From Erythrobacter sp. 3-20A1M (GTDB lineage: Bacteria > Pseudomonadota > Alphaproteobacteria > Sphingomonadales > Sphingomonadaceae), in the NCBI RefSeq assembly GCF_018636735.1, contig NZ_CP045200.1, forward strand, positions 496,001-560,000: a stretch of 64,000 bases of DNA, read 5' to 3'. Positions 1 to 64,000 of the stretch are shown in pieces. The notes under the pieces were generated by a model. The model did no database searches. It was not told the origin of the DNA and saw only the letters and a list, made by a program, of their open reading frames with translations. Position numbers and translations under genes: made by a program. The first letter of the stretch is position 1; every line of letters starts with the position of its first letter.

Positions 1-279
1 GACACCTGGTATCGCCACTGGCTGGGCCGCACGCTGCGCCCGATCGAGCGCAGACTCGATCAGCTGGGCACGGGAGACTTCCTCTTCGACCGGCCCGGTT
101 TCTTCGAGGTCGTGCTCGTGCCGCAAATCTACAACGCGCGGCGCTTCGCGTTCGATCTCAGCGAGATGCCCCGCATCCGCCGGATCGAACGCTCCTGCCT
201 CGCCCTGCCCGAATTCCGGCGCGCCCATCCCGACGCGCAACCCGACAATCCAGAAAACAAGAAGGAAGAGATGCCATGA
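1..279 (+). CDS. maiA: Maleylacetoacetate isomerase (zeta-class GST), C-terminal part
   Basis: The open frame enters from the left edge and gives the last 92 residues. It carries the helical C-terminal half of a zeta-class glutathione S-transferase, with the typical stretch VPQIYNARRFAFDL followed by a PRIRRIE segment and the family ending AHPDAQPD. Maleylacetoacetate isomerase converts maleylacetoacetate to fumarylacetoacetate with glutathione in the cytoplasmic homogentisate branch of Tyr/Phe catabolism. Its stop codon overlaps the start of the next gene, a fumarylacetoacetate hydrolase family member that would take its product, which supports the assignment. The thioredoxin-like N-terminal half lies outside the window. 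Confidence 0.85.
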   Translation, partial: DTWYRHWLGRTLRPIERRLDQLGTGDFLFDRPGFFEVVLVPQIYNARRFAFDLSEMPRIRRIERSCLALPEFRRAHPDAQPDNPENKKEEMP

Positions 280-1286
280 AGCTCGCAACGATCGACAACG
301 GGACGCGCGACGGTCAGCTGGTCGTCGTCTCCCGCGATATCACCCGTTATTGCGCCGCGGACAACATCGCACCCACGCTGCAGGCGGCGCTCGACGACTG
401 GGAGAATTGCGCGCCGAAACTGGAGGCACTCTATCGCGACGTGGAGCACGAGGCGGTGCCGTGCGAACGCTTCCACGAGAGGCAGGCTCTCTCCCCCCTC
501 CCCCGCGCCTATCAATGGGCCGATGGCAGCGCCTATATCAACCACGTCGAGCTGGTGCGGAAGGCGCGCGATGCGGAGGTTCCGGAAAGCTTCTACCACG
601 ACCCGCTGATGTACCAGGGCGGCAGCGACGACTTCCTGCCCCCGCGCGCGAACATCCCGCTGGGCGACACCAGCTGGGGCTGCGACATGGAAGGCGAGAT
701 CGCCTGCATCACCGACGACGTGCCGATGGGCGTGTCGAAGGAAGACGCAAGTGCCCACATCAAGCTGCTGATGCTGGTCAACGACGTTTCCCTGCGCGGC
801 CTGATCCCGGGTGAGCTGGCTAAGGGGTTCGGGTTCTTCCAGTCGAAACCCGCGACCGCCTTCTCCCCCGTCGCGGTCACGCCCGACGAATTGGGCGAAA
901 GCTGGAGGGACGCGGTCATCCAGTTGCCGCTGAAGGTCGATTACAACGGCCAGCCCTTCGGCCGGGCGGAGGTCGGCCAGGATGCGACCTTCAGCCTCGC
1001 CGATCTCATCTCGCATGCGGCGAAGACGCGCAATCTGGGCGCGGGCGCGATCATCGGCTCGGGCACGATCTCGAACAAGGGGGCCGACGGTGGCCCGGGC
1101 AAGCCCGTGGCGGAAGGGGGCGCGGGCTATAGCTGCATCGCCGAGATCCGCATGATCGAGACCATTGCGGATGGCGAGGCGAACACCCGCTTCATGGAAC
1201 CGGGCGACACCGTAAAGATCTGGATGGACGATGCGCAGGGTCACTCGATCTTCGGCGCGATCGAGCAGGAAGTGGTTTCCGCCTGA
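276..1286 (+). CDS. Fumarylacetoacetate hydrolase family protein
   Basis: This 336-residue protein belongs to the FAH fold family. It shows the acidic metal-binding stretch GCDMEGEIACITDDV near residue 135, the NDVSLRGL segment, and the C-terminal GSGTISNKG motif. It starts with an ATGA overlap on maiA, so it is translationally coupled. In this context it most likely hydrolyses fumarylacetoacetate to fumarate and acetoacetate, the last step of homogentisate breakdown. It is shorter than eukaryotic FAH (about 420 residues) but typical of the bacterial two-domain version used in such operons. Other FAH-family reactions cannot be excluded from sequence alone. Confidence 0.85.
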   Translation: MKLATIDNGTRDGQLVVVSRDITRYCAADNIAPTLQAALDDWENCAPKLEALYRDVEHEAVPCERFHERQALSPLPRAYQWADGSAYINHVELVRKARDAEVPESFYHDPLMYQGGSDDFLPPRANIPLGDTSWGCDMEGEIACITDDVPMGVSKEDASAHIKLLMLVNDVSLRGLIPGELAKGFGFFQSKPATAFSPVAVTPDELGESWRDAVIQLPLKVDYNGQPFGRAEVGQDATFSLADLISHAAKTRNLGAGAIIGSGTISNKGADGGPGKPVAEGGAGYSCIAEIRMIETIADGEANTRFMEPGDTVKIWMDDAQGHSIFGAIEQEVVSA

Positions 1287-1299
1287 CCCTGCCGAGCCG

Positions 1300-1649
1300 A
1301 TGCAGCTGAGCCCGTTCGACACCGCCGACCACCCCGCAATCCGCGAGGGTGTCCGGCGGAAGGCGGCAGGGGCGGCGCCTGCCATACGCAGATGTACACA
1401 ACGGGCACTAATCTGCGGTAAGAAGCGGACGAACAGAAGCGCTCCTTCCTTCCCGGCATGGCGGCGGACGCGTTCGATGAGGCCGCCAATGTCTGCATCC
1501 AGACCCACGGCGGGTTCGGCTCCGCCGAAGAATATGATATCGAACGCAAATTTCGCGAGACGCGCCTCTACCAGGTCGCGCCGATCTCGACCAATATGAT
1601 ACTGGCCTATCTTGCCGAGCATGTGCTCGGCCTTCCAAGGAGTTACTGA
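1300..1649 (+). pseudogene. Acyl-CoA dehydrogenase remnant with internal deletion
   Basis: A plausible acyl-CoA dehydrogenase N-terminus (MQLSPFDTADHPAIREGVR) begins at the ATG at 1300, 14 bases after the preceding stop. It runs into unrelated sequence within about 20 codons. A clear acyl-CoA dehydrogenase C-terminus resumes in another frame at about 1458 (ANVCIQTHGGFG, then RKFRETRLYQVAPIS, ending LAEHVLGLPRSY) and stops at 1649. A full gene needs about 1.15 kb; only about 0.35 kb is left, so the FAD- and CoA-binding middle is gone. The 63-codon tail could still be translated, and its TGA overlaps the thiolase start, so the deletion kept the coupling to the next gene. Confidence 0.8.
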
Positions 1650-2845
1650 TGCGCCGCGCAGCAATCGTCGCCCCCGTCCGCACGCCAGTTGGCACCTTTG
1701 GCGGTGCCCTGAAGGACGTTCCGGTCGAAACGCTCGGGAGCGTGGTCGCCAATGCCGCTATCGAGCGGGCGGGTATCGATCCGGCGGCGATCGGCGACGT
1801 GGTGTTCGCGCAATCCTACGCCAATAGCGAAACGCCGTGCGTGGGCCGCTGGGTAGCGCTGTCCGCCGGGCTGCCGATAGAGGTGCCGGGCATGCAGCTC
1901 GACCGGCGTTGCGGCAGCGGGCTGCAATCGATCGCCACTGCCGCGATGATGGTACAGACCGGCGTGTGCGACGCGATCCTCGCGGGCGGGGTCGAGAGCA
2001 TGAGCCGGATCGAATACTACACCACCGACATGCGGTGGGGAAAACGCGCGGGGACGACGCAACTCTACGACCGTCTCGATCGCGGGCGCGAACGCTCGCA
2101 ACCGGTCGAGCGGTTCGGCTATATCTCCGGCATGATCGAGACGGCGGAGAACCTCGCGCGCGACAACGACATCTCGCGAGAAGAGGCGGACGCCTTCGCC
2201 GTCGAGAGCCACCGCCGCGCGACAGAGGCGTGGGAAAACGGCAAATTCGCAGAGGAGATCGTTCCGGTCGAGGTGCCCCAGCGCAAGGGCGATCCCACCC
2301 TGTTCGACCGCGACGAAGGCATTCGGCCCGATAGTTCACCCGAAAAGCTCGCGAAGCTGCGGCCGCTGATGAAGGATGGCGTGGTTACCGCAGGTAACGC
2401 CTCGCAGCAGAACGACGCGGCGGCGGCGTGCCTGGTGGTGGCCGAGGACCGGCTCGCCGATCTCGGTATCACACCCGACGCCTTCCTGGTCGGCTGGAGC
2501 GCCGCGGGGTGCGACCCCTCGCGCATGGGCATCGGTCCGGTCCCCGCGACCGAGAAGGTGATGCGGCAGACCGGCCTTTCGCTCGCAGATATGGACCTGG
2601 TCGAGGTCAACGAGGCGTTCGCCGCGCAGGTGCTGTCCGTGCTCAAGGCATGGAACTGGGACGATCGGGCCCGGCTCAATGTCAACGGTTCGGGTATCTC
2701 GCTCGGCCATCCGATCGGGGCCACTGGCGTGCGGATCGCGGTGACCTTGCTGCACGAAATGAAGCGAAGAGGCAGCCGCTACGGTCTCGAAACGATGTGC
2801 ATCGGCGGCGGCCAGGGCATGGCCGCGATCTTCGAACGCGCCTGA
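1649..2845 (+). CDS. Thiolase (acetyl-CoA C-acetyl/acyltransferase)
   Basis: This 398-residue protein has the complete thiolase motif set. The nucleophilic Cys lies in LDRRCGSGLQS near residue 88, NEAFA near residue 320, the histidine in GSGISLGHPIGATG near residue 350, and the second Cys in MCIGGGQGM near residue 380. It joins or cleaves acyl-CoAs in the cytoplasm. After the FAH-family gene, a natural role is to cleave acetoacetyl-CoA derived from acetoacetate, although no CoA transferase is in view. It starts in a TGATG junction with the acyl-CoA dehydrogenase remnant, which suggests the original operon was partly fatty-acid oxidation. Substrate chain length cannot be read from the sequence. 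Confidence 0.88.
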   Translation: MRRAAIVAPVRTPVGTFGGALKDVPVETLGSVVANAAIERAGIDPAAIGDVVFAQSYANSETPCVGRWVALSAGLPIEVPGMQLDRRCGSGLQSIATAAMMVQTGVCDAILAGGVESMSRIEYYTTDMRWGKRAGTTQLYDRLDRGRERSQPVERFGYISGMIETAENLARDNDISREEADAFAVESHRRATEAWENGKFAEEIVPVEVPQRKGDPTLFDRDEGIRPDSSPEKLAKLRPLMKDGVVTAGNASQQNDAAAACLVVAEDRLADLGITPDAFLVGWSAAGCDPSRMGIGPVPATEKVMRQTGLSLADMDLVEVNEAFAAQVLSVLKAWNWDDRARLNVNGSGISLGHPIGATGVRIAVTLLHEMKRRGSRYGLETMCIGGGQGMAAIFERA

Positions 2846-2852
2846 CGAGAAT

Positions 2853-2884
2853 GGCGGAGGGCGGTTACATTGCCACCCTCCGCC
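2853..2884. terminator. Hairpin between convergent genes
   Basis: A 9-bp perfect inverted repeat, GGCGGAGGG at 2853-2861 and CCCTCCGCC at 2876-2884, extends with one mismatch toward a short loop. It fills the 43-base gap between the convergent thiolase and serine-hydrolase genes. There is no strong T-run on either side, so it may stabilise or block 3' ends and need not be a classical intrinsic terminator. Confidence 0.5.
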
Positions 2885-2888
2885 GCGC

Positions 2889-4457
2889 TTAAGGCACCGG
2901 CGTGAACAGCAGATCCTGATAATCGAAACTGAAATCAGCGATCGGCGAAGCCGGCTTGGCGGTGATCCGCTGCACCTTGCCATCGGCGTCGAGGGCGAAG
3001 GTCAGATAGGCCGGTTCGATCGCCGGATCGGTGAAGCGTACGATGAAGGTATCGTACTGATAGTGCTCCAGCGGCCCCTGCATATTCGGCGTCGTCTCGA
3101 AATCGACGCGCAGACCGTCTCCGTCGCTCTCCACCGTCATGTCTCCGTACCAGCGATCGCGGTACCTCCCCGCATAGCGCTCTAGAGGTAGAGAGGGGCC
3201 CACCTGCGCAGGTGTGGCCTGCGCGCTGGCAACCGCATCTTCCGCAGCGGCGATCCGATCGCGCTTGAAAGCGCCGAACGGCGTGGCCCAATCGCGTTTC
3301 GGCAATCCGAGATAATGGTCCAGCAATTCGTACATCAGCCCGTAGCGCGGTTCGATCTCCTCGCTGTTGAGCGTGATCGCGAAACCCACGTCCTTCTCCG
3401 GGATCATCACAACCACAGTGGTAAATCCGAACAACCCGCCAGCGTGCCAGATGATCTGGTGCCCTTGGTAATCCTGCACCTCCCAACCCAGAGCGTAGGC
3501 CGCATAGGTCGGTGTCGTCTCGGCAAGCACCCCCGGCCACGCACTGATCGGAATGGGGGTGACAGGCGTCCACATCTCCTTCGATGCGTCCTCGCTGAAC
3601 AGCCGCCCGTCGCCGGGGACCTTTCCGTGCGCGAGCTGGATCTGCAACCACCGTGCCAGGTCGTTCGCGCTTGCGGCGATCAGACCGGCCGGCGCGGATG
3701 CCTGTCCCAGCCTGTCGGTCTCATCCAGCAGCGTGACCGGTCCGGTGCCGCGTACCGGCCCGCCAACGCGCCCGTGCGGCTTCGCCCGGTCGGGAGCGCT
3801 CAACTGGCGGCTTTTGTCGGCCGTCGCATTGGGCATGCCTGCGGGCTTGAACACATGATCGCGCATGTAATCTTCCCAGCGCTGTCCGCTGACGACCTCG
3901 ATCAGCCTCCCGGCGACGATGTAGAGGATGTTGTCGTAGGCATAGCCACTGCGGAAGCTTGTCGCCGGTTCGATGTAGCGCAGCCGCTCCACGATTTCCT
4001 GCCGCGACAGGCTTCCGCGTGGAACGATGAGAAGGTCGCCCGCGCCCAGACCCAATCCGCTGCGGTGGACCAACAGGTCGCGGATCGTCATCTCGCGCGT
4101 GACCCAGGCATCGTACATCTGGAAGCCGGGCAGATGGTCTATCACCCTGTCGTCCCAGGAGATCTTCCCCGCGTCGACCAGCGTCGCCAGCGCCGCGCTG
4201 GTGAACGCCTTCCCCGTCGATGCGATCATGAATAGCGTATCGGCATCGACCTTGCGCGGCGCGTCGAGCGCGCGGACGCCGTAGCCCTTCGCCAGCACAA
4301 CCTTGCCATCTTCCACGATAGCGACCGCCATCCCCGGCGTTTCCGACTGGTTCCGCAAGGTCTCGATTCGTGCGTCGATATCGGCGGGCGGCTCGGCAAG
4401 AGCGGGGCTACCTATGACGAGCGAGCAGAGCGTGAAGAACGCGAACAGATGTCTCAT
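2889..4457 (-). CDS. Secreted SxxK serine hydrolase (beta-lactamase/D-aminopeptidase family)
   Basis: The chosen start at 4457 follows a GGAGGCAAC ribosome site and gives 522 residues beginning with a clear signal peptide (cleavage likely after ALA near residue 21). The catalytic motifs of class C-type penicillin-binding serine hydrolases are all present: Ser80-x-x-Lys83 in ASTGK, Tyr-x-Asn in YAYDN near residue 175, and HAG in the middle third. A C-terminal domain of about 150 residues follows. The family includes esterases, D-aminopeptidases and D,D-peptidases. Within a locus for D-residue metabolism, cleavage of peptides containing D-amino acids in the periplasm is a reasonable inference. 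Its ATG overlaps the stop of the upstream transporter gene (ATGA). Confidence 0.85.
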   Translation of the reverse strand: MRHLFAFFTLCSLVIGSPALAEPPADIDARIETLRNQSETPGMAVAIVEDGKVVLAKGYGVRALDAPRKVDADTLFMIASTGKAFTSAALATLVDAGKISWDDRVIDHLPGFQMYDAWVTREMTIRDLLVHRSGLGLGAGDLLIVPRGSLSRQEIVERLRYIEPATSFRSGYAYDNILYIVAGRLIEVVSGQRWEDYMRDHVFKPAGMPNATADKSRQLSAPDRAKPHGRVGGPVRGTGPVTLLDETDRLGQASAPAGLIAASANDLARWLQIQLAHGKVPGDGRLFSEDASKEMWTPVTPIPISAWPGVLAETTPTYAAYALGWEVQDYQGHQIIWHAGGLFGFTTVVVMIPEKDVGFAITLNSEEIEPRYGLMYELLDHYLGLPKRDWATPFGAFKRDRIAAAEDAVASAQATPAQVGPSLPLERYAGRYRDRWYGDMTVESDGDGLRVDFETTPNMQGPLEHYQYDTFIVRFTDPAIEPAYLTFALDADGKVQRITAKPASPIADFSFDYQDLLFTPVP

Positions 4458-5563
4458 GTTGCCTCCGGGGCTGGAACGGGAGTGCGCTTCACCCGTCGCC
4501 AGGCGACGTATGCGAAGAGCGGCAGGACGTAGACGGCGATGATGACCCAGGCGAGCGCACGGTATCCGGACGCTACGAGGTCCACGAGGCCGACGCGGTC
4601 GGCCACCAGCATGCACGGAAACAGGATCGCGAAGGCCAGCGCTACGCGCATCGGAGGCGTCATCGCGACCTCGCGCGTCTTGTCGATCCGCTCGTTAACC
4701 GCGTGAACCGCACCGATTCCGCTCTCGAGCAAGGCGGCGAAGATCATCAGCTGAAATACGAGGTTGAAGGCAGGAAGTCCAAGGCGGCCCAGGATGTAGT
4801 CCGAGGGCAGCACCGCGTCGGCGATGTCGGGCAGGAAGGCCACCATGCTCACGAAGAACAGGAGCGCGGGCAGCATGGCCAGCGGACCTGCCACGAGCCC
4901 GGCGGTAATGGCATCGCGGCGGCTGCGGAAATGCCGGGTGACCGGCAGGATCATCACCGCGCCGATTATGTTGTAGCCTGCATAGGTCAGACCGCCCAGC
5001 GGCCATTCGCCGGCGGGTGGGGGAGCGGAGGCGAACGCGCGCTCGATCTCGCTCCCGACCCCGGTCAGAGAGAGGACCAGGAATATCGCATAGGTCGCGT
5101 AGAGCAGGACCGAGAGCGCCATGAAGGAGCGCTCCACCCCCGCATTGCCGAATGCGACGCACCCCATGATCGCGACCATGAGCGCAATGGTGCCCACCAT
5201 CGTGGGAAGCCCGAGGGTCGCGTGCGCGATGGCACCCGCCGCGGCGCCGAACACGGCGAGGATGAGGACGACAAAGACCGCATAGGCGATCTCGAAAACG
5301 AACCACCCCCGCCCCAGCAGCGTTTCGAAGAAGTGGCGATAATCGCGTGCGCCGGTGCGGAAGGCGACGGCGAAGGTCGCAGCGGCGACGAGGGACCAGA
5401 TCAGCATGGCGAAAGCCATCGCCGCCACGCCGCCCCATGGTCCGAACGGGAGGAAGAATTCCGCCAGTTCCCGCCCCGTCGCATAGCCGCCGCCGATCAC
5501 CACCGCCTTGAACGCCAACCCCGGCAGGAGGAAGCGGCGGAAGCGATCGGCAGCAACGCTCAC
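4454..5563 (-). CDS. YkvI-type membrane protein (putative transporter)
   Basis: The GTG start at 5563 overlaps the stop of the DUF1611 gene (GTGA) and encodes 369 residues with about ten hydrophobic segments. The N-terminal motif GGGYATGRELAEFF is typical of the YkvI family, distant relatives of the amino acid/sodium symporter (LeuT-like) fold. Position inside the DgcN/DgcA locus suggests it moves an amino acid or N-acylated amino acid across the inner membrane. Substrate and direction are unknown; both import and export are possible. Confidence 0.75.
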   Translation of the reverse strand: MSVAADRFRRFLLPGLAFKAVVIGGGYATGRELAEFFLPFGPWGGVAAMAFAMLIWSLVAAATFAVAFRTGARDYRHFFETLLGRGWFVFEIAYAVFVVLILAVFGAAAGAIAHATLGLPTMVGTIALMVAIMGCVAFGNAGVERSFMALSVLLYATYAIFLVLSLTGVGSEIERAFASAPPPAGEWPLGGLTYAGYNIIGAVMILPVTRHFRSRRDAITAGLVAGPLAMLPALLFFVSMVAFLPDIADAVLPSDYILGRLGLPAFNLVFQLMIFAALLESGIGAVHAVNERIDKTREVAMTPPMRVALAFAILFPCMLVADRVGLVDLVASGYRALAWVIIAVYVLPLFAYVAWRRVKRTPVPAPEAT

Positions 5564-6624
5564 GAGGTGCAGGCGTCCAGGAGCCGTTCGAAGGCGGGGC
5601 CGCCGCGGATGGGGTCCGCCACCGGGAGCGAAAGGCGCTCCTCCGTTTCCTCGATCAGGCGGGCGGCCTCCCCGTCCGCCAATTCGTTGGTCGCGAGACT
5701 GACACCGGCACAGCGGATCGCGGGGTTCGTCAGCCGCCCGTTACGAACGGTAAGATCGATCACCTCTTCGATGGAAGGCAACATGTATCCGGGATGCCCC
5801 AGAATGCGCTCTCGGCCCGGCTTGTGACAGACCACGAAGAGATCGGGCTGGCTACCATGAAGAAGGGCAAGCGAGACCGAGGCATAGGAAGGGTGGAACA
5901 GCGAGCCCTGCCCCTCGATCACGTCGATGTGGTCGGGTGCCGCGTCCGGGCTGAGCAATTCCGCCGCGCCGCTGGCGAAATCCGACACCACCGAATCGAT
6001 GGCAATCCCCTCGCCCGCGATCAGGATACCGGTCTGTCCGCTGGCCCGGAACGTTGCATCGAGCCCGCGCGCGGCAAGTCCGCGCGCGATCGAGAGCGCG
6101 GTGTATTTCTTGCCCAGGGCGCAATCAGTGCCGACCGTCAGCAGTCGGCGCCCCGTTCGCTTGCGTCCGCTGGCCACCGGTATGTCCGGTGGCGGAGTGC
6201 GAATGTCGAACAGCTCGCGACCATGGCGGCGCGCGGCCTCGCGGATCGGGGACAGGTCGGCCAGGCGGCTGTGCATACCGCCGATCAGGTCCAGTCCTGC
6301 CGCCATCGCCTCGATCAGTGGGGGCACCCACGCGTCCGGAATGAAGCCGCCCGGATTGGCAACACCGATCACCAGCGCCCGCGCGCCTTTGCCCACCGCC
6401 TGCTCAGGCGTGAGCCGGGGCAAACCGGCCGTTACGGTCGCTTCTGCCAGCGCGTATTCGCCGATGCAGCGGTCCCGCGCCCAGTCCCGCAATCCGAACG
6501 CGGTCTTCGCGAAGCCGGGTTCGGTCGTGTCGCCCAGGAAGATAAGATACGGGCCGGGCAGCGCCGGGGCCGAGGGCTCCATCTTCGATCGTTCGCGTAA
6601 CAAGGCGGCTTCAGTCTTCGGCAC
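5560..6624 (-). CDS. dgcN: DUF1611 family D-glutamate N-acetyltransferase (DgcN-like)
   Basis: The product of about 354 residues matches the DUF1611 family along its length. It has the N-terminal LIFLGD segment, a central P-loop-like stretch RLLTVGTDCALGKKYTALS near residue 165, DHIDVIEGQGSLFHPSYA near residue 235, and NPAIRCAGVSL near the end. DgcN-type members acetylate D-glutamate to N-acetyl-D-glutamate. A DgcA-type racemase lies 3.6 kb away in the same locus. The GTG at 6624 overlaps the end of the TonB receptor gene by 14 bp; an internal ATG at 6582 is an alternative start and would fit the family N-terminus better. It is translationally coupled to the YkvI gene downstream. Confidence 0.8.
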   Translation of the reverse strand: MPKTEAALLRERSKMEPSAPALPGPYLIFLGDTTEPGFAKTAFGLRDWARDRCIGEYALAEATVTAGLPRLTPEQAVGKGARALVIGVANPGGFIPDAWVPPLIEAMAAGLDLIGGMHSRLADLSPIREAARRHGRELFDIRTPPPDIPVASGRKRTGRRLLTVGTDCALGKKYTALSIARGLAARGLDATFRASGQTGILIAGEGIAIDSVVSDFASGAAELLSPDAAPDHIDVIEGQGSLFHPSYASVSLALLHGSQPDLFVVCHKPGRERILGHPGYMLPSIEEVIDLTVRNGRLTNPAIRCAGVSLATNELADGEAARLIEETEERLSLPVADPIRGGPAFERLLDACTS

Positions 6625-8887
6625 TGAGCGACAGCCCTATGGTTCGTGGGCGGATGACCCCGGTGGTGATCGCTCCGTTAGGATTGAGCGGCAGGCCGTT
6701 GGCGGTCAACACGCCGGTCGACGTTCTACCATCGGCATCGGTGAGGTTGTGGACATAGGCCTCGATCCCGAACCGCCCGAAATCGATCCCGGCGCGCAGA
6801 TCCAGTGTGACATAGGAGGGGATTTGCCGCTGCCGGCCGTTCGCCGCGCGATAGTCGGCATCGAAATCGCCTGCCTGCTTCGACAGGAAACGCAGCGATC
6901 CGCCAAGAAAGGCCTCGCTCTCTGCGCCGATCGCCCAGTCGTAATCGCCGTTCACCGAAACCGCGTATTTCGGCGTGAACGGCAGACGGTCACCCTTCAG
7001 GCCGCCCACGAGCGCCGGGGCGTCTTCGTCCAGCCGGGCGTCGGTATAGGCACCGTTGACCGACACCGCCAAACCATCGGTCGGCCGCATCGTCGCGGTG
7101 AACTCGAGGCCCTCACTGGTCGCGCTGGAGCCGTTGGTGTTTACGCCGAACCCGTTGATAACCGTCAGCAGCTGGATGTTCTTCCAGTCGATATGGAACA
7201 GGGCGAGGTCGAGTGCGAAGCTACGGTCAGCGGTCTCACCCTTGAAGCCGACCTCGTAGCTGAGCGTGGTGTCCGGATCGAAGCTGGAGGGCGTGCCTGC
7301 CGGTGCGTTCGGCGCGATCACGTTCGGGCCGCCGGGCCGGTACCCCTTGGCGACCCGGCCGTAGACGGTGGCGTGGTCGTTCAGGATGAGCTTGGGCGCG
7401 ACCGAATAGGTGAACACGTCGTCGTCGGAACTCAGATCGGTGTTTACCGGGACGTTGCCCGCCAGAACGCCGCCCGCATCCTGCGCGGCGGTTTGCTTGT
7501 TGTGGCTGTACCGCCCGCCCAGATCGATCTCGAACATTCTGCCGAGACGGAGCGTGCCGTTCGCGAAGCCCGCATACTCCTGATACTTCGAAGACAGGTC
7601 GACTTGGCCGAGCACGAACGGGAACGTCAGCAGCGTCGTCGTTCCGGGGCTGTAGGCTGCGTAATCCTGCAGCAACGCACCCTTCTCGTCATTGTAATAG
7701 CCGCCGATCAGCCAGTCGAAGCTGTCACCCAAGCTGCCTGCGAGGCGCAGTTCCTGGGTGAACTTGCGGGTGTTGGTTCGCTGGTCGAGTACGAATTCGT
7801 TGGCGGGTGCGCCCAGCGCCGCCTGCACCAGCCCGCTTAGGTTGAAGGTGGCATCGTCGCGCAACCGCTGCCGCTGGGTCGAATAGCTGGTCGAACTGGT
7901 CAGCGTGGCGAACCCCAGATCGGCGTTGATGGTGCCGTTGTAGAGCCGGTAATTCACATCGGTGAACTCGGGGAAGAACTGCGACTGGCTCTGCTGGCCG
8001 TACAGGGTCTTCAGCGTGTCGGGATCGCTCTCGACGGTCGATGCCGCATCGGCGCGGATGTTCTGTAGGAACCCCGTCAGCCGGATATCCAGGCTTTCGC
8101 TCGGTCGGAACAGTAGCGAGGCGCGGCCGCCGTAGCTCAACGAGCTGTTGATATCGTCTTCGGTGTCGGATGCCAGAGTATAGCCGAGGCCATCGGTCGC
8201 TGTGGTGCCGATGGAATCGATCCAGCCGCCATTGTTATGGTAAAATCCGGATGCCCGCAGAGCGAGCGTCTGCCCCAGCGGCACATTGAGAAGGGCGTTG
8301 CCGTGATACGACATCTCGCCCCCACGGGTATCCTCGATCGCGCCGCGTGCCCGCGCCTCCCATTCGCCGATAACCGGTTCGTTGGTGACGTATTTGATGA
8401 GCCCGCCCAGGGTCGATGCGCCGTACAGCGTGCCCTGGGGGCCGCGCAGCACCTCCACCCGGGCGATATCGAACGTGTCGAAATCGCCCGCGAGCACCGC
8501 GCCGTTTGCCAGCGCGGTAGAGGAGCCGAAGGGCGTTTCGTCGACATAGACACCGACGGTTGAGGCGACGCCCCCCGTATTGAGGCCACGCAGGACGAGT
8601 CGGCCCGCCCCCGGCGTCGCCTGATCGACCTGCAGGCCGGGAACGTAATTCAGAAACTCCTGGAAATTGTCGGCCTGCGCCCGCTCCAGCTCCTCCCCGG
8701 ACACCACGGAGATCGACTGCGGCACGTCGAGAAGCGTCTGTGCGCGCTTCTGCGCGGTGACGATGATCTCTTCACCCACCGCCACCGGGGCCCGGTCCGT
8801 GCCGGCAGTCTGGGCTTGCGCAGGATTGGCGCCCGCGATCGCGGCGACCGCCGCCGAGATGAGAAGAGATGTTTTGATGCGCCGCAT
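6611..8887 (-). CDS. TonB-dependent outer-membrane receptor
   Basis: This 758-residue protein has a signal peptide ending AQAQ near residue 26, a TonB-box-like EEIIVTAQKR near residue 40, and a plug domain with VEVLRGPQGTLYGAS near residue 145. A beta-barrel follows, ending PRTIGLSLSAED. It imports a ligand across the outer membrane using TonB energy. The ATG follows a GGGGGCAAC ribosome site, and a copy of the shared palindromic operator lies 49 bp upstream within a likely promoter. Its 3' end overlaps dgcN. Neighbouring peptidases and the peptide transporter suggest a peptide or peptidoglycan-derived ligand; the barrel sequence alone does not show this. Confidence 0.9.
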   Translation of the reverse strand: MRRIKTSLLISAAVAAIAGANPAQAQTAGTDRAPVAVGEEIIVTAQKRAQTLLDVPQSISVVSGEELERAQADNFQEFLNYVPGLQVDQATPGAGRLVLRGLNTGGVASTVGVYVDETPFGSSTALANGAVLAGDFDTFDIARVEVLRGPQGTLYGASTLGGLIKYVTNEPVIGEWEARARGAIEDTRGGEMSYHGNALLNVPLGQTLALRASGFYHNNGGWIDSIGTTATDGLGYTLASDTEDDINSSLSYGGRASLLFRPSESLDIRLTGFLQNIRADAASTVESDPDTLKTLYGQQSQSQFFPEFTDVNYRLYNGTINADLGFATLTSSTSYSTQRQRLRDDATFNLSGLVQAALGAPANEFVLDQRTNTRKFTQELRLAGSLGDSFDWLIGGYYNDEKGALLQDYAAYSPGTTTLLTFPFVLGQVDLSSKYQEYAGFANGTLRLGRMFEIDLGGRYSHNKQTAAQDAGGVLAGNVPVNTDLSSDDDVFTYSVAPKLILNDHATVYGRVAKGYRPGGPNVIAPNAPAGTPSSFDPDTTLSYEVGFKGETADRSFALDLALFHIDWKNIQLLTVINGFGVNTNGSSATSEGLEFTATMRPTDGLAVSVNGAYTDARLDEDAPALVGGLKGDRLPFTPKYAVSVNGDYDWAIGAESEAFLGGSLRFLSKQAGDFDADYRAANGRQRQIPSYVTLDLRAGIDFGRFGIEAYVHNLTDADGRTSTGVLTANGLPLNPNGAITTGVIRPRTIGLSLSAED

Positions 8888-8935
8888 GTTGCCCCCACAG
8901 TCGTGTCAATGACAGGATACCCGAGTAGGAGAACT

Positions 8936-8960
8936 ATTGTCCTAATCGGAAAATTGTCAA
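8936..8960 (-). promoter_or_regulatory. Promoter with palindromic operator upstream of TonB receptor
   Basis: On the minus strand a TTGACA box (8955-8960) is followed at about 17 bp by a weak -10 region near 8932-8937. The spacer holds the element ATTGTCCTAATCGGAA (read on + at 8936-8951), whose core TCCTAATCGGA is an 11-bp near-palindrome of form TCCnAnTnGGA. The same 16-mer recurs without mismatch at 13309-13324. Its placement between -35 and -10 would suit a repressor, most simply the XRE-cupin protein encoded at 13372. Confidence 0.65.
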
Positions 8961-10246
8961 CCCGGTTGTGACACCTCATCCTCGATCCGCGTCTCTAGCG
9001 GGTCGATCAGCCGCAGCATTCCCGCCGCCAGCCCCGCCAGACCGGCCAGGAACGCGAAATAAAGGGCGTGGTTGGTGACGCTCCAGAGCGTGCCGACCAC
9101 CCCTGCGCCCAGGCTTCCCGCAAAGATCGTCAGGTACCACGCGGCCACCGTGGTCGCTCCCAGCCCGGCCGGTGCCAGTCTGGCGAACAGCCCCAGGCCG
9201 GTTGGCAGGATATAGAGCTCCCCGAAGGTGAAGATCACGAAGAAGGCGACCAGCCAGAGCCAGTGCGTGGGGCCGCCCAACGCCTCCAGCAGCGCCAGCA
9301 GCAGATAGGCGGCCCCCACGATCAGCGCGCCGGTCGCCATCTTGCGCGCGGGATGTTCGCGCCGCCCCGCCTCCGTTCTCCGCCGCCACCAGCCAAGCAG
9401 CGGCGGGGTCATCAGCATTACCAGCAGCGGATTGAGCGACTGGAACCAGGTCATCGGGATTTCGGTCGCACCCACCGTGCGATCGACTCCCGTATCCGCC
9501 CACAAGGCCAGGGTGTTTCCGACCTGCTCGTAGGCGCCGCGAAAGACCACCACGGAAAGGGCGACGGCGGACAGGAGGATGACGATATCCTTGGGGAAGC
9601 GCCCGATACCCCCGCCCAGCTTCGCCGCGGGAACGGCGCTCCGCGAGCGGCTCTGCTCGGGGAGATATTTCTGGCCCCAGACATAGATCGCGAGGCCCAG
9701 GCCCATCCCGATCCCGGCCGCGCCGAAGCCCCAGTGCCAGCCATAGAGTTCGCCCAGCGTTCCGCAGATGAGCGGCGCCAGGAAACCGCCGATGTTCACG
9801 CCGACATAATATATGTTGTAGGCCCAGCCGACCCGCGGATCGCCCTTCTCGTAGAGATCGTCGATCTGGCTCGGCAGGCTGGGCAGGAACAGGCCATTGC
9901 CCAGCGCAATCGTCACCAGCGCGGGATAGAGCAGAATCTCGAAGGTCATCATGAAGTGCCCGAAGGCCATGATGGACCCGCCGATCAGGATCGCGCGCCG
10001 CTTCCCCAGATAGCGATCGGCGATGACCCCGCCGACGATCGGGGTGAAATACGCGGTCGCGGTATAGGCGCCATAGACCAGCGAGGCGTGCCCCTGCGCG
10101 AACATCAGCTGCTTGGTCATGTAATAGACCAGCAGCGCGCGCATGCCGTAGTAGGAAAACTGCTCCCACATATTGGTGAGGAACAGCACGGTCAGGCCGC
10201 GCGGCTGGCCGAACCAGGTCTGCTCCTCCGGTTTCGCGAAGCTCAT
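8957..10246 (-). CDS. POT/PTR-type peptide:proton symporter
   Basis: The ATG at 10246 overlaps the stop of the epimerase gene (ATGA) and gives 429 residues with about 12 membrane helices. Family marks are FSYYGMRALLVYYM in helix 1, VGVNIGGFLAPLICG in the N-half, and FGELYILPTGLGLFARLAP in the C-half. POT proteins import di- and tripeptides with protons. The helix-1 motif that is usually ExxER reads NMWEQ here, so the first acidic residue and the arginine are replaced, which may alter proton coupling. Placement between a dipeptide-epimerase-like gene and a TonB receptor makes import of dipeptides with D-residues a good inference. Confidence 0.85.
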   Translation of the reverse strand: MSFAKPEEQTWFGQPRGLTVLFLTNMWEQFSYYGMRALLVYYMTKQLMFAQGHASLVYGAYTATAYFTPIVGGVIADRYLGKRRAILIGGSIMAFGHFMMTFEILLYPALVTIALGNGLFLPSLPSQIDDLYEKGDPRVGWAYNIYYVGVNIGGFLAPLICGTLGELYGWHWGFGAAGIGMGLGLAIYVWGQKYLPEQSRSRSAVPAAKLGGGIGRFPKDIVILLSAVALSVVVFRGAYEQVGNTLALWADTGVDRTVGATEIPMTWFQSLNPLLVMLMTPPLLGWWRRRTEAGRREHPARKMATGALIVGAAYLLLALLEALGGPTHWLWLVAFFVIFTFGELYILPTGLGLFARLAPAGLGATTVAAWYLTIFAGSLGAGVVGTLWSVTNHALYFAFLAGLAGLAAGMLRLIDPLETRIEDEVSQPG

Positions 10247-11244
10247 GCGATCGCCGGGCTTCCCGCTCCCCACACACCGGCAGGGGCGTAGAGCATCCCG
10301 TCCGTGTAGGTGACGCCCGGCTCCCGATCCTCTGCAATCAGCAGCGGGCCGTCGAGATCGACCAGATCGGCAAGCTGGCCCAGCAGGAAGCCTGGCGCGG
10401 TGCCGAGACTAGTCGCGATCATGGTGCCGACCATCACGCCCAGCCCCAGCCGCCGGGCCTCCGCGGCCACCATCAGGCCCTCGGTCAGCCCGCCGCACTT
10501 ATCCAGCTTGATATTGACGACGTCGAACCGCCCGACCGCCCGATCGAGATCTTCCAGGCTCAGCAGGCTTTCATCCCCGGCGATCGGAATGGGCGAGGAA
10601 TACCCGTCCAGGTCCGCCTCGCGCCCACGCTGAAGCGGTTGCTCCAGCAGCGAGACATCCTGCGCCTGTAGTCCCTCGACAAGCCGGTCCAGTTCGCGCG
10701 CCTCGAAACCCTGATTGCCGTCCACGCCCAGCCACACGTCGGGGCGCGCTGCGCGGATCGCCGCCACGCGCGCGAGATCGAGATCGATTTCGCCGGTCAG
10801 CTTGATCTTGATCGCCTTCGCGCAGGCGAAGCGGGTGGCCTTGCCGGCCATCTTCGCCGGGCTGTCGGCGCTCACCGTCATCGTGGTGCGCACCGGCTTC
10901 GGCTCGTCCAGCCCGGCGAGTTGCCACACCGGCGTCCCGGTGCGAGCCGCCTCCAGCTCCCACAGCGCCGCGTCGAGCGCGTTGCGCGCGCCGCCCGGCG
11001 ACAGGGCGGAGCGCAAGTCCGCGCGGGTGATCCCGCCCTCGACCTGGTCCCTCACCTCCTCGATCTGCTGGCGCATGTTCGCAAGGTCGTCGCCCAGATA
11101 ATAGACCCCGGCGGCCTCTCCCCGACCGCGATGCGACCCGTCGTCCAGCGTCGCGACCAGCACCTCCGCGTGTTCGAACACATAGCCCGATATCGCGAAG
11201 GGTTCGGCAAGCCGGATCGCCTGCGTCTCGACCGTCAGGCGCAT
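10243..11244 (-). CDS. dgcA: N-acetyl-D-glutamate racemase DgcA / dipeptide epimerase
   Basis: This 333-residue protein belongs to the muconate-lactonising/dipeptide-epimerase branch of the enolase superfamily. The catalytic KxK is in AIKIKLTG near residue 147. The metal ligands Asp, Glu, Asp are in GVDGNQ, LLEQP and AGDES, and the second base is the Lys of NIKLDKCGG. The GRGEAAGVYYLGD loop resembles DgcA more than classical L-Ala-D/L-Glu epimerases, as far as I recall these families. With DgcN it would convert D-Glu via N-acetyl-D-Glu to N-acetyl-L-Glu. Direct epimerisation of imported dipeptides is the main alternative. It sits in a TGATG junction with the hydrolase upstream and overlaps the transporter downstream. 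Confidence 0.8.
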   Translation of the reverse strand: MRLTVETQAIRLAEPFAISGYVFEHAEVLVATLDDGSHRGRGEAAGVYYLGDDLANMRQQIEEVRDQVEGGITRADLRSALSPGGARNALDAALWELEAARTGTPVWQLAGLDEPKPVRTTMTVSADSPAKMAGKATRFACAKAIKIKLTGEIDLDLARVAAIRAARPDVWLGVDGNQGFEARELDRLVEGLQAQDVSLLEQPLQRGREADLDGYSSPIPIAGDESLLSLEDLDRAVGRFDVVNIKLDKCGGLTEGLMVAAEARRLGLGVMVGTMIATSLGTAPGFLLGQLADLVDLDGPLLIAEDREPGVTYTDGMLYAPAGVWGAGSPAIA

Positions 11245-13265
11245 CAGTAGTTAGTCGACAGCACGAGGACGTGGAAGACGATCGCGACGTAGAGGATCAC
11301 CACGGTCGCCAGCAGGAACAGCACGCTCCACAGCTTGGACGTCCACTTGCGGCCATCCGTCCAAGTCAGCCACGCGTTCCAGCCTGCGATCGGCACAGCG
11401 CCGACGAAGACGATGATCGCGACGATCTTCGCAAGCCACAGCAGCGGGTCGGACGCCCCGCTCAGCAGTTCGAGCTGGGTGAACATCGCCAGGACCAGCG
11501 CCGTCCATCCGCCGATCGTCAACAATTCCGCCCACGCCATGATCCCGGCGGCGCGATAGGCGCGCCTTGCCTTACCTTCCACCCGCAGTTCGGACCGATA
11601 GCGTCGACGGATGAACCAGGTGGCAGGCCAATAGAGCGCGGTCAGGAGAAGGATCGCCAAGCTGGCATAGACCAGCGGCAGGATCCAGGTCTTGGAGCGA
11701 TAGCCCTCGACCGGGTCGAACACCATGAAGGGGGAGACCATGTCGAAGCTCCAGCGCACGACCTTCCCGTCGACGACCTTCGCGGCGAGCCGATCATGCC
11801 CGGTGCGATCGCGCCACACGAACGGCGCGATCTCGTCCCACTTGCGCGGCGCGCCGCCCGGTTCCACCAGCGAGGGGACGAGCAATCCGCCATCCGCGTC
11901 CAGCGTGACGTCGGTCTGGCCGAAGAGGTTGAGGATATCGATGAAGTTCGATTGGCCCCGGCGGCTGTTCATCCAGACCCCCGTCATCATCCGGGCATGC
12001 TGCTTCGCCGTTTCCGGATCGACCCGTCCATCGGTACCGGAGGCCGGAAAGTAGCGGTCGGCGAAATCCTGGAACAGCTGCGCCCGAACCTCCTGCACGA
12101 CCCCCTCCTTGCCGGTGGAATTGAACGAGACGTACAGGCCCACACCCTCGTCCATGAAAAGATGCAGGGAGGTGTGGAAGTTCTGCGTATCGCCGAGATG
12201 CGCGATGACGTCGCGCCCGTTGATGTTGGTTTCGAAGAAGCCCAGCTCCATACGGTTCAGCGGCGGGATGAGTGACGCCGGATCGACCTTGTCGAGAGGG
12301 CTGTCATGCATCATCGCCGCGGTCTTCGCGTCGAGGATCGGGCCGCCGCCCTGCAGGTGGGCGATCATGAACTTGGCCATGTCCAGCCCGGACGCGGACA
12401 GCGATCCGGCCGGGGCGGGAACGACGATCTCGAACCCTTCCTTCTCGCCCGAGGCGAGCGGATAGCCGGTCGCCATCAGCGGTTCGAGACGCTCGGGCAG
12501 CGGCTGGCGGAACGTCGCGGTGTTCATGCCGAGCGGACGGAAGATCCGCTGTTCGACATAATCATCAAACGGGATGCCGGACGTGCGCTGCACGATATAT
12601 CCCGCCAGCGTGGTGCCCCAGTTCGAATAGGCCGGCGTCGTACCGGCGGCGAAGATGCGCTCGGGCACCCAACGCTTGAGATAGGTGCCAATGGGCTGCG
12701 CAGCCTTGGGATCGAAGCTGATGAGATCCTTCACCGCCTCTTCGAACCCGGCCGTATGCGTCATGAGCTGCCGCATGGTCACCGGCTTCCCCTCGCGCGG
12801 CGGAATCTCGAAATCGAGATAGCGATTGACGTCGGCGTCGAGATCGATCTTCCCGGCCTGAACCTGCTGCATGACGGCGGTCCAGGTGACGAGCTTCGAG
12901 ACCGAGCCGGGGCGGAACAGGGTGCGCGCGGGATCGACCGGCGTCCCCTTGCCGACATCCGCATAGCCATAGCCCTTTGCCGCGACGATTTGGCCATCGC
13001 GCACGACGGTAACGACGGCGCCCGCCACGTCGCCGGAGCGAAGCGCATAGGGCATATACCCGTCGAGCCATGCGTTGATGTCGTCCTGGGTGAGCGTCTC
13101 GCCAGTGCCGCCCGATGATGGGGATGCTTGCGCGACCGCCGGTTCGGGGGTCAGCGGACCTTGCATGGTCGAGGTTTCATCGAGCGTCTGCGCGGTGGAG
13201 ATAGCCCCCGCCGCGATCAATGCACCGATCAGCGCCAGACCGATAAACAGCTTGAAAAATCGCAT
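11244..13265 (-). CDS. SxxK serine hydrolase with C-terminal membrane domain
   Basis: Starting at the ATG at 13265 (after GGGGGCAAC, as for the TonB receptor) the product is 673 residues. It has a signal peptide or anchor MRFFKLFIGLALIGALIAAG, then a beta-lactamase-type domain with SVSK as SxxK, YSN as YxN, and HLG near residue 360. A linker and four hydrophobic helices (starting at roughly residue 545) end the protein. Several families of secreted SxxK hydrolases carry such membrane tails. The catalytic domain should face the periplasm. It is first in a coupled run with dgcA and the peptide transporter, so it probably trims imported peptides. An upstream in-frame ATG at 13283 is possible but would put a polar segment before the signal. 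Confidence 0.83.
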   Translation of the reverse strand: MRFFKLFIGLALIGALIAAGAISTAQTLDETSTMQGPLTPEPAVAQASPSSGGTGETLTQDDINAWLDGYMPYALRSGDVAGAVVTVVRDGQIVAAKGYGYADVGKGTPVDPARTLFRPGSVSKLVTWTAVMQQVQAGKIDLDADVNRYLDFEIPPREGKPVTMRQLMTHTAGFEEAVKDLISFDPKAAQPIGTYLKRWVPERIFAAGTTPAYSNWGTTLAGYIVQRTSGIPFDDYVEQRIFRPLGMNTATFRQPLPERLEPLMATGYPLASGEKEGFEIVVPAPAGSLSASGLDMAKFMIAHLQGGGPILDAKTAAMMHDSPLDKVDPASLIPPLNRMELGFFETNINGRDVIAHLGDTQNFHTSLHLFMDEGVGLYVSFNSTGKEGVVQEVRAQLFQDFADRYFPASGTDGRVDPETAKQHARMMTGVWMNSRRGQSNFIDILNLFGQTDVTLDADGGLLVPSLVEPGGAPRKWDEIAPFVWRDRTGHDRLAAKVVDGKVVRWSFDMVSPFMVFDPVEGYRSKTWILPLVYASLAILLLTALYWPATWFIRRRYRSELRVEGKARRAYRAAGIMAWAELLTIGGWTALVLAMFTQLELLSGASDPLLWLAKIVAIIVFVGAVPIAGWNAWLTWTDGRKWTSKLWSVLFLLATVVILYVAIVFHVLVLSTNY

Positions 13266-13308
13266 TCCCGTTGCCCCCGCCACCAGCTTTCTCTATGAAT
13301 GAATAACA

Positions 13309-13351
13309 TTCCGATTAGGACAATGTTTATCCTGATTGGAAAATTCGTCAA
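13309..13351. promoter_or_regulatory. Tandem inverted operator between hydrolase and XRE-cupin regulator
   Basis: Two 16-bp elements face each other with one base between them: 13309-13324 (minus strand, identical to the element at 8936-8951) and 13326-13341 (plus strand, 12 of 16 the same). Each contains a TCCTRATYGGA core. A TTGACG box on the minus strand at 13346-13351 aligns with the TTGACA box at 8955-8960, and the following AATTTTCC stretch is also shared. The pair lies 31 bp before the regulator start and 44 bp before the hydrolase start, so it probably controls both directions, including autoregulation. Confidence 0.7.
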
Positions 13352-13371
13352 TGGCTGTGTGAGGGATCGGC

Positions 13372-14067
13372 ATGTCGCAGGAACCGCCCACTCTGGGCTC
13401 TCTGCTTCGCAATCTGCGCAAGAGGGAAGGCTGGACCCTCAAGGAAATGAGCGCGAAGAGCGGCATCCCCGTCTCCACGCTGTCCAAGATCGAGCATGAC
13501 CGGCTTACGCTGACCTACGACAAGCTCCAGTCGCTGGGGCAAAGGCTGGGCCTGCGCATGTCGGACCTTTTTTCCGAACAGGACGAGACCGCGTCACAGG
13601 CTGTTACCGCCCGGCGCAGCCTGGGCGATATCGGGCGCTCGGTCCGCGTCGAGACGCCCAATTACGATTATTACTATCTTTGCACGGAGCTTCGCCGGAA
13701 ACGGATGATACCCGTCATCACGAAGATTCGCGCCCGCTCCGCCGAACAGTTCGGCGATCTCGTGCGCCATTCGGGCGAGGAATTCATCTATGTGCTGAGC
13801 GGCAAGGTGGTCGTGCAGACCGAATTCTACGATCCGGTGACGCTGGAGGCGGGGCAGTCGCTCTATATCGATTCCAGCATGGGCCACGCATATCTGGCGG
13901 CGGAAGATTGCGAGGAAGCGGAAGTCCTGGGTATCATGTCGAGTGCCGACGAAGCGCTGATGGAATCGATGCTCAACCTGCACGAGGAACAAAGGCAGGC
14001 GACCACCCCGGCCAACGAGGACACGCCGTCCGACGAACACACCCGCACCGCCAGAGGAGCGCGATGA
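13372..14067 (+). CDS. XRE-family regulator with C-terminal cupin
   Basis: This 231-residue protein has an N-terminal helix-turn-helix (residues 7-62, with MSAKSGIPVSTLSKIEHDRLTLTYDKL) and a C-terminal cupin barrel (about residues 90-190, with HSGEEFIYVLSGKVVV and GHAYLA). The cupin usually binds a small effector. Members include PuuR- and SutR-like regulators of amino-acid and amine catabolism. It is divergent from the D-residue operon with a double palindrome between them, and its stop overlaps the dipeptidase start (ATGA). It is therefore very likely the local regulator, probably a repressor relieved by a peptide or amino acid. A polar tail rich in Glu and Thr follows the cupin. Confidence 0.88.
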   Translation: MSQEPPTLGSLLRNLRKREGWTLKEMSAKSGIPVSTLSKIEHDRLTLTYDKLQSLGQRLGLRMSDLFSEQDETASQAVTARRSLGDIGRSVRVETPNYDYYYLCTELRRKRMIPVITKIRARSAEQFGDLVRHSGEEFIYVLSGKVVVQTEFYDPVTLEAGQSLYIDSSMGHAYLAAEDCEEAEVLGIMSSADEALMESMLNLHEEQRQATTPANEDTPSDEHTRTARGAR

Positions 14068-15311
14068 AGATGACACGCCTTGTTCTTACAGTCCTTGCAG
14101 CCGGGCTTGCCGTCGCCGCCCCGGCTTCCGCGCAGGATTACGATGCGCGGGTGGACCGCGTGCTGGCCGAAACCCCGCTGATCGATGGGCATAACGACCT
14201 GCCGGAAATGCTGCGAGAGAACGCCCCGGACAAGCGCTGGACCATGGACCTGCAAGATATCTCGGCGGACCCGGCGCAGTACAATACCGACATCCGGCGG
14301 CTGAGAGAAGGCAAGGTCGGGGGCCAGTTCTGGTCCGTCTGGGTGTCCCCCACCCTGCCCGGCGACGAGCAGGTGATCGAGACGCTGGAGCAGATCGACC
14401 TCGTGAAATCGATCGTCGCGCGGTATCCCGAAACCTTCGCGCTCGCCCGCACTGCCGCCGACGTGCGGCGCGCGCACAAGGCCGGCAGGATCGCCTCGAT
14501 GATCGGCGTGGAGGGCGGCGGCCAGATCGACGGCAATCTCTCCATCCTGCGGACCTATGCCGCATTGGGCGCAGGCTATCTGACCCTCACCCATTCCATC
14601 ACCATCGATTGGGCGGATTCGGCCACCGACAACCCGCAGCATGACGGGCTGACCCCGTTCGGGGAGGATGTCGTGCGCGAGCTGAACCGGCTGGGAATGC
14701 TCGTCGACCTGAGCCATGTCAGCGAAGCGACCATGCGCGACGCTCTGCGGGTCACCAAGGCACCGATCATTTTCTCCCATTCGAACGCCCGCGCCCTGAA
14801 CGATCATCCGCGCAATGTGTCCGACGAGGTGCTTAAGCTCGTTCGCGAGAACGGCGGCGTGGTCATGGTCAATTATGCCGACCCCTATGTCTCCGATGCC
14901 TTTCGCCGCTGGTCGGCGGATCGGGGCGCCGAAAGAACGCGGCTGAACGCACCGCCCTACGGGGGATTGGCGATCGGTCAGCCGGAGAAAGCCGCCGCAC
15001 TTTTCGAAGAGTGGCTCGCGGCCCATCCCGCGCCCAAGGTCACGCTGAGCGAAGTGGCCGATCACATCGAGCACATCGCGAAGGTCGCAGGCGTGGATCA
15101 CGTCGGAATCGGATCGGATTTCGACGGCGTCGGCAACCAGTTGCCCGAAGGGCTGGAGGACGTTTCAACCTATCCGGCGCTGCTCAAGGAACTGATGCGC
15201 CGGGGGTGGAGCGATGGCGATATCGCGAAACTGGCCGGAGAAAACGTCCTGCGGGTGATGGAAGCGGTCGAAGCGGTCGCCGCGCAGGAGAGGGCGGAAA
15301 ACCGGAGCTGA
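14064..15311 (+). CDS. Membrane (renal-type) dipeptidase, exported
   Basis: The start at 14064 overlaps the regulator stop (ATGA) and gives 415 residues. A signal peptide ends PASAQ near residue 24. Zinc ligands are visible in DGHNDLPEML (HxD), GVEGGGQIDG (bridging Glu), DLSHVSE and FSHSNAR, and GIGSDFDG near the end supplies the last metal-site Asp. Peptidase M19 enzymes hydrolyse dipeptides and are known for tolerating a D-residue at the C-terminal position, which fits the rest of the locus. It would act in the periplasm on fragments released by the two serine hydrolases. Confidence 0.9.
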   Translation: MKMTRLVLTVLAAGLAVAAPASAQDYDARVDRVLAETPLIDGHNDLPEMLRENAPDKRWTMDLQDISADPAQYNTDIRRLREGKVGGQFWSVWVSPTLPGDEQVIETLEQIDLVKSIVARYPETFALARTAADVRRAHKAGRIASMIGVEGGGQIDGNLSILRTYAALGAGYLTLTHSITIDWADSATDNPQHDGLTPFGEDVVRELNRLGMLVDLSHVSEATMRDALRVTKAPIIFSHSNARALNDHPRNVSDEVLKLVRENGGVVMVNYADPYVSDAFRRWSADRGAERTRLNAPPYGGLAIGQPEKAAALFEEWLAAHPAPKVTLSEVADHIEHIAKVAGVDHVGIGSDFDGVGNQLPEGLEDVSTYPALLKELMRRGWSDGDIAKLAGENVLRVMEAVEAVAAQERAENRS

Positions 15312-15388
15312 CGGCGCGCACCGGTCGCTTCGTGCTGACGATGCCCGCGCCTCCGCCAATAGGTGGGTGCGGATACCGGCCCTGAAGG

Positions 15389-16309
15389 CTAGAATGCGAA
15401 GGGTTCAACCTTTCGCTTCTCGCCCGCCTTTAGCGCCTCCAGCACGATCCCGAGCGGCGCGCTGTCGACATCGCTCGCACCGGCCCGGATCAGGTCGGCG
15501 AACCGGCTGTAGAGGCGCGGATATTCGTCCGTGCCGCCCGCGGACGGAACGGCCTCACCGCCGATCGTCAAGCGGGCTCCTCCATCCGCGAGGACCATGG
15601 AGCCGTCATCGGTCTCGATCCGGATTTCCCACGTCTGCGTTCCCGACTCCCGAAAATCGAGATCGGCGTGCGCGTCCGCGCCACCGGCCAGTTGCATCTG
15701 CACCGACGCGGCAATCGGCGAGGCGTAGTTCTCGGGAATATCCAGCCTGCAATCCGTGACCTCAACCGGGCCCGGAAGGATTTCGGTCAGGATCGACAGG
15801 GCATTGATGCCGGGATCGAACACGCCGAAGCCGCCCTCTTGCAGGATCCAGTGCTGGCCGGGATGCCATTGGCGGATATCCTCGCGCCAGACGATATCGA
15901 CATGACGCACGGATCGTCCTTCCAGCCATGTTTTCGCGGGAGCGACCATTGCCGCTTCGCGCGAGTGCCATGCGGTGAAGAGCGTGCAACCGGCCCGGTC
16001 CGCATCCGCCGTCAGGTCCGCGACCTCGGCCAGGCTGAGGCCGGGTGGCTTCTCCAGCATGACGTGCAGTCCGCCAGCGAGTGCGGTTTTCGCCACTGCG
16101 AAGCGGACTGCAGGGGGCGTGCAGATAGCGGCAGCACCCTGAAACCCGCTGTCCACGAGCGCTTCCACGCTTTCGAACGACGGTGTTCCGTCGGCCTTCT
16201 GGTCCGGATCGACAGTGGCCGCGAGGGTGAAGAAGTCGCTCTCGGCAACCGCGGGCAGATGCTGGTCCCCGGCTATCTTACCCAAACCGATTGCAGCGAA
16301 ATCCATCAT
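15389..16309 (-). CDS. Gfo/Idh/MocA oxidoreductase, probable D-galactose 1-dehydrogenase
   Basis: This 306-residue NAD(P)-dependent enzyme opens with a Rossmann fold (FAAIGLGKIAGDQHLPAVAES, split here by family convention after GLGKIA). It carries EKPPGLSLAE with the Lys of the EKP motif near residue 97, and HPGQHWILQEGGFGVFDPG in the catalytic region. The N-terminus strongly resembles bacterial galactose dehydrogenases that make galactono-lactone. It is divergent from a sugar-acid dehydratase and lies in a locus with KDGal kinase and KDPGal aldolase, so it most likely performs the first oxidative step. L-arabinose or fucose could be alternative substrates. No lactonase gene follows it. Confidence 0.8.
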   Translation of the reverse strand: MMDFAAIGLGKIAGDQHLPAVAESDFFTLAATVDPDQKADGTPSFESVEALVDSGFQGAAAICTPPAVRFAVAKTALAGGLHVMLEKPPGLSLAEVADLTADADRAGCTLFTAWHSREAAMVAPAKTWLEGRSVRHVDIVWREDIRQWHPGQHWILQEGGFGVFDPGINALSILTEILPGPVEVTDCRLDIPENYASPIAASVQMQLAGGADAHADLDFRESGTQTWEIRIETDDGSMVLADGGARLTIGGEAVPSAGGTDEYPRLYSRFADLIRAGASDVDSAPLGIVLEALKAGEKRKVEPFAF

Positions 16310-16328
16310 TCAGACACTCTCGTTCGTT

Positions 16329-16343
16329 TTATATGATTTATAG
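16329..16343 (-). promoter_or_regulatory. Candidate operator/promoter element of the galactose locus
   Basis: The minus-strand sequence CTATAAATCATATAA matches 14 of 15 bases of an element at 19077-19091. Both sit in divergent intergenic regions of the same pathway. This copy is 20-34 bp upstream of the galactose dehydrogenase start and about 80 bp before the dehydratase start. It is AT-rich, so part of the match could reflect a -10 region; binding by the local GntR regulator is an inference. Confidence 0.5.
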
Positions 16344-16420
16344 GTTCCTTAGCAGGAAGAACGCCGTTATCAATCATCGGCGCACACCGCGTGATGGAAC
16401 TGTTTGGGGGATAAGGCGAC

Positions 16421-18232
16421 GTGACGGGCCAGAATGAGATGCGAGCAGCACGCAAGAGACTTCGCTCGCGAAGCTGGTTCGACAATCCCGACCATCCCGA
16501 TATGACCGCGCTCTATCTGGAGCGCTATCTGAATTACGGGCTGAGCATCGAGGAGCTGCAATCGGACCGTCCGATCATCGGGATCGCGCAGACGGGTAGC
16601 GACCTCGTGCCCTGCAACCGCCACCATCTGGTGCTGGCCGCGCGGGTGAAGGACGGCATTCGAGAAGCGGGCGGCATTCCGCTGGAATTCCCGGTGCATC
16701 CGATCCAGGAAACCGGCAAGCGCCCCACCGCGGGGCTCGACCGCAACCTCGCCTATCTGAGCCTGGTCGAGACCATCTACGGCTATCCAATCGACGGCGT
16801 TGTCCTGACGATCGGGTGCGACAAGACCACCCCGGCGTGCCTGATGGCGGCTGCGACGGTCAACGTGCCCGCGATCGCCCTGTCGGTCGGCCCGATGCTG
16901 AACGGATGGCACGAGGGGCGGCGCGTCGGCTCCGGAACCATCATCTGGAAAGCCCGCGAGATGCTGGCGAAGGGCGAGATCGATTACGAGGGATTCATCA
17001 AGCTGGTCGCTTCGTCATCGCCCTCGACGGGCTATTGCAACACCATGGGCACCGCCACGACGATGAATTCGCTGACCGAGGCCCTGGGCATGTCCCTGCC
17101 GGGCTCGGCCGCGATCCCTGCACCCCATCGCGACAGACAGCAATGCGCGTGGGAGACCGGTCGCCAGATCGTGGAGATGGTTGCCGCGGATCGCAAGCCC
17201 AGTGACATCATGACGCGGGATGCCTTCCTGAACGCAATCAGGGTGAATTCCGCGATCGGCGGGTCGACCAACGCGCCGATCCACCTCAACGCGGTCGCGC
17301 GGCATCTCGGCGTGGAGCTGACGATCGCCGATTGGGAGGAGCACGGGGCGAAGGTCCCCCTGCTCGTCAATCTCCAGCCCGCCGGGGAATATCTCGGCGA
17401 GGATTTCCATCGGGCCGGCGGGGTGCCCGCCGTCATGGGCGAATTGCTGCGCAACGGCGAGCTGGACGGATCGGTCATGACCGCCACCGGAAAGACGGTC
17501 TCGGAAAATATCGGCACCGCCCGCTCGCTCGACGAGCAGGTCATCCGTCCTTACGGCCAGCCGCTGGCGGAGCACGCGGGGCTGACGGTCCTGTCGGGCA
17601 ACCTGTTCGACAATGCCGTGATGAAGACTTCGGTCGTCTCGGCCCAATTCCGGTCGCGTTACCTTTCGAACCCGGAATCGCCGAACCGGTTCGAAGGGCG
17701 CGCGATCGTGTTCGATGGGCCGGAGGATTATCACCAGCGGATCGACGATCCCGAGCTGGGGGTCGATCAGGATTGCATCCTGATCATGCGCGGTGCCGGG
17801 CCGGTGGGCTATCCCGGGGGGGCTGAGGTCGTGAACATGCGTCCGCCCGCCGCCTTGATCCAGGCCGGTATCGATACGCTTCCATGCATCGGCGACGGTC
17901 GCCAATCGGGCACCAGCGGATCTCCGTCGGTCCTCAATGCCTCGCCTGAAGCCGCCGTCGGCGGCGGGCTGGCATTGGTGCGAACGGGCGACACGATCCG
18001 GATCGACCTGACCGCGCGCAAGGTCGACGTGCTACTGGATGACGAGGAACTCGACCGGCGCCGCCAGGAAATCAGCGACGATAACACAGGTTTGGCACCG
18101 GAATCACAGACCCCATGGCAGGAAATACAGCGCAATCTGGTCGGGCAATTCGGCGAAGGCGCGGTGCTGGAATGTGCCGTCGCCTATCAGCGGATCGCCC
18201 AGACCAAGGGTCTACCGCGCGACAGTCACTAG
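16421..18232 (+). CDS. IlvD/Edd-family sugar-acid dehydratase (probable galactonate dehydratase)
   Basis: This 603-residue enzyme belongs to the iron-sulfur dehydratase family. Cluster cysteines lie in [10 protein letters not shown] near residue 132, [19 protein letters not shown] near residue 205, and the C-terminal [15 protein letters not shown]. It dehydrates aldonic acids to 2-keto-3-deoxy acids. The adjacent kinase and aldolase point to D-galactonate, giving KDGal. Arabonate, fuconate and xylonate are dehydrated by close relatives. The GTG at 16421 follows a purine-rich stretch; an ATG at 16439 is less well supported. Its TAG overlaps the convergent regulator stop by four bases. Confidence 0.85.
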
Positions 18233-19026
18233 GGAAGCGAGGCGGCACGCCCGCCCTGCCCGTCGCCGCTATCCTGCCCGATTAGGTCGAGCACTTCACC
18301 GATCAGGTGTCGCATCGCGCGCCGCGCGCCGTCCTCATCCCTCTTGGCGATGGCATCGAGGACGGCACCGTGGTCCTCGATGCTGGCGGTGTGGCCCTTG
18401 ATCTTGTTGGTGAACCGGATCGAAGTCTGCAACGCCGTCGAAACCACATCACGAAACTGGCGGTAGAACGGGTTCTCTGAAGCTTCCAGAATCGCCACGT
18501 GGAAGGCGATATCGGCGGAGAGCGTATCGTCCTCGCCCTTCTCGGCCTCGCGCATCCGGTCCAGCCCATCCGAAATGAGTTTCAGATCGTGTTCCTGGTG
18601 AAAACGAGCCGCCAAGGCGGCCGCTTCGGGTTCGATCGCGACCCGCAGCTGGTTGAAGTGGCGCAAGAGGACGACCGAGGCTCTTCGTTCCAGCAGCCAT
18701 CGAAGGACATCGGGGTCGAAAAGATTCCAGTTCTCCGCCGGCTCGACGACCGTGCCCTGGCGCGGGCGTGCGCTGAGCAATCCCTTGGCCGTCAGCATCT
18801 TCACCGCCTCGCGCGTGACGGAGCGACTGACCCCGTGATGCTGCGTCAATTCCGCTTCGGTAGGGAACGGCGCATCGTTGTATTCGCCCACGATGATAGC
18901 TCGCCCGAGATGTTCGAGCATTCCCTGAGTCAGATTCCGGCCAAGCCGGGAGCGGACGCTCCCGTCGTCTTCTACTGCCCTCACCAAGGCTGCTCCTTCC
19001 CACCAAAATCGGTTATCTGCCATCAT
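18229..19026 (-). CDS. GntR/FadR-family regulator (DgoR-like)
   Basis: The product is 265 residues. The N-terminal winged helix contains [31 protein letters not shown], written here as two stretches: [16 protein letters not shown] and [13 protein letters not shown]. The all-helical FCD effector domain follows, with the family [13 protein letters not shown] motif near residue 170. FadR-subfamily proteins regulate sugar-acid pathways, for example DgoR on galactonate. It is divergent from the sodium/sugar symporter and convergent with the dehydratase. A 15-bp element shared by the two divergent promoters of the locus is a candidate binding site. The effector is probably galactonate or KDGal. Confidence 0.85.
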
Positions 19027-19076
19027 AGCTTAAAGTGATGATCGCGATAGACAAACCATCCACGGCTGGACAAAGT

Positions 19077-19091
19077 CTATAAATAATATAA
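19077..19091 (+). promoter_or_regulatory. Second copy of the galactose-locus element
   Basis: CTATAAATAATATAA lies between the divergent regulator and symporter genes, 61-75 bp before the symporter start and 51-65 bp before the regulator start. Only the central base differs from the copy at 16329-16343. A weaker relative (ATATTATTT on the minus strand) occurs near 33358-33372 in front of the TonB receptor gene, suggesting the same control may reach it. Confidence 0.5.
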
Positions 19092-19151
19092 TTCGGCCCG
19101 AGCGTGAAATGGGCCACCGCGGGTGGCCCGCGGGGCGGAGGGTGCGATCCT

Positions 19152-20771
19152 ATGGGTCTGGCGACATTCGATATCGTCGTGGTGGCGATCTATGCGGTGG
19201 GAATATTCGGTCTCGCGCAATGGGTCAGCCGCGACCGTGCGGGGCATGAAAAGAACAGCTCGGATTATTTCCTGGCTTCGAAGTCGCTGCCCTGGTGGGC
19301 GATCGGCGCGTCTCTCATCGCCGCCAATATCTCGGCCGAACAGATCGTCGGCATGTCGGGTTCGGGCTATCGCCTCGGCCTCGCCATAGCATCCTATGAA
19401 TGGATGGCGGCGCTGACGCTGCTGATCGTCGGCAAGTTCTTCCTGCCGATCTTCCTCAAGAACAGCATCTACACCATGCCCCAGTTTCTGGAGCAGCGGT
19501 ATGGCCCGAATATCCGCACCATCATGGCGATCTTCTGGCTCGGCCTGTACATCTTCGTGAACCTTACCTCGATCCTGTGGCTGGGATCGATCGTGGTCAA
19601 CCAGGTCGCCGGCGTCGACCAGATGGTTGCCCTGTTCGGCTTGGGCGGGTTCGCCCTGCTGTACCAGCTTTACGGTGGGCTGAAGGCGGTCGCCCTGACG
19701 GATATCGTGCAGGTCACGCTGCTGGTATTCGGCGGCCTCATCATCTCGGGCCTGACGCTGAACGAAGTGGGCGGCGGGCAAGGCGTCTGGGTCGGCTTCA
19801 CCACGTTGCTCGACCAGGCTCCGGACAAGTTCAACATGATCCTAGAGCCGGGCGATATCGGCTATCAGGAACTGCCAGGGATCGCCGTGCTGGTCGGCGG
19901 CATGTGGATCGCCAACCTCAGCTATTGGGGCTTCAACCAGTATATCATCCAGCGGGCACTGGCCGCGAAGAACCTGAAGGAAGCGCAGAAGGGCGTGGTC
20001 TTCGCCGCCATCCTGAAGCTGCTGATGCCGCTGGTGGTCGTCATGCCCGGCCTCGCCGCCGTCATTCTGGCACCCGGCCTGGACCCGGCCGATCAAGCTT
20101 ATCCCACGATGATGCGCTATCTGCCGACCGGCCTGCTGGGACTGGTGTTCGCCGCATTGATGGCGGCGGTGGTCGCCTCTACCGCGTCGAAGATCAATTC
20201 GATCGCGACCATCTTCACCCTGGACCTCTATGCCAAGCGTCGCGGGTACAGAAGCGAAGCGGAGGACGAGACCCGGCGCGCGGGCCATGAAAAGCATCTC
20301 GTTTTGATCGGCCGGATCAGCGCGAGCGTAGCCACGCTGCTGGCGCTGTTCGCGGCACGCCCGCTCCTCGGCAGCCTCGATCAGGCATTCCAGTTCATCC
20401 AGGAATTCTCCGGCTTCATCACGCCAGGCATCACGGTCATCTTCCTGCTCGGCCTGTTCTGGAAGAGGGCGAGCGAAGCGGGTGCCATCACCGCCGCAGC
20501 CGTGTCGATCCTGGGCAGCGTCGTGTTCTGGTTCCCCAGCGATTGGGGCGGGATCGCGGCGCTGAACGCGGTGCCCTTCATGAACCGCATGATGTGGGTG
20601 TTCTTCCTCTCGCTGGGACTTGCGATACTGGTCTCGTTCCTGAAACCCGGCGCGGCCGGCAGCGACCGGATCGAGACGGCGGATATCAGCTATGCGACCA
20701 GCAAGTCCTTCAATATCGCCGGGTTCGCGGTGATCGGGATCCTCATCGCACTCTATGCCGCAATGTGGTGA
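19152..20771 (+). CDS. SSS-family sodium/sugar symporter (SglT-like)
   Basis: The ATG at 19152 has a GGAGGG site about 9 bases upstream, giving 539 residues and about 14 membrane helices. Solute:sodium symporter marks include SSDYFLASKSLPWWAIGASL in the first loop and helix, ISAEQIVGMSGSGY, and YQLYGGLKAVALTDIVQ. The long GQGVWVGF and WGFNQYIIQRALAAK region resembles sodium/glucose-galactose transporters. It probably brings galactose, freed in the periplasm by the alpha-galactosidase, into the cytoplasm. It is first in an operon with the kinase (10-base gap) and aldolase. Confidence 0.87.
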   Translation: MGLATFDIVVVAIYAVGIFGLAQWVSRDRAGHEKNSSDYFLASKSLPWWAIGASLIAANISAEQIVGMSGSGYRLGLAIASYEWMAALTLLIVGKFFLPIFLKNSIYTMPQFLEQRYGPNIRTIMAIFWLGLYIFVNLTSILWLGSIVVNQVAGVDQMVALFGLGGFALLYQLYGGLKAVALTDIVQVTLLVFGGLIISGLTLNEVGGGQGVWVGFTTLLDQAPDKFNMILEPGDIGYQELPGIAVLVGGMWIANLSYWGFNQYIIQRALAAKNLKEAQKGVVFAAILKLLMPLVVVMPGLAAVILAPGLDPADQAYPTMMRYLPTGLLGLVFAALMAAVVASTASKINSIATIFTLDLYAKRRGYRSEAEDETRRAGHEKHLVLIGRISASVATLLALFAARPLLGSLDQAFQFIQEFSGFITPGITVIFLLGLFWKRASEAGAITAAAVSILGSVVFWFPSDWGGIAALNAVPFMNRMMWVFFLSLGLAILVSFLKPGAAGSDRIETADISYATSKSFNIAGFAVIGILIALYAAMW

Positions 20772-20781
20772 GCGTGGAGTG

Positions 20782-21651
20782 GTGAGCGTGGGAACCTTTC
20801 TTGCAGTCGACTGGGGGACGACCAACCGTCGCGTCTATCTCATCGAGGGCGACCGGGTCGTCACGACCGAGAGGGACGATCGCGGAGTAGCCGCCAAACC
20901 CGATTTTGCGGGCGAGATCGACGGGATACGGGATCGCTTCGGGCCCCATAGGATCGTCATGGCCGGGATGGTCGGGTCGTCGATCGGCTGGCACGAGGCA
21001 CCTTATGTGCCCGCCCCGGCGGACCTGTCCACACTGGCCGCCGCTTGCGTGCAGCCGGATCGGGACGTGTACATCGTGCCGGGCGTATCCCGGATGGACG
21101 ATACCCGCGCGGACGTCATGCGGGGGGAGGAAGTTCAGCTGCTCGGGGCCGTGGACGCCGGTCTCGTTCCGCCCGATGCGCTTCTGATCCAGCCGGGTAC
21201 CCATTGCAAATGGGTGGAAACGAAGGGCGGAAGTATCGCCCGCTTCACCACCGCCATGACAGGCGAACTATTCGCCATTCTCAGCCGCGACAGCATCCTC
21301 GCATCGCAGCTTGCCGGTTCGGTCGCCCAGGGCGAAGCCTTCCTCGCAGGTGTGGACAAGGGGCTCGAACGCGACCTGTCCGCCGCGCTGTTCGGTATCC
21401 GGGCCGCCGGGTTGCTGGGCTCGCTCGCGCAGGATGACGCACCGTCCTTTGCCAGCGGCTTGCTTATAGGAGCGGAGGTCGCCGCACGCTTTACCGAATA
21501 CGGTCACGATCTCGTCCATATCCTGGCCGATGAGCGGCTAGGGGTTCTCTATGCCAAGGCGATCGAACGAGCAGGTCGCAAGTCAACCGTGATCGATAGC
21601 CAAGCGGCATTCGTGCGCGGTATCGTCAAAATAGAAGGCCTATTGCCATGA
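20782..21651 (+). CDS. dgoK: 2-keto-3-deoxygalactonokinase
   Basis: The protein of about 289 residues begins with the phosphate-binding AVDWGTTNRRVYLIEGD typical of DgoK. It continues with GMVGSSIGWHEAPYVPAPAD near residue 55, and VDAGLVPPDALLIQPGTHCKW near residue 125 (two adjoining segments). It phosphorylates KDGal with ATP to KDPGal in the cytoplasm. The GTG at 20782 is chosen because a GGAG lies just upstream; the GTG at 20788 is equally possible. Its stop overlaps the aldolase start (ATGA). Confidence 0.9.
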   Translation: MSVGTFLAVDWGTTNRRVYLIEGDRVVTTERDDRGVAAKPDFAGEIDGIRDRFGPHRIVMAGMVGSSIGWHEAPYVPAPADLSTLAAACVQPDRDVYIVPGVSRMDDTRADVMRGEEVQLLGAVDAGLVPPDALLIQPGTHCKWVETKGGSIARFTTAMTGELFAILSRDSILASQLAGSVAQGEAFLAGVDKGLERDLSAALFGIRAAGLLGSLAQDDAPSFASGLLIGAEVAARFTEYGHDLVHILADERLGVLYAKAIERAGRKSTVIDSQAAFVRGIVKIEGLLP

Positions 21652-22298
21652 GTTTCGTCCCCGAGTTCGACAGTGCCTTTTCCGCCTGCCCGCTGGTCGC
21701 AATCCTGCGCGGCGTGACGCCCGTCGAAGTGGAAGACATCGGCGAAGCGTTGGTGGAGGCGGGCTTTCGCCTGATCGAAGTGCCGCTCAACTCGCCCCAG
21801 CCGCTCGACGGTATCGCTCGACTCGCCGCTCGGCTGAAGGGCCGCGCCATGGTCGGCGCAGGCACAGTCCTAAGCGTCGAACAGGTTGCGCAGGTGGCTG
21901 ACGCTGGCGGTCAGATCGTCGTCTCGCCCAACACCAACGCGGGCGTGATTGAGGCGACGGCAACTGCGGGCCTTGCGTCTCTACCTGGCTTCGCGACGCC
22001 GAGCGAGGCGTTCGCCGCTATCGACGCCGGAGCCACCGCGCTAAAGCTCTTTCCTGCCGAAGCCTCGAGCCCGGCAGCGTTGAAAGCGACACGCGCGGTG
22101 CTCCCGAAGGAACTCGCCGTTCTCCCCGTGGGCGGGATCGAGGTCGACTCCATGGAACCATGGGTGAAGGCCGGCGCGTCGGGTTTCGGCCTGGGCTCCT
22201 CGCTTTACAAGCCGGGCCGGACCCCGGCCGATGTGGGTGAAAGAGCACGGGCATTCGTCGAAGCGTGGCGCGAACTTTCCGCCGCTCAGTCGCAGTAG
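21648..22298 (+). CDS. dgoA: 2-dehydro-3-deoxy-6-phosphogalactonate aldolase
   Basis: This 216-residue class I aldolase of the KDPG/KDPGal family has CPLVAILRGVTPVEV at its N-terminus, the catalytic Glu in FRLIEVPLNSPQP (the NSP form favours KDPGal over KDPG aldolase), and the Schiff-base Lys in ATALKLFPAEAS near residue 127. PVGGIEVDSMEPWVKAGASG ends the barrel. It splits KDPGal to pyruvate and glyceraldehyde 3-phosphate, completing the De Ley-Doudoroff route. It overlaps dgoK by four bases, and its 3' end overlaps the convergent mutarotase gene by 13 bp. Confidence 0.92.
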   Translation: MSFVPEFDSAFSACPLVAILRGVTPVEVEDIGEALVEAGFRLIEVPLNSPQPLDGIARLAARLKGRAMVGAGTVLSVEQVAQVADAGGQIVVSPNTNAGVIEATATAGLASLPGFATPSEAFAAIDAGATALKLFPAEASSPAALKATRAVLPKELAVLPVGGIEVDSMEPWVKAGASGFGLGSSLYKPGRTPADVGERARAFVEAWRELSAAQSQ

Positions 22299-23371
22299 AA
22301 CCGCCAGATCATACGGTTGCGATAGATCTCGCCGGGTTCGAGCACACCGGAACCGAAGGCGGGCTGGTTCGGCGTGTCGGGAAACAGCTGCGGCTCTAGC
22401 GCGAGGCCGTCATGCGGGCGATAGACCCGCCCGCACTTGCCCGCGCGCTCGCCGGACAGGAAATTGCCGCCGTAGAACTGGAGGCCGGGCTGGTCGGACC
22501 ATAGATCGACGGCGCGCCGCGAAGCTGGGTCGCGAAGCGTGGCCACCAGACGCGGTTCCGCCGTTCGACCGCCAATGAGCGTCCAACAGTGATCGTAGCC
22601 CCCTGCCACCTGCAGCTGCGGGTCGTCGTTGCCCGCATGCGTCAACGGCTGGCGAGGCTGGCCAAAATCGAACGGGGTTCCCGCAACGTCGCGAAATTCG
22701 CCGGTAGGAATGCCCCCGGGCCGGATCGGCAAGAATGCGTCGGAATCGATAGTCAGCTCCTGCCCTCGCGCATCGCGGTCGCTCGCTTCGCCCGCGAGGT
22801 TCCAGTAGCTGTGATGCGTAAGGTTCAGTATCGTCGAACGATCGCTGACCGCCTCGTATTCCACCGTAAGGCCGTCTTCGCGATCGAGCGTGAAGACTGC
22901 CCTCACCCGCACATCGCCGGGAAAACCCTCCTCGCCATCCGGGCTGAAAAGCGACAGCACCGCCGTCGCGCTCTCGCCGCCGCTATGGCTCTCGACGGTC
23001 CATAGCCTGGAATCGAAACCCTGCGTCCCGCCGTGCAGCGAATTGGGTCCGTCATTGCTGGTGAGAACGAACTCTTCTCCCCCGAGCGAGAATTTCGCCC
23101 CGGCGATGCGATTGGCCCACCGACCGACAGTCGCGCCGAGATAGGCGGGATCCGACAGATAGCCGGCGAGATCGGGATAGCCGAGCACCACGTCCGCCAC
23201 GCCGCCGGCCGCATCGGGAACCAGCATGCTCTGCAGCCGCGCGCCATAGGTGATCACCCTCGCAACGAAACCGCGCGCGTTTTCCAGCCGGAGCGCATGA
23301 ACCTCCCGTCCGTCCGGCAGATGGCCGAACGGCTCGATACGCGTTTCGCAAACGACGCCGTCTCTTTGCAT
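22286..23371 (-). CDS. galM: Aldose 1-epimerase (galactose mutarotase)
   Basis: The 361-residue protein has the mutarotase signature residues: GATVGRWANRIAGAKF near residue 75, NSLHGGTQGFDSRLW with a catalytic His near residue 110, LTHHSYWNLAG with the second His near residue 185, and the general-base Glu near the C-terminus in GLALEPQLFPDTPNQP. It interconverts alpha- and beta-galactose, supplying the anomer the dehydrogenase uses. No signal peptide is evident, so it is cytoplasmic. It is convergent with dgoA and divergent from the halogenase operon. Confidence 0.92.
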   Translation of the reverse strand: MQRDGVVCETRIEPFGHLPDGREVHALRLENARGFVARVITYGARLQSMLVPDAAGGVADVVLGYPDLAGYLSDPAYLGATVGRWANRIAGAKFSLGGEEFVLTSNDGPNSLHGGTQGFDSRLWTVESHSGGESATAVLSLFSPDGEEGFPGDVRVRAVFTLDREDGLTVEYEAVSDRSTILNLTHHSYWNLAGEASDRDARGQELTIDSDAFLPIRPGGIPTGEFRDVAGTPFDFGQPRQPLTHAGNDDPQLQVAGGYDHCWTLIGGRTAEPRLVATLRDPASRRAVDLWSDQPGLQFYGGNFLSGERAGKCGRVYRPHDGLALEPQLFPDTPNQPAFGSGVLEPGEIYRNRMIWRFYCD

Positions 23372-23634
23372 ATGCTTCCAATCCTCCGGTTTGCGGCCTG
23401 TTTCCCGCTATCGCACCCTTTCCCCTGGCCTAGACGCGATTGCGAGGAGGCGCTGCTTCGAATCTTCGTTTTGCATCTTTTTATTGCCTCTGGTTGTGCC
23501 GGTGCCCTATCCCGAAATGGCGGGACAAAGCACGCGAACGCGTGAATATTCTTGCCCGCCCGACGAGCACGGCAAGCCCGGTCGAGGCTAGCGATCACAA
23601 GCGAGAATTCGCTAGGGGGAGGCGTCCGGATACG
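23372..23634. other. Intergenic region upstream of halogenase operon
   Basis: This 263-base stretch separates divergent galM and the first halogenase gene. It must hold both promoters. An open frame runs through it on the plus strand, but it lacks a ribosome site, shows no family resemblance, and the halogenase N-terminal fold begins only after 23635. I see no copy of the 15-bp galactose-locus element here. Confidence 0.5.
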
Positions 23635-25140
23635 ATGGCAGGACCTGCAATCCAATCGCAGCCCGCCCCCCTGCGCGTGGTCATCCTGGGCGGCGGAACG
23701 GCAGGGTGGATGACCGCCGCCGCGCTCCAAACCATGGTCGGTGCGACGACTGATATTCATCTGATCGAATCCGAAGATATCGGCATCGTCGGTGTGGGCG
23801 AGGCGACCCTGCCGCATCTGCGCGCATTCATCGCGCGCCTCGGGATAGACGAGCGCGAATTCATGGCCGCCACGCAGGCGACCTACAAGCTGGGGATCGA
23901 GTTTTCGGGCTTCGGGCGCGAGGGAGAGCGGTACATCCATCCCTTCGGCACCTATGGGCGCAGCCTGGCCGGGGTCGGTTTTCATCATTTCTGGCTGCGC
24001 GCCCGGGCCGAGGGCGAGGCCTCGCGGATAGACGAATATTCCTTCGCGGTCATGGCGGCGGAGGCGCGCCGGTTCGCCCGGCCTGCGCAGGACGGCGATC
24101 CGATCGAGAGCTTCGGCTACGCCTATCAGTTCGATGCGACCCTGTTCGGCCCCTATCTTCGCGACCGGGCCACCGCGCGGGGCGTGCGACGGACCGAAGG
24201 GCGCGTCGTGTCGGTCGAGCGCGACGAAGGCGGCGACGTGTCCGCGCTCCTGCTCGAAAGCGGCGCACTGGTGGAAGGCGACCTGTTCATCGATTGCTCC
24301 GGCTTCCGTGCACTGCTGATCGGGGAGGAAGAGTGGGAGGACTGGTCGCATTGGCTGCCATGCGACCGCGCCGTCGCCGCCCCTTGCCTGCCCGCGAGCG
24401 ACGACATCGAACCCTACACGCGGGCGATCGCCATGCCCGCAGGCTGGCGCTGGCGGATCCCGCTGCGCCACCGCGTCGGCAATGGCTACGTCTATTCGAG
24501 CAAGCATTGTTCCGACGACGAGGCGCGGCAGGGCCTGCTGGGCGCACTCGAAAGCGAAGCCCTCGCTGAACCGCGCGTGCTGCGGTTCAGCGCTGGCAGG
24601 AGGCGGCGCAGCTGGGTCGGCAATGTCGTATCGATCGGGCTCGCCTCCGGATTTCTGGAGCCGCTGGAATCCACCAGCATCTACCTGATTCAGACAGCCA
24701 TTACCGGCCTGCTGGAGCACTTTCCCAATGGCACGATCGAGCCGGAAGAGCGCGCCGCATTCAATCGCGAAGTCGATTACGAATACGACCGCATCCGCGA
24801 CTTCCTGATCCTGCATTATCACGCGACCGAGCGCAGCGATTCCGACTTCTGGAACCATGTGCGCACCATGGACATCCCCGAAACGCTGGCGGAGAAGATG
24901 GAGCTGTGGCGCACTTGCGCGCTGGTGCCGCAGTATCGCCGGGGGCTGTTCCTGGAGCCGAGCTGGATTTCGGTGATGATCGGTCAGGGGATCATGCCGC
25001 ACGGCTGGGACCCGCGCACCGAGTTCCCGTCCCTCACCGGTCTTCGGCAGGCGATGTCGGGGCTATCCCACCGTATCGCCGAGGGAGTCGAGGCGCTTCC
25101 GACGCACGCCGCCGTGCTGGCGGGAGAGGTCGCGGCGTGA
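23635..25140 (+). CDS. Flavin-dependent tryptophan-halogenase family protein, copy 1
   Basis: This 501-residue protein has the whole flavin-dependent halogenase motif set: GGGTAGW (residues 19-25) for FAD, Lys85 in ATYKLGIEF as the expected catalytic lysine, WRWRIP (271-276) as the family WxWxIP motif, and FLEPLEST (340-347) with the partner glutamate. It should use FADH2, oxygen and halide to halogenate an aromatic substrate, with reductant from a separate flavin reductase that is not seen nearby. Relatives are often found beside sugar TonB receptors in sphingomonads, caulobacters and xanthomonads, where the real substrate is unknown. It is the first of three coupled paralogues. Confidence 0.88.
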   Translation: MAGPAIQSQPAPLRVVILGGGTAGWMTAAALQTMVGATTDIHLIESEDIGIVGVGEATLPHLRAFIARLGIDEREFMAATQATYKLGIEFSGFGREGERYIHPFGTYGRSLAGVGFHHFWLRARAEGEASRIDEYSFAVMAAEARRFARPAQDGDPIESFGYAYQFDATLFGPYLRDRATARGVRRTEGRVVSVERDEGGDVSALLLESGALVEGDLFIDCSGFRALLIGEEEWEDWSHWLPCDRAVAAPCLPASDDIEPYTRAIAMPAGWRWRIPLRHRVGNGYVYSSKHCSDDEARQGLLGALESEALAEPRVLRFSAGRRRRSWVGNVVSIGLASGFLEPLESTSIYLIQTAITGLLEHFPNGTIEPEERAAFNREVDYEYDRIRDFLILHYHATERSDSDFWNHVRTMDIPETLAEKMELWRTCALVPQYRRGLFLEPSWISVMIGQGIMPHGWDPRTEFPSLTGLRQAMSGLSHRIAEGVEALPTHAAVLAGEVAA

Positions 25141-26516
25141 CTCTGACGAACGTTCGCAAGCCGATAGCCAGCGCCGTGATCGTCGGAGGCGGTGCCGTCG
25201 CTTTGTGTGCGGCCCTGGCGCTGAAACGCGCTCTGCCAAAGGCGGAAATCCAGCTCGTCGAGCGCGGCAACGCCGAGACTGGCATCGCCGACAGCGTCCT
25301 ACTCGTTCATCCACCGGCGATGAGACTGCTCGATCTGATCGGTCTGGACGAAGCCGGATTGGTCCGCGCCGGACTGGCTTCTCACACGCTGGGCGACCGG
25401 TTCACCGGTTGGACGAAGGCACCGTTCATCGTCCCGGTTGCGGAGGAAGAGCCCGTTGCAATGGGCATTCCGATTTCGCTCATCGAACGCATGCGGACGG
25501 GACGCCGCGATCCGGCGACCGGCTCTGCAGCCATTGCCTTGGCCGAGGCCGGGAAATTCGATCCCGACAGCTTGCATCGGACGGACGCGGGCGACGCGAT
25601 CGGATATGCGCTGCATCTCGACACCGCGGGTTTCACGGCTCTTTTGCGGCGCTTCGCCGAGCAGGCGGGTGTCATCTTCACGGGAGACACGGACTCGCTT
25701 GCCGAGGCGGATCTCCGGCTGGAGTGCGCCGGGTGCGGCACGGTGCTCCAGGACGCCCGGTCGGAAGATTGGGGCGGGGAAATCTCGGATGGCGAAATGC
25801 TGCTGTGGGACGTTGCAGCGGCACCCTCGCTGCTGAACGAATATGCGGCAAGGGATTGGGGATGGCAGTCCACGCTGCCGGGACCGCGCACGACGCGCCA
25901 TGTTGCGGTGTTCGACCCGAAACGAGGTGTTCCGTCGACTCCCCGTGATGCGAGGAAGCTGGCTTTCGCAACCGGGCGGCTCGAAAGACCGCTGGAGGAT
26001 CGGCGCGTCGCGCTGGGCGACGCCGCCGCCGTGCCCGGCCCGCTTGGCGGCTTCGGATTTACGCTTGCGGCGATGCATCTGGCTCTCCTGTTGGACTTCA
26101 TGCCGGGCAGCGAACCGCACCCTCTGATCGAGCGGGAATACAACCGCCGCGCCGCCCTTATTTCCGATGAAATCCGTGACTTCGTCGCCGCATTGCATGT
26201 CCATTCGCAACATGCCGGTGCTTTCTGGAAGCGTCTCCGGAAGCACGGCGCAGTCGGTGAACTGATGCAGGTGACGCGGCGCTTCGCACGATCCGGTCGT
26301 CTCCCGCCGCGCGAGGTCGATGCGATCGCGGATGCGAGCTGGACGCGCGCGCTCGATGCTCTGGTGGAAGCCGGTCCGGGATACGACGCGCTTGCGCTGT
26401 CGGTCCCCCTGCAACGAGCAGACGAAGTGCTGGAAGCGCGGCGCAATGCGGTGGCGAAACTGCTGCGCTCGCAAACGGACTACGACAATTGGTTGACGGA
26501 GGAACGCGGACGATGA
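25137..26516 (+). CDS. Degenerate tryptophan-halogenase-like flavoprotein, copy 2
   Basis: The GTG at 25137 overlaps the first halogenase stop, giving 459 residues. The FAD fold is kept in outline (SAVIVGGGAVALCAALAL, residues 12-29), but catalytic features are lost. The K of the KLG motif is replaced (HTLGDRF). The WxWxIP motif is altered to WGWQSTLP, and FLEPLEST is replaced by PGPLGGFGF. It is therefore unlikely to halogenate and may be a partner subunit, an FAD-binding helper or a diverged monooxygenase. The frame is fully open and coupled on both sides, so it is maintained and not a pseudogene. Confidence 0.75.
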   Translation: MTLTNVRKPIASAVIVGGGAVALCAALALKRALPKAEIQLVERGNAETGIADSVLLVHPPAMRLLDLIGLDEAGLVRAGLASHTLGDRFTGWTKAPFIVPVAEEEPVAMGIPISLIERMRTGRRDPATGSAAIALAEAGKFDPDSLHRTDAGDAIGYALHLDTAGFTALLRRFAEQAGVIFTGDTDSLAEADLRLECAGCGTVLQDARSEDWGGEISDGEMLLWDVAAAPSLLNEYAARDWGWQSTLPGPRTTRHVAVFDPKRGVPSTPRDARKLAFATGRLERPLEDRRVALGDAAAVPGPLGGFGFTLAAMHLALLLDFMPGSEPHPLIEREYNRRAALISDEIRDFVAALHVHSQHAGAFWKRLRKHGAVGELMQVTRRFARSGRLPPREVDAIADASWTRALDALVEAGPGYDALALSVPLQRADEVLEARRNAVAKLLRSQTDYDNWLTEERGR

Positions 26517-28015
26517 GCCGTGGGGACGGAAATGCGATACGCGATCTGGTGATCGTCGGCGGCGGTACCGCCGGATGGATGATGGCCGCCGCCGCCGGGC
26601 GCGTGCTGGCTGGTGGACTGCGCAGCATCACCCTGATCGAATCCGACGCGATCGGAACAATCGGCGTGGGCGAAGCGACGATTCCCCCCATCCTGGGCTT
26701 CAACGAACTCCTCGGGATCGACGAGCGGGCGTTTCTGGAAGCGACGCAGGGCACCTTCAAGCTCGGGATCGAATTCGAGAACTGGGGCCGGCAAGGCACG
26801 CGATATTTCCACCCGTTCGGGCGGACCGGCCGCGACTTCGACGGTATCGCATTCCACCAGCTGTGGTCGTGGCTGCGCGATGCCGAAGGCGTGGGCTCGC
26901 TGGAGGAATATTCCATGAGCGCCGTGGCGGCGCGCAATGGCAAGTTCGCACACCCCCAGTCCGATCCACGCTCGCCTCTCTCCAACTTGCAATACGCCTA
27001 CCATTTCGATGCGACGCGCTATGCCGCATTCTTGCGCAGCTATGCGATCGAGCGCGGGGTCGCCCGGCAGGAGGGGCGGATCGTCGATGTCGAGCTCGAC
27101 GGTGAGACCGGGCACGTCCTTGCAGTCAAGCTGGAGGATAGCACGCGGGTCACCGGCGACCTGTTCATCGATTGCAGTGGGTTTCGCAGCATGTTGCTGG
27201 GCGAGGCCATGGGCGTCCCCTTCACGGACTGGTCGCACTGGCTACCGTGCGACAGGGCCGTTGCGGTGCCGAGCGCTGCGAAAGAGCAGATCGCACCCTA
27301 CACGCGTTCGCGCGCCCTTACGGCCGGATGGCAGTGGCGCATCCCGTTGCAGCACCGGACCGGCAACGGCCATGTCTATGCGAGCGCCTATATGGAAGAC
27401 GCGGAGGCCGAGCGGCTTCTGCTGGCGAATCTCGACAGCGAACCCGCCGACGATCCCCGGCCCCTGCGCTTCCGCACCGGAGTGCGCGAGAAATTGTGGG
27501 AGCGCAATGTCGTCGCACTCGGCCTGTCGGGCGGATTTCTGGAGCCGCTAGAATCGACTAGCATCCACCTGATCCAGACCGGTATCTCCAAGCTGCTGGC
27601 GCTCTTCCCCGACCGTGATTTCACCGACGTTGAGCGCGACGAATACAATCGCCTGATGACTTCCAGCTACGCCGCCGTGCGCGATTTCATCGTGGCGCAT
27701 TACCATGTCACCCAGCGGGACGACACGCCCTTCTGGAATTACGTGCGCACGATGGAAATTCCTGACAGCCTGGAAACGCGGCTGGAGCTGTTCCGCCGGA
27801 AAGGCCGGATTTTTCGTTACGACGACGAGCTGTTCACCGTGGGTAGCTGGGCCGCGATCCTTGAGGGCCAGGGAATGAAGCCGCTCGGCAGCGACCCGCT
27901 CTGCGCGGCCCTGGACGCAGACGGATTGGCACAGGCAATGCGCCGGATGAAGCAAGCCCACCACGCCATGGCCGCGCGCCTGCCGCTGCATCGAGATGCG
28001 ATCGGAGGCGGCTAA
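26513..28015 (+). CDS. Flavin-dependent tryptophan-halogenase family protein, copy 3
   Basis: This 500-residue protein starts in an ATGA overlap with copy 2. All halogenase motifs are intact: GGGTAGW (16-22), Lys83 in GTFKLGIEF, WQWRIP in the middle, and FLEPLEST at about residue 343. It resembles copy 1 closely throughout, so the pair arose by duplication. The predicted chemistry is FADH2-dependent halogenation in the cytoplasm. Its stop overlaps the stop of the convergent alpha-galactosidase frame. The position inside a galactoside locus raises the question of what is halogenated. Confidence 0.88.
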   Translation: MSRGDGNAIRDLVIVGGGTAGWMMAAAAGRVLAGGLRSITLIESDAIGTIGVGEATIPPILGFNELLGIDERAFLEATQGTFKLGIEFENWGRQGTRYFHPFGRTGRDFDGIAFHQLWSWLRDAEGVGSLEEYSMSAVAARNGKFAHPQSDPRSPLSNLQYAYHFDATRYAAFLRSYAIERGVARQEGRIVDVELDGETGHVLAVKLEDSTRVTGDLFIDCSGFRSMLLGEAMGVPFTDWSHWLPCDRAVAVPSAAKEQIAPYTRSRALTAGWQWRIPLQHRTGNGHVYASAYMEDAEAERLLLANLDSEPADDPRPLRFRTGVREKLWERNVVALGLSGGFLEPLESTSIHLIQTGISKLLALFPDRDFTDVERDEYNRLMTSSYAAVRDFIVAHYHVTQRDDTPFWNYVRTMEIPDSLETRLELFRRKGRIFRYDDELFTVGSWAAILEGQGMKPLGSDPLCAALDADGLAQAMRRMKQAHHAMAARLPLHRDAIGGG

Positions 28016-29934
28016 CGGAGCGGCAGGACCCTCAGGGAAAGCCTCGATCGTCGGGCCGAAACCCCATTAGCGCTGCAACTTCGCGTTCGCCCAGGCGACC
28101 ATCGGACCGCGTTGCTCGGTACCCCCGGCACGCGTGACCAGTTCACGATCTGGGCGCCCGTTACGTCCGCATCGATTGTACCGACTTGTCCGCCGGCAAC
28201 CTTCGCCTCGGCTACGAGCTTCTTGTCGGCATAGACCTGGAACTGAACGGGCACTGCACCTTCGGCCACCGCTGGCCGCGCAGTGAAGCGACCGAATTCA
28301 CCGTCGGTCCGCAATTCGAGGCGCGAATTGGCGAAGAGGCCGATGCCCTTGTCGAAGGTGGTCTTGCCAGCGGCGAGCGGCCCGCCGTCGGGCGCGGCGG
28401 CGACGCGCGCCGGGGTCCAGCCTTCGGGAAGGCTGTGATTGCCCAGTCCGTCGGCCGCGACATTGATGCGCCCCGGCATTTCATCGAGCCACACCGCATC
28501 GGAATCGAGGGGTGTACCCTTTAGTCGAAACAGCTTGGCCTCGCGGGGACTCAGTTGAACGGTTATCGCGCCTGATGCCGGGGAAAGCGTTTCATGGCTC
28601 CAGACGTCGCGCACGCTTGCGTCGGTGTCGGGCGCGAAACCGAGCTGCGTCCAATTCACCGTCGCGGAAACCGGCTCGTCCCCCCGGTTGAAGAAGGCGA
28701 CCGCGCGCGATCCGGGGCCCGAGAGCGTGCGAACGACCACCATCGCCTCGCCATCGGGATAGGCGACGCCCTGATTGCCGGCCGGGTCCTGATCGATCGC
28801 GATGACCTCGCGATTGCCGACGATGTCGAGCAGTTCCTGCGGCGAGTGGCGCAGGTCGTATCCGAGCAAGAGGGGTGAAGCCATGATCGCCCACATGCTC
28901 ATGTGGGCACGCGCTTCGGTCAGGTGGTTCTCGTCGAAGTCGCCATGTCCGATCGCCAGCATGTCGGGATCGTTCCAGTGGCCCGGACCGGCATAGAGCG
29001 TGCGATAGACGGCGCTGTCGATGTTGCGCAGCATGCTGTCCCAGTTGAATTCGATATCCGGGCTGGTGCGCCACAGATTGCCCTGCTTGTGCCCCCAGCG
29101 CGGCGACAGCGCCTCGCCCCAGGCACAGATGCTCAGCACCGCATCGGGTCCGCCCCACTCCTTGATCGCGCTACCGAGCTGCGCATAGAGCGCTTCCACC
29201 GCGTCGGGGTTCGACTTGGGAATGTCCCCCCGCACGATGTAGGGCGGGAACACCGCGAAGCGCCCGGACTCGACCGGCTCGGTACCCGGTGCGTAGTCGG
29301 CTACTCCGCACGCATCGATCTTCACGTAGTCGAAATTCCAGGTTCCGAAGATCGCCTTCATGTCCTGTTCGGCATGGCCCAGGCTGCCCACCTGGCGTTC
29401 GGCCATCGTCCCGACCGGCAGATTGGGGCTCTTCGCATCGTGATACTGGGCACAGGTGTTGCGCCCGATATCGGTATAGAGGCCGGCTTTCAGGCCCAGA
29501 CCGTGGACGAAATCCGTGAAGGGGACGAAGGTGCCGTTGGGATAGCCCTCGACCTTGGCCGAAGGGAACATCGTATCGCGGATCTTGAGCGTCCCGTCGG
29601 CCTTGCGCTGCAACGCCCAGCCATCGTCGATATTTACATAGCGATAACCGAGCTGGGCCAGACCGTTGTCGACCAGTGCCTCTGCCGACCCGCGGATCTT
29701 TGCCTCGTCAACGTCGGTGCGAAATGCATTCCACGGATTCCACCCCATCGGCGGGGTCTGCGCGGCATCGGTCTGATAGACCGAATACCTACCCGTAGGC
29801 TCGAGGTCGTCGGCAGCTTCCTTCGCCCCCAGCGGCGATGCCGCGAGCGAGAGCAAGGCGAGCGTGCAGATCGACCTCGAGAACAGTTTCGATGCAGGAT
29901 TGCGCATCGAGCGCCCGGATTTTGCGGAATTCAT
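28012..29934 (-). CDS. Secreted GH27 alpha-galactosidase with frameshifted NPCBM-like C-terminus
   Basis: The ATG at 29934 follows GGAGGAG and gives 640 residues. A signal peptide lies around residues 10-37 (an internal ATG at 29907 is also usable). The GH27 barrel shows TPPMGWNPWNAF, NIDDGWA, the nucleophile Asp in FDYVKIDACG, and the acid/base Asp in GHWNDPDML. A C-terminal NPCBM-type carbohydrate domain follows. Near 28140-28144 one base appears missing. Read one frame over, the domain continues naturally as LVTRAGGTEQRGPMVAWANA and stops at 28067-28069, while the current frame runs on to 28012 with an unrelated Arg/Ser-rich tail. The catalytic domain is unaffected. Confidence 0.88.
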   Translation of the reverse strand: MNSAKSGRSMRNPASKLFSRSICTLALLSLAASPLGAKEAADDLEPTGRYSVYQTDAAQTPPMGWNPWNAFRTDVDEAKIRGSAEALVDNGLAQLGYRYVNIDDGWALQRKADGTLKIRDTMFPSAKVEGYPNGTFVPFTDFVHGLGLKAGLYTDIGRNTCAQYHDAKSPNLPVGTMAERQVGSLGHAEQDMKAIFGTWNFDYVKIDACGVADYAPGTEPVESGRFAVFPPYIVRGDIPKSNPDAVEALYAQLGSAIKEWGGPDAVLSICAWGEALSPRWGHKQGNLWRTSPDIEFNWDSMLRNIDSAVYRTLYAGPGHWNDPDMLAIGHGDFDENHLTEARAHMSMWAIMASPLLLGYDLRHSPQELLDIVGNREVIAIDQDPAGNQGVAYPDGEAMVVVRTLSGPGSRAVAFFNRGDEPVSATVNWTQLGFAPDTDASVRDVWSHETLSPASGAITVQLSPREAKLFRLKGTPLDSDAVWLDEMPGRINVAADGLGNHSLPEGWTPARVAAAPDGGPLAAGKTTFDKGIGLFANSRLELRTDGEFGRFTARPAVAEGAVPVQFQVYADKKLVAEAKVAGGQVGTIDADVTGAQIVNWSRVPGVPSNAVRWSPGRTRSCSANGVSARRSRLSLRVLPLR

Positions 29935-29987
29935 GGCTCGATACTCCTCCAACACCCTCTTATTCGCATTCGTACGTCTTCGGACGG

Positions 29988-32900
29988 TCAGAACTTCATC
30001 CGCGCCGTAAGAGCATACTGGCGGTCGTTCTTGAACCACGAACGCGGCGTCCGCAGCCCGTCGCCGTTCAGCACGAACGAGGTCTTGAGCGTGGTGTCCA
30101 GCAAGTTCTGGACTTCGAACACCAGACGGAACCTGTCGTCCACATCCAGGCCAATGGACGCGTCCAGCTGTCCGCTGGGCTCCTGATACACCGGGCCGAA
30201 GGGGAAGCAGCAATCGAGCCGGGTGAGCAGGAACCGGGACCGCCAGCTGTAAGCCGCCCGCGCCTGGATCTTACCTCTTTCGTAGAACACGGCCGCGTTG
30301 AAGTTATGCTTCGACAGGCCCTCCAGAGGCAGGCTTTCATAGAGCCCCGAGATGTCGATGGTAGGCTGGTTGCCCGTTTCCACCAGGTTGTTCGACGGCG
30401 CGTAGGCGGGCGGACCGAGCGCGATCTTGCCCACATCGATGAAGGTGTAAGAAAGCTGTGTGCCCAGACCCGCCAAGGCTCCGGGCAGGAAGTCGAAGGT
30501 CTGCTGATAGGCGATTTCCGCGCCCTTGACGGTCGTATGCCCTTCCGAATTGGCCGGGCCGCTGACCGAAACCGGTAGCGTCACGCCATTGTTGGTCAGG
30601 TCGCGGTTATAGACCTGATTGGAGACCACGACATTGTTCAGATCCTTGTAGAAGGCAGCGAGCGTCAGGGACCCGACCGGCGCGAAATACCACTCTGCGG
30701 TCAGGTCGAGCTGCCAGGCCTCCACGGGTCGCAGATACGGGTTCTGGGATCGCGCGGTAAACCCGCCGAGCTGCGCGTTGTAATTGAGCCCGACGTAATT
30801 CCGCAGCTTGCTGAACTCGGGCCGCGAGATCGCCTTCGAGGCGGCAAAGCGGAACACCAGTTCGTCCGACGCATCGAAGCGCACGTTCAGCGATGGCAGC
30901 CAGTGATCGAAGCTGTTCTCCGCCACGTCGGCCAGCGCTGCGCCATCCGCGAAGTCGAGCGCCGCTTGCTGTTGAGCAGCGGTGACCCCCGGTCGACACA
31001 ATGCCGGCAGCGGCCCGGTGCCCTGCGCCTGGCCGGCGCAGAATGCGATGAAGTCGCCGTTGAAGCTGTCCGGAATGACCTGAGACGACGGCGCGAAATT
31101 GATCGCACCGGTCGATTCGTCGCGGGTGTGGACGTAACGCACGCCGAGGTTGCCCGACAACTTCATGCCGCTGTCGAACTCGGTCCCGAACGAGGTCGAG
31201 ATATATCCCGCCCATGTTTCCTCGCTGTTGGGGTACACTTCGCCGGGCAGGAAATAGCCCTTGATCAGGTCGCTGCCGCGATCCTCGATCGGCGTGAAAT
31301 AGCCCGGAGGTGCGAGCGAACGGGCCAGATCGATAAGCCCGCCACGCGATTCGAGGATCGAGTCGCGAATGAACAAGGCACCCGGCGGCGGGGTCGCGGC
31401 GTCGTGGAAGAAGTCCGGAAAGCCGTAGAAAGAGACGACGGACGGATCGCTGTTGACGAAGTTGGGACCACCCTCGATCCAGGTTTCCGACAGACCGCCC
31501 CAGTTATTGAACTCGTTGGTGCGAACCGTCTGTTTACGCTTCGCATATCGGCCGCCGACGCGAACCTCCTTCAGGAAGCTGTCTTCCGAGAGGTCGTAGG
31601 AAGCATCCGCCCTGAAGGCATATTCTTCGCCATCATTGATAGCGCGGTTTTCGACCGCCGACCGATAATAGGTGGAATTGCCGCTGCCGATATATTCGGC
31701 GGGGTCGAAACCGGGGGTCACGAAATTGACGTCCGGATACTTGCCGGTCAGATCGATGTCGTAGTTCGCCAGCGTGTTGAAATTGATCGCATCGTCGGCG
31801 TTGTCGACCTTGGACTTCGCATATTGCCCGTCGAACATCAGGTGCAAACGGTCGGACGGCGACCACTTGATGTTCAGCGACGCGTCCTGCGCCGTCACAT
31901 CGTTGAAGGCCGAACGGTTCGAAAGCTTGGTGAAAATGCCGCCGGGTATGAACTGGCGGTAATCGCACCAGTCGCTCGACGAGCCCTGGCACAGCCCACT
32001 GACGTACCCGCCACTGTGCACCAGCGTACCCGAGGTGAACACACCGTTTTCGTCATACATGAAATTGGCGTCCGGGTCGTACGCAAACCCGGGCTGATCC
32101 AGGTAGCCCGCGGGATAAATCTGGCCTGCATCGGGGAACCAGTTGTCCGCCTCGATGGTGCGCTCGGTCCACCTTTCGTTGAACTCCGAGCGGATATATT
32201 CCGCCGTGACCAGCAGGTTTCCGGCTGCGTTCTCGTACTGGAGAGCGGCGTTCAGGCTGTTGCGCTCACGCTCGAAATCCTGCGAGCGGAACCCGGCGCC
32301 CAGCGGGGTATAGACCTGGTCGTACCCGGCGGGCGTCGGGAAGTTGTCGCACACGCGCAGCGCGTAGGGTTCGCCCTCGTTGATGATGCGCCCGTTGGCA
32401 CAGGTGCCGTCGGCTTCGAACGGAGCGTTGAAGCGGGGTTGGAAACCGTTGAGGAAGATCGAGTCCGCGCGGCTGTACTGCTTGGAATAGCTGCCGCCGA
32501 CCAACAGGCCGACCCGGCCGCCGTCGCCGAACTCCCACTGATCGCTGAACAGACCGACGAACGACGGCGCGGATTTTTGCGCGATGTCGCCGTAGTTGAT
32601 CCCGGCCGATAGGAAGAGCACGGGATCGGTTGAATCGAAGGGTTTGCGCGAGTTGATGCTGACCGTGCCGGCGATGCCGCCTTCGATCATGTCCGCGGTC
32701 AGGTTCTTGAACACCTCGACGGAGCCGGCGAGTTCCGCCGGCACGCTGTCGAAGCCGAGCTCACGCCCGCCCGAAGCGGAGAAAGCGTCGCGACCGTTGA
32801 ACTCGCTGCGAACGTAATTCAGCCCGCGGACCGTGACGCCCGAACCCTGGACCGAAAAGTGCGCGGAATCGTTGGGTGCCGCGAAGCGGTTGATGGCAAC

Positions 32901-33278
32901 GCCGGGAACACGCTGCAGCGCTTCGTTGATGGAGCGGTCGGGCAACGATCCGATGTCGTCGGCCGTAATCGCGTCCACGACCGTGTCGGCGTTGCGTTTA
33001 ATCTCCTGCGCAGAGGCGAGACTCTGGCGAATGCCGGACACGACGATGACATTGTCGTCCGTCTCGTCGGATGCGGGCTTGGAAAGCTCCTCGTCCGCTT
33101 CCTGTGCATGCGCGACGTTGGACATGGACGCTGCGAGCAGCGAACTGCCCACGAGGAATTTCCAGTAGCCCGAAGCACGCCTGGTGCCGCGCCCCGCCGC
33201 AAGGGCCTGCGTCGCGTCTACCGAAACATCCGATCGGCTGCGTAGCGCTATCGGATCATATCCCGCAATTTTCATCAT
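29988..33278 (-). CDS. TonB-dependent receptor, large (Caulobacter-type sugar receptor)
   Basis: The ATG at 33278 has a GGGAGG site 7-8 bases upstream, giving 1096 residues. An extended N-terminus carries a signal segment around residues 40-65 (ending AHAQ). It is followed by DNVIVVSGIRQSLASAQEIKR as TonB box and plug start, split at VSGIRQ. The plug continues with SVEVFKNLTADMIEGGIAG, and a long barrel ends in YALTARMKF with terminal Phe. Receptors of this length and plug type (TIGR01782-like) import oligosaccharides. Sitting 53 bp ahead of the alpha-galactosidase on the same strand, it probably imports an alpha-galactoside. Confidence 0.9.
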   Translation of the reverse strand: MMKIAGYDPIALRSRSDVSVDATQALAAGRGTRRASGYWKFLVGSSLLAASMSNVAHAQEADEELSKPASDETDDNVIVVSGIRQSLASAQEIKRNADTVVDAITADDIGSLPDRSINEALQRVPGVAINRFAAPNDSAHFSVQGSGVTVRGLNYVRSEFNGRDAFSASGGRELGFDSVPAELAGSVEVFKNLTADMIEGGIAGTVSINSRKPFDSTDPVLFLSAGINYGDIAQKSAPSFVGLFSDQWEFGDGGRVGLLVGGSYSKQYSRADSIFLNGFQPRFNAPFEADGTCANGRIINEGEPYALRVCDNFPTPAGYDQVYTPLGAGFRSQDFERERNSLNAALQYENAAGNLLVTAEYIRSEFNERWTERTIEADNWFPDAGQIYPAGYLDQPGFAYDPDANFMYDENGVFTSGTLVHSGGYVSGLCQGSSSDWCDYRQFIPGGIFTKLSNRSAFNDVTAQDASLNIKWSPSDRLHLMFDGQYAKSKVDNADDAINFNTLANYDIDLTGKYPDVNFVTPGFDPAEYIGSGNSTYYRSAVENRAINDGEEYAFRADASYDLSEDSFLKEVRVGGRYAKRKQTVRTNEFNNWGGLSETWIEGGPNFVNSDPSVVSFYGFPDFFHDAATPPPGALFIRDSILESRGGLIDLARSLAPPGYFTPIEDRGSDLIKGYFLPGEVYPNSEETWAGYISTSFGTEFDSGMKLSGNLGVRYVHTRDESTGAINFAPSSQVIPDSFNGDFIAFCAGQAQGTGPLPALCRPGVTAAQQQAALDFADGAALADVAENSFDHWLPSLNVRFDASDELVFRFAASKAISRPEFSKLRNYVGLNYNAQLGGFTARSQNPYLRPVEAWQLDLTAEWYFAPVGSLTLAAFYKDLNNVVVSNQVYNRDLTNNGVTLPVSVSGPANSEGHTTVKGAEIAYQQTFDFLPGALAGLGTQLSYTFIDVGKIALGPPAYAPSNNLVETGNQPTIDISGLYESLPLEGLSKHNFNAAVFYERGKIQARAAYSWRSRFLLTRLDCCFPFGPVYQEPSGQLDASIGLDVDDRFRLVFEVQNLLDTTLKTSFVLNGDGLRTPRSWFKNDRQYALTARMKF

Positions 33279-33474
33279 TTTCTGTCCTCCCACTGAAGCG
33301 CATCGTGGCTGGTCACCCCTTGTTCGAACCAGCGCCCTCATCGCCATCGACGTCGTGGATAAAATAATATGATAATTTGTCAAACCCAAAAAAAGGAAAC
33401 ATAGACAGGGCAATCGGGCCGGGAATAGGATGGGCAAACTGCAAATCTGGCAAAAAACGAGGGAGACCCTTTCG
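33279..33474. promoter_or_regulatory. Divergent promoter region between TonB receptor and DUF4832 gene
   Basis: This 196-base gap is AT-rich in its centre (about 33357-33400) and must drive both genes. On the minus strand ATATTATTT within 33358-33372 matches nine consecutive bases of the element at 19077-19091, which makes it a weak third candidate for the galactose-locus operator. No coding potential is seen. Confidence 0.4.
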
Positions 33475-34902
33475 ATGAAAGTTTCGTTTTCTTTCCCGAA
33501 TGCGAAGACAGCGATCGTCGGTATAGGTGCGGCTGTCATGCTCGCACTGAATGCAGCCCTCCCCGCGGCGGCAGCGGCCAGCCATACGGATCTTCAGGAA
33601 GTCGAGTTTGTCTCTGATGACGGGGCTCATCCCAATCCAGAGAGAGGCTTCTATCTCTCGGCGAAGCACCCATTGCAGGATCTGAAACGGCGTGAGCTTC
33701 GCGACGCTTTCGCGCAGGACTATCGGTTGCTTTACGTCCGCATCGACCTCAGCGGCTACAAGAGTCGGCCTTTGCCCGACGGGTTTCTTCGTAAACTATC
33801 CCGTGGCTTTGCCGCAGCGCGCAACGAAGGCGTCAAACTGATCGTCCGTCCCGTCTATAATTACCCCCGGGGAGAGACGGATTACCAAGCTGCGCAGGAT
33901 GCGCCGCTCGAAATCGTCCTAAAGCATATCGAGCAGTTGAGCGCCGTCATGCGGGAAAATGCAGACGTCATCGCGTTCATACAGGCCGGGTATATCGGCG
34001 CGTGGGGCGAGTGGCACACGTCTTCGAACGATCTGACTTCGCCCGACAAACGCCGGCGAATCATGGACGCGATCATCGGTTCCGCTCCGCCCGAGCGGAG
34101 TGTGCAGTTCCGGTATCCGCCGTATATCGAGGAATGGCTCGCCTCTCGGGGTGCCGCTTCCGATAATGCCGGGATCGGGTTTCACAACGACTGCTTCCTG
34201 GCGAGCGATATGGATGTGGGCACCTATTCGGAAGATGCGCAAAAGCGGGAAGAACAACGCGACGCCATGGCCCGGCTGAGCGCGCGCGGGCCTTTCGGAG
34301 GGGAGACGTGCAACCCTCTGGCGGACCCGGACCCCTCCCCCCGGTCCGAATGCGCGGACATCCTGCGCGAAGGCGCGCGGTTCGGTCTGACCTATCTCAA
34401 CGCGGGCTATTATCGCCCGCTCTTTTACGATCGCTGGGAAGCCGGCGGATGCCTGGACGATGTGCGCAACAGCATGGGTTACCGGCTCTCGCTCTTGAGC
34501 CTGAAGTATCCGCGCGTGGTGGAGGGAGGCGAAACCACCCGGATTGCGCTGACGATCGCCAACACGGGGTGGGCTCCGCCGTATAACCCGAAACAGTTCC
34601 GGTTGGTTCTGAAGAATCGAGAGTCCGGTGCCGTTTTGGAGTTCGGCGGGGTGAACGCGGATCCCCGAGCCTGGCTGCCGGGCTCAGAATCTGAAGTCAG
34701 TATCGACCTTCGCATCGACGACAGCGTGCCACCAGGTACCTACGAAGTTTACCTCGCCTTGCGCGACGGAGCACCCACGCTTGCGGCCGATCCGCGCTAT
34801 TCGGTTCGGTTCGCCAATGCCGACCGCGCCGATTTGGGCCAGGAATGGGACGCGGATATCGCGGCGTTCCGAACGGGCGCTACGATAGAGGTCGCCGAAT
34901 AG
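33475..34902 (+). CDS. Secreted DUF4874/DUF4832 protein (glycosidase-like barrel)
   Basis: The ATG at 33475 follows GGGAGA and gives 475 residues with a signal peptide ending in an Ala-rich LPAAAAA near residue 40. The N-terminal domain (about 50-215) resembles DUF4874: HPNPERGFYLS, YVRIDLSGY, and IQAGYIGAWGEWH with acidic residues placed as in TIM-barrel glycosidases. The C-terminal part (about 215-470) resembles DUF4832: GIGFHNDCFLAS, LTYLNAGYYRP, and a beta-sandwich. The enzymatic role of this family is not known to me. Between two alpha-galactoside loci, a hydrolase or sugar-binding role is an inference. Confidence 0.75.
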   Translation: MKVSFSFPNAKTAIVGIGAAVMLALNAALPAAAAASHTDLQEVEFVSDDGAHPNPERGFYLSAKHPLQDLKRRELRDAFAQDYRLLYVRIDLSGYKSRPLPDGFLRKLSRGFAAARNEGVKLIVRPVYNYPRGETDYQAAQDAPLEIVLKHIEQLSAVMRENADVIAFIQAGYIGAWGEWHTSSNDLTSPDKRRRIMDAIIGSAPPERSVQFRYPPYIEEWLASRGAASDNAGIGFHNDCFLASDMDVGTYSEDAQKREEQRDAMARLSARGPFGGETCNPLADPDPSPRSECADILREGARFGLTYLNAGYYRPLFYDRWEAGGCLDDVRNSMGYRLSLLSLKYPRVVEGGETTRIALTIANTGWAPPYNPKQFRLVLKNRESGAVLEFGGVNADPRAWLPGSESEVSIDLRIDDSVPPGTYEVYLALRDGAPTLAADPRYSVRFANADRADLGQEWDADIAAFRTGATIEVAE

Positions 34903-34981
34903 GCTTGGCCAGCTCGCTCAACCCGACGCCCCGGAACCACGAAACCATGGCGAGCGGCTGGGGGCCGAACCTGTCGCGAAC

Positions 34982-35947
34982 CTAGCCAGCCGTCTGCACG
35001 ATGGAAGCTACTTGCGCCTTGCCTGCACGACGCAGTGCATACAGTGCCGCCCCCATCGTGGGATCGGCGACCGGGTCCAAAAGACGATAGCGCCGATCCA
35101 TCGCTTCCAGTCTGGCCTTGAACGGTTCCGTGACGAGGTCGCCTGACCGGAATACGCCACCGGACCAGGATACCGGGATATCCTCATCCGACGCGAAGGC
35201 GAGTTGTTCCGCCACGGCATGCACGATCTCGGCAAGCTCGATCGCGGCATCGCTGAAAATCCCCGCCGCCGCCGCATCTCCGGCATTCGCTGCCGACGCG
35301 ACGATCTGGCTCAGCGCAGCGATGCTGTCGCGGTTCGCGGCCGCACCCATGATGTGCCCGCACAGGTCGAGATCCTCCTGCAGCGCAAAGTGATCGCGCA
35401 GCGCCTTCAACAACGGTCCAGGCGGTGATCGACCGTCGCTCATTCTGGAAAAGAGCTGCAGGCCCCTGATGGCGATCCAGTAGGCGGAGCCCTCGTCGCT
35501 AAAAATTTCGCCCCAACCGCCTGCTCGTGCGCTTTTCCCCGCGCGCTCGCCATATGCGATCGAGCCGGTTCCCGCGACGATGTTGATGCCGTCCCGACCG
35601 CCCAGCGATCCGGCCCAGCCGCATACCATGTCGTTGCCCACGGCAAAGCGATCGTGGCCCAGTATCTCGCGCGGGAGTTTTGCGATCAGCGGATCAACCC
35701 TGCTGTCCTCTCCGAACGCCGGCAGACCGAAAAAGACGAAAGCCAGAGTTTCAGGATCGGGACAGACTTGCGCCACCCCCTCCCGCAACAGTTCGGTCAG
35801 GCTTTCTAAGCCGATCTGCAGATAATAGCTCGACCCTGCCATATGCTGGGCCAGAACCCTGCCCGCGCTATCGATCAGCGTGAAGGCGGTCTTCGTTCCA
35901 CCGCCATCGACTCCCAGATAGATATCCGCGTTCAGACCGTCTCGCAT
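34982..35947 (-). CDS. BadF/BadG-type sugar kinase (GlcNAc/GalNAc kinase-like)
   Basis: This 321-residue protein has the ASKHA phosphate loop LGVDGGGTKTAFTLID near residue 11, GTGSIAYGERAGKSARAGGWG near residue 125 (two adjoining segments), and SWSGGVFRSGDLV near residue 260. Relatives phosphorylate N-acetylglucosamine, and AgaK-type members phosphorylate N-acetylgalactosamine. It is the last gene of a fully overlapping operon and overlaps agaS by 16 bp. Together with AgaS and AgaZ it suggests an amino-sugar or galactosamine substrate. The 79 bases downstream to the convergent neighbour show no recognisable feature. Confidence 0.78.
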   Translation of the reverse strand: MRDGLNADIYLGVDGGGTKTAFTLIDSAGRVLAQHMAGSSYYLQIGLESLTELLREGVAQVCPDPETLAFVFFGLPAFGEDSRVDPLIAKLPREILGHDRFAVGNDMVCGWAGSLGGRDGINIVAGTGSIAYGERAGKSARAGGWGEIFSDEGSAYWIAIRGLQLFSRMSDGRSPPGPLLKALRDHFALQEDLDLCGHIMGAAANRDSIAALSQIVASAANAGDAAAAGIFSDAAIELAEIVHAVAEQLAFASDEDIPVSWSGGVFRSGDLVTEPFKARLEAMDRRYRLLDPVADPTMGAALYALRRAGKAQVASIVQTAG

Positions 35948-37068
35948 GCGTGAAGCCTTACGCCTTGGACCACGCGATTGACCGTTCCGCTCACATTCGG
36001 ATTGTCGGGGGTCAGCCCTGCATCGAGCGAGGCGAGAAGCCCGTAAATCTGCGGCGCGATGATATAGGGATAAAGCAATTCGGGGTCCTTCGCGTCGGCC
36101 ATTCCCGGAACCAGGATGGCATCTTCGATATCGTCGATGGCCGACAATGTGACGATCTCCGCTGCCTTGCTGTCGGCGATCAGTTCTGCGCGAAGGTCCA
36201 TGTCATACGCCCGCGTCAGCGGATCGTTGGACATGAACAGCATCACCATGGTCCGGTCGGTGACCACCGTCTTGGGTCCATGCCGGAACCCCAATGGGGA
36301 ATCGAAGCTGGTTGGTATCTTCCCATCGGTCAGCTCCATCAGCTTGAGCGCCGCCTCGCGCGCCAGGCCTTTGAAAGGACCGCTACCCAGATACACGACC
36401 CGATCGAACCGGGCGGCAGCCAGCCGCTGCATCATCGGTATGGTGGTTTGAAGGATGTTCGCGCAGCCTTCCGAGATGCGTTCCAGATCGACCTGTTCGC
36501 GCGCCAGCGCGGCCCAGGCGGCATACATCATTGCCGTAAAGCTCGACGTCATGGCGAAGCTGCGGTCGTGCGCTGCATCGGGCAGCAGCACCGTCAAACG
36601 GTTATCGTTGCCCTGCCCGGCGATCGCGCCCTCGGCATTGCAGGTGATGACCAGGTGGCTCACGTCGGCAACCAGCTTGTCCGCGATCTCGATGGCTCCC
36701 TTGCTTTCCGGACTGTTGCCGGAACGCCCGAAGGAGACGAGCAAGGTCGGTGTGTCTGCTCGCAGATAGACGAACGGCGAACTCACGATGTCGGTGGTGG
36801 CCACCGCCTCGACCCGCGCGGTCGCCTGCGCGTCTAGGAAGGGCGCTAGACATTCGCCGATGAACGCGGATGTGCCCGCGCCGGTCAGGATGACACGCGC
36901 AAGGGGATTGGACAGATAGGGTCGCACGAACGCCGCGATCCGATCCTTCATCTCCGTCACGATCCCGTCGGTCGCCACTAGCGTTTCGGGCTGCTGCCCG
37001 ATTTCGCGAGCAGTCCAGAGAGCGCCTTTCTGCTCCAGCTCCCGCTCATCGTATCCAAGCCTAAGCAT
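35932..37068 (-). CDS. agaS: AgaS-like SIS-domain sugar-phosphate deaminase/isomerase
   Basis: This 378-residue protein has two SIS domains. The first begins ARVILTGAGTSAFIGECL near residue 57 and contains SFGRSGNSPES (phosphosugar loop). The second begins DRVVYLGSGPFKGLAREAALK near residue 220, and GFRHGPKTVV follows. AgaS converts galactosamine 6-phosphate to tagatose 6-phosphate with release of ammonia. It overlaps the kinase gene (16 bp) and agaZ (8 bp), which supports one pathway. Glucosamine-6-P isomerising homologues look similar, so substrate is an inference from its partner agaZ. Confidence 0.85.
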   Translation of the reverse strand: MLRLGYDERELEQKGALWTAREIGQQPETLVATDGIVTEMKDRIAAFVRPYLSNPLARVILTGAGTSAFIGECLAPFLDAQATARVEAVATTDIVSSPFVYLRADTPTLLVSFGRSGNSPESKGAIEIADKLVADVSHLVITCNAEGAIAGQGNDNRLTVLLPDAAHDRSFAMTSSFTAMMYAAWAALAREQVDLERISEGCANILQTTIPMMQRLAAARFDRVVYLGSGPFKGLAREAALKLMELTDGKIPTSFDSPLGFRHGPKTVVTDRTMVMLFMSNDPLTRAYDMDLRAELIADSKAAEIVTLSAIDDIEDAILVPGMADAKDPELLYPYIIAPQIYGLLASLDAGLTPDNPNVSGTVNRVVQGVRLHACETV

Positions 37069-38341
37069 TGCTTCTATCTCCAGCGTCGGTCGCTTGCAGG
37101 TAAGTGTCCAGCGTCGTCATGACATGCGCCATGACCAGTTCGGCCGGATCGTTCGTGATGGTTCCCTCGCGCAGTTCGGCATAGGATTGCGGGAGATACT
37201 GGCTGATCAGCGGTAGCGGTGGGGGTGATGCGCGCAGATTGGCGAACATCTCTTCCTGCGCTTGCGTGATCTGCGGATCGGGCCAGTAATAGCGGATGCG
37301 ATCGCTCAGCGAATATTGCAGGTCCAGCTGCAAGTCGGCGCCGCTCGAATGATAGTACTTCTTCCAGTGGCCCGGGTTGTCGTTCATCACCGCCAGCACC
37401 CGCGCCCGGAAATTGGACGCGCCCTCGCCCAGTATGTCGCGCTCCATGGCGTCGAGCGCCCACAGGGCTTCGCGCAGCGCAAAGGTGAGGCCGGGGCCGA
37501 CTTTCAGGATCGCGAAATGGTCGCGCACCAGCGCGGTCAGGGCTTCCTGCGTCTGGTAGTCGGTGGAATGCGCTTCGAAGACCATGCCCGGCACATCGTC
37601 GAGGCTCTGGCTGAGTTCCTGCGCGGCCTCCGGCCGGTAGTCCAGCACCTGATGGTGGTCGAATTCCACGCCCGGCTGAACCACCAGCGCGATTACGCGG
37701 TCCCAGGCCTCCGTCGGAAACAGCTCCTTGTGCATGGCGATGGTGCCATGCGCCGCCTCGGGTGAGGTAACCTGTAACGGTTCGAGATCTTCGGTGGCGC
37801 CGCCCGGCACGGGAACCTCCGTCCCGATCACATAGACCGGGGGCTGCGTGCCGGCATCGGCATAGGCGGCTTCCGCCACCCGGCAGAGCCGCGCCGCGCG
37901 CGCGGCAATCGTTTCCTCGGGCAAGGGAACGGGGTCGTCGGCGCAGGACATCGAGCAGTCGAGATGGATTTTGGCGAACCCGGCACAAACATACTGGTCG
38001 ATCAGCACGTCGGACCGCTCCATCGCTTCCTCGGCGCTCAACGAAGTCCAAGCGTTGGGACCGAGATGGTCCCCGCCGAGCACGATCCGCTCTTCCGGAA
38101 AGCCGACGCGCTGGGCGATCTGCGACACATAGTCCCGGAAGCCCGCCGGCTTCATCCCGGTGTAGCCCCCATCCTGATTGACCTGGTTGGAAGTCGCTTC
38201 GATCAGCACGAAAGGTGCGTCGCGCCTCAGCGCATGACGCAGCGTGCTCTCAATCACCATGGGATGGGCGGAGCACACCGAGTAGATGCCGACATCCTCG
38301 CCTGCCTTGTGGCGGGCAACCCGGTCGAGCAACAGGTTCAT
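37061..38341 (-). CDS. agaZ: AgaZ/KbaZ/GatZ family protein (tagatose-phosphate metabolism)
   Basis: The 426-residue protein matches the KbaZ/GatZ family: IYSVCSAHPMVIESTLRHAL near the N-terminus, VNQDGGYTGMKPAGF near residue 55, ILGGDHLGPN (read here VLGGDHLGPN), and FAKIHLDCSMSCADDP near residue 125. GatZ/KbaZ are described as non-catalytic subunits of tagatose-1,6-bisphosphate aldolase; I recall a report of tagatose-6-P kinase activity for AgaZ in Shewanella. The catalytic KbaY/GatY partner is not in this window. The start overlaps the EamA transporter stop (ATGA). Confidence 0.85.
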   Translation of the reverse strand: MNLLLDRVARHKAGEDVGIYSVCSAHPMVIESTLRHALRRDAPFVLIEATSNQVNQDGGYTGMKPAGFRDYVSQIAQRVGFPEERIVLGGDHLGPNAWTSLSAEEAMERSDVLIDQYVCAGFAKIHLDCSMSCADDPVPLPEETIAARAARLCRVAEAAYADAGTQPPVYVIGTEVPVPGGATEDLEPLQVTSPEAAHGTIAMHKELFPTEAWDRVIALVVQPGVEFDHHQVLDYRPEAAQELSQSLDDVPGMVFEAHSTDYQTQEALTALVRDHFAILKVGPGLTFALREALWALDAMERDILGEGASNFRARVLAVMNDNPGHWKKYYHSSGADLQLDLQYSLSDRIRYYWPDPQITQAQEEMFANLRASPPPLPLISQYLPQSYAELREGTITNDPAELVMAHVMTTLDTYLQATDAGDRSNA

Positions 38342-39276
38342 GCGATCTCTCCGTCGAAATTAGCTTCGGTTTCGTCTGCCGCCTCCGGCTCTATCGCCAG
38401 CAGGACGGAAGCGACGAGGGCCAGCACAAGGCCCACGATCTTCAGCGGGCCGGGAACAGCGCCCAGGATCAGCAGCGACAGCACGGCGGTGACCAAAGGC
38501 GCGCCCGCGTTGGACAGGGGCGCAACGACGATCGCCTTGCCATAGCGGAAAGCAAAAACGAGGGTCAGCGCGCCAACGGCGTTCAGCATCTGGATGCCCC
38601 CCGCCAGCCAGGGTCCGTCCGCACCGTAATTGATCGGCTGCGTGAAGTCGGTCATGGTCCAGGCAACCGGCACCAACAGCAGGCCGGACAGCATCATGTA
38701 GAAGAAGATGCTCTCGCCGCTCATGGTGTTGTTCGCGAGCTTCATGAAGAACGCCTGCACACCCCAGCACAACATGATCAGCAGCGCGAGCGGTGCCCAA
38801 CCCAGTCCGCCGACCTCGCCCGACAGCGAGAGATCGAACATCGGCAGCGCGATCAGCGCGAGCACGATGCCGAGCGCGCCGAGCCTGCCGGTCCGCTCCT
38901 TCAAGACGACGAGCGACAATGCGATCGTGACGATCGGTGACAGGGAAATGACCGGGAAGATCAAATAGGCCGGCCCGCGGGTCACCGCGTAGAACAGGAT
39001 CAGCTGCCCGCCCGCGCCCAACAGGCCGATCGTCAATCCGTAGGCGATCGAGCGGGCGTCCTTGTCCAGACGCCAGCCGGACTTGGCTAGAACGATCAGC
39101 GCGGGCGGCACCATGGTCAGCGCCCACACGCAATAGACTAGCGTTTCGGGAAAACCGCGTTCAGCCGATATTCCCGCGATCGCGCCCCATACGCCCCACA
39201 GCCCGACCGTGGCGAGGGCATAGACTAGCCAGCTTCGTTCGGCAGGCGCCGTGGGCACGGCGGCGGCGGAGCTCAT
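38338..39276 (-). CDS. EamA/DMT-family transporter
   Basis: This 312-residue protein has ten predicted membrane helices in two EamA repeats. The first half has GLLGAGGQLILFYAVTRGPAYLIFP, seen in two segments around residues 85-110, and the second has LNAVGALTLVFAFRYGKAIVVAPLSNAGAPL (around 230-260, split). It is coupled by four-base overlaps to the GH36 gene before it and agaZ after it. The best guess is uptake of the monosaccharide released by the GH36 enzyme, an unusual role for this superfamily, which more often exports metabolites. Confidence 0.75.
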   Translation of the reverse strand: MSSAAAVPTAPAERSWLVYALATVGLWGVWGAIAGISAERGFPETLVYCVWALTMVPPALIVLAKSGWRLDKDARSIAYGLTIGLLGAGGQLILFYAVTRGPAYLIFPVISLSPIVTIALSLVVLKERTGRLGALGIVLALIALPMFDLSLSGEVGGLGWAPLALLIMLCWGVQAFFMKLANNTMSGESIFFYMMLSGLLLVPVAWTMTDFTQPINYGADGPWLAGGIQMLNAVGALTLVFAFRYGKAIVVAPLSNAGAPLVTAVLSLLILGAVPGPLKIVGLVLALVASVLLAIEPEAADETEANFDGEIA

Positions 39277-41360
39277 GCCGATACCCTTTCGGCTTGCAGG
39301 AGCAGATGCTCCTGGAAAGCGACGTCCAGTTTGGGCGCGGCGGCATCGACGGTGCCCAGTTTCTTTCCACTGGCGATGTCGGTCACGCGGTAGTGGCCCG
39401 TGGACAACCCGCGGAGCTCTACGGGACCTGCATATTTATCGGCGTAGAAGGCAAAGTAGCTGCGATCGTTCTGGTCGATGGCATGTGCCTCGGGCCGGTC
39501 GAACCCGATATCGTACAGCTCGCCGCGATACGTGCCGCGCGCAAGGTCGTGTTCCTTGTAGAGCCCGATCCATTTGCGCCAGTGCCGCTCCTTTTCGGGC
39601 GTCAGGACATATCCGCCGGGCGGAAGCTCGCCGCTGGGATTGTCGGTGTCCCGCGGCCAGGTGAACTTGGTCGAAACCACGCCGCCGATCCCCACTGCAG
39701 AAGCGAAGTCCGTTCCGCCGTCGCTTAGCTCCACATGATCGCCGGAGAAGGGGGCCGAAGGGCCCATGAGCGCCTTGGTCGTCTTGCCCTTGGTACGGAT
39801 CTGCCAGGAGGAAAGCGGATCGGACGCGGGAACCTGGTTCATGTACGGCAGCGAATGCACGGCGAACGATGTCCCGCACGGGCAGAATTCCAGGATTGCA
39901 TCCGGATTGATGGAGGTCGCCGCCTCATGCACCGCCTCCCAGAACGCGGGCAATTTCTCGCACGATTCCTCTGGATAGGCGTGGTTGTGCGCCGGGTTGT
40001 AGCATGGCGGAACACCGTTCAGATGCTGGCCGTCGAGCTTCAGCCCTTCGTACCCCCATTCACCGATGATCTTGCGCACCAGTGCGGTGCAGTTGTCGAT
40101 CGTCGGCTGGTAGGCCGGACACAGCGTAAACGCGTTCCACCACGTCACGTCGTTGACCGCGCCGTTCTCGTCCAGCAGCAGCATGTCCGTGTGATCGCGC
40201 AGCAGGTCGGTGCCGGGATCGACCGCCAGCGGGGCGAGCCACAAGCGGGGGCGGAGCCCTGCCTTCTTTATCCGGTCGACGAAGTCGATCATGTCGGCGT
40301 CGCCCCGCGGGAACTTCACCGGATCGAGATACCAGTCGCCCTCGGCGGTCTGCCAGCCGTCGTCGAGGACGGCCCACTCGATCCCGAGCTCCTTTACCTT
40401 GGGCAGCGTGTCGACGACCTGCGCAACATTGAAATTGCGCTCGTATCCCCAGGCGCACCACATCGCTTCGTATGCGGACGCCGGAACATAGGCGTCGGTC
40501 ATCCCGCGCGCGGCCATGATCTCGCGATAAGCGGTCAGGGGCACGAAGCAGTCGCCGGTATGCGCGGCGACGAAGGTCGTCAGCGTGGACACCTCCTCGC
40601 CCGGTGCCAGCGCGAACGGCCGATCGCTCTCGATCGCGATGCTGGTGCCGCTGGCCGTACTCGCGACCGGCAATGCGACCAGCTCTGGCGTCAGCTCCAG
40701 ATGGCCGACGGCCAGGCCCGCGTCGGGACGCCAGATGTCGACGACCGGGGTTCCCCCGCCATAATCCGATGCGTTCATGCCCATGTAGTTGCGCTGCTCG
40801 AACCCTGCCGGTGCGGGCTGAATCCAGTCGCGCCGGTCGCCGTGCGACGATCCGGCAAAGGTCCACACGCCACGCGGCCCACGATCGAGGGTGTGGGACG
40901 CATTGCGCCATCCGCGCAGCGACACCGCCTCGCGCCCCTTGTTGCGGTAGGTGGCGACTATCGCTGCGACGCCCGGTCGCGCGGGATCGAACGTGAATTC
41001 GACCGTCTTCTCGATCCCGCTCGCGCTCACGCCCGTGGCGCTGTGCGTCGCTCCGGACAGACCCGCCACCTTCGAAGGACCATCGCCCTGCTCGGTCAGC
41101 AGGAACGGGGCGAGCGCGGTGCCTTCGACGGGAAGCAGCATCTCGCTATCCGAAAAGTCGGTCAGCGCGCGTCCGCCGACCAGCAGACGGGTACGCATCG
41201 AGCTGTCGATCTCGATCGTGAGGGCATCGTCGCCGAAGCGGTTCTCGATCGGTGCGGCGAAGACCGGGGGGATGTTGATCGCGCCGACTGCCAGCACGGC
41301 GGAAGTACCGCCCATGAGCTGCAGCAACTGCCGCCGTCGCAAACTTGCCTTGTGAATCAT
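39273..41360 (-). CDS. Tat-exported GH36-type alpha-galactosidase/alpha-N-acetylgalactosaminidase
   Basis: The ATG at 41360 follows GGAGGG and gives 695 residues. The N-terminus has a twin-arginine signal (SLRRRQLLQLMGG, cleavage near AFA/AP at about residue 36). A beta-sandwich domain precedes the barrel, which shows EWAVLDDGWQ, the nucleophile Asp in YEGLKLDGQHL, and the acid/base Asp in VPASDPLSSWQIR. A C-terminal beta domain ends the protein. GH36 enzymes cleave alpha-galactosides or alpha-GalNAc. Export by Tat implies periplasmic folding with assembly in the cytoplasm. It leads the operon ending in the sugar kinase, so its product probably feeds AgaS/AgaZ. Confidence 0.83.
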   Translation of the reverse strand: MIHKASLRRRQLLQLMGGTSAVLAVGAINIPPVFAAPIENRFGDDALTIEIDSSMRTRLLVGGRALTDFSDSEMLLPVEGTALAPFLLTEQGDGPSKVAGLSGATHSATGVSASGIEKTVEFTFDPARPGVAAIVATYRNKGREAVSLRGWRNASHTLDRGPRGVWTFAGSSHGDRRDWIQPAPAGFEQRNYMGMNASDYGGGTPVVDIWRPDAGLAVGHLELTPELVALPVASTASGTSIAIESDRPFALAPGEEVSTLTTFVAAHTGDCFVPLTAYREIMAARGMTDAYVPASAYEAMWCAWGYERNFNVAQVVDTLPKVKELGIEWAVLDDGWQTAEGDWYLDPVKFPRGDADMIDFVDRIKKAGLRPRLWLAPLAVDPGTDLLRDHTDMLLLDENGAVNDVTWWNAFTLCPAYQPTIDNCTALVRKIIGEWGYEGLKLDGQHLNGVPPCYNPAHNHAYPEESCEKLPAFWEAVHEAATSINPDAILEFCPCGTSFAVHSLPYMNQVPASDPLSSWQIRTKGKTTKALMGPSAPFSGDHVELSDGGTDFASAVGIGGVVSTKFTWPRDTDNPSGELPPGGYVLTPEKERHWRKWIGLYKEHDLARGTYRGELYDIGFDRPEAHAIDQNDRSYFAFYADKYAGPVELRGLSTGHYRVTDIASGKKLGTVDAAAPKLDVAFQEHLLLQAERVSA

Positions 41361-41441
41361 CCCTCGCCCTCCAGCCATCAACTCGCCCGAGCGACCCCGC
41401 CCGGAATATCCGTTTGCTCTTCATCCCAATAGATGTAACAT

Positions 41442-41480
41442 AATGAAAATCGATGCAAGGATGAACTTTCGTTTTCATTC
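41442..41480. promoter_or_regulatory. Inverted AgaR-like operator between GH36 and amidohydrolase genes
   Basis: AATGAAAATCGA (41442-41453) and TTTCGTTTTCATTC (41467-41480) form an inverted pair (AATGAAAA against TTTTCATT). The right half agrees at 12 of 14 positions with the AgaR consensus as I remember it (TTTCRTTTYRTTTY). It lies 82 bp upstream of the GH36 start and 15 bp upstream of the amidohydrolase start, close to its ribosome site, which would suit repression by the DeoR-family protein encoded at 42646. Confidence 0.55.
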
Positions 41481-41494
41481 GTTCAGGAGGCTGC

Positions 41495-42658
41495 ATGAGA
41501 ACCCCCACATTGACGCATTCGCTGGTACTCGCCGCTCTTTCCACGGTGCTTGCCGGATGCACGGCGGTCGACAGCGCCCGCCCGCAGGCTCTCTCTGCGA
41601 CGGATGGACATTACACGCAGGCAGACTTCGACAGCATGCCGAAGATAGACGTCCATGTGCACGCCAACATGTACGATCCGTCTTTCCTCGATCTGGTCCG
41701 CAACAATGGATTCCAGGTGCTGTCGATCAACGTCGACTATCCGGACTTTCCCCCGCTCGCCATGCAGGCCGACGTGGCGCACCGCTACTTCGCGGACGAT
41801 CCCAGGCATTTCCAGTTCACGACCACCTTTTCGATGGACGGCTTCGAATCACCGGGCTGGTCGGCGCGAACCGATGCGCATCTCGACCAGGAACTGGCCG
41901 CCGGTGCGATCGGCGTGAAGGTATGGAAGAACATCGGCATGGTCGAGCGTGACCGGGACGGGGAGTTGATCATGCTGGACGATCCCGGCTTCGACACCGT
42001 CATGGCGCATATCGAGCAGCGCGGGGTGCCGTTGATCGCGCACCAGGGCGAACCCTACAATTGCTGGTTGCCGCTGGACGAAATGACCACTGAGAACGAT
42101 CGCCTCTATTTCGCGGCGCATCCCGAATATCACATGTACCTGCACCCGGAGATGCCGAGCTACCGGCAACTGATGGACGCGCGCGACCGCTTCGTCGAGG
42201 CGCATCCCGGACTGACGGTGGTCGGCGCGCATCTCGGCAGTATCGAATGGAGCGTAGACGAACTTGCCGCGTTTCTTGATGCCCATCCCAACGCGGTCGT
42301 CGACATGGCGGCGAGGATGAGCAACCTGCAATATCAGTCGAACCGCGATCGCAAGCGGGTGCGCGATTTCCTCATCAAGTATCAAGACCGCGTCATGTAC
42401 GGCACCGATCTAACGCTAAGCCCCCCATCGGAGGAGGCGAAGTCCCAGAACCCGCCGATGGATCCCGGCGCAGACTTCGCCGCGCAGGCAGAGAGCGTAT
42501 GGCGGTCGGACTGGAAATATCTCGCGACACCGGACAGCCAGTATGTCGACACGCTCAAGGCCGATACGCCCGGGCTGGCATTGCCGCGATCGGTGATCCG
42601 GAAGATTTACCACGAGAACGCGCTGCGGGTCTTCCCCGCCTTCTCTCAAGCCTCGTAA
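41495..42658 (+). CDS. Lipoprotein amidohydrolase (Amidohydrolase_2 family)
   Basis: This 387-residue protein starts after AGGAGG and has a lipoprotein signal with lipobox LAGC (Cys near residue 22), so it is membrane-anchored and faces the periplasm. Metal-dependent hydrolase residues are present: HVH in KIDVHVHANMYD, the Lys of IGVKVWKNIG, His in PLIAHQGEP, His in VVGAHLGSIEWS, and Asp in MYGTDLT. The family contains decarboxylases, lactonases and hydrolases. Its position opposite GH36 and next to a shared regulator suggests it acts on the same imported carbohydrate, perhaps as a lactonase or esterase, but the reaction is not known. Confidence 0.78.
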   Translation: MRTPTLTHSLVLAALSTVLAGCTAVDSARPQALSATDGHYTQADFDSMPKIDVHVHANMYDPSFLDLVRNNGFQVLSINVDYPDFPPLAMQADVAHRYFADDPRHFQFTTTFSMDGFESPGWSARTDAHLDQELAAGAIGVKVWKNIGMVERDRDGELIMLDDPGFDTVMAHIEQRGVPLIAHQGEPYNCWLPLDEMTTENDRLYFAAHPEYHMYLHPEMPSYRQLMDARDRFVEAHPGLTVVGAHLGSIEWSVDELAAFLDAHPNAVVDMAARMSNLQYQSNRDRKRVRDFLIKYQDRVMYGTDLTLSPPSEEAKSQNPPMDPGADFAAQAESVWRSDWKYLATPDSQYVDTLKADTPGLALPRSVIRKIYHENALRVFPAFSQAS

Positions 42659-43425
42659 AGATCGAAGCCGACCGTCCGGGCTGCATCGCGAATGTAGTCG
42701 GGCGCGTCGGTGTCGGTCACCAACGCGGAAATCTCGCCGACATCGATGATCCGGTGCAGGCAGGTGCGCCCGAATTTCGAACTGTCGGTCACCGCGATGA
42801 CCGATCGAGCGCGGCCCACCATCTTGCGGTTGAGGACAGCTTCGGGCTCGTAATGGGTAGTGAGCCCTCGCTGCAGATCGAACCCATCCACGCCCAGGAA
42901 CAGCTTGTCGACATGCAGCGCGTCCAGCGCGTCCATCGTTTGCCCGCCGTAGAAGGCCATGTTGCGCCGGCGCATTTGCCCGCCCAGCATCACCGTGACC
43001 ACGTGCTCCTTGCGCGCGAGTATCGACAGGACGTTGAAATCGTTCGTGACGACGGTGATGTCTTCGATATCCGGCAGGTGCGTCGCGATGGCCATGGCGG
43101 TCGTACCTGAATCGAGGACGATCGAATCGCCTGCCACGACCATGTCGGCCGCGCACTTCCCGATCCGCCGCTTCTCCTCGACATTGATCACCTGCTTCGT
43201 TTCGACAGCGGGTTCGCCGCCAGCGTTTATGACGTCGGTCGATATGGCGCCGCCATAGGACCTTTCGGCCAGCCCGCGTTCGCACAGGAAATCAAGGTCT
43301 TTCCGGATCGTCTGGGACGACACGTCGAACTGCCGGGACAGTTCCGCCACCTGGATACTGCCCAAATCCTTCAGCATGGCGATCATCTTCTGGCGCCGAC
43401 CGCTGGTGTCTCGCAATTTGGTCAT
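42646..43425 (-). CDS. DeoR-family regulator (AgaR-like)
   Basis: The 259-residue protein has the DeoR helix-turn-helix (AELSRQFDVSSQTIRKDLDF near residue 27) and the C-terminal sugar-phosphate sensor with SIVLDSGTTAMAIA, VTNDFNVLSIL, and LFLGVDGFD. AgaR-type members respond to amino-sugar phosphates and repress GalNAc/galactosamine genes. The gene is divergent from a TonB receptor and convergent with the amidohydrolase (13-bp overlap of ends). Candidate operators are the inverted pair at 41442-41480, the single site at 43619-43632 and the wide repeat at 43466-43527. Confidence 0.87.
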   Translation of the reverse strand: MTKLRDTSGRRQKMIAMLKDLGSIQVAELSRQFDVSSQTIRKDLDFLCERGLAERSYGGAISTDVINAGGEPAVETKQVINVEEKRRIGKCAADMVVAGDSIVLDSGTTAMAIATHLPDIEDITVVTNDFNVLSILARKEHVVTVMLGGQMRRRNMAFYGGQTMDALDALHVDKLFLGVDGFDLQRGLTTHYEPEAVLNRKMVGRARSVIAVTDSSKFGRTCLHRIIDVGEISALVTDTDAPDYIRDAARTVGFDLYEA

Positions 43426-43465
43426 TGTGCCCCGTGATGCCCGCTTGAATATGCCTTGTAAGAGG

Positions 43466-43527
43466 TACCGTTATCATCCGCAATACGACACGGTTTCGAA
43501 GCGCCCTGCAAACGCAGGATAACGGTA
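43466..43527. promoter_or_regulatory. Perfect 10-bp inverted repeat with 42-bp spacer
   Basis: TACCGTTATC (43466-43475) is matched exactly by GATAACGGTA (43518-43527) on the other arm, four helical turns apart. It lies 41 bp upstream of the DeoR-family gene. A widely spaced symmetric pair fits looping by an oligomeric DeoR-type protein. It could control the regulator itself or the divergent TonB receptor. Confidence 0.5.
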
Positions 43528-43618
43528 GGTTTCGGCAAAGCACAAACGTATCGCGGGCGAAAACCACCGGGATAAATATCGTTATATTGTGCTTGCCATC
43601 AAAAAATTACGTGCTTAC

Positions 43619-43632
43619 GATGCAAAATGAAA
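43619..43632 (-). promoter_or_regulatory. Single AgaR-like site upstream of TonB receptor
   Basis: On the minus strand this reads TTTCATTTTGCATC, 12 of 14 positions agreeing with the remembered AgaR consensus and sharing the TTTCRTTTT core with 41467-41480. It is about 85 bp before the receptor start. The region 43560-43620 is AT-rich and probably contains the receptor promoter. Confidence 0.4.
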
Positions 43633-43716
43633 CATACTGAGGGTACAGCCCTCGTTTCGCAAATCGGGGCGCTGTTACGGCCGGAGAATGCCGGGCAGCT
43701 TGATGGAGGGCTTATG

Positions 43717-46557
43717 ATGAACGCATATCGTCAATTTCGTGCCATGGCAGTCGTGGGTTCCAGTGTCGCAGCACTGGTCGCGGCCACTCCGTTGGCGGCC
43801 CAGGACGTTACGGCGGACGATGCGCAGGCCGCGGCGGACGATGAGCAAACCGATTACGCCGATACGTCGTCCACAGTGATCGTGGTTCGCGGCGTGCGCG
43901 GGAGTATCGCCCGGTCGGTCGATCTGAAGAAGAATGCATCGACGGTGCAGGATTCGATCAGCGCGCTGGAACTGGGCGTTTTCCCCGATGACAACGTGGC
44001 AGACTCGCTCGCGCACATCACGGGCGTCGCCATAAGCCGCACCGCCGGCGGCGAGGGACAGTATGTCAGCGTCCGCGGACTTGGCCCCGAATACACCCTG
44101 ACGACCTTCAACGGCCGGACGCTTGCCACCGATGGCGCGAGCCGCGATTTCGCTTACGACGTCCTGCCCGCCGACGTGATCAGCGGGGCGGACGTGATCA
44201 AGGGGGCGGAAGCGTCGCTGACCGAGGGTGCGATCGGCGGCCTGGTCAATCTGCGTTCAGCGAGCCCGTTCGACAAGGTCGGCCTGAACGGAGTGGTTCG
44301 CCTGCAGGGCGATTACAACCTGATGTCCGAATATGCGGGCGTGAAGTTTTCCGGGGTCGTCAGCAACACCTTCGCCGACGATACGCTAGGCGTCATGCTG
44401 GGCGTGGTTCTCGAGCGGCGCAAGGATCGCACCGACGTCGCCGGCAACGATGGCGGCTGGACCCGCAACCCCGATCCGACCGACGAAAGCTGGCTGTACG
44501 GCAATGCCTGGGGTGGAAATATCGACCCGAACGGCAACGGGGAGCTCGATCCCGACGAATACGGCCTGATCGGTCTCGGCCAGTTCCGGGTCGGCTCGAT
44601 CTTGGAAGAAAAACGTCGTCGAGCTTTCACCGCCAAGGTCGAATGGCGTCCCACAGACACCTTCACCCTCACGCTCGACGGCATTAAAACGAAGCTCGAT
44701 TCCCCGCAGGTCGGTTTCCAGCAGTCGTATTACACGCTGTTTTCCCCGGGGCGCTGGTCGAACATCCAGATTGAGGACGGCATCGTCACCAGCTTCGACA
44801 TGAACAATCCCGATCCGGAGCTGGCTCTGAATCCGGAACTGCTCAACCAGACGTCCTATCGGGTGGTGGATACCGATCTGTACGGTGCCAATGCGAAGTG
44901 GGAGGCGACCGACGCCCTGACCCTGACCGCAGACGTCTACCGCTCCAGTTCCTCGCGGAATTCGGGCGGTCAGGACAGCTACGTGGTCCTGCGCATGAAT
45001 CAGCCCAATACCGCGAGCTTCATGCTGAACGATTCCGCGGTGCCCGACGTGCGCGTTACCTTCAACGACGGAAGAGACCTCGTCAGCGGGCTGGCGGATG
45101 GAGCGTTCGGTCCTTCGGACTTCAACACCCACTATTTCTCGTTGGCAGGCGACAATATCGACGACAAGATCACCGGCTTGTCCTTCGCCGGCGATTTGTT
45201 CACCGACATGGGGCCGCTGGAATCCGTTCTGTTCGGCTTCACCTACAACAGCCGCGAGAAGGCGCGTGAGCTGGTCAACAATTCGCTGACCGGCGGTGCC
45301 GACTATTATTCCGGCAACTACGCGATCAACGTTGGCGACCTGGGCGGCAACGTCATTTCGCGCACCCTGGACTTGCCCAACTTCATGAACGGCGTGAACG
45401 CGATGTTCCCCCGCTCCTTCCTGTCATTCGACATTCCGGGCTACCTTGCCGCGCTCGAAGCGTATGACGGGACGCCGCGCCCCGGCGGTGGCACGTACGA
45501 TTTCTCGGCCGCGGCCCCCGTCTGGAACCCGCTGCAGAGCTACCGCGTGACGGAAGATACCGCGGTCGGATATGTGCAGGCGAACCTGTCGGGTGCACGC
45601 TGGAGCGGCAATATCGGGCTGCGGCTGGTGAATACCAACACCACCGCGCAGGCGTGGGATGCGAAGATCCTCAATATCATCGCCAACGGCGCGTTCAACT
45701 ACACCGCCGTCTACGATGCCCCGTCGGAGGTTAAACAGGATAGCGAGTACACCTACCTCCTGCCCTCGGCCAATCTCAGCATCGACCTGATCGACAACCT
45801 TCGTCTGCGCCTCAGCGCCGCGCGCACCATGGCGCGCCCATCGGTCGAGACCCTCGCGCCGACCAACACGACCGAAAGCGTGTCCTGGGGCGAATTCACG
45901 CAAGTCTATGGCGGCAACGCAGATCTGAAACCGTACCAGGCCGATCAGTTCGACGTCTCGCTCGAATGGTATTTCGCGCCGAGCTCGATCTTCAACGTCG
46001 CCGGCTTCTACAAGCACATCAAGAACCAGATCACGACCAGCTGGGAGCCGGGTGTCGACATCGGTGTGCCGGGATATCTGTTCAACATCATCCGCCCCAT
46101 CAACGGCGATTACGCTAAGGTGAAGGGTATCGAAGTCGGTCTGCAGCATCTCTTCAACAACGGCTTCGGCGTGCGCGGGCAATTCACGCGCAACTGGTCC
46201 AAGAGCTATGTCGGCGACGAAGTCCGCCCGCTGGAAGGGATTGCGCCGTCCGTATATTCTCTCAGCCTCCTTTACGAGAAAGGTCCGCTGTCGCTGGCCG
46301 CGACGGCCGACCATACGGACAGCTTCACCACCGCGATCAACGTGCTGGGTGCAGGGTATAACGAGGAGGCCGATGCCATTACCTGGGTAACGGCTCACAT
46401 GTCCTATGACATCACCGATCGCGTCACTCTCGCGCTCGACGGACAGAACCTGCTGGATTCCAAGCAGACATACAGCCTGAACGGCAATCCGCTGCTTTCG
46501 CAGGGTTATTACCGGTATGGCCGTTCGGTCAAACTCAGTGCGAGCTATCGCTTCTGA
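43717..46557 (+). CDS. TonB-dependent receptor of the second sugar locus
   Basis: The ATG at 43717 is 6 bases after GGAGGG (the adjacent ATG at 43714 is the alternative) and gives 946 residues. The signal peptide ends PLAAQD near residue 35. The plug has STVIVVRGVRGSIARSVDLKK (about 55-75), YVSVRGLGPEYTLTTFNGR, and GADVIKGAEASLTEGAIGG. The barrel ends GRSVKLSASYRF with a terminal Phe. The type matches large carbohydrate receptors. Divergent placement from the AgaR-like regulator suggests it imports the glycan later cut by the GH36 enzyme. Confidence 0.9.
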   Translation: MNAYRQFRAMAVVGSSVAALVAATPLAAQDVTADDAQAAADDEQTDYADTSSTVIVVRGVRGSIARSVDLKKNASTVQDSISALELGVFPDDNVADSLAHITGVAISRTAGGEGQYVSVRGLGPEYTLTTFNGRTLATDGASRDFAYDVLPADVISGADVIKGAEASLTEGAIGGLVNLRSASPFDKVGLNGVVRLQGDYNLMSEYAGVKFSGVVSNTFADDTLGVMLGVVLERRKDRTDVAGNDGGWTRNPDPTDESWLYGNAWGGNIDPNGNGELDPDEYGLIGLGQFRVGSILEEKRRRAFTAKVEWRPTDTFTLTLDGIKTKLDSPQVGFQQSYYTLFSPGRWSNIQIEDGIVTSFDMNNPDPELALNPELLNQTSYRVVDTDLYGANAKWEATDALTLTADVYRSSSSRNSGGQDSYVVLRMNQPNTASFMLNDSAVPDVRVTFNDGRDLVSGLADGAFGPSDFNTHYFSLAGDNIDDKITGLSFAGDLFTDMGPLESVLFGFTYNSREKARELVNNSLTGGADYYSGNYAINVGDLGGNVISRTLDLPNFMNGVNAMFPRSFLSFDIPGYLAALEAYDGTPRPGGGTYDFSAAAPVWNPLQSYRVTEDTAVGYVQANLSGARWSGNIGLRLVNTNTTAQAWDAKILNIIANGAFNYTAVYDAPSEVKQDSEYTYLLPSANLSIDLIDNLRLRLSAARTMARPSVETLAPTNTTESVSWGEFTQVYGGNADLKPYQADQFDVSLEWYFAPSSIFNVAGFYKHIKNQITTSWEPGVDIGVPGYLFNIIRPINGDYAKVKGIEVGLQHLFNNGFGVRGQFTRNWSKSYVGDEVRPLEGIAPSVYSLSLLYEKGPLSLAATADHTDSFTTAINVLGAGYNEEADAITWVTAHMSYDITDRVTLALDGQNLLDSKQTYSLNGNPLLSQGYYRYGRSVKLSASYRF

Positions 46558-46645
46558 GTAGGAACGCCGAAGCACCGCAATACGGTTATTCTGCGGTATC
46601 GGCTGTGTAACGGTCCAATCGCACGAGCTGTCAGGCTAAGTGAAA

Positions 46646-46689
46646 AGCAAGGATCGGGTATCCCCATACACGGTTACCCGATCCTTGCT
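46646..46689 (+). terminator. 15-bp perfect hairpin downstream of TonB receptor
   Basis: AGCAAGGATCGGGTA (46646-46660) pairs perfectly with TACCCGATCCTTGCT (46675-46689) around a 14-base loop, 89 bases after the receptor stop. No T-run follows on the plus strand, so it may protect or end the transcript by another route. The rest of 46558-46837 shows only recurring ACGGTTA-like words and no gene. Confidence 0.6.
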
Positions 46690-46837
46690 GCGCAACCGCA
46701 GGCCAGAAGCGGGCCTACATGCGATCCGGATTACGCCCGGTAGCCGAACCGGCTGAGAAGAACCAAACGCGACCTCCACCAGTCAGAACGTCATTCGCTT
46801 GGGAATACGCCGCTTCGCTGATAGTGGCGGCGGCCTC

Positions 46838-48691
46838 ATGATCACCATCAACAATCTGACGTTACGGCTTGGCGGCCGGGCCATTCTCGAGGGCGCTTCG
46901 GCTGCCATCCCGATCGACGCTCGGATCGGGCTGATCGGGCGCAACGGCGCGGGCAAGTCCACGCTGATGAAAGCGCTGATCGGCGAGTTGGAGGCGGATG
47001 ACGGCACGATCGAGATGCCGCGCCGGTCGCGGCTAGGCTATGTCGCGCAGGAAGCGCCCGATGGCGCCACCACCGCTTTCGACGCGGTGCTCGCGGGCGA
47101 TACCGAGCGCTCGCAATTGTTGGAGCAGGCGGAAACCTGCACCGACATGAACCGGCTCGGCGATATTCACGAACGTCTGCTGGCGATCGACGCTTATGCT
47201 GCTCCCTCGCGGGCGGCCATCATTCTGAACGGCCTGGGCTTCGATGAGGAGATGCAGGCGCGCCCGCTCGAAAGTTTTTCGGGCGGATGGAAGATGCGGG
47301 TTGCGCTTGGTGCCCTGCTGCTGTCCGCACCCGACATCATGCTGCTGGACGAGCCGTCCAATCACCTCGATCTGGAGGCGACGCTATGGCTGGAATCCTT
47401 CCTGAAATCCTATCAGGGCACGCTGATCGTCATCAGCCACGAACGTGATCTGCTAAACAATGTCGTTACCGGGATTCTGCACCTTCAGGGCGGCAAGCTG
47501 ACCATGTATCCCGGCAATTACGACGCGTTCGAGCGGCAGCGGGCGGAGCGTGCCGCGCAGCTCGCCGCGGCCAAGGCATCGCAGGATGCGCAGCGCGCCC
47601 GGCTGCAGGATTACGTCGCGCGTAACAGCGCCCGTGCCTCCACCGCGAAGCAGGCGCAATCGCGCGCCAAGATGCTGGCCAAGATGCAGCCGATCGCCGC
47701 GCTGATGGACGATCCGGGCCTCAGCTTCGATTTCCCCAGCCCGGACGAGCTGCGCCCGCCGATGATCACGCTCGATCTCGCCGCGGTGGGCTATGACGAG
47801 ACGCCAATCCTGCAGCGCCTCGATCTGCGGATCGATCCGGACGAGCGGATCGCGCTGCTGGGCCGCAACGGCAATGGCAAGACCACGCTGGCCCGTCTGC
47901 TCGCCGCGCAACTGCCGGTGATGGAGGGCGAAATGAACGTCTCCCCCCGCATGAAAGTGGGTTATTTCACGCAATATCAGGTGGAGGAGCTCTCGTCCGA
48001 CGATACGCCGCTCGACCACATGACCCGCGCGATGGAAAAGGCATCCCCCGGTGCAGTGCGCGCGCAGCTGGGCCGGTTCGGCTTCTCCGGCCAAAAGGCG
48101 ACAACCCAGGTCGGCAAGCTTTCCGGCGGCGAGCGGGCGCGGCTGGCGCTGGCCTTGATTACCCGCGACGCGCCGCATCTCCTGATTCTGGACGAACCGA
48201 CCAACCACCTGGACGTCGACGCGCGCGAGGCGCTGGTGCAGGCGATCAACGCCTTCGACGGCGCGGTCCTCCTCATCAGCCACGACCGGCATATGGTGGA
48301 GCTGACGGCTGACCGGCTGGTGCTGGTGGATGAGGGTACGGCGCGCGAATATCCAGGCAGCATGGAGGATTACATCGATTTCGTGCTGGGCCGGAACCAG
48401 CCGAAGGAAGGAGGCAAGGCCAAGGCGAAGGGGGGCCGGGGTTACTCAGCCAAGCAACGACAGGAAGCCAAAGCCGCGCGTAGCAATGTCTCGGCAGCGG
48501 AAAAGCGCGTGGCCACGCTGCAGGAGCAGATCGCCGCGATCGATACCGCGCTGGCGGATGCGTCGCCCGCATCGAGCGCAAAATCCGCGGGCGATCTCAT
48601 GCGCGAGCGAGCCGCGGCAGCGGCGGACCTGGAAGAGGCCGAAGCTGCGTGGCTGGAGGCGCAGGAGAGCCTGGAAAAAGTGGAAGCCTGA
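46838..48691 (+). CDS. ABC-F family ATPase
   Basis: The ATG at 46838 begins the family N-terminus [16 protein letters not shown]; 617 residues follow. Two ABC domains are present, with Walker [10 protein letters not shown] and GRNGNGKTT, signatures FSGGWKMR and LSGGERAR, and Walker [11 protein letters not shown] and [10 protein letters not shown]. There is a linker between them and a Lys/Ala/Glu-rich coiled-coil tail from about residue 530. There are no membrane segments. ABC-F proteins (Uup/YheS type) act on ribosomes in the cytoplasm. The start of the next gene lies 6 bases after its stop. Confidence 0.9.
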
Positions 48692-48696
48692 GCGCG

Positions 48697-49239
48697 ATGC
48701 CGGGGATCATCGCCTTCAACAAGCCCTATGGCGTGCTGTGCCAGTTCACCGACGAACGGCAGGGTCCACCCCGCCCCACCCTGGCAGATTTCATCGATGC
48801 GCCGGGGTATTATGCGGCCGGGCGGCTGGATTTCGACAGCGAGGGGTTGCTCATTCTGACAGATGATGGGCGGATGCAGGCGCGGATCGCCGATCCACGG
48901 CACAAGCTGCCCAAGACCTATCTGGTGCAGGTGGACGGCGATCCGGGCGAAGACGACCTAGAAATACTGCGACGGGGCGTGCGGCTGAAGGACGGCCTGA
49001 GCCTGCCCGCCAGCGTGGAGCGCATCGACGACCCGCGGCTATGGCCGCGCGATCCCCCGATCCGCGTGCGCAAATCCATCCCCGACAGCTGGCTGCGGCT
49101 GACAATCCGCGAGGGGCGCAACCGGCAGGTGCGCCGGATGACAGCCGCCGTCGGTCATCCCACGCTGCGGCTGGTGCGCTGGTCGGTGGGCGAATGGACG
49201 CTGGACGGCTTGGCGCCGGGCGCGTGGCGCGCGGTGTGA
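48697..49239 (+). CDS. 23S rRNA pseudouridine synthase (RluE-like)
   Basis: This 180-residue protein has the RsuA/RluE-type catalytic core without an S4 domain: [15 protein letters not shown] at the start, the catalytic Asp in [21 protein letters not shown] near residue 48 (two adjoining segments), LPKTYLVQV, and [22 protein letters not shown] near the C-terminus (two segments). Short size and motifs best fit RluE (U2457 of 23S rRNA in E. coli). It is probably co-transcribed with the ABC-F gene. Confidence 0.85.
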
Positions 49240-49248
49240 TCGCGCGAG

Positions 49249-50412
49249 TCAGTCGTCTTCGCTGAAGGCTACGCCGCCCCGGTGGATCAGCTCTTGGATC
49301 AGGTTCACCACCGATTGGCACGCCGCCATGTCAGTGCCTGGAACTATAGAGGGCTCCGCGCACAGACGCTCGGCGAAATCGGCCGCCGCACCGGCGCATT
49401 CCTGTGCGACGCCATCGACGAACAGCGTCACCGATCCAGCCTCATGGCACACGAAGGCGAAGCGGCTGGCGGGATTGCGCATTATCGTCGCGCCGGATTC
49501 CATCGCGGACCGTACGTCCTGCATCGAAACCGCCCCCTCGGGTGCCCAGTCCAGCCGGTCGGTCTTCGGCGCAGTGGCATACTCGCCGAACCAGCGCGCG
49601 AATGCGGGCCGGTCGGACAGGCTGCGCGTCATCATCTCGTAGACCCGGTCGAGCGCCGCGCTGGAAATCTCACCCGGATTGTCCTGCATGCTCAGGTCGG
49701 GATCGGTGTAACGATCGTCTTCGGCAAGGGTGTCGAGCGCGTGATCGATCCAACCCGACAGCAGTTCGCCGCGCGAGGGCGCGCGGAAGCCCACCGAATA
49801 GGTCATGCAATCATCGCCGACCGCCACGCCCTCATGCGCGAAACCGGGCGGGACGTAGAGGATATCGCCCGGCTCCAGCACCCATTCAGCCGTGTGTTCG
49901 AATTCTGCCAGCAAGCGCAGATAATCGTGCGGCTGCAACGGGGTGGCTTCGTCGCACTGCGGCCCGATCCGCCAGCGCCGGCGGCTCAGCCCCTGCACCA
50001 AGAACACATCGTACCTGTCGAAATGCGCGCCCACCCCGCCGCCATCAACCGCGTAACTGACCATCACATCGTCCACCCGCCAGTTGGGAATGAACCGAAA
50101 TGCATCAAGCAGCGCAGCGACGGCGGGAACGTGGTGATCGACCGCCTGCACGAGCAGAGTCCACGGATAGCGCCCCAATTCGCCGAACCGCGTAGGGGAC
50201 AACGGACCGTGCTCCAGGTCCAGCTCGCCGGATGCGGTTTCGTGGACGAGGCGTGATTCCACCTCGCCCTCGCACGCCAACCCCGCCAGTTCGTCCGGCG
50301 GCAATGGATTGCGCCATGACCGCCACGGATTGCGGATCAGCAGCGGCCGCTTCTGCCAGTGCTCGATCAGGAAGCGCTCAGCATCGAAGTCGCGAAAGGC
50401 GGGCACGTTCAT
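49249..50412 (-). CDS. roxA: JmjC/cupin ribosomal oxygenase (RoxA/YcfD-like)
   Basis: The 387-residue protein carries the iron-binding HxD in GVGAHFDRYDVFLVQ near residue 125 and the third ligand His in YVPPGFAHEGVAVGDD near residue 190. N-terminal QKRPLLIRN and a C-terminal winged-helix-like region complete the architecture. YcfD/RoxA hydroxylates an arginine of ribosomal protein L16 using iron, oxygen and 2-oxoglutarate. It begins in an ATGA overlap with a small upstream gene, and both may be co-transcribed with the helicase gene further upstream. Confidence 0.85.
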   Translation of the reverse strand: MNVPAFRDFDAERFLIEHWQKRPLLIRNPWRSWRNPLPPDELAGLACEGEVESRLVHETASGELDLEHGPLSPTRFGELGRYPWTLLVQAVDHHVPAVAALLDAFRFIPNWRVDDVMVSYAVDGGGVGAHFDRYDVFLVQGLSRRRWRIGPQCDEATPLQPHDYLRLLAEFEHTAEWVLEPGDILYVPPGFAHEGVAVGDDCMTYSVGFRAPSRGELLSGWIDHALDTLAEDDRYTDPDLSMQDNPGEISSAALDRVYEMMTRSLSDRPAFARWFGEYATAPKTDRLDWAPEGAVSMQDVRSAMESGATIMRNPASRFAFVCHEAGSVTLFVDGVAQECAGAAADFAERLCAEPSIVPGTDMAACQSVVNLIQELIHRGGVAFSEDD

Positions 50413-50855
50413 TGCGGCTCGCCCTCGGCACCGGCGAACAAATCCATGAAATTGCGCGCCGCATCACGATCGGCGGGATCGGAAAATGCAATGTCGAGAT
50501 CGGGTGCCGCGTCGAACATGTACAACAGAGTCCACAGGGCGAACCGACCGCCGCGATCGCGCGAGAGCCCGAAATCGACCAGCATCCGCTCCACCCCGGC
50601 CACCCGCGCGCCCTCGCTCACCCCATCCAGCGAGGTGGTACCGAAGTAGCGAAAGATGAGGTCGTCGAAGTCCATCCCATTCCGCCTAGCGATCGCCGTA
50701 AGGATGGCAAAGCATCTCAACTCTAGCAGTGCGGTTGCAAACCGCTGCCGCCAATCGCTCCGGGCCTTGGCGAGAGTACTAGCCCATGTCAGAACTCGCC
50801 CTTCAGCGTCCCGACGGCCGAACGGGTTTGCGCTTCCCTTTCTTTTCTCCGCCAC
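50409..50855 (-). CDS. Small hypothetical protein coupled to roxA
   Basis: The frame gives 148 residues from a GTG at 50855 that lies inside the end of the helicase gene in another frame (53 bp shared), after GAGAAGG. The sequence has a basic N-terminus, a helical core (TALLELRCFAILTAIARRNG, MDFDDLIFRYFGTT, RFALWTLLYMFDAAPDL) and an acidic end. I do not recognise the family. Codon use looks normal, and the ATGA overlap with roxA supports translation, so it may be a partner in ribosome modification. A shorter start inside the frame is possible. Confidence 0.6.
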   Translation of the reverse strand: MAEKRKGSANPFGRRDAEGRVLTWASTLAKARSDWRQRFATALLELRCFAILTAIARRNGMDFDDLIFRYFGTTSLDGVSEGARVAGVERMLVDFGLSRDRGGRFALWTLLYMFDAAPDLDIAFSDPADRDAARNFMDLFAGAEGEPQ

Positions 50856-52548
50856 CCTTCTCGCGGCGACCCTTTCGGAAGTTTTTCACACCCGGATCGT
50901 GATCGCCACGTTTGCGGTTCTGGCGGGCCTCCACACGCGGCCCTTCGTCGCTTCGCTCGATTGCGATGGCATCTTGACTGTCGTCTGCGGAAGCTGTGCG
51001 GGCAATCGTGTCCGCAAATTTCGAAGCGATCGCTCGTGGGATCTGGAACCAGCTTTCGTTCTGGCCAATCCGGATCGCCCCGATCTCGTTACGCGTTATG
51101 TGGCCCTGGCGGCAAATCATCGGCAACAGCCAGCGCGGCTCGGCATTCTGTCTTCGCCCGATGCAGATCTTGAACCAGACCACGTCGTCGAAGCCCGGAC
51201 GATGATTGTCGGCCTTGTTCTTTTCACGCGCCGCCGGTGTATCCGCGATCAATTCTTCCGGTTGCGGCATCTTCGCACGGTGGGCCTGCACCAGTGCCGC
51301 TGCGATGTCTTCCGGTGCCATGCGGCTCATCAACTCGGCGGCCACCTTGCGGTCCGCTTCCTCGTATTCGACCGGAGCAGAAAGCTTGTCCATCAAGCGG
51401 ATGTGATCCTGAGCGCGAATGGATTCGGCCGAGGGCGCGCTCATCCAATCCGCCGATATCTTCGCACCGCGCAACATGCCTTCCACACGCTTTCGGCGAT
51501 TGTAGGGCACCACAATGACGGCGGTTCCCTTGTTTCCCGCCCGGCCGGTACGACCCGAACGATGCTGCAGCGTTTCCGCATCGCGCGGTATCTCGACATG
51601 AATGACGAGGCTCAGCGAAGGCAGGTCGAGACCACGCGCCGCCACATCCGTCGCAACGCAAACGCGCGCACGGCGATCGCGCAATGCCTGCATAGCCTGG
51701 TTGCGTTCCGACTGCGAATGTTCGCCCGACAGGGCCACGACGGCGAAACCCCGATTCTGCAAGGTGGCATGCAACCGCCGCACATTGTCGCGGGTTGCGC
51801 AAAAACAAATGGCCGTTTCCGCCTCGTGGAAGCGCAACAGATTCACCACCGAGTTCTCGATCTCGGACGGAGCGACGGTAATCGCCTGGTAAGCGATGTC
51901 TCCGTGCCCGTGTCCCTCACTCGCGAGTGTCAAACGCAAGGCGTTGGTCTGATAGCGCTCGGCCAAGCGAACGATCTGACGAGGCAGAGTTGCTGAAAAC
52001 AGAAGCGTGCGGCGCGTTTCCGGCGCGGCATCGAGAATTTCTTCGAGATCCTCGCGAAACCCCATATCGAGCATCTCGTCAGCCTCGTCGAGCACGACGC
52101 CCGCGAGCCCCGACAGGTCGAGCGCGCCGCGTTCGAGATGATCGCGCAGCCGCCCCGGAGTGCCCACGACGATCGCCGGTCCGCCCCGCAGTGCCCGTCG
52201 TTCCTTGGATGCATCCATTCCGCCGACGCAAGTTGCGATGCGAATACCGGTCCTGCCGTACAGCCAGGCGAGTTCTCGACTGACCTGCAATGCCAACTCG
52301 CGCGTCGGGGCGACCACGAGTACCAGTGGCCCCTCGCCGCGCGATTCAGCGTCACCGTGGGTAAGCAATTCGCTCGAAAGCGCCAAACCGAACGCGACCG
52401 TCTTGCCCGAACCCGTCTGCGCGGAAACGATAAGGTCCCGCCCCTCGGCATCGGGGGCTATCACGGCAGCCTGCACCGGAGTAACAGAGGCGAAACCGCG
52501 TTCGACAAGGGTGTCGCGCAGAATTGGCGGTAGATTTTCGAAGGACAT
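50803..52548 (-). CDS. DEAD-box RNA helicase with DbpA-type RNA-binding domain
   Basis: The 581-residue protein has all helicase motifs: AQTGSGKT (I), PTRELALQ (Ia), GTPGRL, VLDEADEML (II, DEAD), FSATLP (III), ATDVAARGLDLP and QHRSGRTGRAG (VI). A C-terminal domain (about 455-525: VVWFKICIGRRQNAEPRWLL, ITRNEIGAIRIGQNESWFQI) matches DbpA/CsdA-type RNA-binding folds. A basic Lys/Arg/Gly tail follows. It probably works on ribosome assembly or cold-stable RNA. It is first in a likely transcript with the small gene and roxA. Confidence 0.9.
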   Translation of the reverse strand: MSFENLPPILRDTLVERGFASVTPVQAAVIAPDAEGRDLIVSAQTGSGKTVAFGLALSSELLTHGDAESRGEGPLVLVVAPTRELALQVSRELAWLYGRTGIRIATCVGGMDASKERRALRGGPAIVVGTPGRLRDHLERGALDLSGLAGVVLDEADEMLDMGFREDLEEILDAAPETRRTLLFSATLPRQIVRLAERYQTNALRLTLASEGHGHGDIAYQAITVAPSEIENSVVNLLRFHEAETAICFCATRDNVRRLHATLQNRGFAVVALSGEHSQSERNQAMQALRDRRARVCVATDVAARGLDLPSLSLVIHVEIPRDAETLQHRSGRTGRAGNKGTAVIVVPYNRRKRVEGMLRGAKISADWMSAPSAESIRAQDHIRLMDKLSAPVEYEEADRKVAAELMSRMAPEDIAAALVQAHRAKMPQPEELIADTPAAREKNKADNHRPGFDDVVWFKICIGRRQNAEPRWLLPMICRQGHITRNEIGAIRIGQNESWFQIPRAIASKFADTIARTASADDSQDAIAIERSDEGPRVEARQNRKRGDHDPGVKNFRKGRREKGGGEKKGKRKPVRPSGR

Positions 52549-52689
52549 TGGAACTCACAATAGATCCGCCCTTTGACAGGGCGGCGAGGTTTAGCGGGCG
52601 GAAGAGTTCCGCTCAGGCAGAAAACGGGGAACGGGCGCGTGCAAGCAGCCTCGCATCAGGACGATATAGCAATAAATGCCCCGCAAGGC

Positions 52690-53117
52690 TTGTGGAAAGT
52701 CATGCGTGGGGGCGGAATGACGCTGGAGAAGGGCGACGCAGACCAGCCGATGGACTTCACGGCCAAGGACGACACAGCCGACTATACCGCCAATGTCGCG
52801 CTACACGATGGCGCCCCCCGCCTGCTTCGCATTGCGGGCGACGTGGTTTCGCCGCGCGATCTGCCGCGATGATGACGCGGCTGGACGACCGGCCCTGGAA
52901 GCTGCTTCGTGCAGGCGGCATGGGCCGGCTTTCCGCGATGATCCGCATTGCCCGGCTGCTGACCCCGGATAGCGATGCTGCGTTCCCGGCCTGGCAGGGA
53001 ATGCAGTATATTCGCGACATGGCGAGCGGGCGCGGCAAGCTCTCGCCGCTCGACAATGCCCGCTATGGGAAGACCGATTGGACCAGCGCCAAGGCGGTGC
53101 TCGCTCCGACTGTCTGA
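52690..53117 (+). pseudogene. NmrA-like SDR remnant, truncated and frameshifted
   Basis: Two adjoining frames together spell the C-terminal half of an NmrA/isoflavone-reductase-like protein. The first has QPMDFTAKDDTADYTANVAL and LLRIAGDVVSPRDLP. The second, starting at 52869, has WKLLRAGGMGRLSAMIRIAR, WQGMQYIRDMASGRG and LSPLDNARYG. They meet at an ATGA that breaks what should be one frame. The Rossmann N-terminal half is absent; upstream sequence from about 52573 is unrelated. The gene is therefore inactive, although each piece is still open. Confidence 0.65.
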
Positions 53118-53339
53118 CTAAGGGTTCTTTCCATAACGGGCGCTGTCCGCCGCTCCGATCGGCGGGTCGTCGCCAGTTGTGATATTCGACCCTGTTCGTC
53201 TCGAGCCCAGTGCCAACCGAGCGTTGCCCACCGAACTCGTGACCGGCGGTCCCGCCACTGTTTGCGTCACTCGAAGGGCAAAGTGCTTCGTCCAGTGATT
53301 TCGACGAAAAAGGCGGGCGGTGGTTGCGTATATCCTTCC
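53118..53339. other. Intergenic stretch before efflux operon end
   Basis: These 222 bases lie between the SDR remnant and the stop of the outer-membrane efflux gene. I see no gene, tRNA or strong hairpin except a short CCCTAGGG at about 53338-53345 at the gene end. It probably formed with the decay of the neighbouring remnant. Confidence 0.4.
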
Positions 53340-54701
53340 CTAGGGAAGCTGACCATCCGGCCCGCCGATGGCCGCGTGAAACGACACGAACGCCGTCGCA
53401 AGCGCAGCCTCGCTGTCGATAAGCGATTGGCGGCTGGCGATCAGTTGACGTTGCGCATCGAGGACGTCGAACAAGGTCGCTAGACCTTCGCGGTAAAGGG
53501 CGTCGGACTGTTCGAGCGCGGCTTCGCTTTGCTCGATCGCCTCGCGCAGTGCATTGATCCGCTGGCCGTTTGCGTCGAGCGCGACCAGAGCGTTCTCCAC
53601 CTCGCCCAGAGCCTCGAGAAAGGTGAGCCGGTATTCACCGAAGCGGGCGTCGGCTTCCGCTTCCGCGGCGGCAACCTCAGCGCGTCGACGGCCACCATCG
53701 AAAAGCGGCAGATCCAGCACCGCTCCGACGCTGGCGATGAACTCGTCCAGGATACCCCCGATGCTGCCATCGCCGAGCGCCACGCTGGCCGGGATTGTCA
53801 GCGAGGGGCGCAAGTCCGCTTGTTCGATTCCGACGCCGGCGGCGGCCCGCAGCAGCGCCGCTTCGGCGGCAAGCACATCGGCCCGGCGGCGCAGCAGATC
53901 GGCAGGCGTGCCCGCGGGAGGCCCACCGGCAAAGTCGGGAATGGTCTTCTCGCCCGGAGCGGGGGGCGGAGCGAACGGCCCTGCTGCCTGGCCCAGCAGG
54001 ATCGCGAGCCGGTTGGCCGCGCCCGCCCTCGCAATCTCGATCAGGCCCCGCCGTGCGCGCGTTTGCGCGAGGTCTGCTGCGGCTCTCCGGACATCGAGAT
54101 TGGCCGCAAGCCCAGCCTCGAACCGCAGCGTGACGATGCGCAAGGTCCGCTCTTGCAAGTCGGTCGACTGCGCGAGCAGCTCCAGCTGCGCGCCGGTGCG
54201 GCGGTACTCGATATACTGCGCGGCGATGGCGGCGGCCACCAGTCTGCGCTGGTCGGCGACGATGTATTCGGCTTGCGCATAGTCGGCGGCGACGGCTCGG
54301 ATCTCCGCTGCGAGACGCCCCGAAATATCCGGATCGAAACTGCCGAGCAGGCCCACGCTCGCACTGTCGCTATCGCTCGTGCCCAGGCCGATAGTCGCGT
54401 CGGCCGCTCCATCGAAGCGCGGCATTCGGTCCGCCCGCTCCGCTTGTAACAGCGCATCGGCTGCGCGCAGGCGATCGCGCGCGATGGCAATGTCGAGATT
54501 GGCGTCGAGTCCCTGCTGCACCAGCGTGTCGAGCACGGGGTCGCCGAACCCCTCCCACCAGTTCGCCGCCACGCCGCTGGGCGGCAAGTCTCCGGCGTAG
54601 ACACGTGGCGCGGTCACGGGACGATTGAGCTGATAGGGGTCGAGGGAAGCGCAGGCCGACAAAGCCCCGGCTGCCGCGACAAAGATGCCGACACGGATCA
54701 T
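53340..54701 (-). CDS. Outer-membrane efflux lipoprotein (NodT/OprM-type)
   Basis: The 453-residue protein has a lipoprotein signal with lipobox LSAC (Cys near residue 17) and two outer-membrane efflux repeats. Markers are WWEGFGDPVLDTLV near residue 48, QYIEYRRTGAQL near residue 160, and the second repeat with ALGEVENALVAL near residue 370. It forms the outer-membrane channel of a tripartite pump. The start overlaps the RND transporter stop (ATGA). Only plus-strand shadows oppose it. Confidence 0.9.
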   Translation of the reverse strand: MIRVGIFVAAAGALSACASLDPYQLNRPVTAPRVYAGDLPPSGVAANWWEGFGDPVLDTLVQQGLDANLDIAIARDRLRAADALLQAERADRMPRFDGAADATIGLGTSDSDSASVGLLGSFDPDISGRLAAEIRAVAADYAQAEYIVADQRRLVAAAIAAQYIEYRRTGAQLELLAQSTDLQERTLRIVTLRFEAGLAANLDVRRAAADLAQTRARRGLIEIARAGAANRLAILLGQAAGPFAPPPAPGEKTIPDFAGGPPAGTPADLLRRRADVLAAEAALLRAAAGVGIEQADLRPSLTIPASVALGDGSIGGILDEFIASVGAVLDLPLFDGGRRRAEVAAAEAEADARFGEYRLTFLEALGEVENALVALDANGQRINALREAIEQSEAALEQSDALYREGLATLFDVLDAQRQLIASRQSLIDSEAALATAFVSFHAAIGGPDGQLP

Positions 54702-57700
54702 GCGGGCGCCACCGTCATATCCTCATCCAGCGAGTCGATCTCATCGTGCAGCTTGGCGAGGTCGACGCTGCGCGGCTGTCCGAAGCGGGCGATGACAAGG
54801 TAGAGCACCGGTGTCAGAAACAGCGTGAAGACGCCCGCGATGCCGAGCCCGCCGAAGATTACCCAGCCGATCGACTGCCGCGCTTCAGCGCCCGCACCGC
54901 TCGCAAGGATCAGCGGCACCGCACCGATAACCGTAGAGACTAGCGTCATCGCGATCGGGCGCAGGCGGATGGCCGCGGCCTCCTCCACCGCCTCGCGCAC
55001 GCTGCGTCCCTGATGGCGCAACTGATCGGCGAACTCGACGATCAGCACGCCGTTCTTCGCCATCAGCCCGATCAGCATCACCAGTCCGATCTGGGAATAG
55101 ATGTTGAGCGACACACCCGAGAGGAACAAAGCGAACACGGCCGCTGCCAAGGCAAAGGGCACCGTCAGTAGCACGACCAGCGCGCTGGTCAGGCTTTCGA
55201 ACTGCGCAACCAGAACGAGGAAAACGATCGCGAGCGCGAAGCCATAAGTCAGAAGCAGGGCGTTGGAGCTTTCCTCCAGACTCTCGGCGTCGCCCTGCAG
55301 CAGCATGTCGATGTCTTCGGCCACCGTCTCTTGCGCCAGCCGCTCGATCTCGTCGACTGCGTCACGCAGGGGCGTGCCCGCCTCGATATCGGCATTCACC
55401 TCGATCGCACGGCGCTGCTCGGTGCGGTCCAGTTCGGCGGCGATCCCCTGCTCCACGATAGTGGTCACTGCCGAGAGCGGCACTAGCCGGTTCCCACCGG
55501 TCTCGCCGCCCGATCCACGCACGTAGAGATTGCGCAGATCGTTGGGGTTTGTCACGCTAACCGCCTGCGCAGTGAGGAAGATCGGCACGGCCTGGTCGCC
55601 GACGTTGAGGTCGACCAGTTCCTCCCCACCGACCATCGCCCGCAGCGTCTGCGACAGGTCGTTCAGATCGATGCCGAGGTCCGACGCCCGTTGCCGGTCG
55701 ATCCGGACGGAAAGCTGCGGCTGGGTCGGCTGGTAGGAAATCTCGGCGTTGGATAGAATGTCTGACTGCGTGTCGATCGCGGTCGCGAGGGCATCGGCGC
55801 TTTCATAGATGCCGCTATATTCCGCACCGGTCAGCGCGACCTCCAGCCCGTCGCCGCCGCCGCCGAAGCTGAGCGTACCGCGTCCGCGGGCATTGGTGCG
55901 CGAGCCGGGAATCTCGGCAAGTGGGTCGTTGAGGTCCTGCACGATCTCGGTCTGGCTGCGATCCCGATCGCCCCAGTCTGCCAATTCGGCGGTCACGCGG
56001 ACGCGGTTGGGATCGTAGCGGCCGACGATCGAGAAGGTACTCTCGATCTCACCGCTCTCGAGATAGGGCTGGAGCACCCCCTCCACTTCGTCGAGTTCGC
56101 GATCCATGAAATCGAGTCCGACGCCGTCCGGCCCCGTCGCATCGACAGTTATCACACCGCGATCCTCGTCAGGGACCAGTTCGTTATCGAGCTGGTTATA
56201 GAGAAACCCGGCCAGCCCCGCGGCCAGGATGGAACCGATGACCATAGCTCGCGGTGCATCGAGCGCGCGCTTCAAGGTGCGGTCGTAGCGGTCGGTCACG
56301 GCGCTGCCGAAGCGGGACAGGCGACCGTCGCCCTCCCCGTTACTGGTGAGGTCGAACTTCGCCGCCAGCGCGGGCACTAGCGAGAGTGCGACGAAGCTGG
56401 ACAGGATGACCGCGACCGCAAGCACGAAGCCGAATTCACGGAAAAGGCGCCCGGTTTCGGACGGCAGGAAGCTGATCGGCACGAACACCGAGACCAGCAC
56501 CGCGGTCGTCGCGACGACCGCAAAGAACACCTGCCGCGTGCCCACGACCGCCGCCGCGCGCTTGCCCAGCCCCTTGTTCTGCAACCGCTGGCAATTTTCC
56601 AGCACCACGATCGCATCGTCGACGATAAGCCCCGTTGCGAGGACCAGCGCCAGCAGCGTGAGCAGGTTGATGGAAAAGCCCATAAGCCAGATGCCCGCGA
56701 TCACGCCGACCAGCGCCACGGGGATCGTCGTGCTCGGGATCATCGTCGGTCGCCACGCGCGGAAGAAGATCAGCATGGTCGCCACGACCACAAGGATCGT
56801 GAAGGCGAGGGTGATCAGCACTTCCCGGACCGAGATGCGGATGAACTCCGCGTCGTCGGAAACGACCTCCACCTCGACATTGTCGAACCGCCGGTTGACC
56901 CGCTCGATCGCCTGCCGGATCGAATCCGAAATCTGAATCGTGTTCGAACTGGCCTGCCGCACCACCCCCAGCCCGATGATCGGCCGCCCGTCCAGCCGCA
57001 CGAAGTTGGTCGCATTGGCAGGCGCGAAATCGGCCTGCGCGACGTCGCCCACCCGCACATTGCCCGAGATGACCACGTTCTCTATTCGGTCGGGCTCGGT
57101 TGCACTCGCATCGGCGCGCACGACCAGGTTCTGCGCATCCGAACGGAACGAGCCGACCGGCACATCGAACGGCGCGTTCTCGAGCGCATCGGCGACATCG
57201 GTCAAGGTGAGGCTGAAGCGGTTGAGCCGTAGCGGGTCGACCGCGACGCGCATCTGCCGCTGCCGCGCGCCGAACGGCTCGATGCTGGCGACGCCGTCGG
57301 CTGTCAGCAATTCGGGAATGATGTCGTTGTCGACCAACCGGGTCAGCTCCGCCTGATCGTAGGCATCGCTCAGCACGGCCAGCGTCATGATCGGTTGCGC
57401 ATCCTGGTCCGCCTTCACCACAGTGACCTGCTCGACCCGCTCGGGCAGGTCACGCTGGGTGCGGCTGACCGCCTCACGCACGTCGGTCGCCGCGGTGTCG
57501 AGATCGACGCCGGGGTTGAATTCGACCCGGATGCGAGAATTGTTCTCCTCGCTCGAGGAACTGATCTGGCGCACGCCCGAAACCCGCGCCACGGCGTCTT
57601 CTAGGATGCTCGTGACCTCTGCATCCATCGTCTCGGGCGCGGCACCGGGCAGTGTGGCAGTGACCGAAACGATCGGCCGGTCCACATTGGGAAGCTCGCG

Positions 57701-57814
57701 CACCTCCACACCCATCAGCGCCGCAACACCCGCAATGACGATCAGGAGGTTGAGAACGCCGATCAGCAGCGGCCGCTTGACCGCGAGCATGGGCAGATCC
57801 GACCTAGTCTCCAT
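54698..57814 (-). CDS. RND efflux transporter (HAE1 family)
   Basis: With the ATG at 57814 the protein has 1038 residues, the usual RND length. Twelve helices frame two large periplasmic domains. Helix 4 carries the proton-relay acidic pair in ATGLIVDDAIVVLEN, and GRLFREFGFVLAVAVILSS and LIGLMAKNGVLIVEFADQL are typical. It pumps drugs or lipophilic compounds outward using the proton gradient. It overlaps the adaptor gene by 11 bp and the channel gene by 4 bp, forming one operon. No regulator is adjacent. Confidence 0.93.
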   Translation of the reverse strand: METRSDLPMLAVKRPLLIGVLNLLIVIAGVAALMGVEVRELPNVDRPIVSVTATLPGAAPETMDAEVTSILEDAVARVSGVRQISSSSEENNSRIRVEFNPGVDLDTAATDVREAVSRTQRDLPERVEQVTVVKADQDAQPIMTLAVLSDAYDQAELTRLVDNDIIPELLTADGVASIEPFGARQRQMRVAVDPLRLNRFSLTLTDVADALENAPFDVPVGSFRSDAQNLVVRADASATEPDRIENVVISGNVRVGDVAQADFAPANATNFVRLDGRPIIGLGVVRQASSNTIQISDSIRQAIERVNRRFDNVEVEVVSDDAEFIRISVREVLITLAFTILVVVATMLIFFRAWRPTMIPSTTIPVALVGVIAGIWLMGFSINLLTLLALVLATGLIVDDAIVVLENCQRLQNKGLGKRAAAVVGTRQVFFAVVATTAVLVSVFVPISFLPSETGRLFREFGFVLAVAVILSSFVALSLVPALAAKFDLTSNGEGDGRLSRFGSAVTDRYDRTLKRALDAPRAMVIGSILAAGLAGFLYNQLDNELVPDEDRGVITVDATGPDGVGLDFMDRELDEVEGVLQPYLESGEIESTFSIVGRYDPNRVRVTAELADWGDRDRSQTEIVQDLNDPLAEIPGSRTNARGRGTLSFGGGGDGLEVALTGAEYSGIYESADALATAIDTQSDILSNAEISYQPTQPQLSVRIDRQRASDLGIDLNDLSQTLRAMVGGEELVDLNVGDQAVPIFLTAQAVSVTNPNDLRNLYVRGSGGETGGNRLVPLSAVTTIVEQGIAAELDRTEQRRAIEVNADIEAGTPLRDAVDEIERLAQETVAEDIDMLLQGDAESLEESSNALLLTYGFALAIVFLVLVAQFESLTSALVVLLTVPFALAAAVFALFLSGVSLNIYSQIGLVMLIGLMAKNGVLIVEFADQLRHQGRSVREAVEEAAAIRLRPIAMTLVSTVIGAVPLILASGAGAEARQSIGWVIFGGLGIAGVFTLFLTPVLYLVIARFGQPRSVDLAKLHDEIDSLDEDMTVAPA

Positions 57815-58895
57815 CGCTGCCGCGGGTTGGCGCGTTTTCGACGCGAACATTTTGCTCGGGCTGTCGCGCTCGGCGGACGAGCCGAATGTCCTGCCCGTCG
57901 CGGACCTTTTGAACACCTTCCACGATTACGCGGTCGTTGCGGCTCACCCGTCCGTCGACGAACACCCGCCCGTCGCGCCGCGAGGTGATGGTGACCGGCA
58001 CGCGCACGGCCTTGCCCTCGCGGACTAGGAACAGGTGCGAGCCTTCGCCGCCCCACACGATCGCCTCTTCGGGAATTGCCGGCCGGGTCGTGCCGTTGCG
58101 GGTGAACTGCACGCGGAAGCTCATTCCGGGTCGCAACTTATCGTCTTCGTTGGGAATTGCGGTGCGGACGATGAAATCGCGACTCTCCTGAGACACGCGG
58201 TTGTCGGTCGCGATCACCTGGGCTTCGATCGTCCGGCCGGGTTCGGAAAAGGGCGTTACCTCGACCGTGTCACCTGGGCTGAGATTGGCGAAGACCTCTT
58301 CGGGCGCGGGAAAATCGACATAGAGCGTGCCGCGGCGATCAATCTGGGTGATCGGCGTCGAATCGTTTACCCTGTCGCCGACATCGATCTCCGTCAGCCC
58401 GACATGGCCGGAAAACGGCGCGCGCACGGTGCGGTCGGCGAGCGCGGTCTGCGCCTGCCGCAGGGCTACTCTCGCAGCGGCCAGCGCAGTCTCGCCCGCC
58501 TCGATCTGGCTTTCTGAGATTGCGCCGGTATCCTCGATCCGGCGATAGCGACCGAGTAGCTGGCTCGCCTCCTGCACCGAAACCCGCGCCGCCTCGACCT
58601 CCAGCCGCTCGGCCCGGTCGTCAAGCTGTAGCAGTTGCGCGCCTTCCCGCACGTAGTCGCCCGCGCTGAACAGCACACGCGTTACGCGACCCGCGGTCTC
58701 GGGATAAAGCTCGGCAGAGGTTGCCGCGCGGGCCGTGCCGATGGCTTCCACCTGCGACATTTCGGGCAGAAGGCGCACCTCTTGCGCAATCACCGGCACT
58801 TGCTCTGCCGAACCTTCCTCCTTCTCGGCCACGCAAGCTACGAGCAGCAGACTTACACCGCCGAACGCCAGTGTTCTGAGATTAAGCAGGCCCAT
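57804..58895 (-). CDS. RND efflux periplasmic adaptor lipoprotein
   Basis: The 363-residue protein has a lipoprotein signal with LVAC (Cys near residue 21). The membrane-fusion architecture is visible: LYPETAGRVTRVLFSAGDYV (lipoyl half), a coiled-coil hairpin around residues 85-140, TVRAPFSGHVGLTEIDVGDR (second half), and a beta-barrel. It bridges the RND pump and the outer-membrane lipoprotein. It is the first gene of the three-gene operon. Upstream is an integrase remnant, so its promoter lies in that debris. Confidence 0.9.
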   Translation of the reverse strand: MGLLNLRTLAFGGVSLLLVACVAEKEEGSAEQVPVIAQEVRLLPEMSQVEAIGTARAATSAELYPETAGRVTRVLFSAGDYVREGAQLLQLDDRAERLEVEAARVSVQEASQLLGRYRRIEDTGAISESQIEAGETALAAARVALRQAQTALADRTVRAPFSGHVGLTEIDVGDRVNDSTPITQIDRRGTLYVDFPAPEEVFANLSPGDTVEVTPFSEPGRTIEAQVIATDNRVSQESRDFIVRTAIPNEDDKLRPGMSFRVQFTRNGTTRPAIPEEAIVWGGEGSHLFLVREGKAVRVPVTITSRRDGRVFVDGRVSRNDRVIVEGVQKVRDGQDIRLVRRARQPEQNVRVENAPTRGSDGD

Positions 58896-58947
58896 CCTGT
58901 CCCTGTCTATGAGAGTAGGTTTGTTGGCGAAAGGCCTTTCGGTTTTC

Positions 58948-59262
58948 CTAGGGCGGAATGGTCCAGAGCTTGGCTTCGAGGTCGAACTCGTCGAACACTG
59001 CGTGCCGCACCTGCCCCGACCGCGCTGCGGACAGGATTACCAAGTCCAGCGCCAGGCGGCTGTCGCTCTCCCGTTCGCGCAGCCTGGGAATGAACTTGGG
59101 CACATCGCCCGCGTAGTAACCTTCCTCTTCGGCTGTCGGGGCGATCCCTCGCTGATCGAGCGCATCGGTGCTTCGCTGTCGCGATACCCTGATGCATACG
59201 CCCAATCGAGCACGGTCGCGATCCGCTGTGCCAGCACCTTTGCGGTCGCCTCGCGAACGTAG
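58948..59262 (-). pseudogene. Tyrosine recombinase (integrase) remnant beside tRNA-Ser
   Basis: Two minus-strand frames spell the middle of a P4-type phage integrase. The first has AQRIATVLDWAYASGYRDSE then RQPKRK. The second, after a frameshift around 59090-59115, has PKFIPRLRERESDSRLALDL, ILSAARSGQVRHAVFDEFDL and AKLWTIPP, with the first catalytic Arg region (AARSGQVR). It then stops at 58948. The N-terminal arm domain and the C-terminal H-x-x-R and Tyr parts are missing. It starts directly after the 3' end of the tRNA, as integrases of tRNA-targeted islands do. Confidence 0.75.
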
Positions 59263-59271
59263 GGAAAAGGA

Positions 59272-59363
<92 letters not shown>

Positions 59364-59528
59364 GCGATTCGTGAGGACGGCGGTCGACGCATGCCGCCCT
59401 TCGCGAGGAGGTGCGCGCTTAACGGAAGAATGGCGCCATGCCAAGCCGCGTATGATCGAAAATGAGCGGGTGGTGCGTCTTGGCCAAAGGAAGGGTCGCA
59501 GAAGCTGTCAACCCACGGCGAAGCGGGG

Positions 59529-59557
59529 CTTGATTTACCGCCTATGTGCCCTGATAT
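59529..59557 (+). promoter_or_regulatory. Putative promoter of hspQ
   Basis: CTTGAT (59529-59534) and TGATAT (59552-59557) are 17 bp apart, close to alphaproteobacterial -35/-10 boxes (CTTGAC, CTATAT) and compatible with a heat-shock form. Transcription would start almost at the ATG at 59565, implying either a leaderless message or use of the in-frame ATG at 59583. Confidence 0.4.
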
Positions 59558-59564
59558 TTAAATC

Positions 59565-59915
59565 ATGGCGCAAGAAATCACCATGCCACGTCTGGCCGAG
59601 GCACGCTTCGGTATCGGCGAAGTCGTCCGCCACCGCATGTTCGATTTCCGTGGGGTTATCTTCGATATCGACCCGGTCTTCGCCAACAGCGAGGAGTGGT
59701 ACGAATCCATTCCCGAAACCATGCGACCGCGGCGCGATCAGCCGTTCTACCATATCTTTGCGGAGAACGAGGACAGTTCCTACGTCGCCTATGTGAGCCA
59801 GCAAAACCTCATCGGTGATGCCGAGCACGGGCCGATCGACCACCCGGACGTGCCCCAGCTGTTCGAAGCGTTCAGCGATGGCCGTTATCGCATGCATCGC
59901 TCCCTGACACACTGA
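59565..59915 (+). CDS. hspQ: Heat shock protein HspQ
   Basis: The 116-residue protein matches the HspQ/YccV hemimethylated-DNA-binding family: ARFGIGEVVRHRMFDFRGVI near residue 13, FDIDPVFANSEEWYESIPE, and PFYHIFAENEDSSYVAYVSQ. In E. coli HspQ influences Lon specificity and DnaA stability. The in-frame ATG at 59583 may be the real start, giving a protein beginning MPRLAEARFGIG. It stands alone between tRNA-Ser and a convergent permease gene. Confidence 0.88.
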   Translation: MAQEITMPRLAEARFGIGEVVRHRMFDFRGVIFDIDPVFANSEEWYESIPETMRPRRDQPFYHIFAENEDSSYVAYVSQQNLIGDAEHGPIDHPDVPQLFEAFSDGRYRMHRSLTH

Positions 59916-59934
59916 TTATAGCGCGCTTGCAGCC

Positions 59935-60819
59935 TCAGTCCTTCAGCTTCCAGCCCGATTTTAGCAGGCGATAGACCAGCCAGCAGAAGATCGCGTTCAG
60001 CACACCCAGGCCCAAAGCGGCCTGCCACACGGCGCCAGCACCCGCCCCGATGTCGCTCTCACCCAGAAAGCCGTACCGAAACCCGGAGATGGTATAGAAG
60101 AACGGGTTGACGCGGCTGATCGCCTGAAATGCACCGTGGAGATTGTCGATCGTGTAGAACGTGCCTGACAGCAAGCTGAGCGGCGCGATCACGAAGTTCG
60201 TCACGGCGGCATTGTGATCGAACTTTTCCGCCCAGATCGAGGTTACCAAGCCGAGCAGCGCGAGCATCAGCGCGCCCATCAAGCCGAACCAGACGATGGC
60301 CCACGGGGCCGCCACCGTCAGCGAAACGCCGGGCCATAGAATTACTGCGAGAGCCACCGCGCAGCCGACCATGACCGAGCGGGTCACCGCCGCGCCCAGA
60401 ATGCCGGTCATCAATTCCCCGGTAGAGAGCGGCGGCATCAGGACGTCGATGATCGTTCCCTGAATCTTGCCGGAAAGCAGGCTGAACCCGGAATTGGCGA
60501 ACGCGTTCTGCATCATGCCCATGACGATCAGGCCGGGCGCAAGGAAACTCGTGAACGGTACGCCGAATACCGTCCGGTCCGCGGGTCCGAGCGCAAGGCT
60601 GAAAATCACCAGAAACAGCAGGGTGGTGACCGCCGGCGCCCAGATCGTCTGCGTCTGCACCTTCATGAAACGGCGTACCTCTTTAAGGTACAGGCTCCAC
60701 AAACCGATCCGGTTGATACCGGTGATGACCGGCTCTCCTTGCGGATGAAAGCGGTGCGGCGAACTTTCCCCGGCTTGGGTAAGGCTCGCTGGGTCGATTG
60801 TCTGCGCTTGATCCGCCAT
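59935..60819 (-). CDS. ABC-2 type transporter permease
   Basis: Starting at the ATG at 60819, the protein has 294 residues and six membrane helices. ABC-2 family marks include TIWAPAVTTLLFLVIFSLAL near the N-terminus, FLAPGLIVMGMMQNAFANSG, and PLSLLSGTFYTIDNLHGAFQ before the last helices. It would form an exporter with an ABC ATPase, which is not adjacent here. Similar proteins (YadH-like) are paired with YadG-type ATPases. The substrate is unknown. Confidence 0.87.
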   Translation of the reverse strand: MADQAQTIDPASLTQAGESSPHRFHPQGEPVITGINRIGLWSLYLKEVRRFMKVQTQTIWAPAVTTLLFLVIFSLALGPADRTVFGVPFTSFLAPGLIVMGMMQNAFANSGFSLLSGKIQGTIIDVLMPPLSTGELMTGILGAAVTRSVMVGCAVALAVILWPGVSLTVAAPWAIVWFGLMGALMLALLGLVTSIWAEKFDHNAAVTNFVIAPLSLLSGTFYTIDNLHGAFQAISRVNPFFYTISGFRYGFLGESDIGAGAGAVWQAALGLGVLNAIFCWLVYRLLKSGWKLKD

Positions 60820-60922
60820 GGTCCGCGCGTTAGGCGAGCGTTCCGGGGCTGGCAAGTTGTGTGCCGCACCCCATATCGGTTGACCGAGCCGACCTTTTTA
60901 TCTCCGAGACTATGGATTTTGC

Positions 60923-61594
60923 ATGAGCTGGACCGACGAACGTACCGCGACCCTGAAGAAGATGTGGGAAGACGGCGCTACCGCCAGCCAGATCGCGGAG
61001 AAACTGGGCGGCGTATCGCGCAATGCGGTGATCGGGAAAGCCCATCGCATGGGGCTGAAGGCGCGCCCATCGCCGGTGAAGGCGAACGAAAAACCCGCGC
61101 CCAAGAAACCGACGCCCGCTGCGCCAGCGCCCAAACCGGCTCCGAAAGCCGCCCCCGCTCCCGCGCCCGCGCCGACCCCTGCTCCCGCCCCCATTTCCGC
61201 TCGCTCCGACGCGAAGGAGACGCCATCGCAGCCGATGCCAAATGCGGGGCAAAACGCGCCGAAGATCGTGTCGGTCGGCCCGGGCGGCTTCTTGCGCCAG
61301 GGTCCGGGCGACCAGCAGGCGCCGATTCCGCCCGCCCCGCCGCGTCGCCTCGTCCCCGCAAAGCCATCTTCGGAAGTGGCGGACAAGACCAGCCTGCTCG
61401 ATCTCAACGACAAGATCTGCCGCTGGCCGATGGGTCACCCCGGCGAGCCCGATTTCCATTTTTGCGGCGAACCCGTGAACCCGGGTTTCCCCTATTGCGT
61501 CGAGCACTGTGGGCGGGCGTTCCAGGCGCAATTGCCGCGCGGTGCGCGCCGTCCCCCTCCGCCCCTGCCCTTCGGCGGCCCACGGGTCCGCTGA
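60923..61594 (+). CDS. gcrA: Cell-cycle regulator GcrA
   Basis: This 223-residue protein begins with the GcrA DNA-binding domain (MSWTDERTATLKKMWEDGAT, then AEKLGGVSRNAVIGKAHRMG). It continues with a Pro/Ala-rich linker (about 55-110) and ends with the sigma70-binding region containing CRWPMGHP, FHFCGEP and YCVEHCGRAF. GcrA activates promoters at CcrM-methylated sites in alphaproteobacteria. Its presence is a strong class marker. Confidence 0.92.
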   Translation: MSWTDERTATLKKMWEDGATASQIAEKLGGVSRNAVIGKAHRMGLKARPSPVKANEKPAPKKPTPAAPAPKPAPKAAPAPAPAPTPAPAPISARSDAKETPSQPMPNAGQNAPKIVSVGPGGFLRQGPGDQQAPIPPAPPRRLVPAKPSSEVADKTSLLDLNDKICRWPMGHPGEPDFHFCGEPVNPGFPYCVEHCGRAFQAQLPRGARRPPPPLPFGGPRVR

Positions 61595-61682
61595 AGCGCG
61601 ACACGGTCTTTTTCCAGGGCTCGCCGGTTCCGATCGGCGGGCCCTTTCTCTATCACTTGCCTGAAACAAGAGGAGTAGCTCT

Positions 61683-62207
61683 ATGGCCCTGTCCCTTGAC
61701 GCCGCGATCATCCCCAATTGGTGCCAGACGCTCGGTGCCGTCGAAGGACTGCTCGACAAGGCGGAAGATTTCGCGCGTGCCAACGACGGGGAAACGAGCC
61801 TTCTGCAAAGCCGACTCATAGACGACATGCTGCCCCTGAATTACCAGTTCAAGAGCTGCTGGACGCATACCGCAATGGCGATCGAGGGCGTGCGTCATGG
61901 ACGGTTCTCGCCGGAAATGACACCACCGCCAGGCTCGATTGACGAGTTGCGGAAGATGATCCTCGATGCGCGCTCGGCATGCGAGGCAATCGGTGAAGAC
62001 GAATTGGAGGCGCTGGCCGACAACGAGATGGTGTTCTCCATTGGCGACAAGTTCCGCCTCGACTTCACAGTGCAGGATTTCCTGCTCAGCTTCTCGACCC
62101 CCAACCTCTATTTCCACGCCGCGACAGCTTACGACATCCTTCGCATGAAGGGCGTCGAGATCGGAAAGCGTGATTATCTGGGGGCGATGCGCGTACGGAG
62201 CGCCTGA
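61683..62207 (+). CDS. DUF1993 family protein
   Basis: The 174-residue protein, preceded by AGAGGAG, matches the DUF1993 family (DinB-like helical fold): LLQSRLIDDMLPLNYQFKSC near residue 40, TVQDFLLSFSTPNLYFHAAT near residue 138, and the ending YDILRMKGVEIGKRDYLG (two adjoining segments). The molecular role is not known. It ends in front of the shared terminator. Confidence 0.85.
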   Translation: MALSLDAAIIPNWCQTLGAVEGLLDKAEDFARANDGETSLLQSRLIDDMLPLNYQFKSCWTHTAMAIEGVRHGRFSPEMTPPPGSIDELRKMILDARSACEAIGEDELEALADNEMVFSIGDKFRLDFTVQDFLLSFSTPNLYFHAATAYDILRMKGVEIGKRDYLGAMRVRSA

Positions 62208-62230
62208 CGCTAGCGCTCCCTCAGCAAAGA

Positions 62231-62266
62231 AAAACGGCCGCGGAGAGCAATCTCCGCGGCCGTTTT
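62231..62266. terminator. Bidirectional intrinsic terminator with GCAA tetraloop
   Basis: AAAACGGCCGCGGAGA (62231-62246) and TCTCCGCGGCCGTTTT (62251-62266) form a perfect 16-bp stem with a GCAA (GNRA) loop. T-runs lie on both strands' 3' sides, so it can end both the DUF1993 transcript and the convergent pnp transcript. Confidence 0.9.
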
Positions 62267-62286
62267 CATTCAGGCTGAAGGCTGAA

Positions 62287-64000
62287 TCAGTCCTTCAGGA
62301 AGTCGGGAACGTGGGCTTCGCCACCGCCACTGGAACCGTCGCCTTCGCCACGAGGGCCACGGTCGCCACCACGTCCGCGGCCACCGCCGCGGCGACGATC
62401 GCCACCGCCACGCGGTCCACGGTCGCCACGATCACCACGCGGCTCGCGCGGGGGACGGGTGTCCTCCAGCTCTTCGCCGGTTTCCTGATCGACGACGCGC
62501 ATCGACAAGCGGACCTTGCCACGGTTGTCGATCTCGAGGACCTTGACCTTCACTTCCTGGCCTTCGGAGACGACATCGGTCGGCTTCTCGACCCGCTCGT
62601 TCTTCATTTCGGACACGTGGACGAGGCCGTCCTTGCCACCCATGAAGTTCACGAACGCACCGAAATCGACGATATTGACGACCTTGCCGGTGTAGATCTT
62701 GCCGACTTCCGCTTCTTCGACGATGCCTTCGATCCACTTCTTGGCGGCTTCGATCTCGTCGGCGTTGGAGGAGCTGATCTTGATCACGCCCTCGTCATCG
62801 ATGTCGACCTTCGCACCTGTTTCGGCGACGATCTCGCGGATCACCTTGCCGCCCGTGCCGATGACGTCGCGGATCTTCGACTTGTCGATCTGCATCGTCT
62901 CGATACGCGGAGCGTGCTTGCTGACGCCGGTGCGCGACGTGCTGAGCGCCTTGGTCATTTCGCCCAGAATGTGCGCACGACCGGACTTCGCCTGCTCCAG
63001 CGCGGTCTTCATGATCTCCTGCGTGATGCCGGCGACCTTGATGTCCATCTGGAGGCTGGTGATGCCCTTCTCCGAGCCCGCGACTTTGAAGTCCATATCG
63101 CCCAGGTGATCTTCGTCACCCAGGATATCGGACAGAACCGCGAAGTCGTCGCCTTCGAGGATCAGGCCCATTGCGATGCCGGAAACCGGACGCTCGATCG
63201 GAACGCCGGCGTCCATCATCGACAGACAGCCGCCGCACACGGTCGCCATCGAGCTAGAGCCATTGGACTCGGTGATGTCCGACAGGATGCGGATGGTGTA
63301 GGGGAAATCCTCGTGATCGGGCAGCACCGGGTGCAGCGCGCGCCATGCGAGCTTGCCGTGGCCGGTTTCGCGGCGGCTGGTGAAACCGAAGCGACCCACT
63401 TCGCCGACCGAATAGGGCGGGAAGTTGTAGTGCAGCATGAAGGGCGAATAGGAGAGGCCCTCCAGCCCGTCGATCATCTGCTCGGCATCCTTGGTGCCCA
63501 GCGTGGTGGTGCAGATCGCCTGCGTCTCACCGCGCGTGAACAGCGCCGAACCGTGGGTCCGCGGCAGCAGGCCAACCATCGCCTCGATCGGGCGAACCTG
63601 GTCGAGCTTGCGCCCGTCGATGCGCTGGCCGTCCTTCAGGATGGCACCGCGCACGATTTCGGCTTCCAGCTTCTTGGTCAGCTTGATCGCGGTCATGCGC
63701 TGCTGGCCGTCGAATTCCTCGCTAGAATAATGCGCCTTCACCTTCTCGCGCGCTTCGTTCAGCGCGTCCGAACGGGCGGACTTGTCGGTCAGCTTGTAAG
63801 CCTTCGCGATGTCGTCGCCGATCATCGCCTTGATCGAGGACTTCATGTCCTCGTTGCCGTCACTGGTGGCGACTTCCCAAGGATCCTTCGCGGCCTGCTC
63901 GGCCAGATCGATGATCGCGCCGATGACCTTGCGGCTTTCCTCGTGCGCGAACATCACCGCGCCGAGCATTTCCTCTTCGGTCAGCTCCTTGGCTTCGGAT
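62287..64000 (-). CDS. pnp: Polyribonucleotide nucleotidyltransferase, C-terminal part
   Basis: The frame runs off the right edge and covers about 570 residues from the end of the first RNase PH domain. It contains the helical linker, the second RNase PH core ([60 protein letters not shown]), the KH domain ([20 protein letters not shown]) and the S1 domain ([20 protein letters not shown]). A Gly/Arg-rich tail follows, a common alphaproteobacterial addition. PNPase degrades RNA 3' to 5' using phosphate. The hairpin at 62231 terminates it. Confidence 0.95.

Follow-up and report, generated by a model that had tools for sequence, protein, structure and literature searches.

A halogenase trio with an inactive second gene beside a TonB-dependent receptor in Erythrobacter sp. 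3-20A1M: a possible receptor-maturation module

Introduction

The BrvH group of flavin-dependent halogenases occurs widely among environmental Proteobacteria, and solved structures are available for two members. BrvH from Brevundimonas BAL3 (6frl) and Xcc4156 from Xanthomonas (6y1w) were published as single enzymes that act on indoles in vitro (PMC5945002, PMC7336383), and the native substrates of BrvH and of the Xanthomonas enzymes are given there as unknown (PMC7336383). BrvH favours bromide, does not take free Trp and is weakly active on indole; its active site is open to solvent and has been compared with that of the peptide halogenase MibH (PMC5945002). A second halogenase gene lies upstream of brvH, which recalls the trio described here. 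In the accessible parts of both reports, we found neither a receptor nor an inactive partner connected with BrvH or Xcc4156 (PMC5945002, PMC7336383). Likewise, the open literature, to which our search was confined, subscription papers not being covered, yielded no description of a receptor linkage or an inactive partner, and nothing relevant on halogenases together with SapC, TonB or receptor modification.

Here, we analyzed a window of 64,000 nucleotides from Erythrobacter sp. 3-20A1M that contains three consecutive halogenase genes, hal1, hal2 and hal3. The first and third share the Lys, the Glu, the EST-S/N halide loop and, to judge by their sequences, probably the short lid with BrvH and Xcc4156, but they are found in a trio and not as single enzymes. 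They also have the fold and catalytic residues of the tryptophan halogenases RebH, PrnA and PyrH; however, those enzymes take free Trp under a long lid, whereas hal1 and hal3 appear from their sequences to have the short loop of the BrvH type. MibH has an open active site like that of BrvH (PMC5945002), but its substrate is a lanthipeptide, and no precursor peptide gene was identified at the hal1-3 locus. The surroundings of the trio resemble the CUT loci of Xanthomonas and Caulobacter, in which a TonB receptor, sugar enzymes, an inner-membrane transporter and a regulator occur together, as they do here; halogenases are unmentioned in the text of that paper (PMC1790865).

Results

The three genes overlap by four bases at both junctions, GTGA (25137-25140) between hal1 and hal2 and ATGA (26513-26516) between hal2 and hal3, exactly as the earlier note had read them (Table 1). 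This coupling is confined to the trio. Because galM, on one side, and the GH27 and receptor genes (28012-33152), on the other, run on the opposite strand, the trio lies outside the receptor's operon. It diverges from galM and converges on the GH27 gene, and so constitutes its own transcription unit. The converging ends of hal3 and the GH27 gene share 4 bp (28012-28015).

Table 1. Features of the halogenase locus (positions in the window)
Feature	Positions	Strand	Evidence
Galactonate-type catabolic genes, SSF transporter, FadR/GntR-type regulator	16502..22298	.	SSF by Pfam; rest from translations
galM, aldose 1-epimerase, divergent from hal1	22286..23371	-	PF01263, 275 bits
hal1, BrvH-type flavin-dependent halogenase, first-gene clade	23635..25140	+	ATG start, TGA stop; PF04820, 608 bits
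hal2, inactive halogenase paralogue	25137..26516	+	GTG start, TGA stop; PF04820, 110 bits, match in two stretches
hal3, BrvH-type flavin-dependent halogenase	26513..28015	+	ATG start; PF04820, 624 bits
GH27 alpha-galactosidase with NPCBM domain, likely secreted	28012..29856	-	Melibiase_2 and NPCBM; hydrophobic N-terminal stretch
TonB-dependent receptor, TIGR01782 (TonB-Xanth-Caul)	29988..33152	-	643 bits, cut-off 310
Receptor motif W551-G-G-L-S-E-T-W558, candidate modification site	31479..31502	-	Sequence comparison and predicted loop
DUF4874/DUF4832 protein, divergent from receptor	33430..34902	+	Profile match

The PF04820 matches of hal1 and hal3 are full length, covering profile positions 1-453 and 2-457 of 458, respectively. 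The first and third copies had been thought to keep their catalytic motifs, and alignment with a residue check confirmed this: GxGxxG, the catalytic Lys, WxWxIP and the Glu in EPLESTS are present in both (in hal3, K83 and E347 are the Lys and the Glu), together with the Ser of the EST-S halide loop. Their nearest solved structures are 9luq, Xcc4156 (6y1w) and BrvH (6frl), with scores of 435-461 bits for hal1 and 448-467 bits for hal3, and in the sequence alignment the lid stretch of both runs ungapped with BrvH and Xcc4156. By homology to BrvH, the use of bromide by hal1 and hal3 is plausible. No flavin reductase gene adjoins the trio, and three PF01613 genes are found elsewhere in the genome. 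Inspection by eye revealed no signal sequence in any of the three halogenases, and a receptor would therefore be met in the cytoplasm, before its export.

In hal2, T stands at the Lys position and G at the Glu position, and WxWxIP is lost; the GxG and the GDAA stretch are kept. Its AlphaFold model (pLDDT 79) has the halogenase fold, with a Foldseek TM score of 0.85 to BrvH and Xcc4156. What follows the first halogenase in clusters of three or four genes is usually a gene that lacks the Lys, the Glu or both. In a tree of 249 halogenases, the inactive second-gene proteins form one clade (48/48, support 0.89), a 49th, cut to a fragment by the end of its contig, falling outside this count; the same single clade was recovered with moderate support in an IQ-TREE LG+C20 subset tree (26/26, SH-aLRT 83). 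The clade spans Alpha- and Gammaproteobacteria, and its members are placed after an active halogenase in these operons, although its long branches call for caution. Since the substitutions at the Lys and Glu positions vary among its members, the losses may have gone stepwise.

If hal2 were a pseudogene in decay, the operon would amount to two halogenases, and Ka/Ks values of the inactive genes above those of their catalytic neighbors, about twofold in most pairs, could be taken in this sense. However, Ka/Ks is below 1 in all ten pairs (0.13-0.59, the distant pairs being close to saturation; 0.36 for hal2 against its counterpart in locus L041, from a genome of the same genus). Furthermore, the frames are open in 48 loci that form one clade over two classes, and 45 columns are invariant in 12 sequences, so decay is very improbable. 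The inactive clade thus appears to be ancient and under purifying selection. As a single clade with Ka/Ks below 1 and a model that fits BrvH and Xcc4156, hal2 is best regarded as a retained non-catalytic halogenase, and most simply it would be a structural or substrate-presenting partner. The conservation of an inactive paralogue suggests that the enzymes work as a complex.

Regarding the surroundings, the galactoside setting described in the earlier note was found again in the GH27 enzyme, GalM, the galactonate-type genes (a dehydratase, a kinase and an aldolase, named from their translated sequences), the SSF transporter and the TonB receptor. Judged by these genes, the locus appears to handle alpha-galactosides. 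The receptor, the GH27 enzyme and the SSF transporter (by Pfam) and the FadR/GntR-type regulator (by sequence) give it the make-up of a CUT locus. The receptor measures ~1054 aa from the start chosen here, the start codon not being settled. The whole block occurs in identical order in L041 (genome G007), where hal1, hal3, the GH27 enzyme and the receptor are 76-80% identical and hal2 only 47%. Operator-like AAATNATATNATTT sites, of which 0.2 would be expected in the window, were found at 19081-19094 and 33362-33375, in the SSF/regulator and receptor/DUF4832 promoters, and probably belong to the FadR/GntR-type regulator. An operator common to the hal1/galM and receptor promoters was considered and rejected, as the site is confined to the SSF/regulator and receptor promoters. 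A search of the window gave no AAATNATATNATTT-like site at the hal1/galM promoter, and co-regulation of trio and receptor is therefore without evidence.

The earlier note had also stated that halogenases recur beside sugar receptors, and comparison across genomes supported this. We compared 12 genomes of the same family, which were not drawn at random but selected for the quality of their assemblies and for halogenase hits. In these, 29 of the 33 clusters of halogenases are found <=5 kb from a TIGR01782 receptor, versus a mean of 1.1 and a maximum of 6 in 2000 shuffles with random placement. From the receptor side, a search of 299 genomes with the window's receptor alone as the query gave 71 new loci, and all 71 have halogenase sequence adjoining the receptor. 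A wider set of 103 halogenase loci drew 80 of its members from species of Sphingomonas, Caulobacter, Asticcacaulis, Maricaulis, Aestuariibacter, Gilvimarinus and others. A TIGR01782-type receptor lies <=5 kb away in 83 of the 103, and 12 of the other 20 are cut by a contig end. Four of the uncut loci without such a receptor were opened (L188, L216, L223 and L229); three of these adjoin a different TonB receptor, and GH32 or GH68 enzymes, a TPR 2OG-Fe(II) oxygenase or both are present in the four. The pairing of halogenase and receptor is more general than had been supposed; by itself, linkage cannot name the substrate. In one of the 71 loci (L345:7420-9406, genome G067), divergent receptor and halogenase genes are both broken, since C-terminal parts alone persist, as if one deletion had taken both starts.

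The sugar enzymes beside the halogenase modules change from locus to locus. Some loci hold GH10, GH9, GH3, GH43 and GH1 enzymes, others GH3 with alpha-amylase and GH97, and others GH32/GH68, so that the range covers xylanases, cellulases, amylases and fructan enzymes, and the constant pair is receptor and halogenase. Because the enzymes vary and the receptor stays, a role bound to galactosides or to a single aromatic glycoside is disfavored. The proposal that the trio modifies an aromatic galactoside is consequently not supported, and the galactoside connection appears to be incidental.

The organism's own genome (3.12 Mb, one contig) has two halogenase clusters besides the trio. One reads receptor-hal-SapC-Cupin_8-hal, next to LacI, MFS and GH3 genes; the other contains a hal followed by an inactive hal, then Cupin_8, two further hal genes and a receptor. 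The receptors of all three clusters belong to TIGR01782. The companion Cupin_8 proteins are closest to FIH and JMJD5, which are hydroxylases of protein residues. A third Cupin_8 gene (G000:C1:2720026-2720763) lies away from halogenases, in a region where a TonB plug profile matches weakly at 2731912. The SapC gene between two halogenases (L009:10462-11174; G000:C1 ~1932461-1933173) is split over two frames, covering profile positions 1-99 and 102-220, through either a frameshift or a sequencing error. In three receptor loci, DUF6445 (PF20043) genes stand immediately upstream of halogenases (L195:9258-9992, L205:9312-9995, L240:9285-10004). For the one member searched, no solved relative was found; DUF6445 is possibly a further modifying enzyme.

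Within the receptor, a candidate site was found in two tryptophans, W551 and W558 (window numbering). In receptors extracted with a profile, both are present in 41 of 43 beside inactive-gene clusters, against 0 of the 38 family members that have no halogenase, and a motif of the W-G-x-x-S-x-x-W type occurs in 70 of the 71 receptors from the receptor-side search. The pair stands at the start of a 90-residue predicted loop (547-638) between two strands, which the long-loop rule places on the outer side. The model is of modest quality, its pLDDT averaging 69 and falling to <50 at residues 548-564; Foldseek with this model returned only generic TonB receptors. The motif tracks receptor phylogeny, which confounds the association with halogenases, and an independent-pair test of motif against halogenase presence (7 contrasts) was not significant and had no power. 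The motif is thus a lead only. Furthermore, halogenase-linked receptors beside amylases/GH97 lack it, so it cannot be the sole target, and because single-halogenase loci can hold both Trp, the number of enzymes and the number of tryptophans do not match.

Two further receptors were observed. A second TIGR01782 receptor in the window (43627-46557) has neither a halogenase nor the W-G-x-x-S-x-x-W motif. In the same genome, a receptor at L347:7730-10698 (G000:C1 ~980229-983197) is without a halogenase, while the same type has one in other genomes. A comparison of amylase-type receptors with this halogenase-free receptor at 980229 was dropped, because its N-terminal part lies in another frame, that is, the receptor frame itself is shifted.

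Discussion

We tentatively propose, at somewhat less than an even chance, that the trio is a receptor-maturation module in which the enzymes halogenate or oxidise Trp residues of the receptor ahead of its export and hal2 serves as a non-catalytic partner. Complex formation, target and chemistry are what we infer here from the genes, residues, linkage, conservation and shared ancestry described above. In such a module, hal1 and hal3 would be working BrvH-type halogenases, reduced by a general cellular flavin reductase, and hal2 a dead relative serving as a partner that joins the two enzymes or presents the substrate. The best candidate substrate of the trio would be the neighboring TonB receptor, modified after its synthesis and before its export. 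A Trp may be halogenated or otherwise oxidised, the best candidates being W551 and W558, whose outer loop probably touches the sugar, and in related loci iron-dependent oxygenases may join the action. Modification of a protein is suggested, by analogy, by the closeness of the Cupin_8 partners to FIH and JMJD5, by the likening of the open active site of BrvH to that of MibH, and by the failure of BrvH to take free Trp and its low activity towards indole. The more specific claim, that outer-loop Trp of sugar receptors is the target of a dedicated set made up of two halogenases, an inactive adaptor and, in many cases, an iron oxygenase, is doubtful at present.

Plant xylans bear phenolic esters, and the halogenases could act instead on an imported compound, namely, an aromatic group on, or accompanying, the glycan. 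The position of the genes in sugar-uptake loci agrees with this, as does the acceptance of indoles by BrvH-type enzymes (PMC5945002). However, the module is found with receptors for glycans as different as alpha-galactosides, xylan, cellulose, starch and fructan, several of them without an aromatic part, and catabolism is not helped by halogenation, which makes this explanation unlikely. The module might also produce a halogenated signal or defence compound in the presence of sugar, since the known halogenase relatives belong to secondary metabolism and halogenated products are frequent in marine bacteria. We consider this quite improbable: none of the core genes of a biosynthetic pathway, be it for a synthase, a peptide precursor or export, was found in the examined loci, and the coupling to one receptor per locus would be left unexplained. 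Finally, the trio could work in the manner of QhpG, the hydroxylase of a Trp residue destined for a quinone cofactor; its target would again be the receptor, or some other protein of the envelope, but its enzymes would be monooxygenases and not halogenases. Although a low-scoring NCBIfam hit to QhpG (33 bits, where the cut-off is 240) and the 2OG/Fe oxygenases found as companions point in that direction, the Lys and Glu of halogenases and the BrvH-type halide loop, needless for a hydroxylase, are retained in hal1 and hal3, and we give this possibility a low probability.

For the receptor-maturation module, the tight and sugar-independent linkage names one candidate substrate and, within it, two candidate residues. 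If the enzymes do work as a complex, this would help to account for the weak activity of BrvH when tested alone. Modification of outer-loop Trp, if true, would be a type of post-translational modification new for outer-membrane proteins, and it would give the halogenases of the BrvH type a long-sought role.
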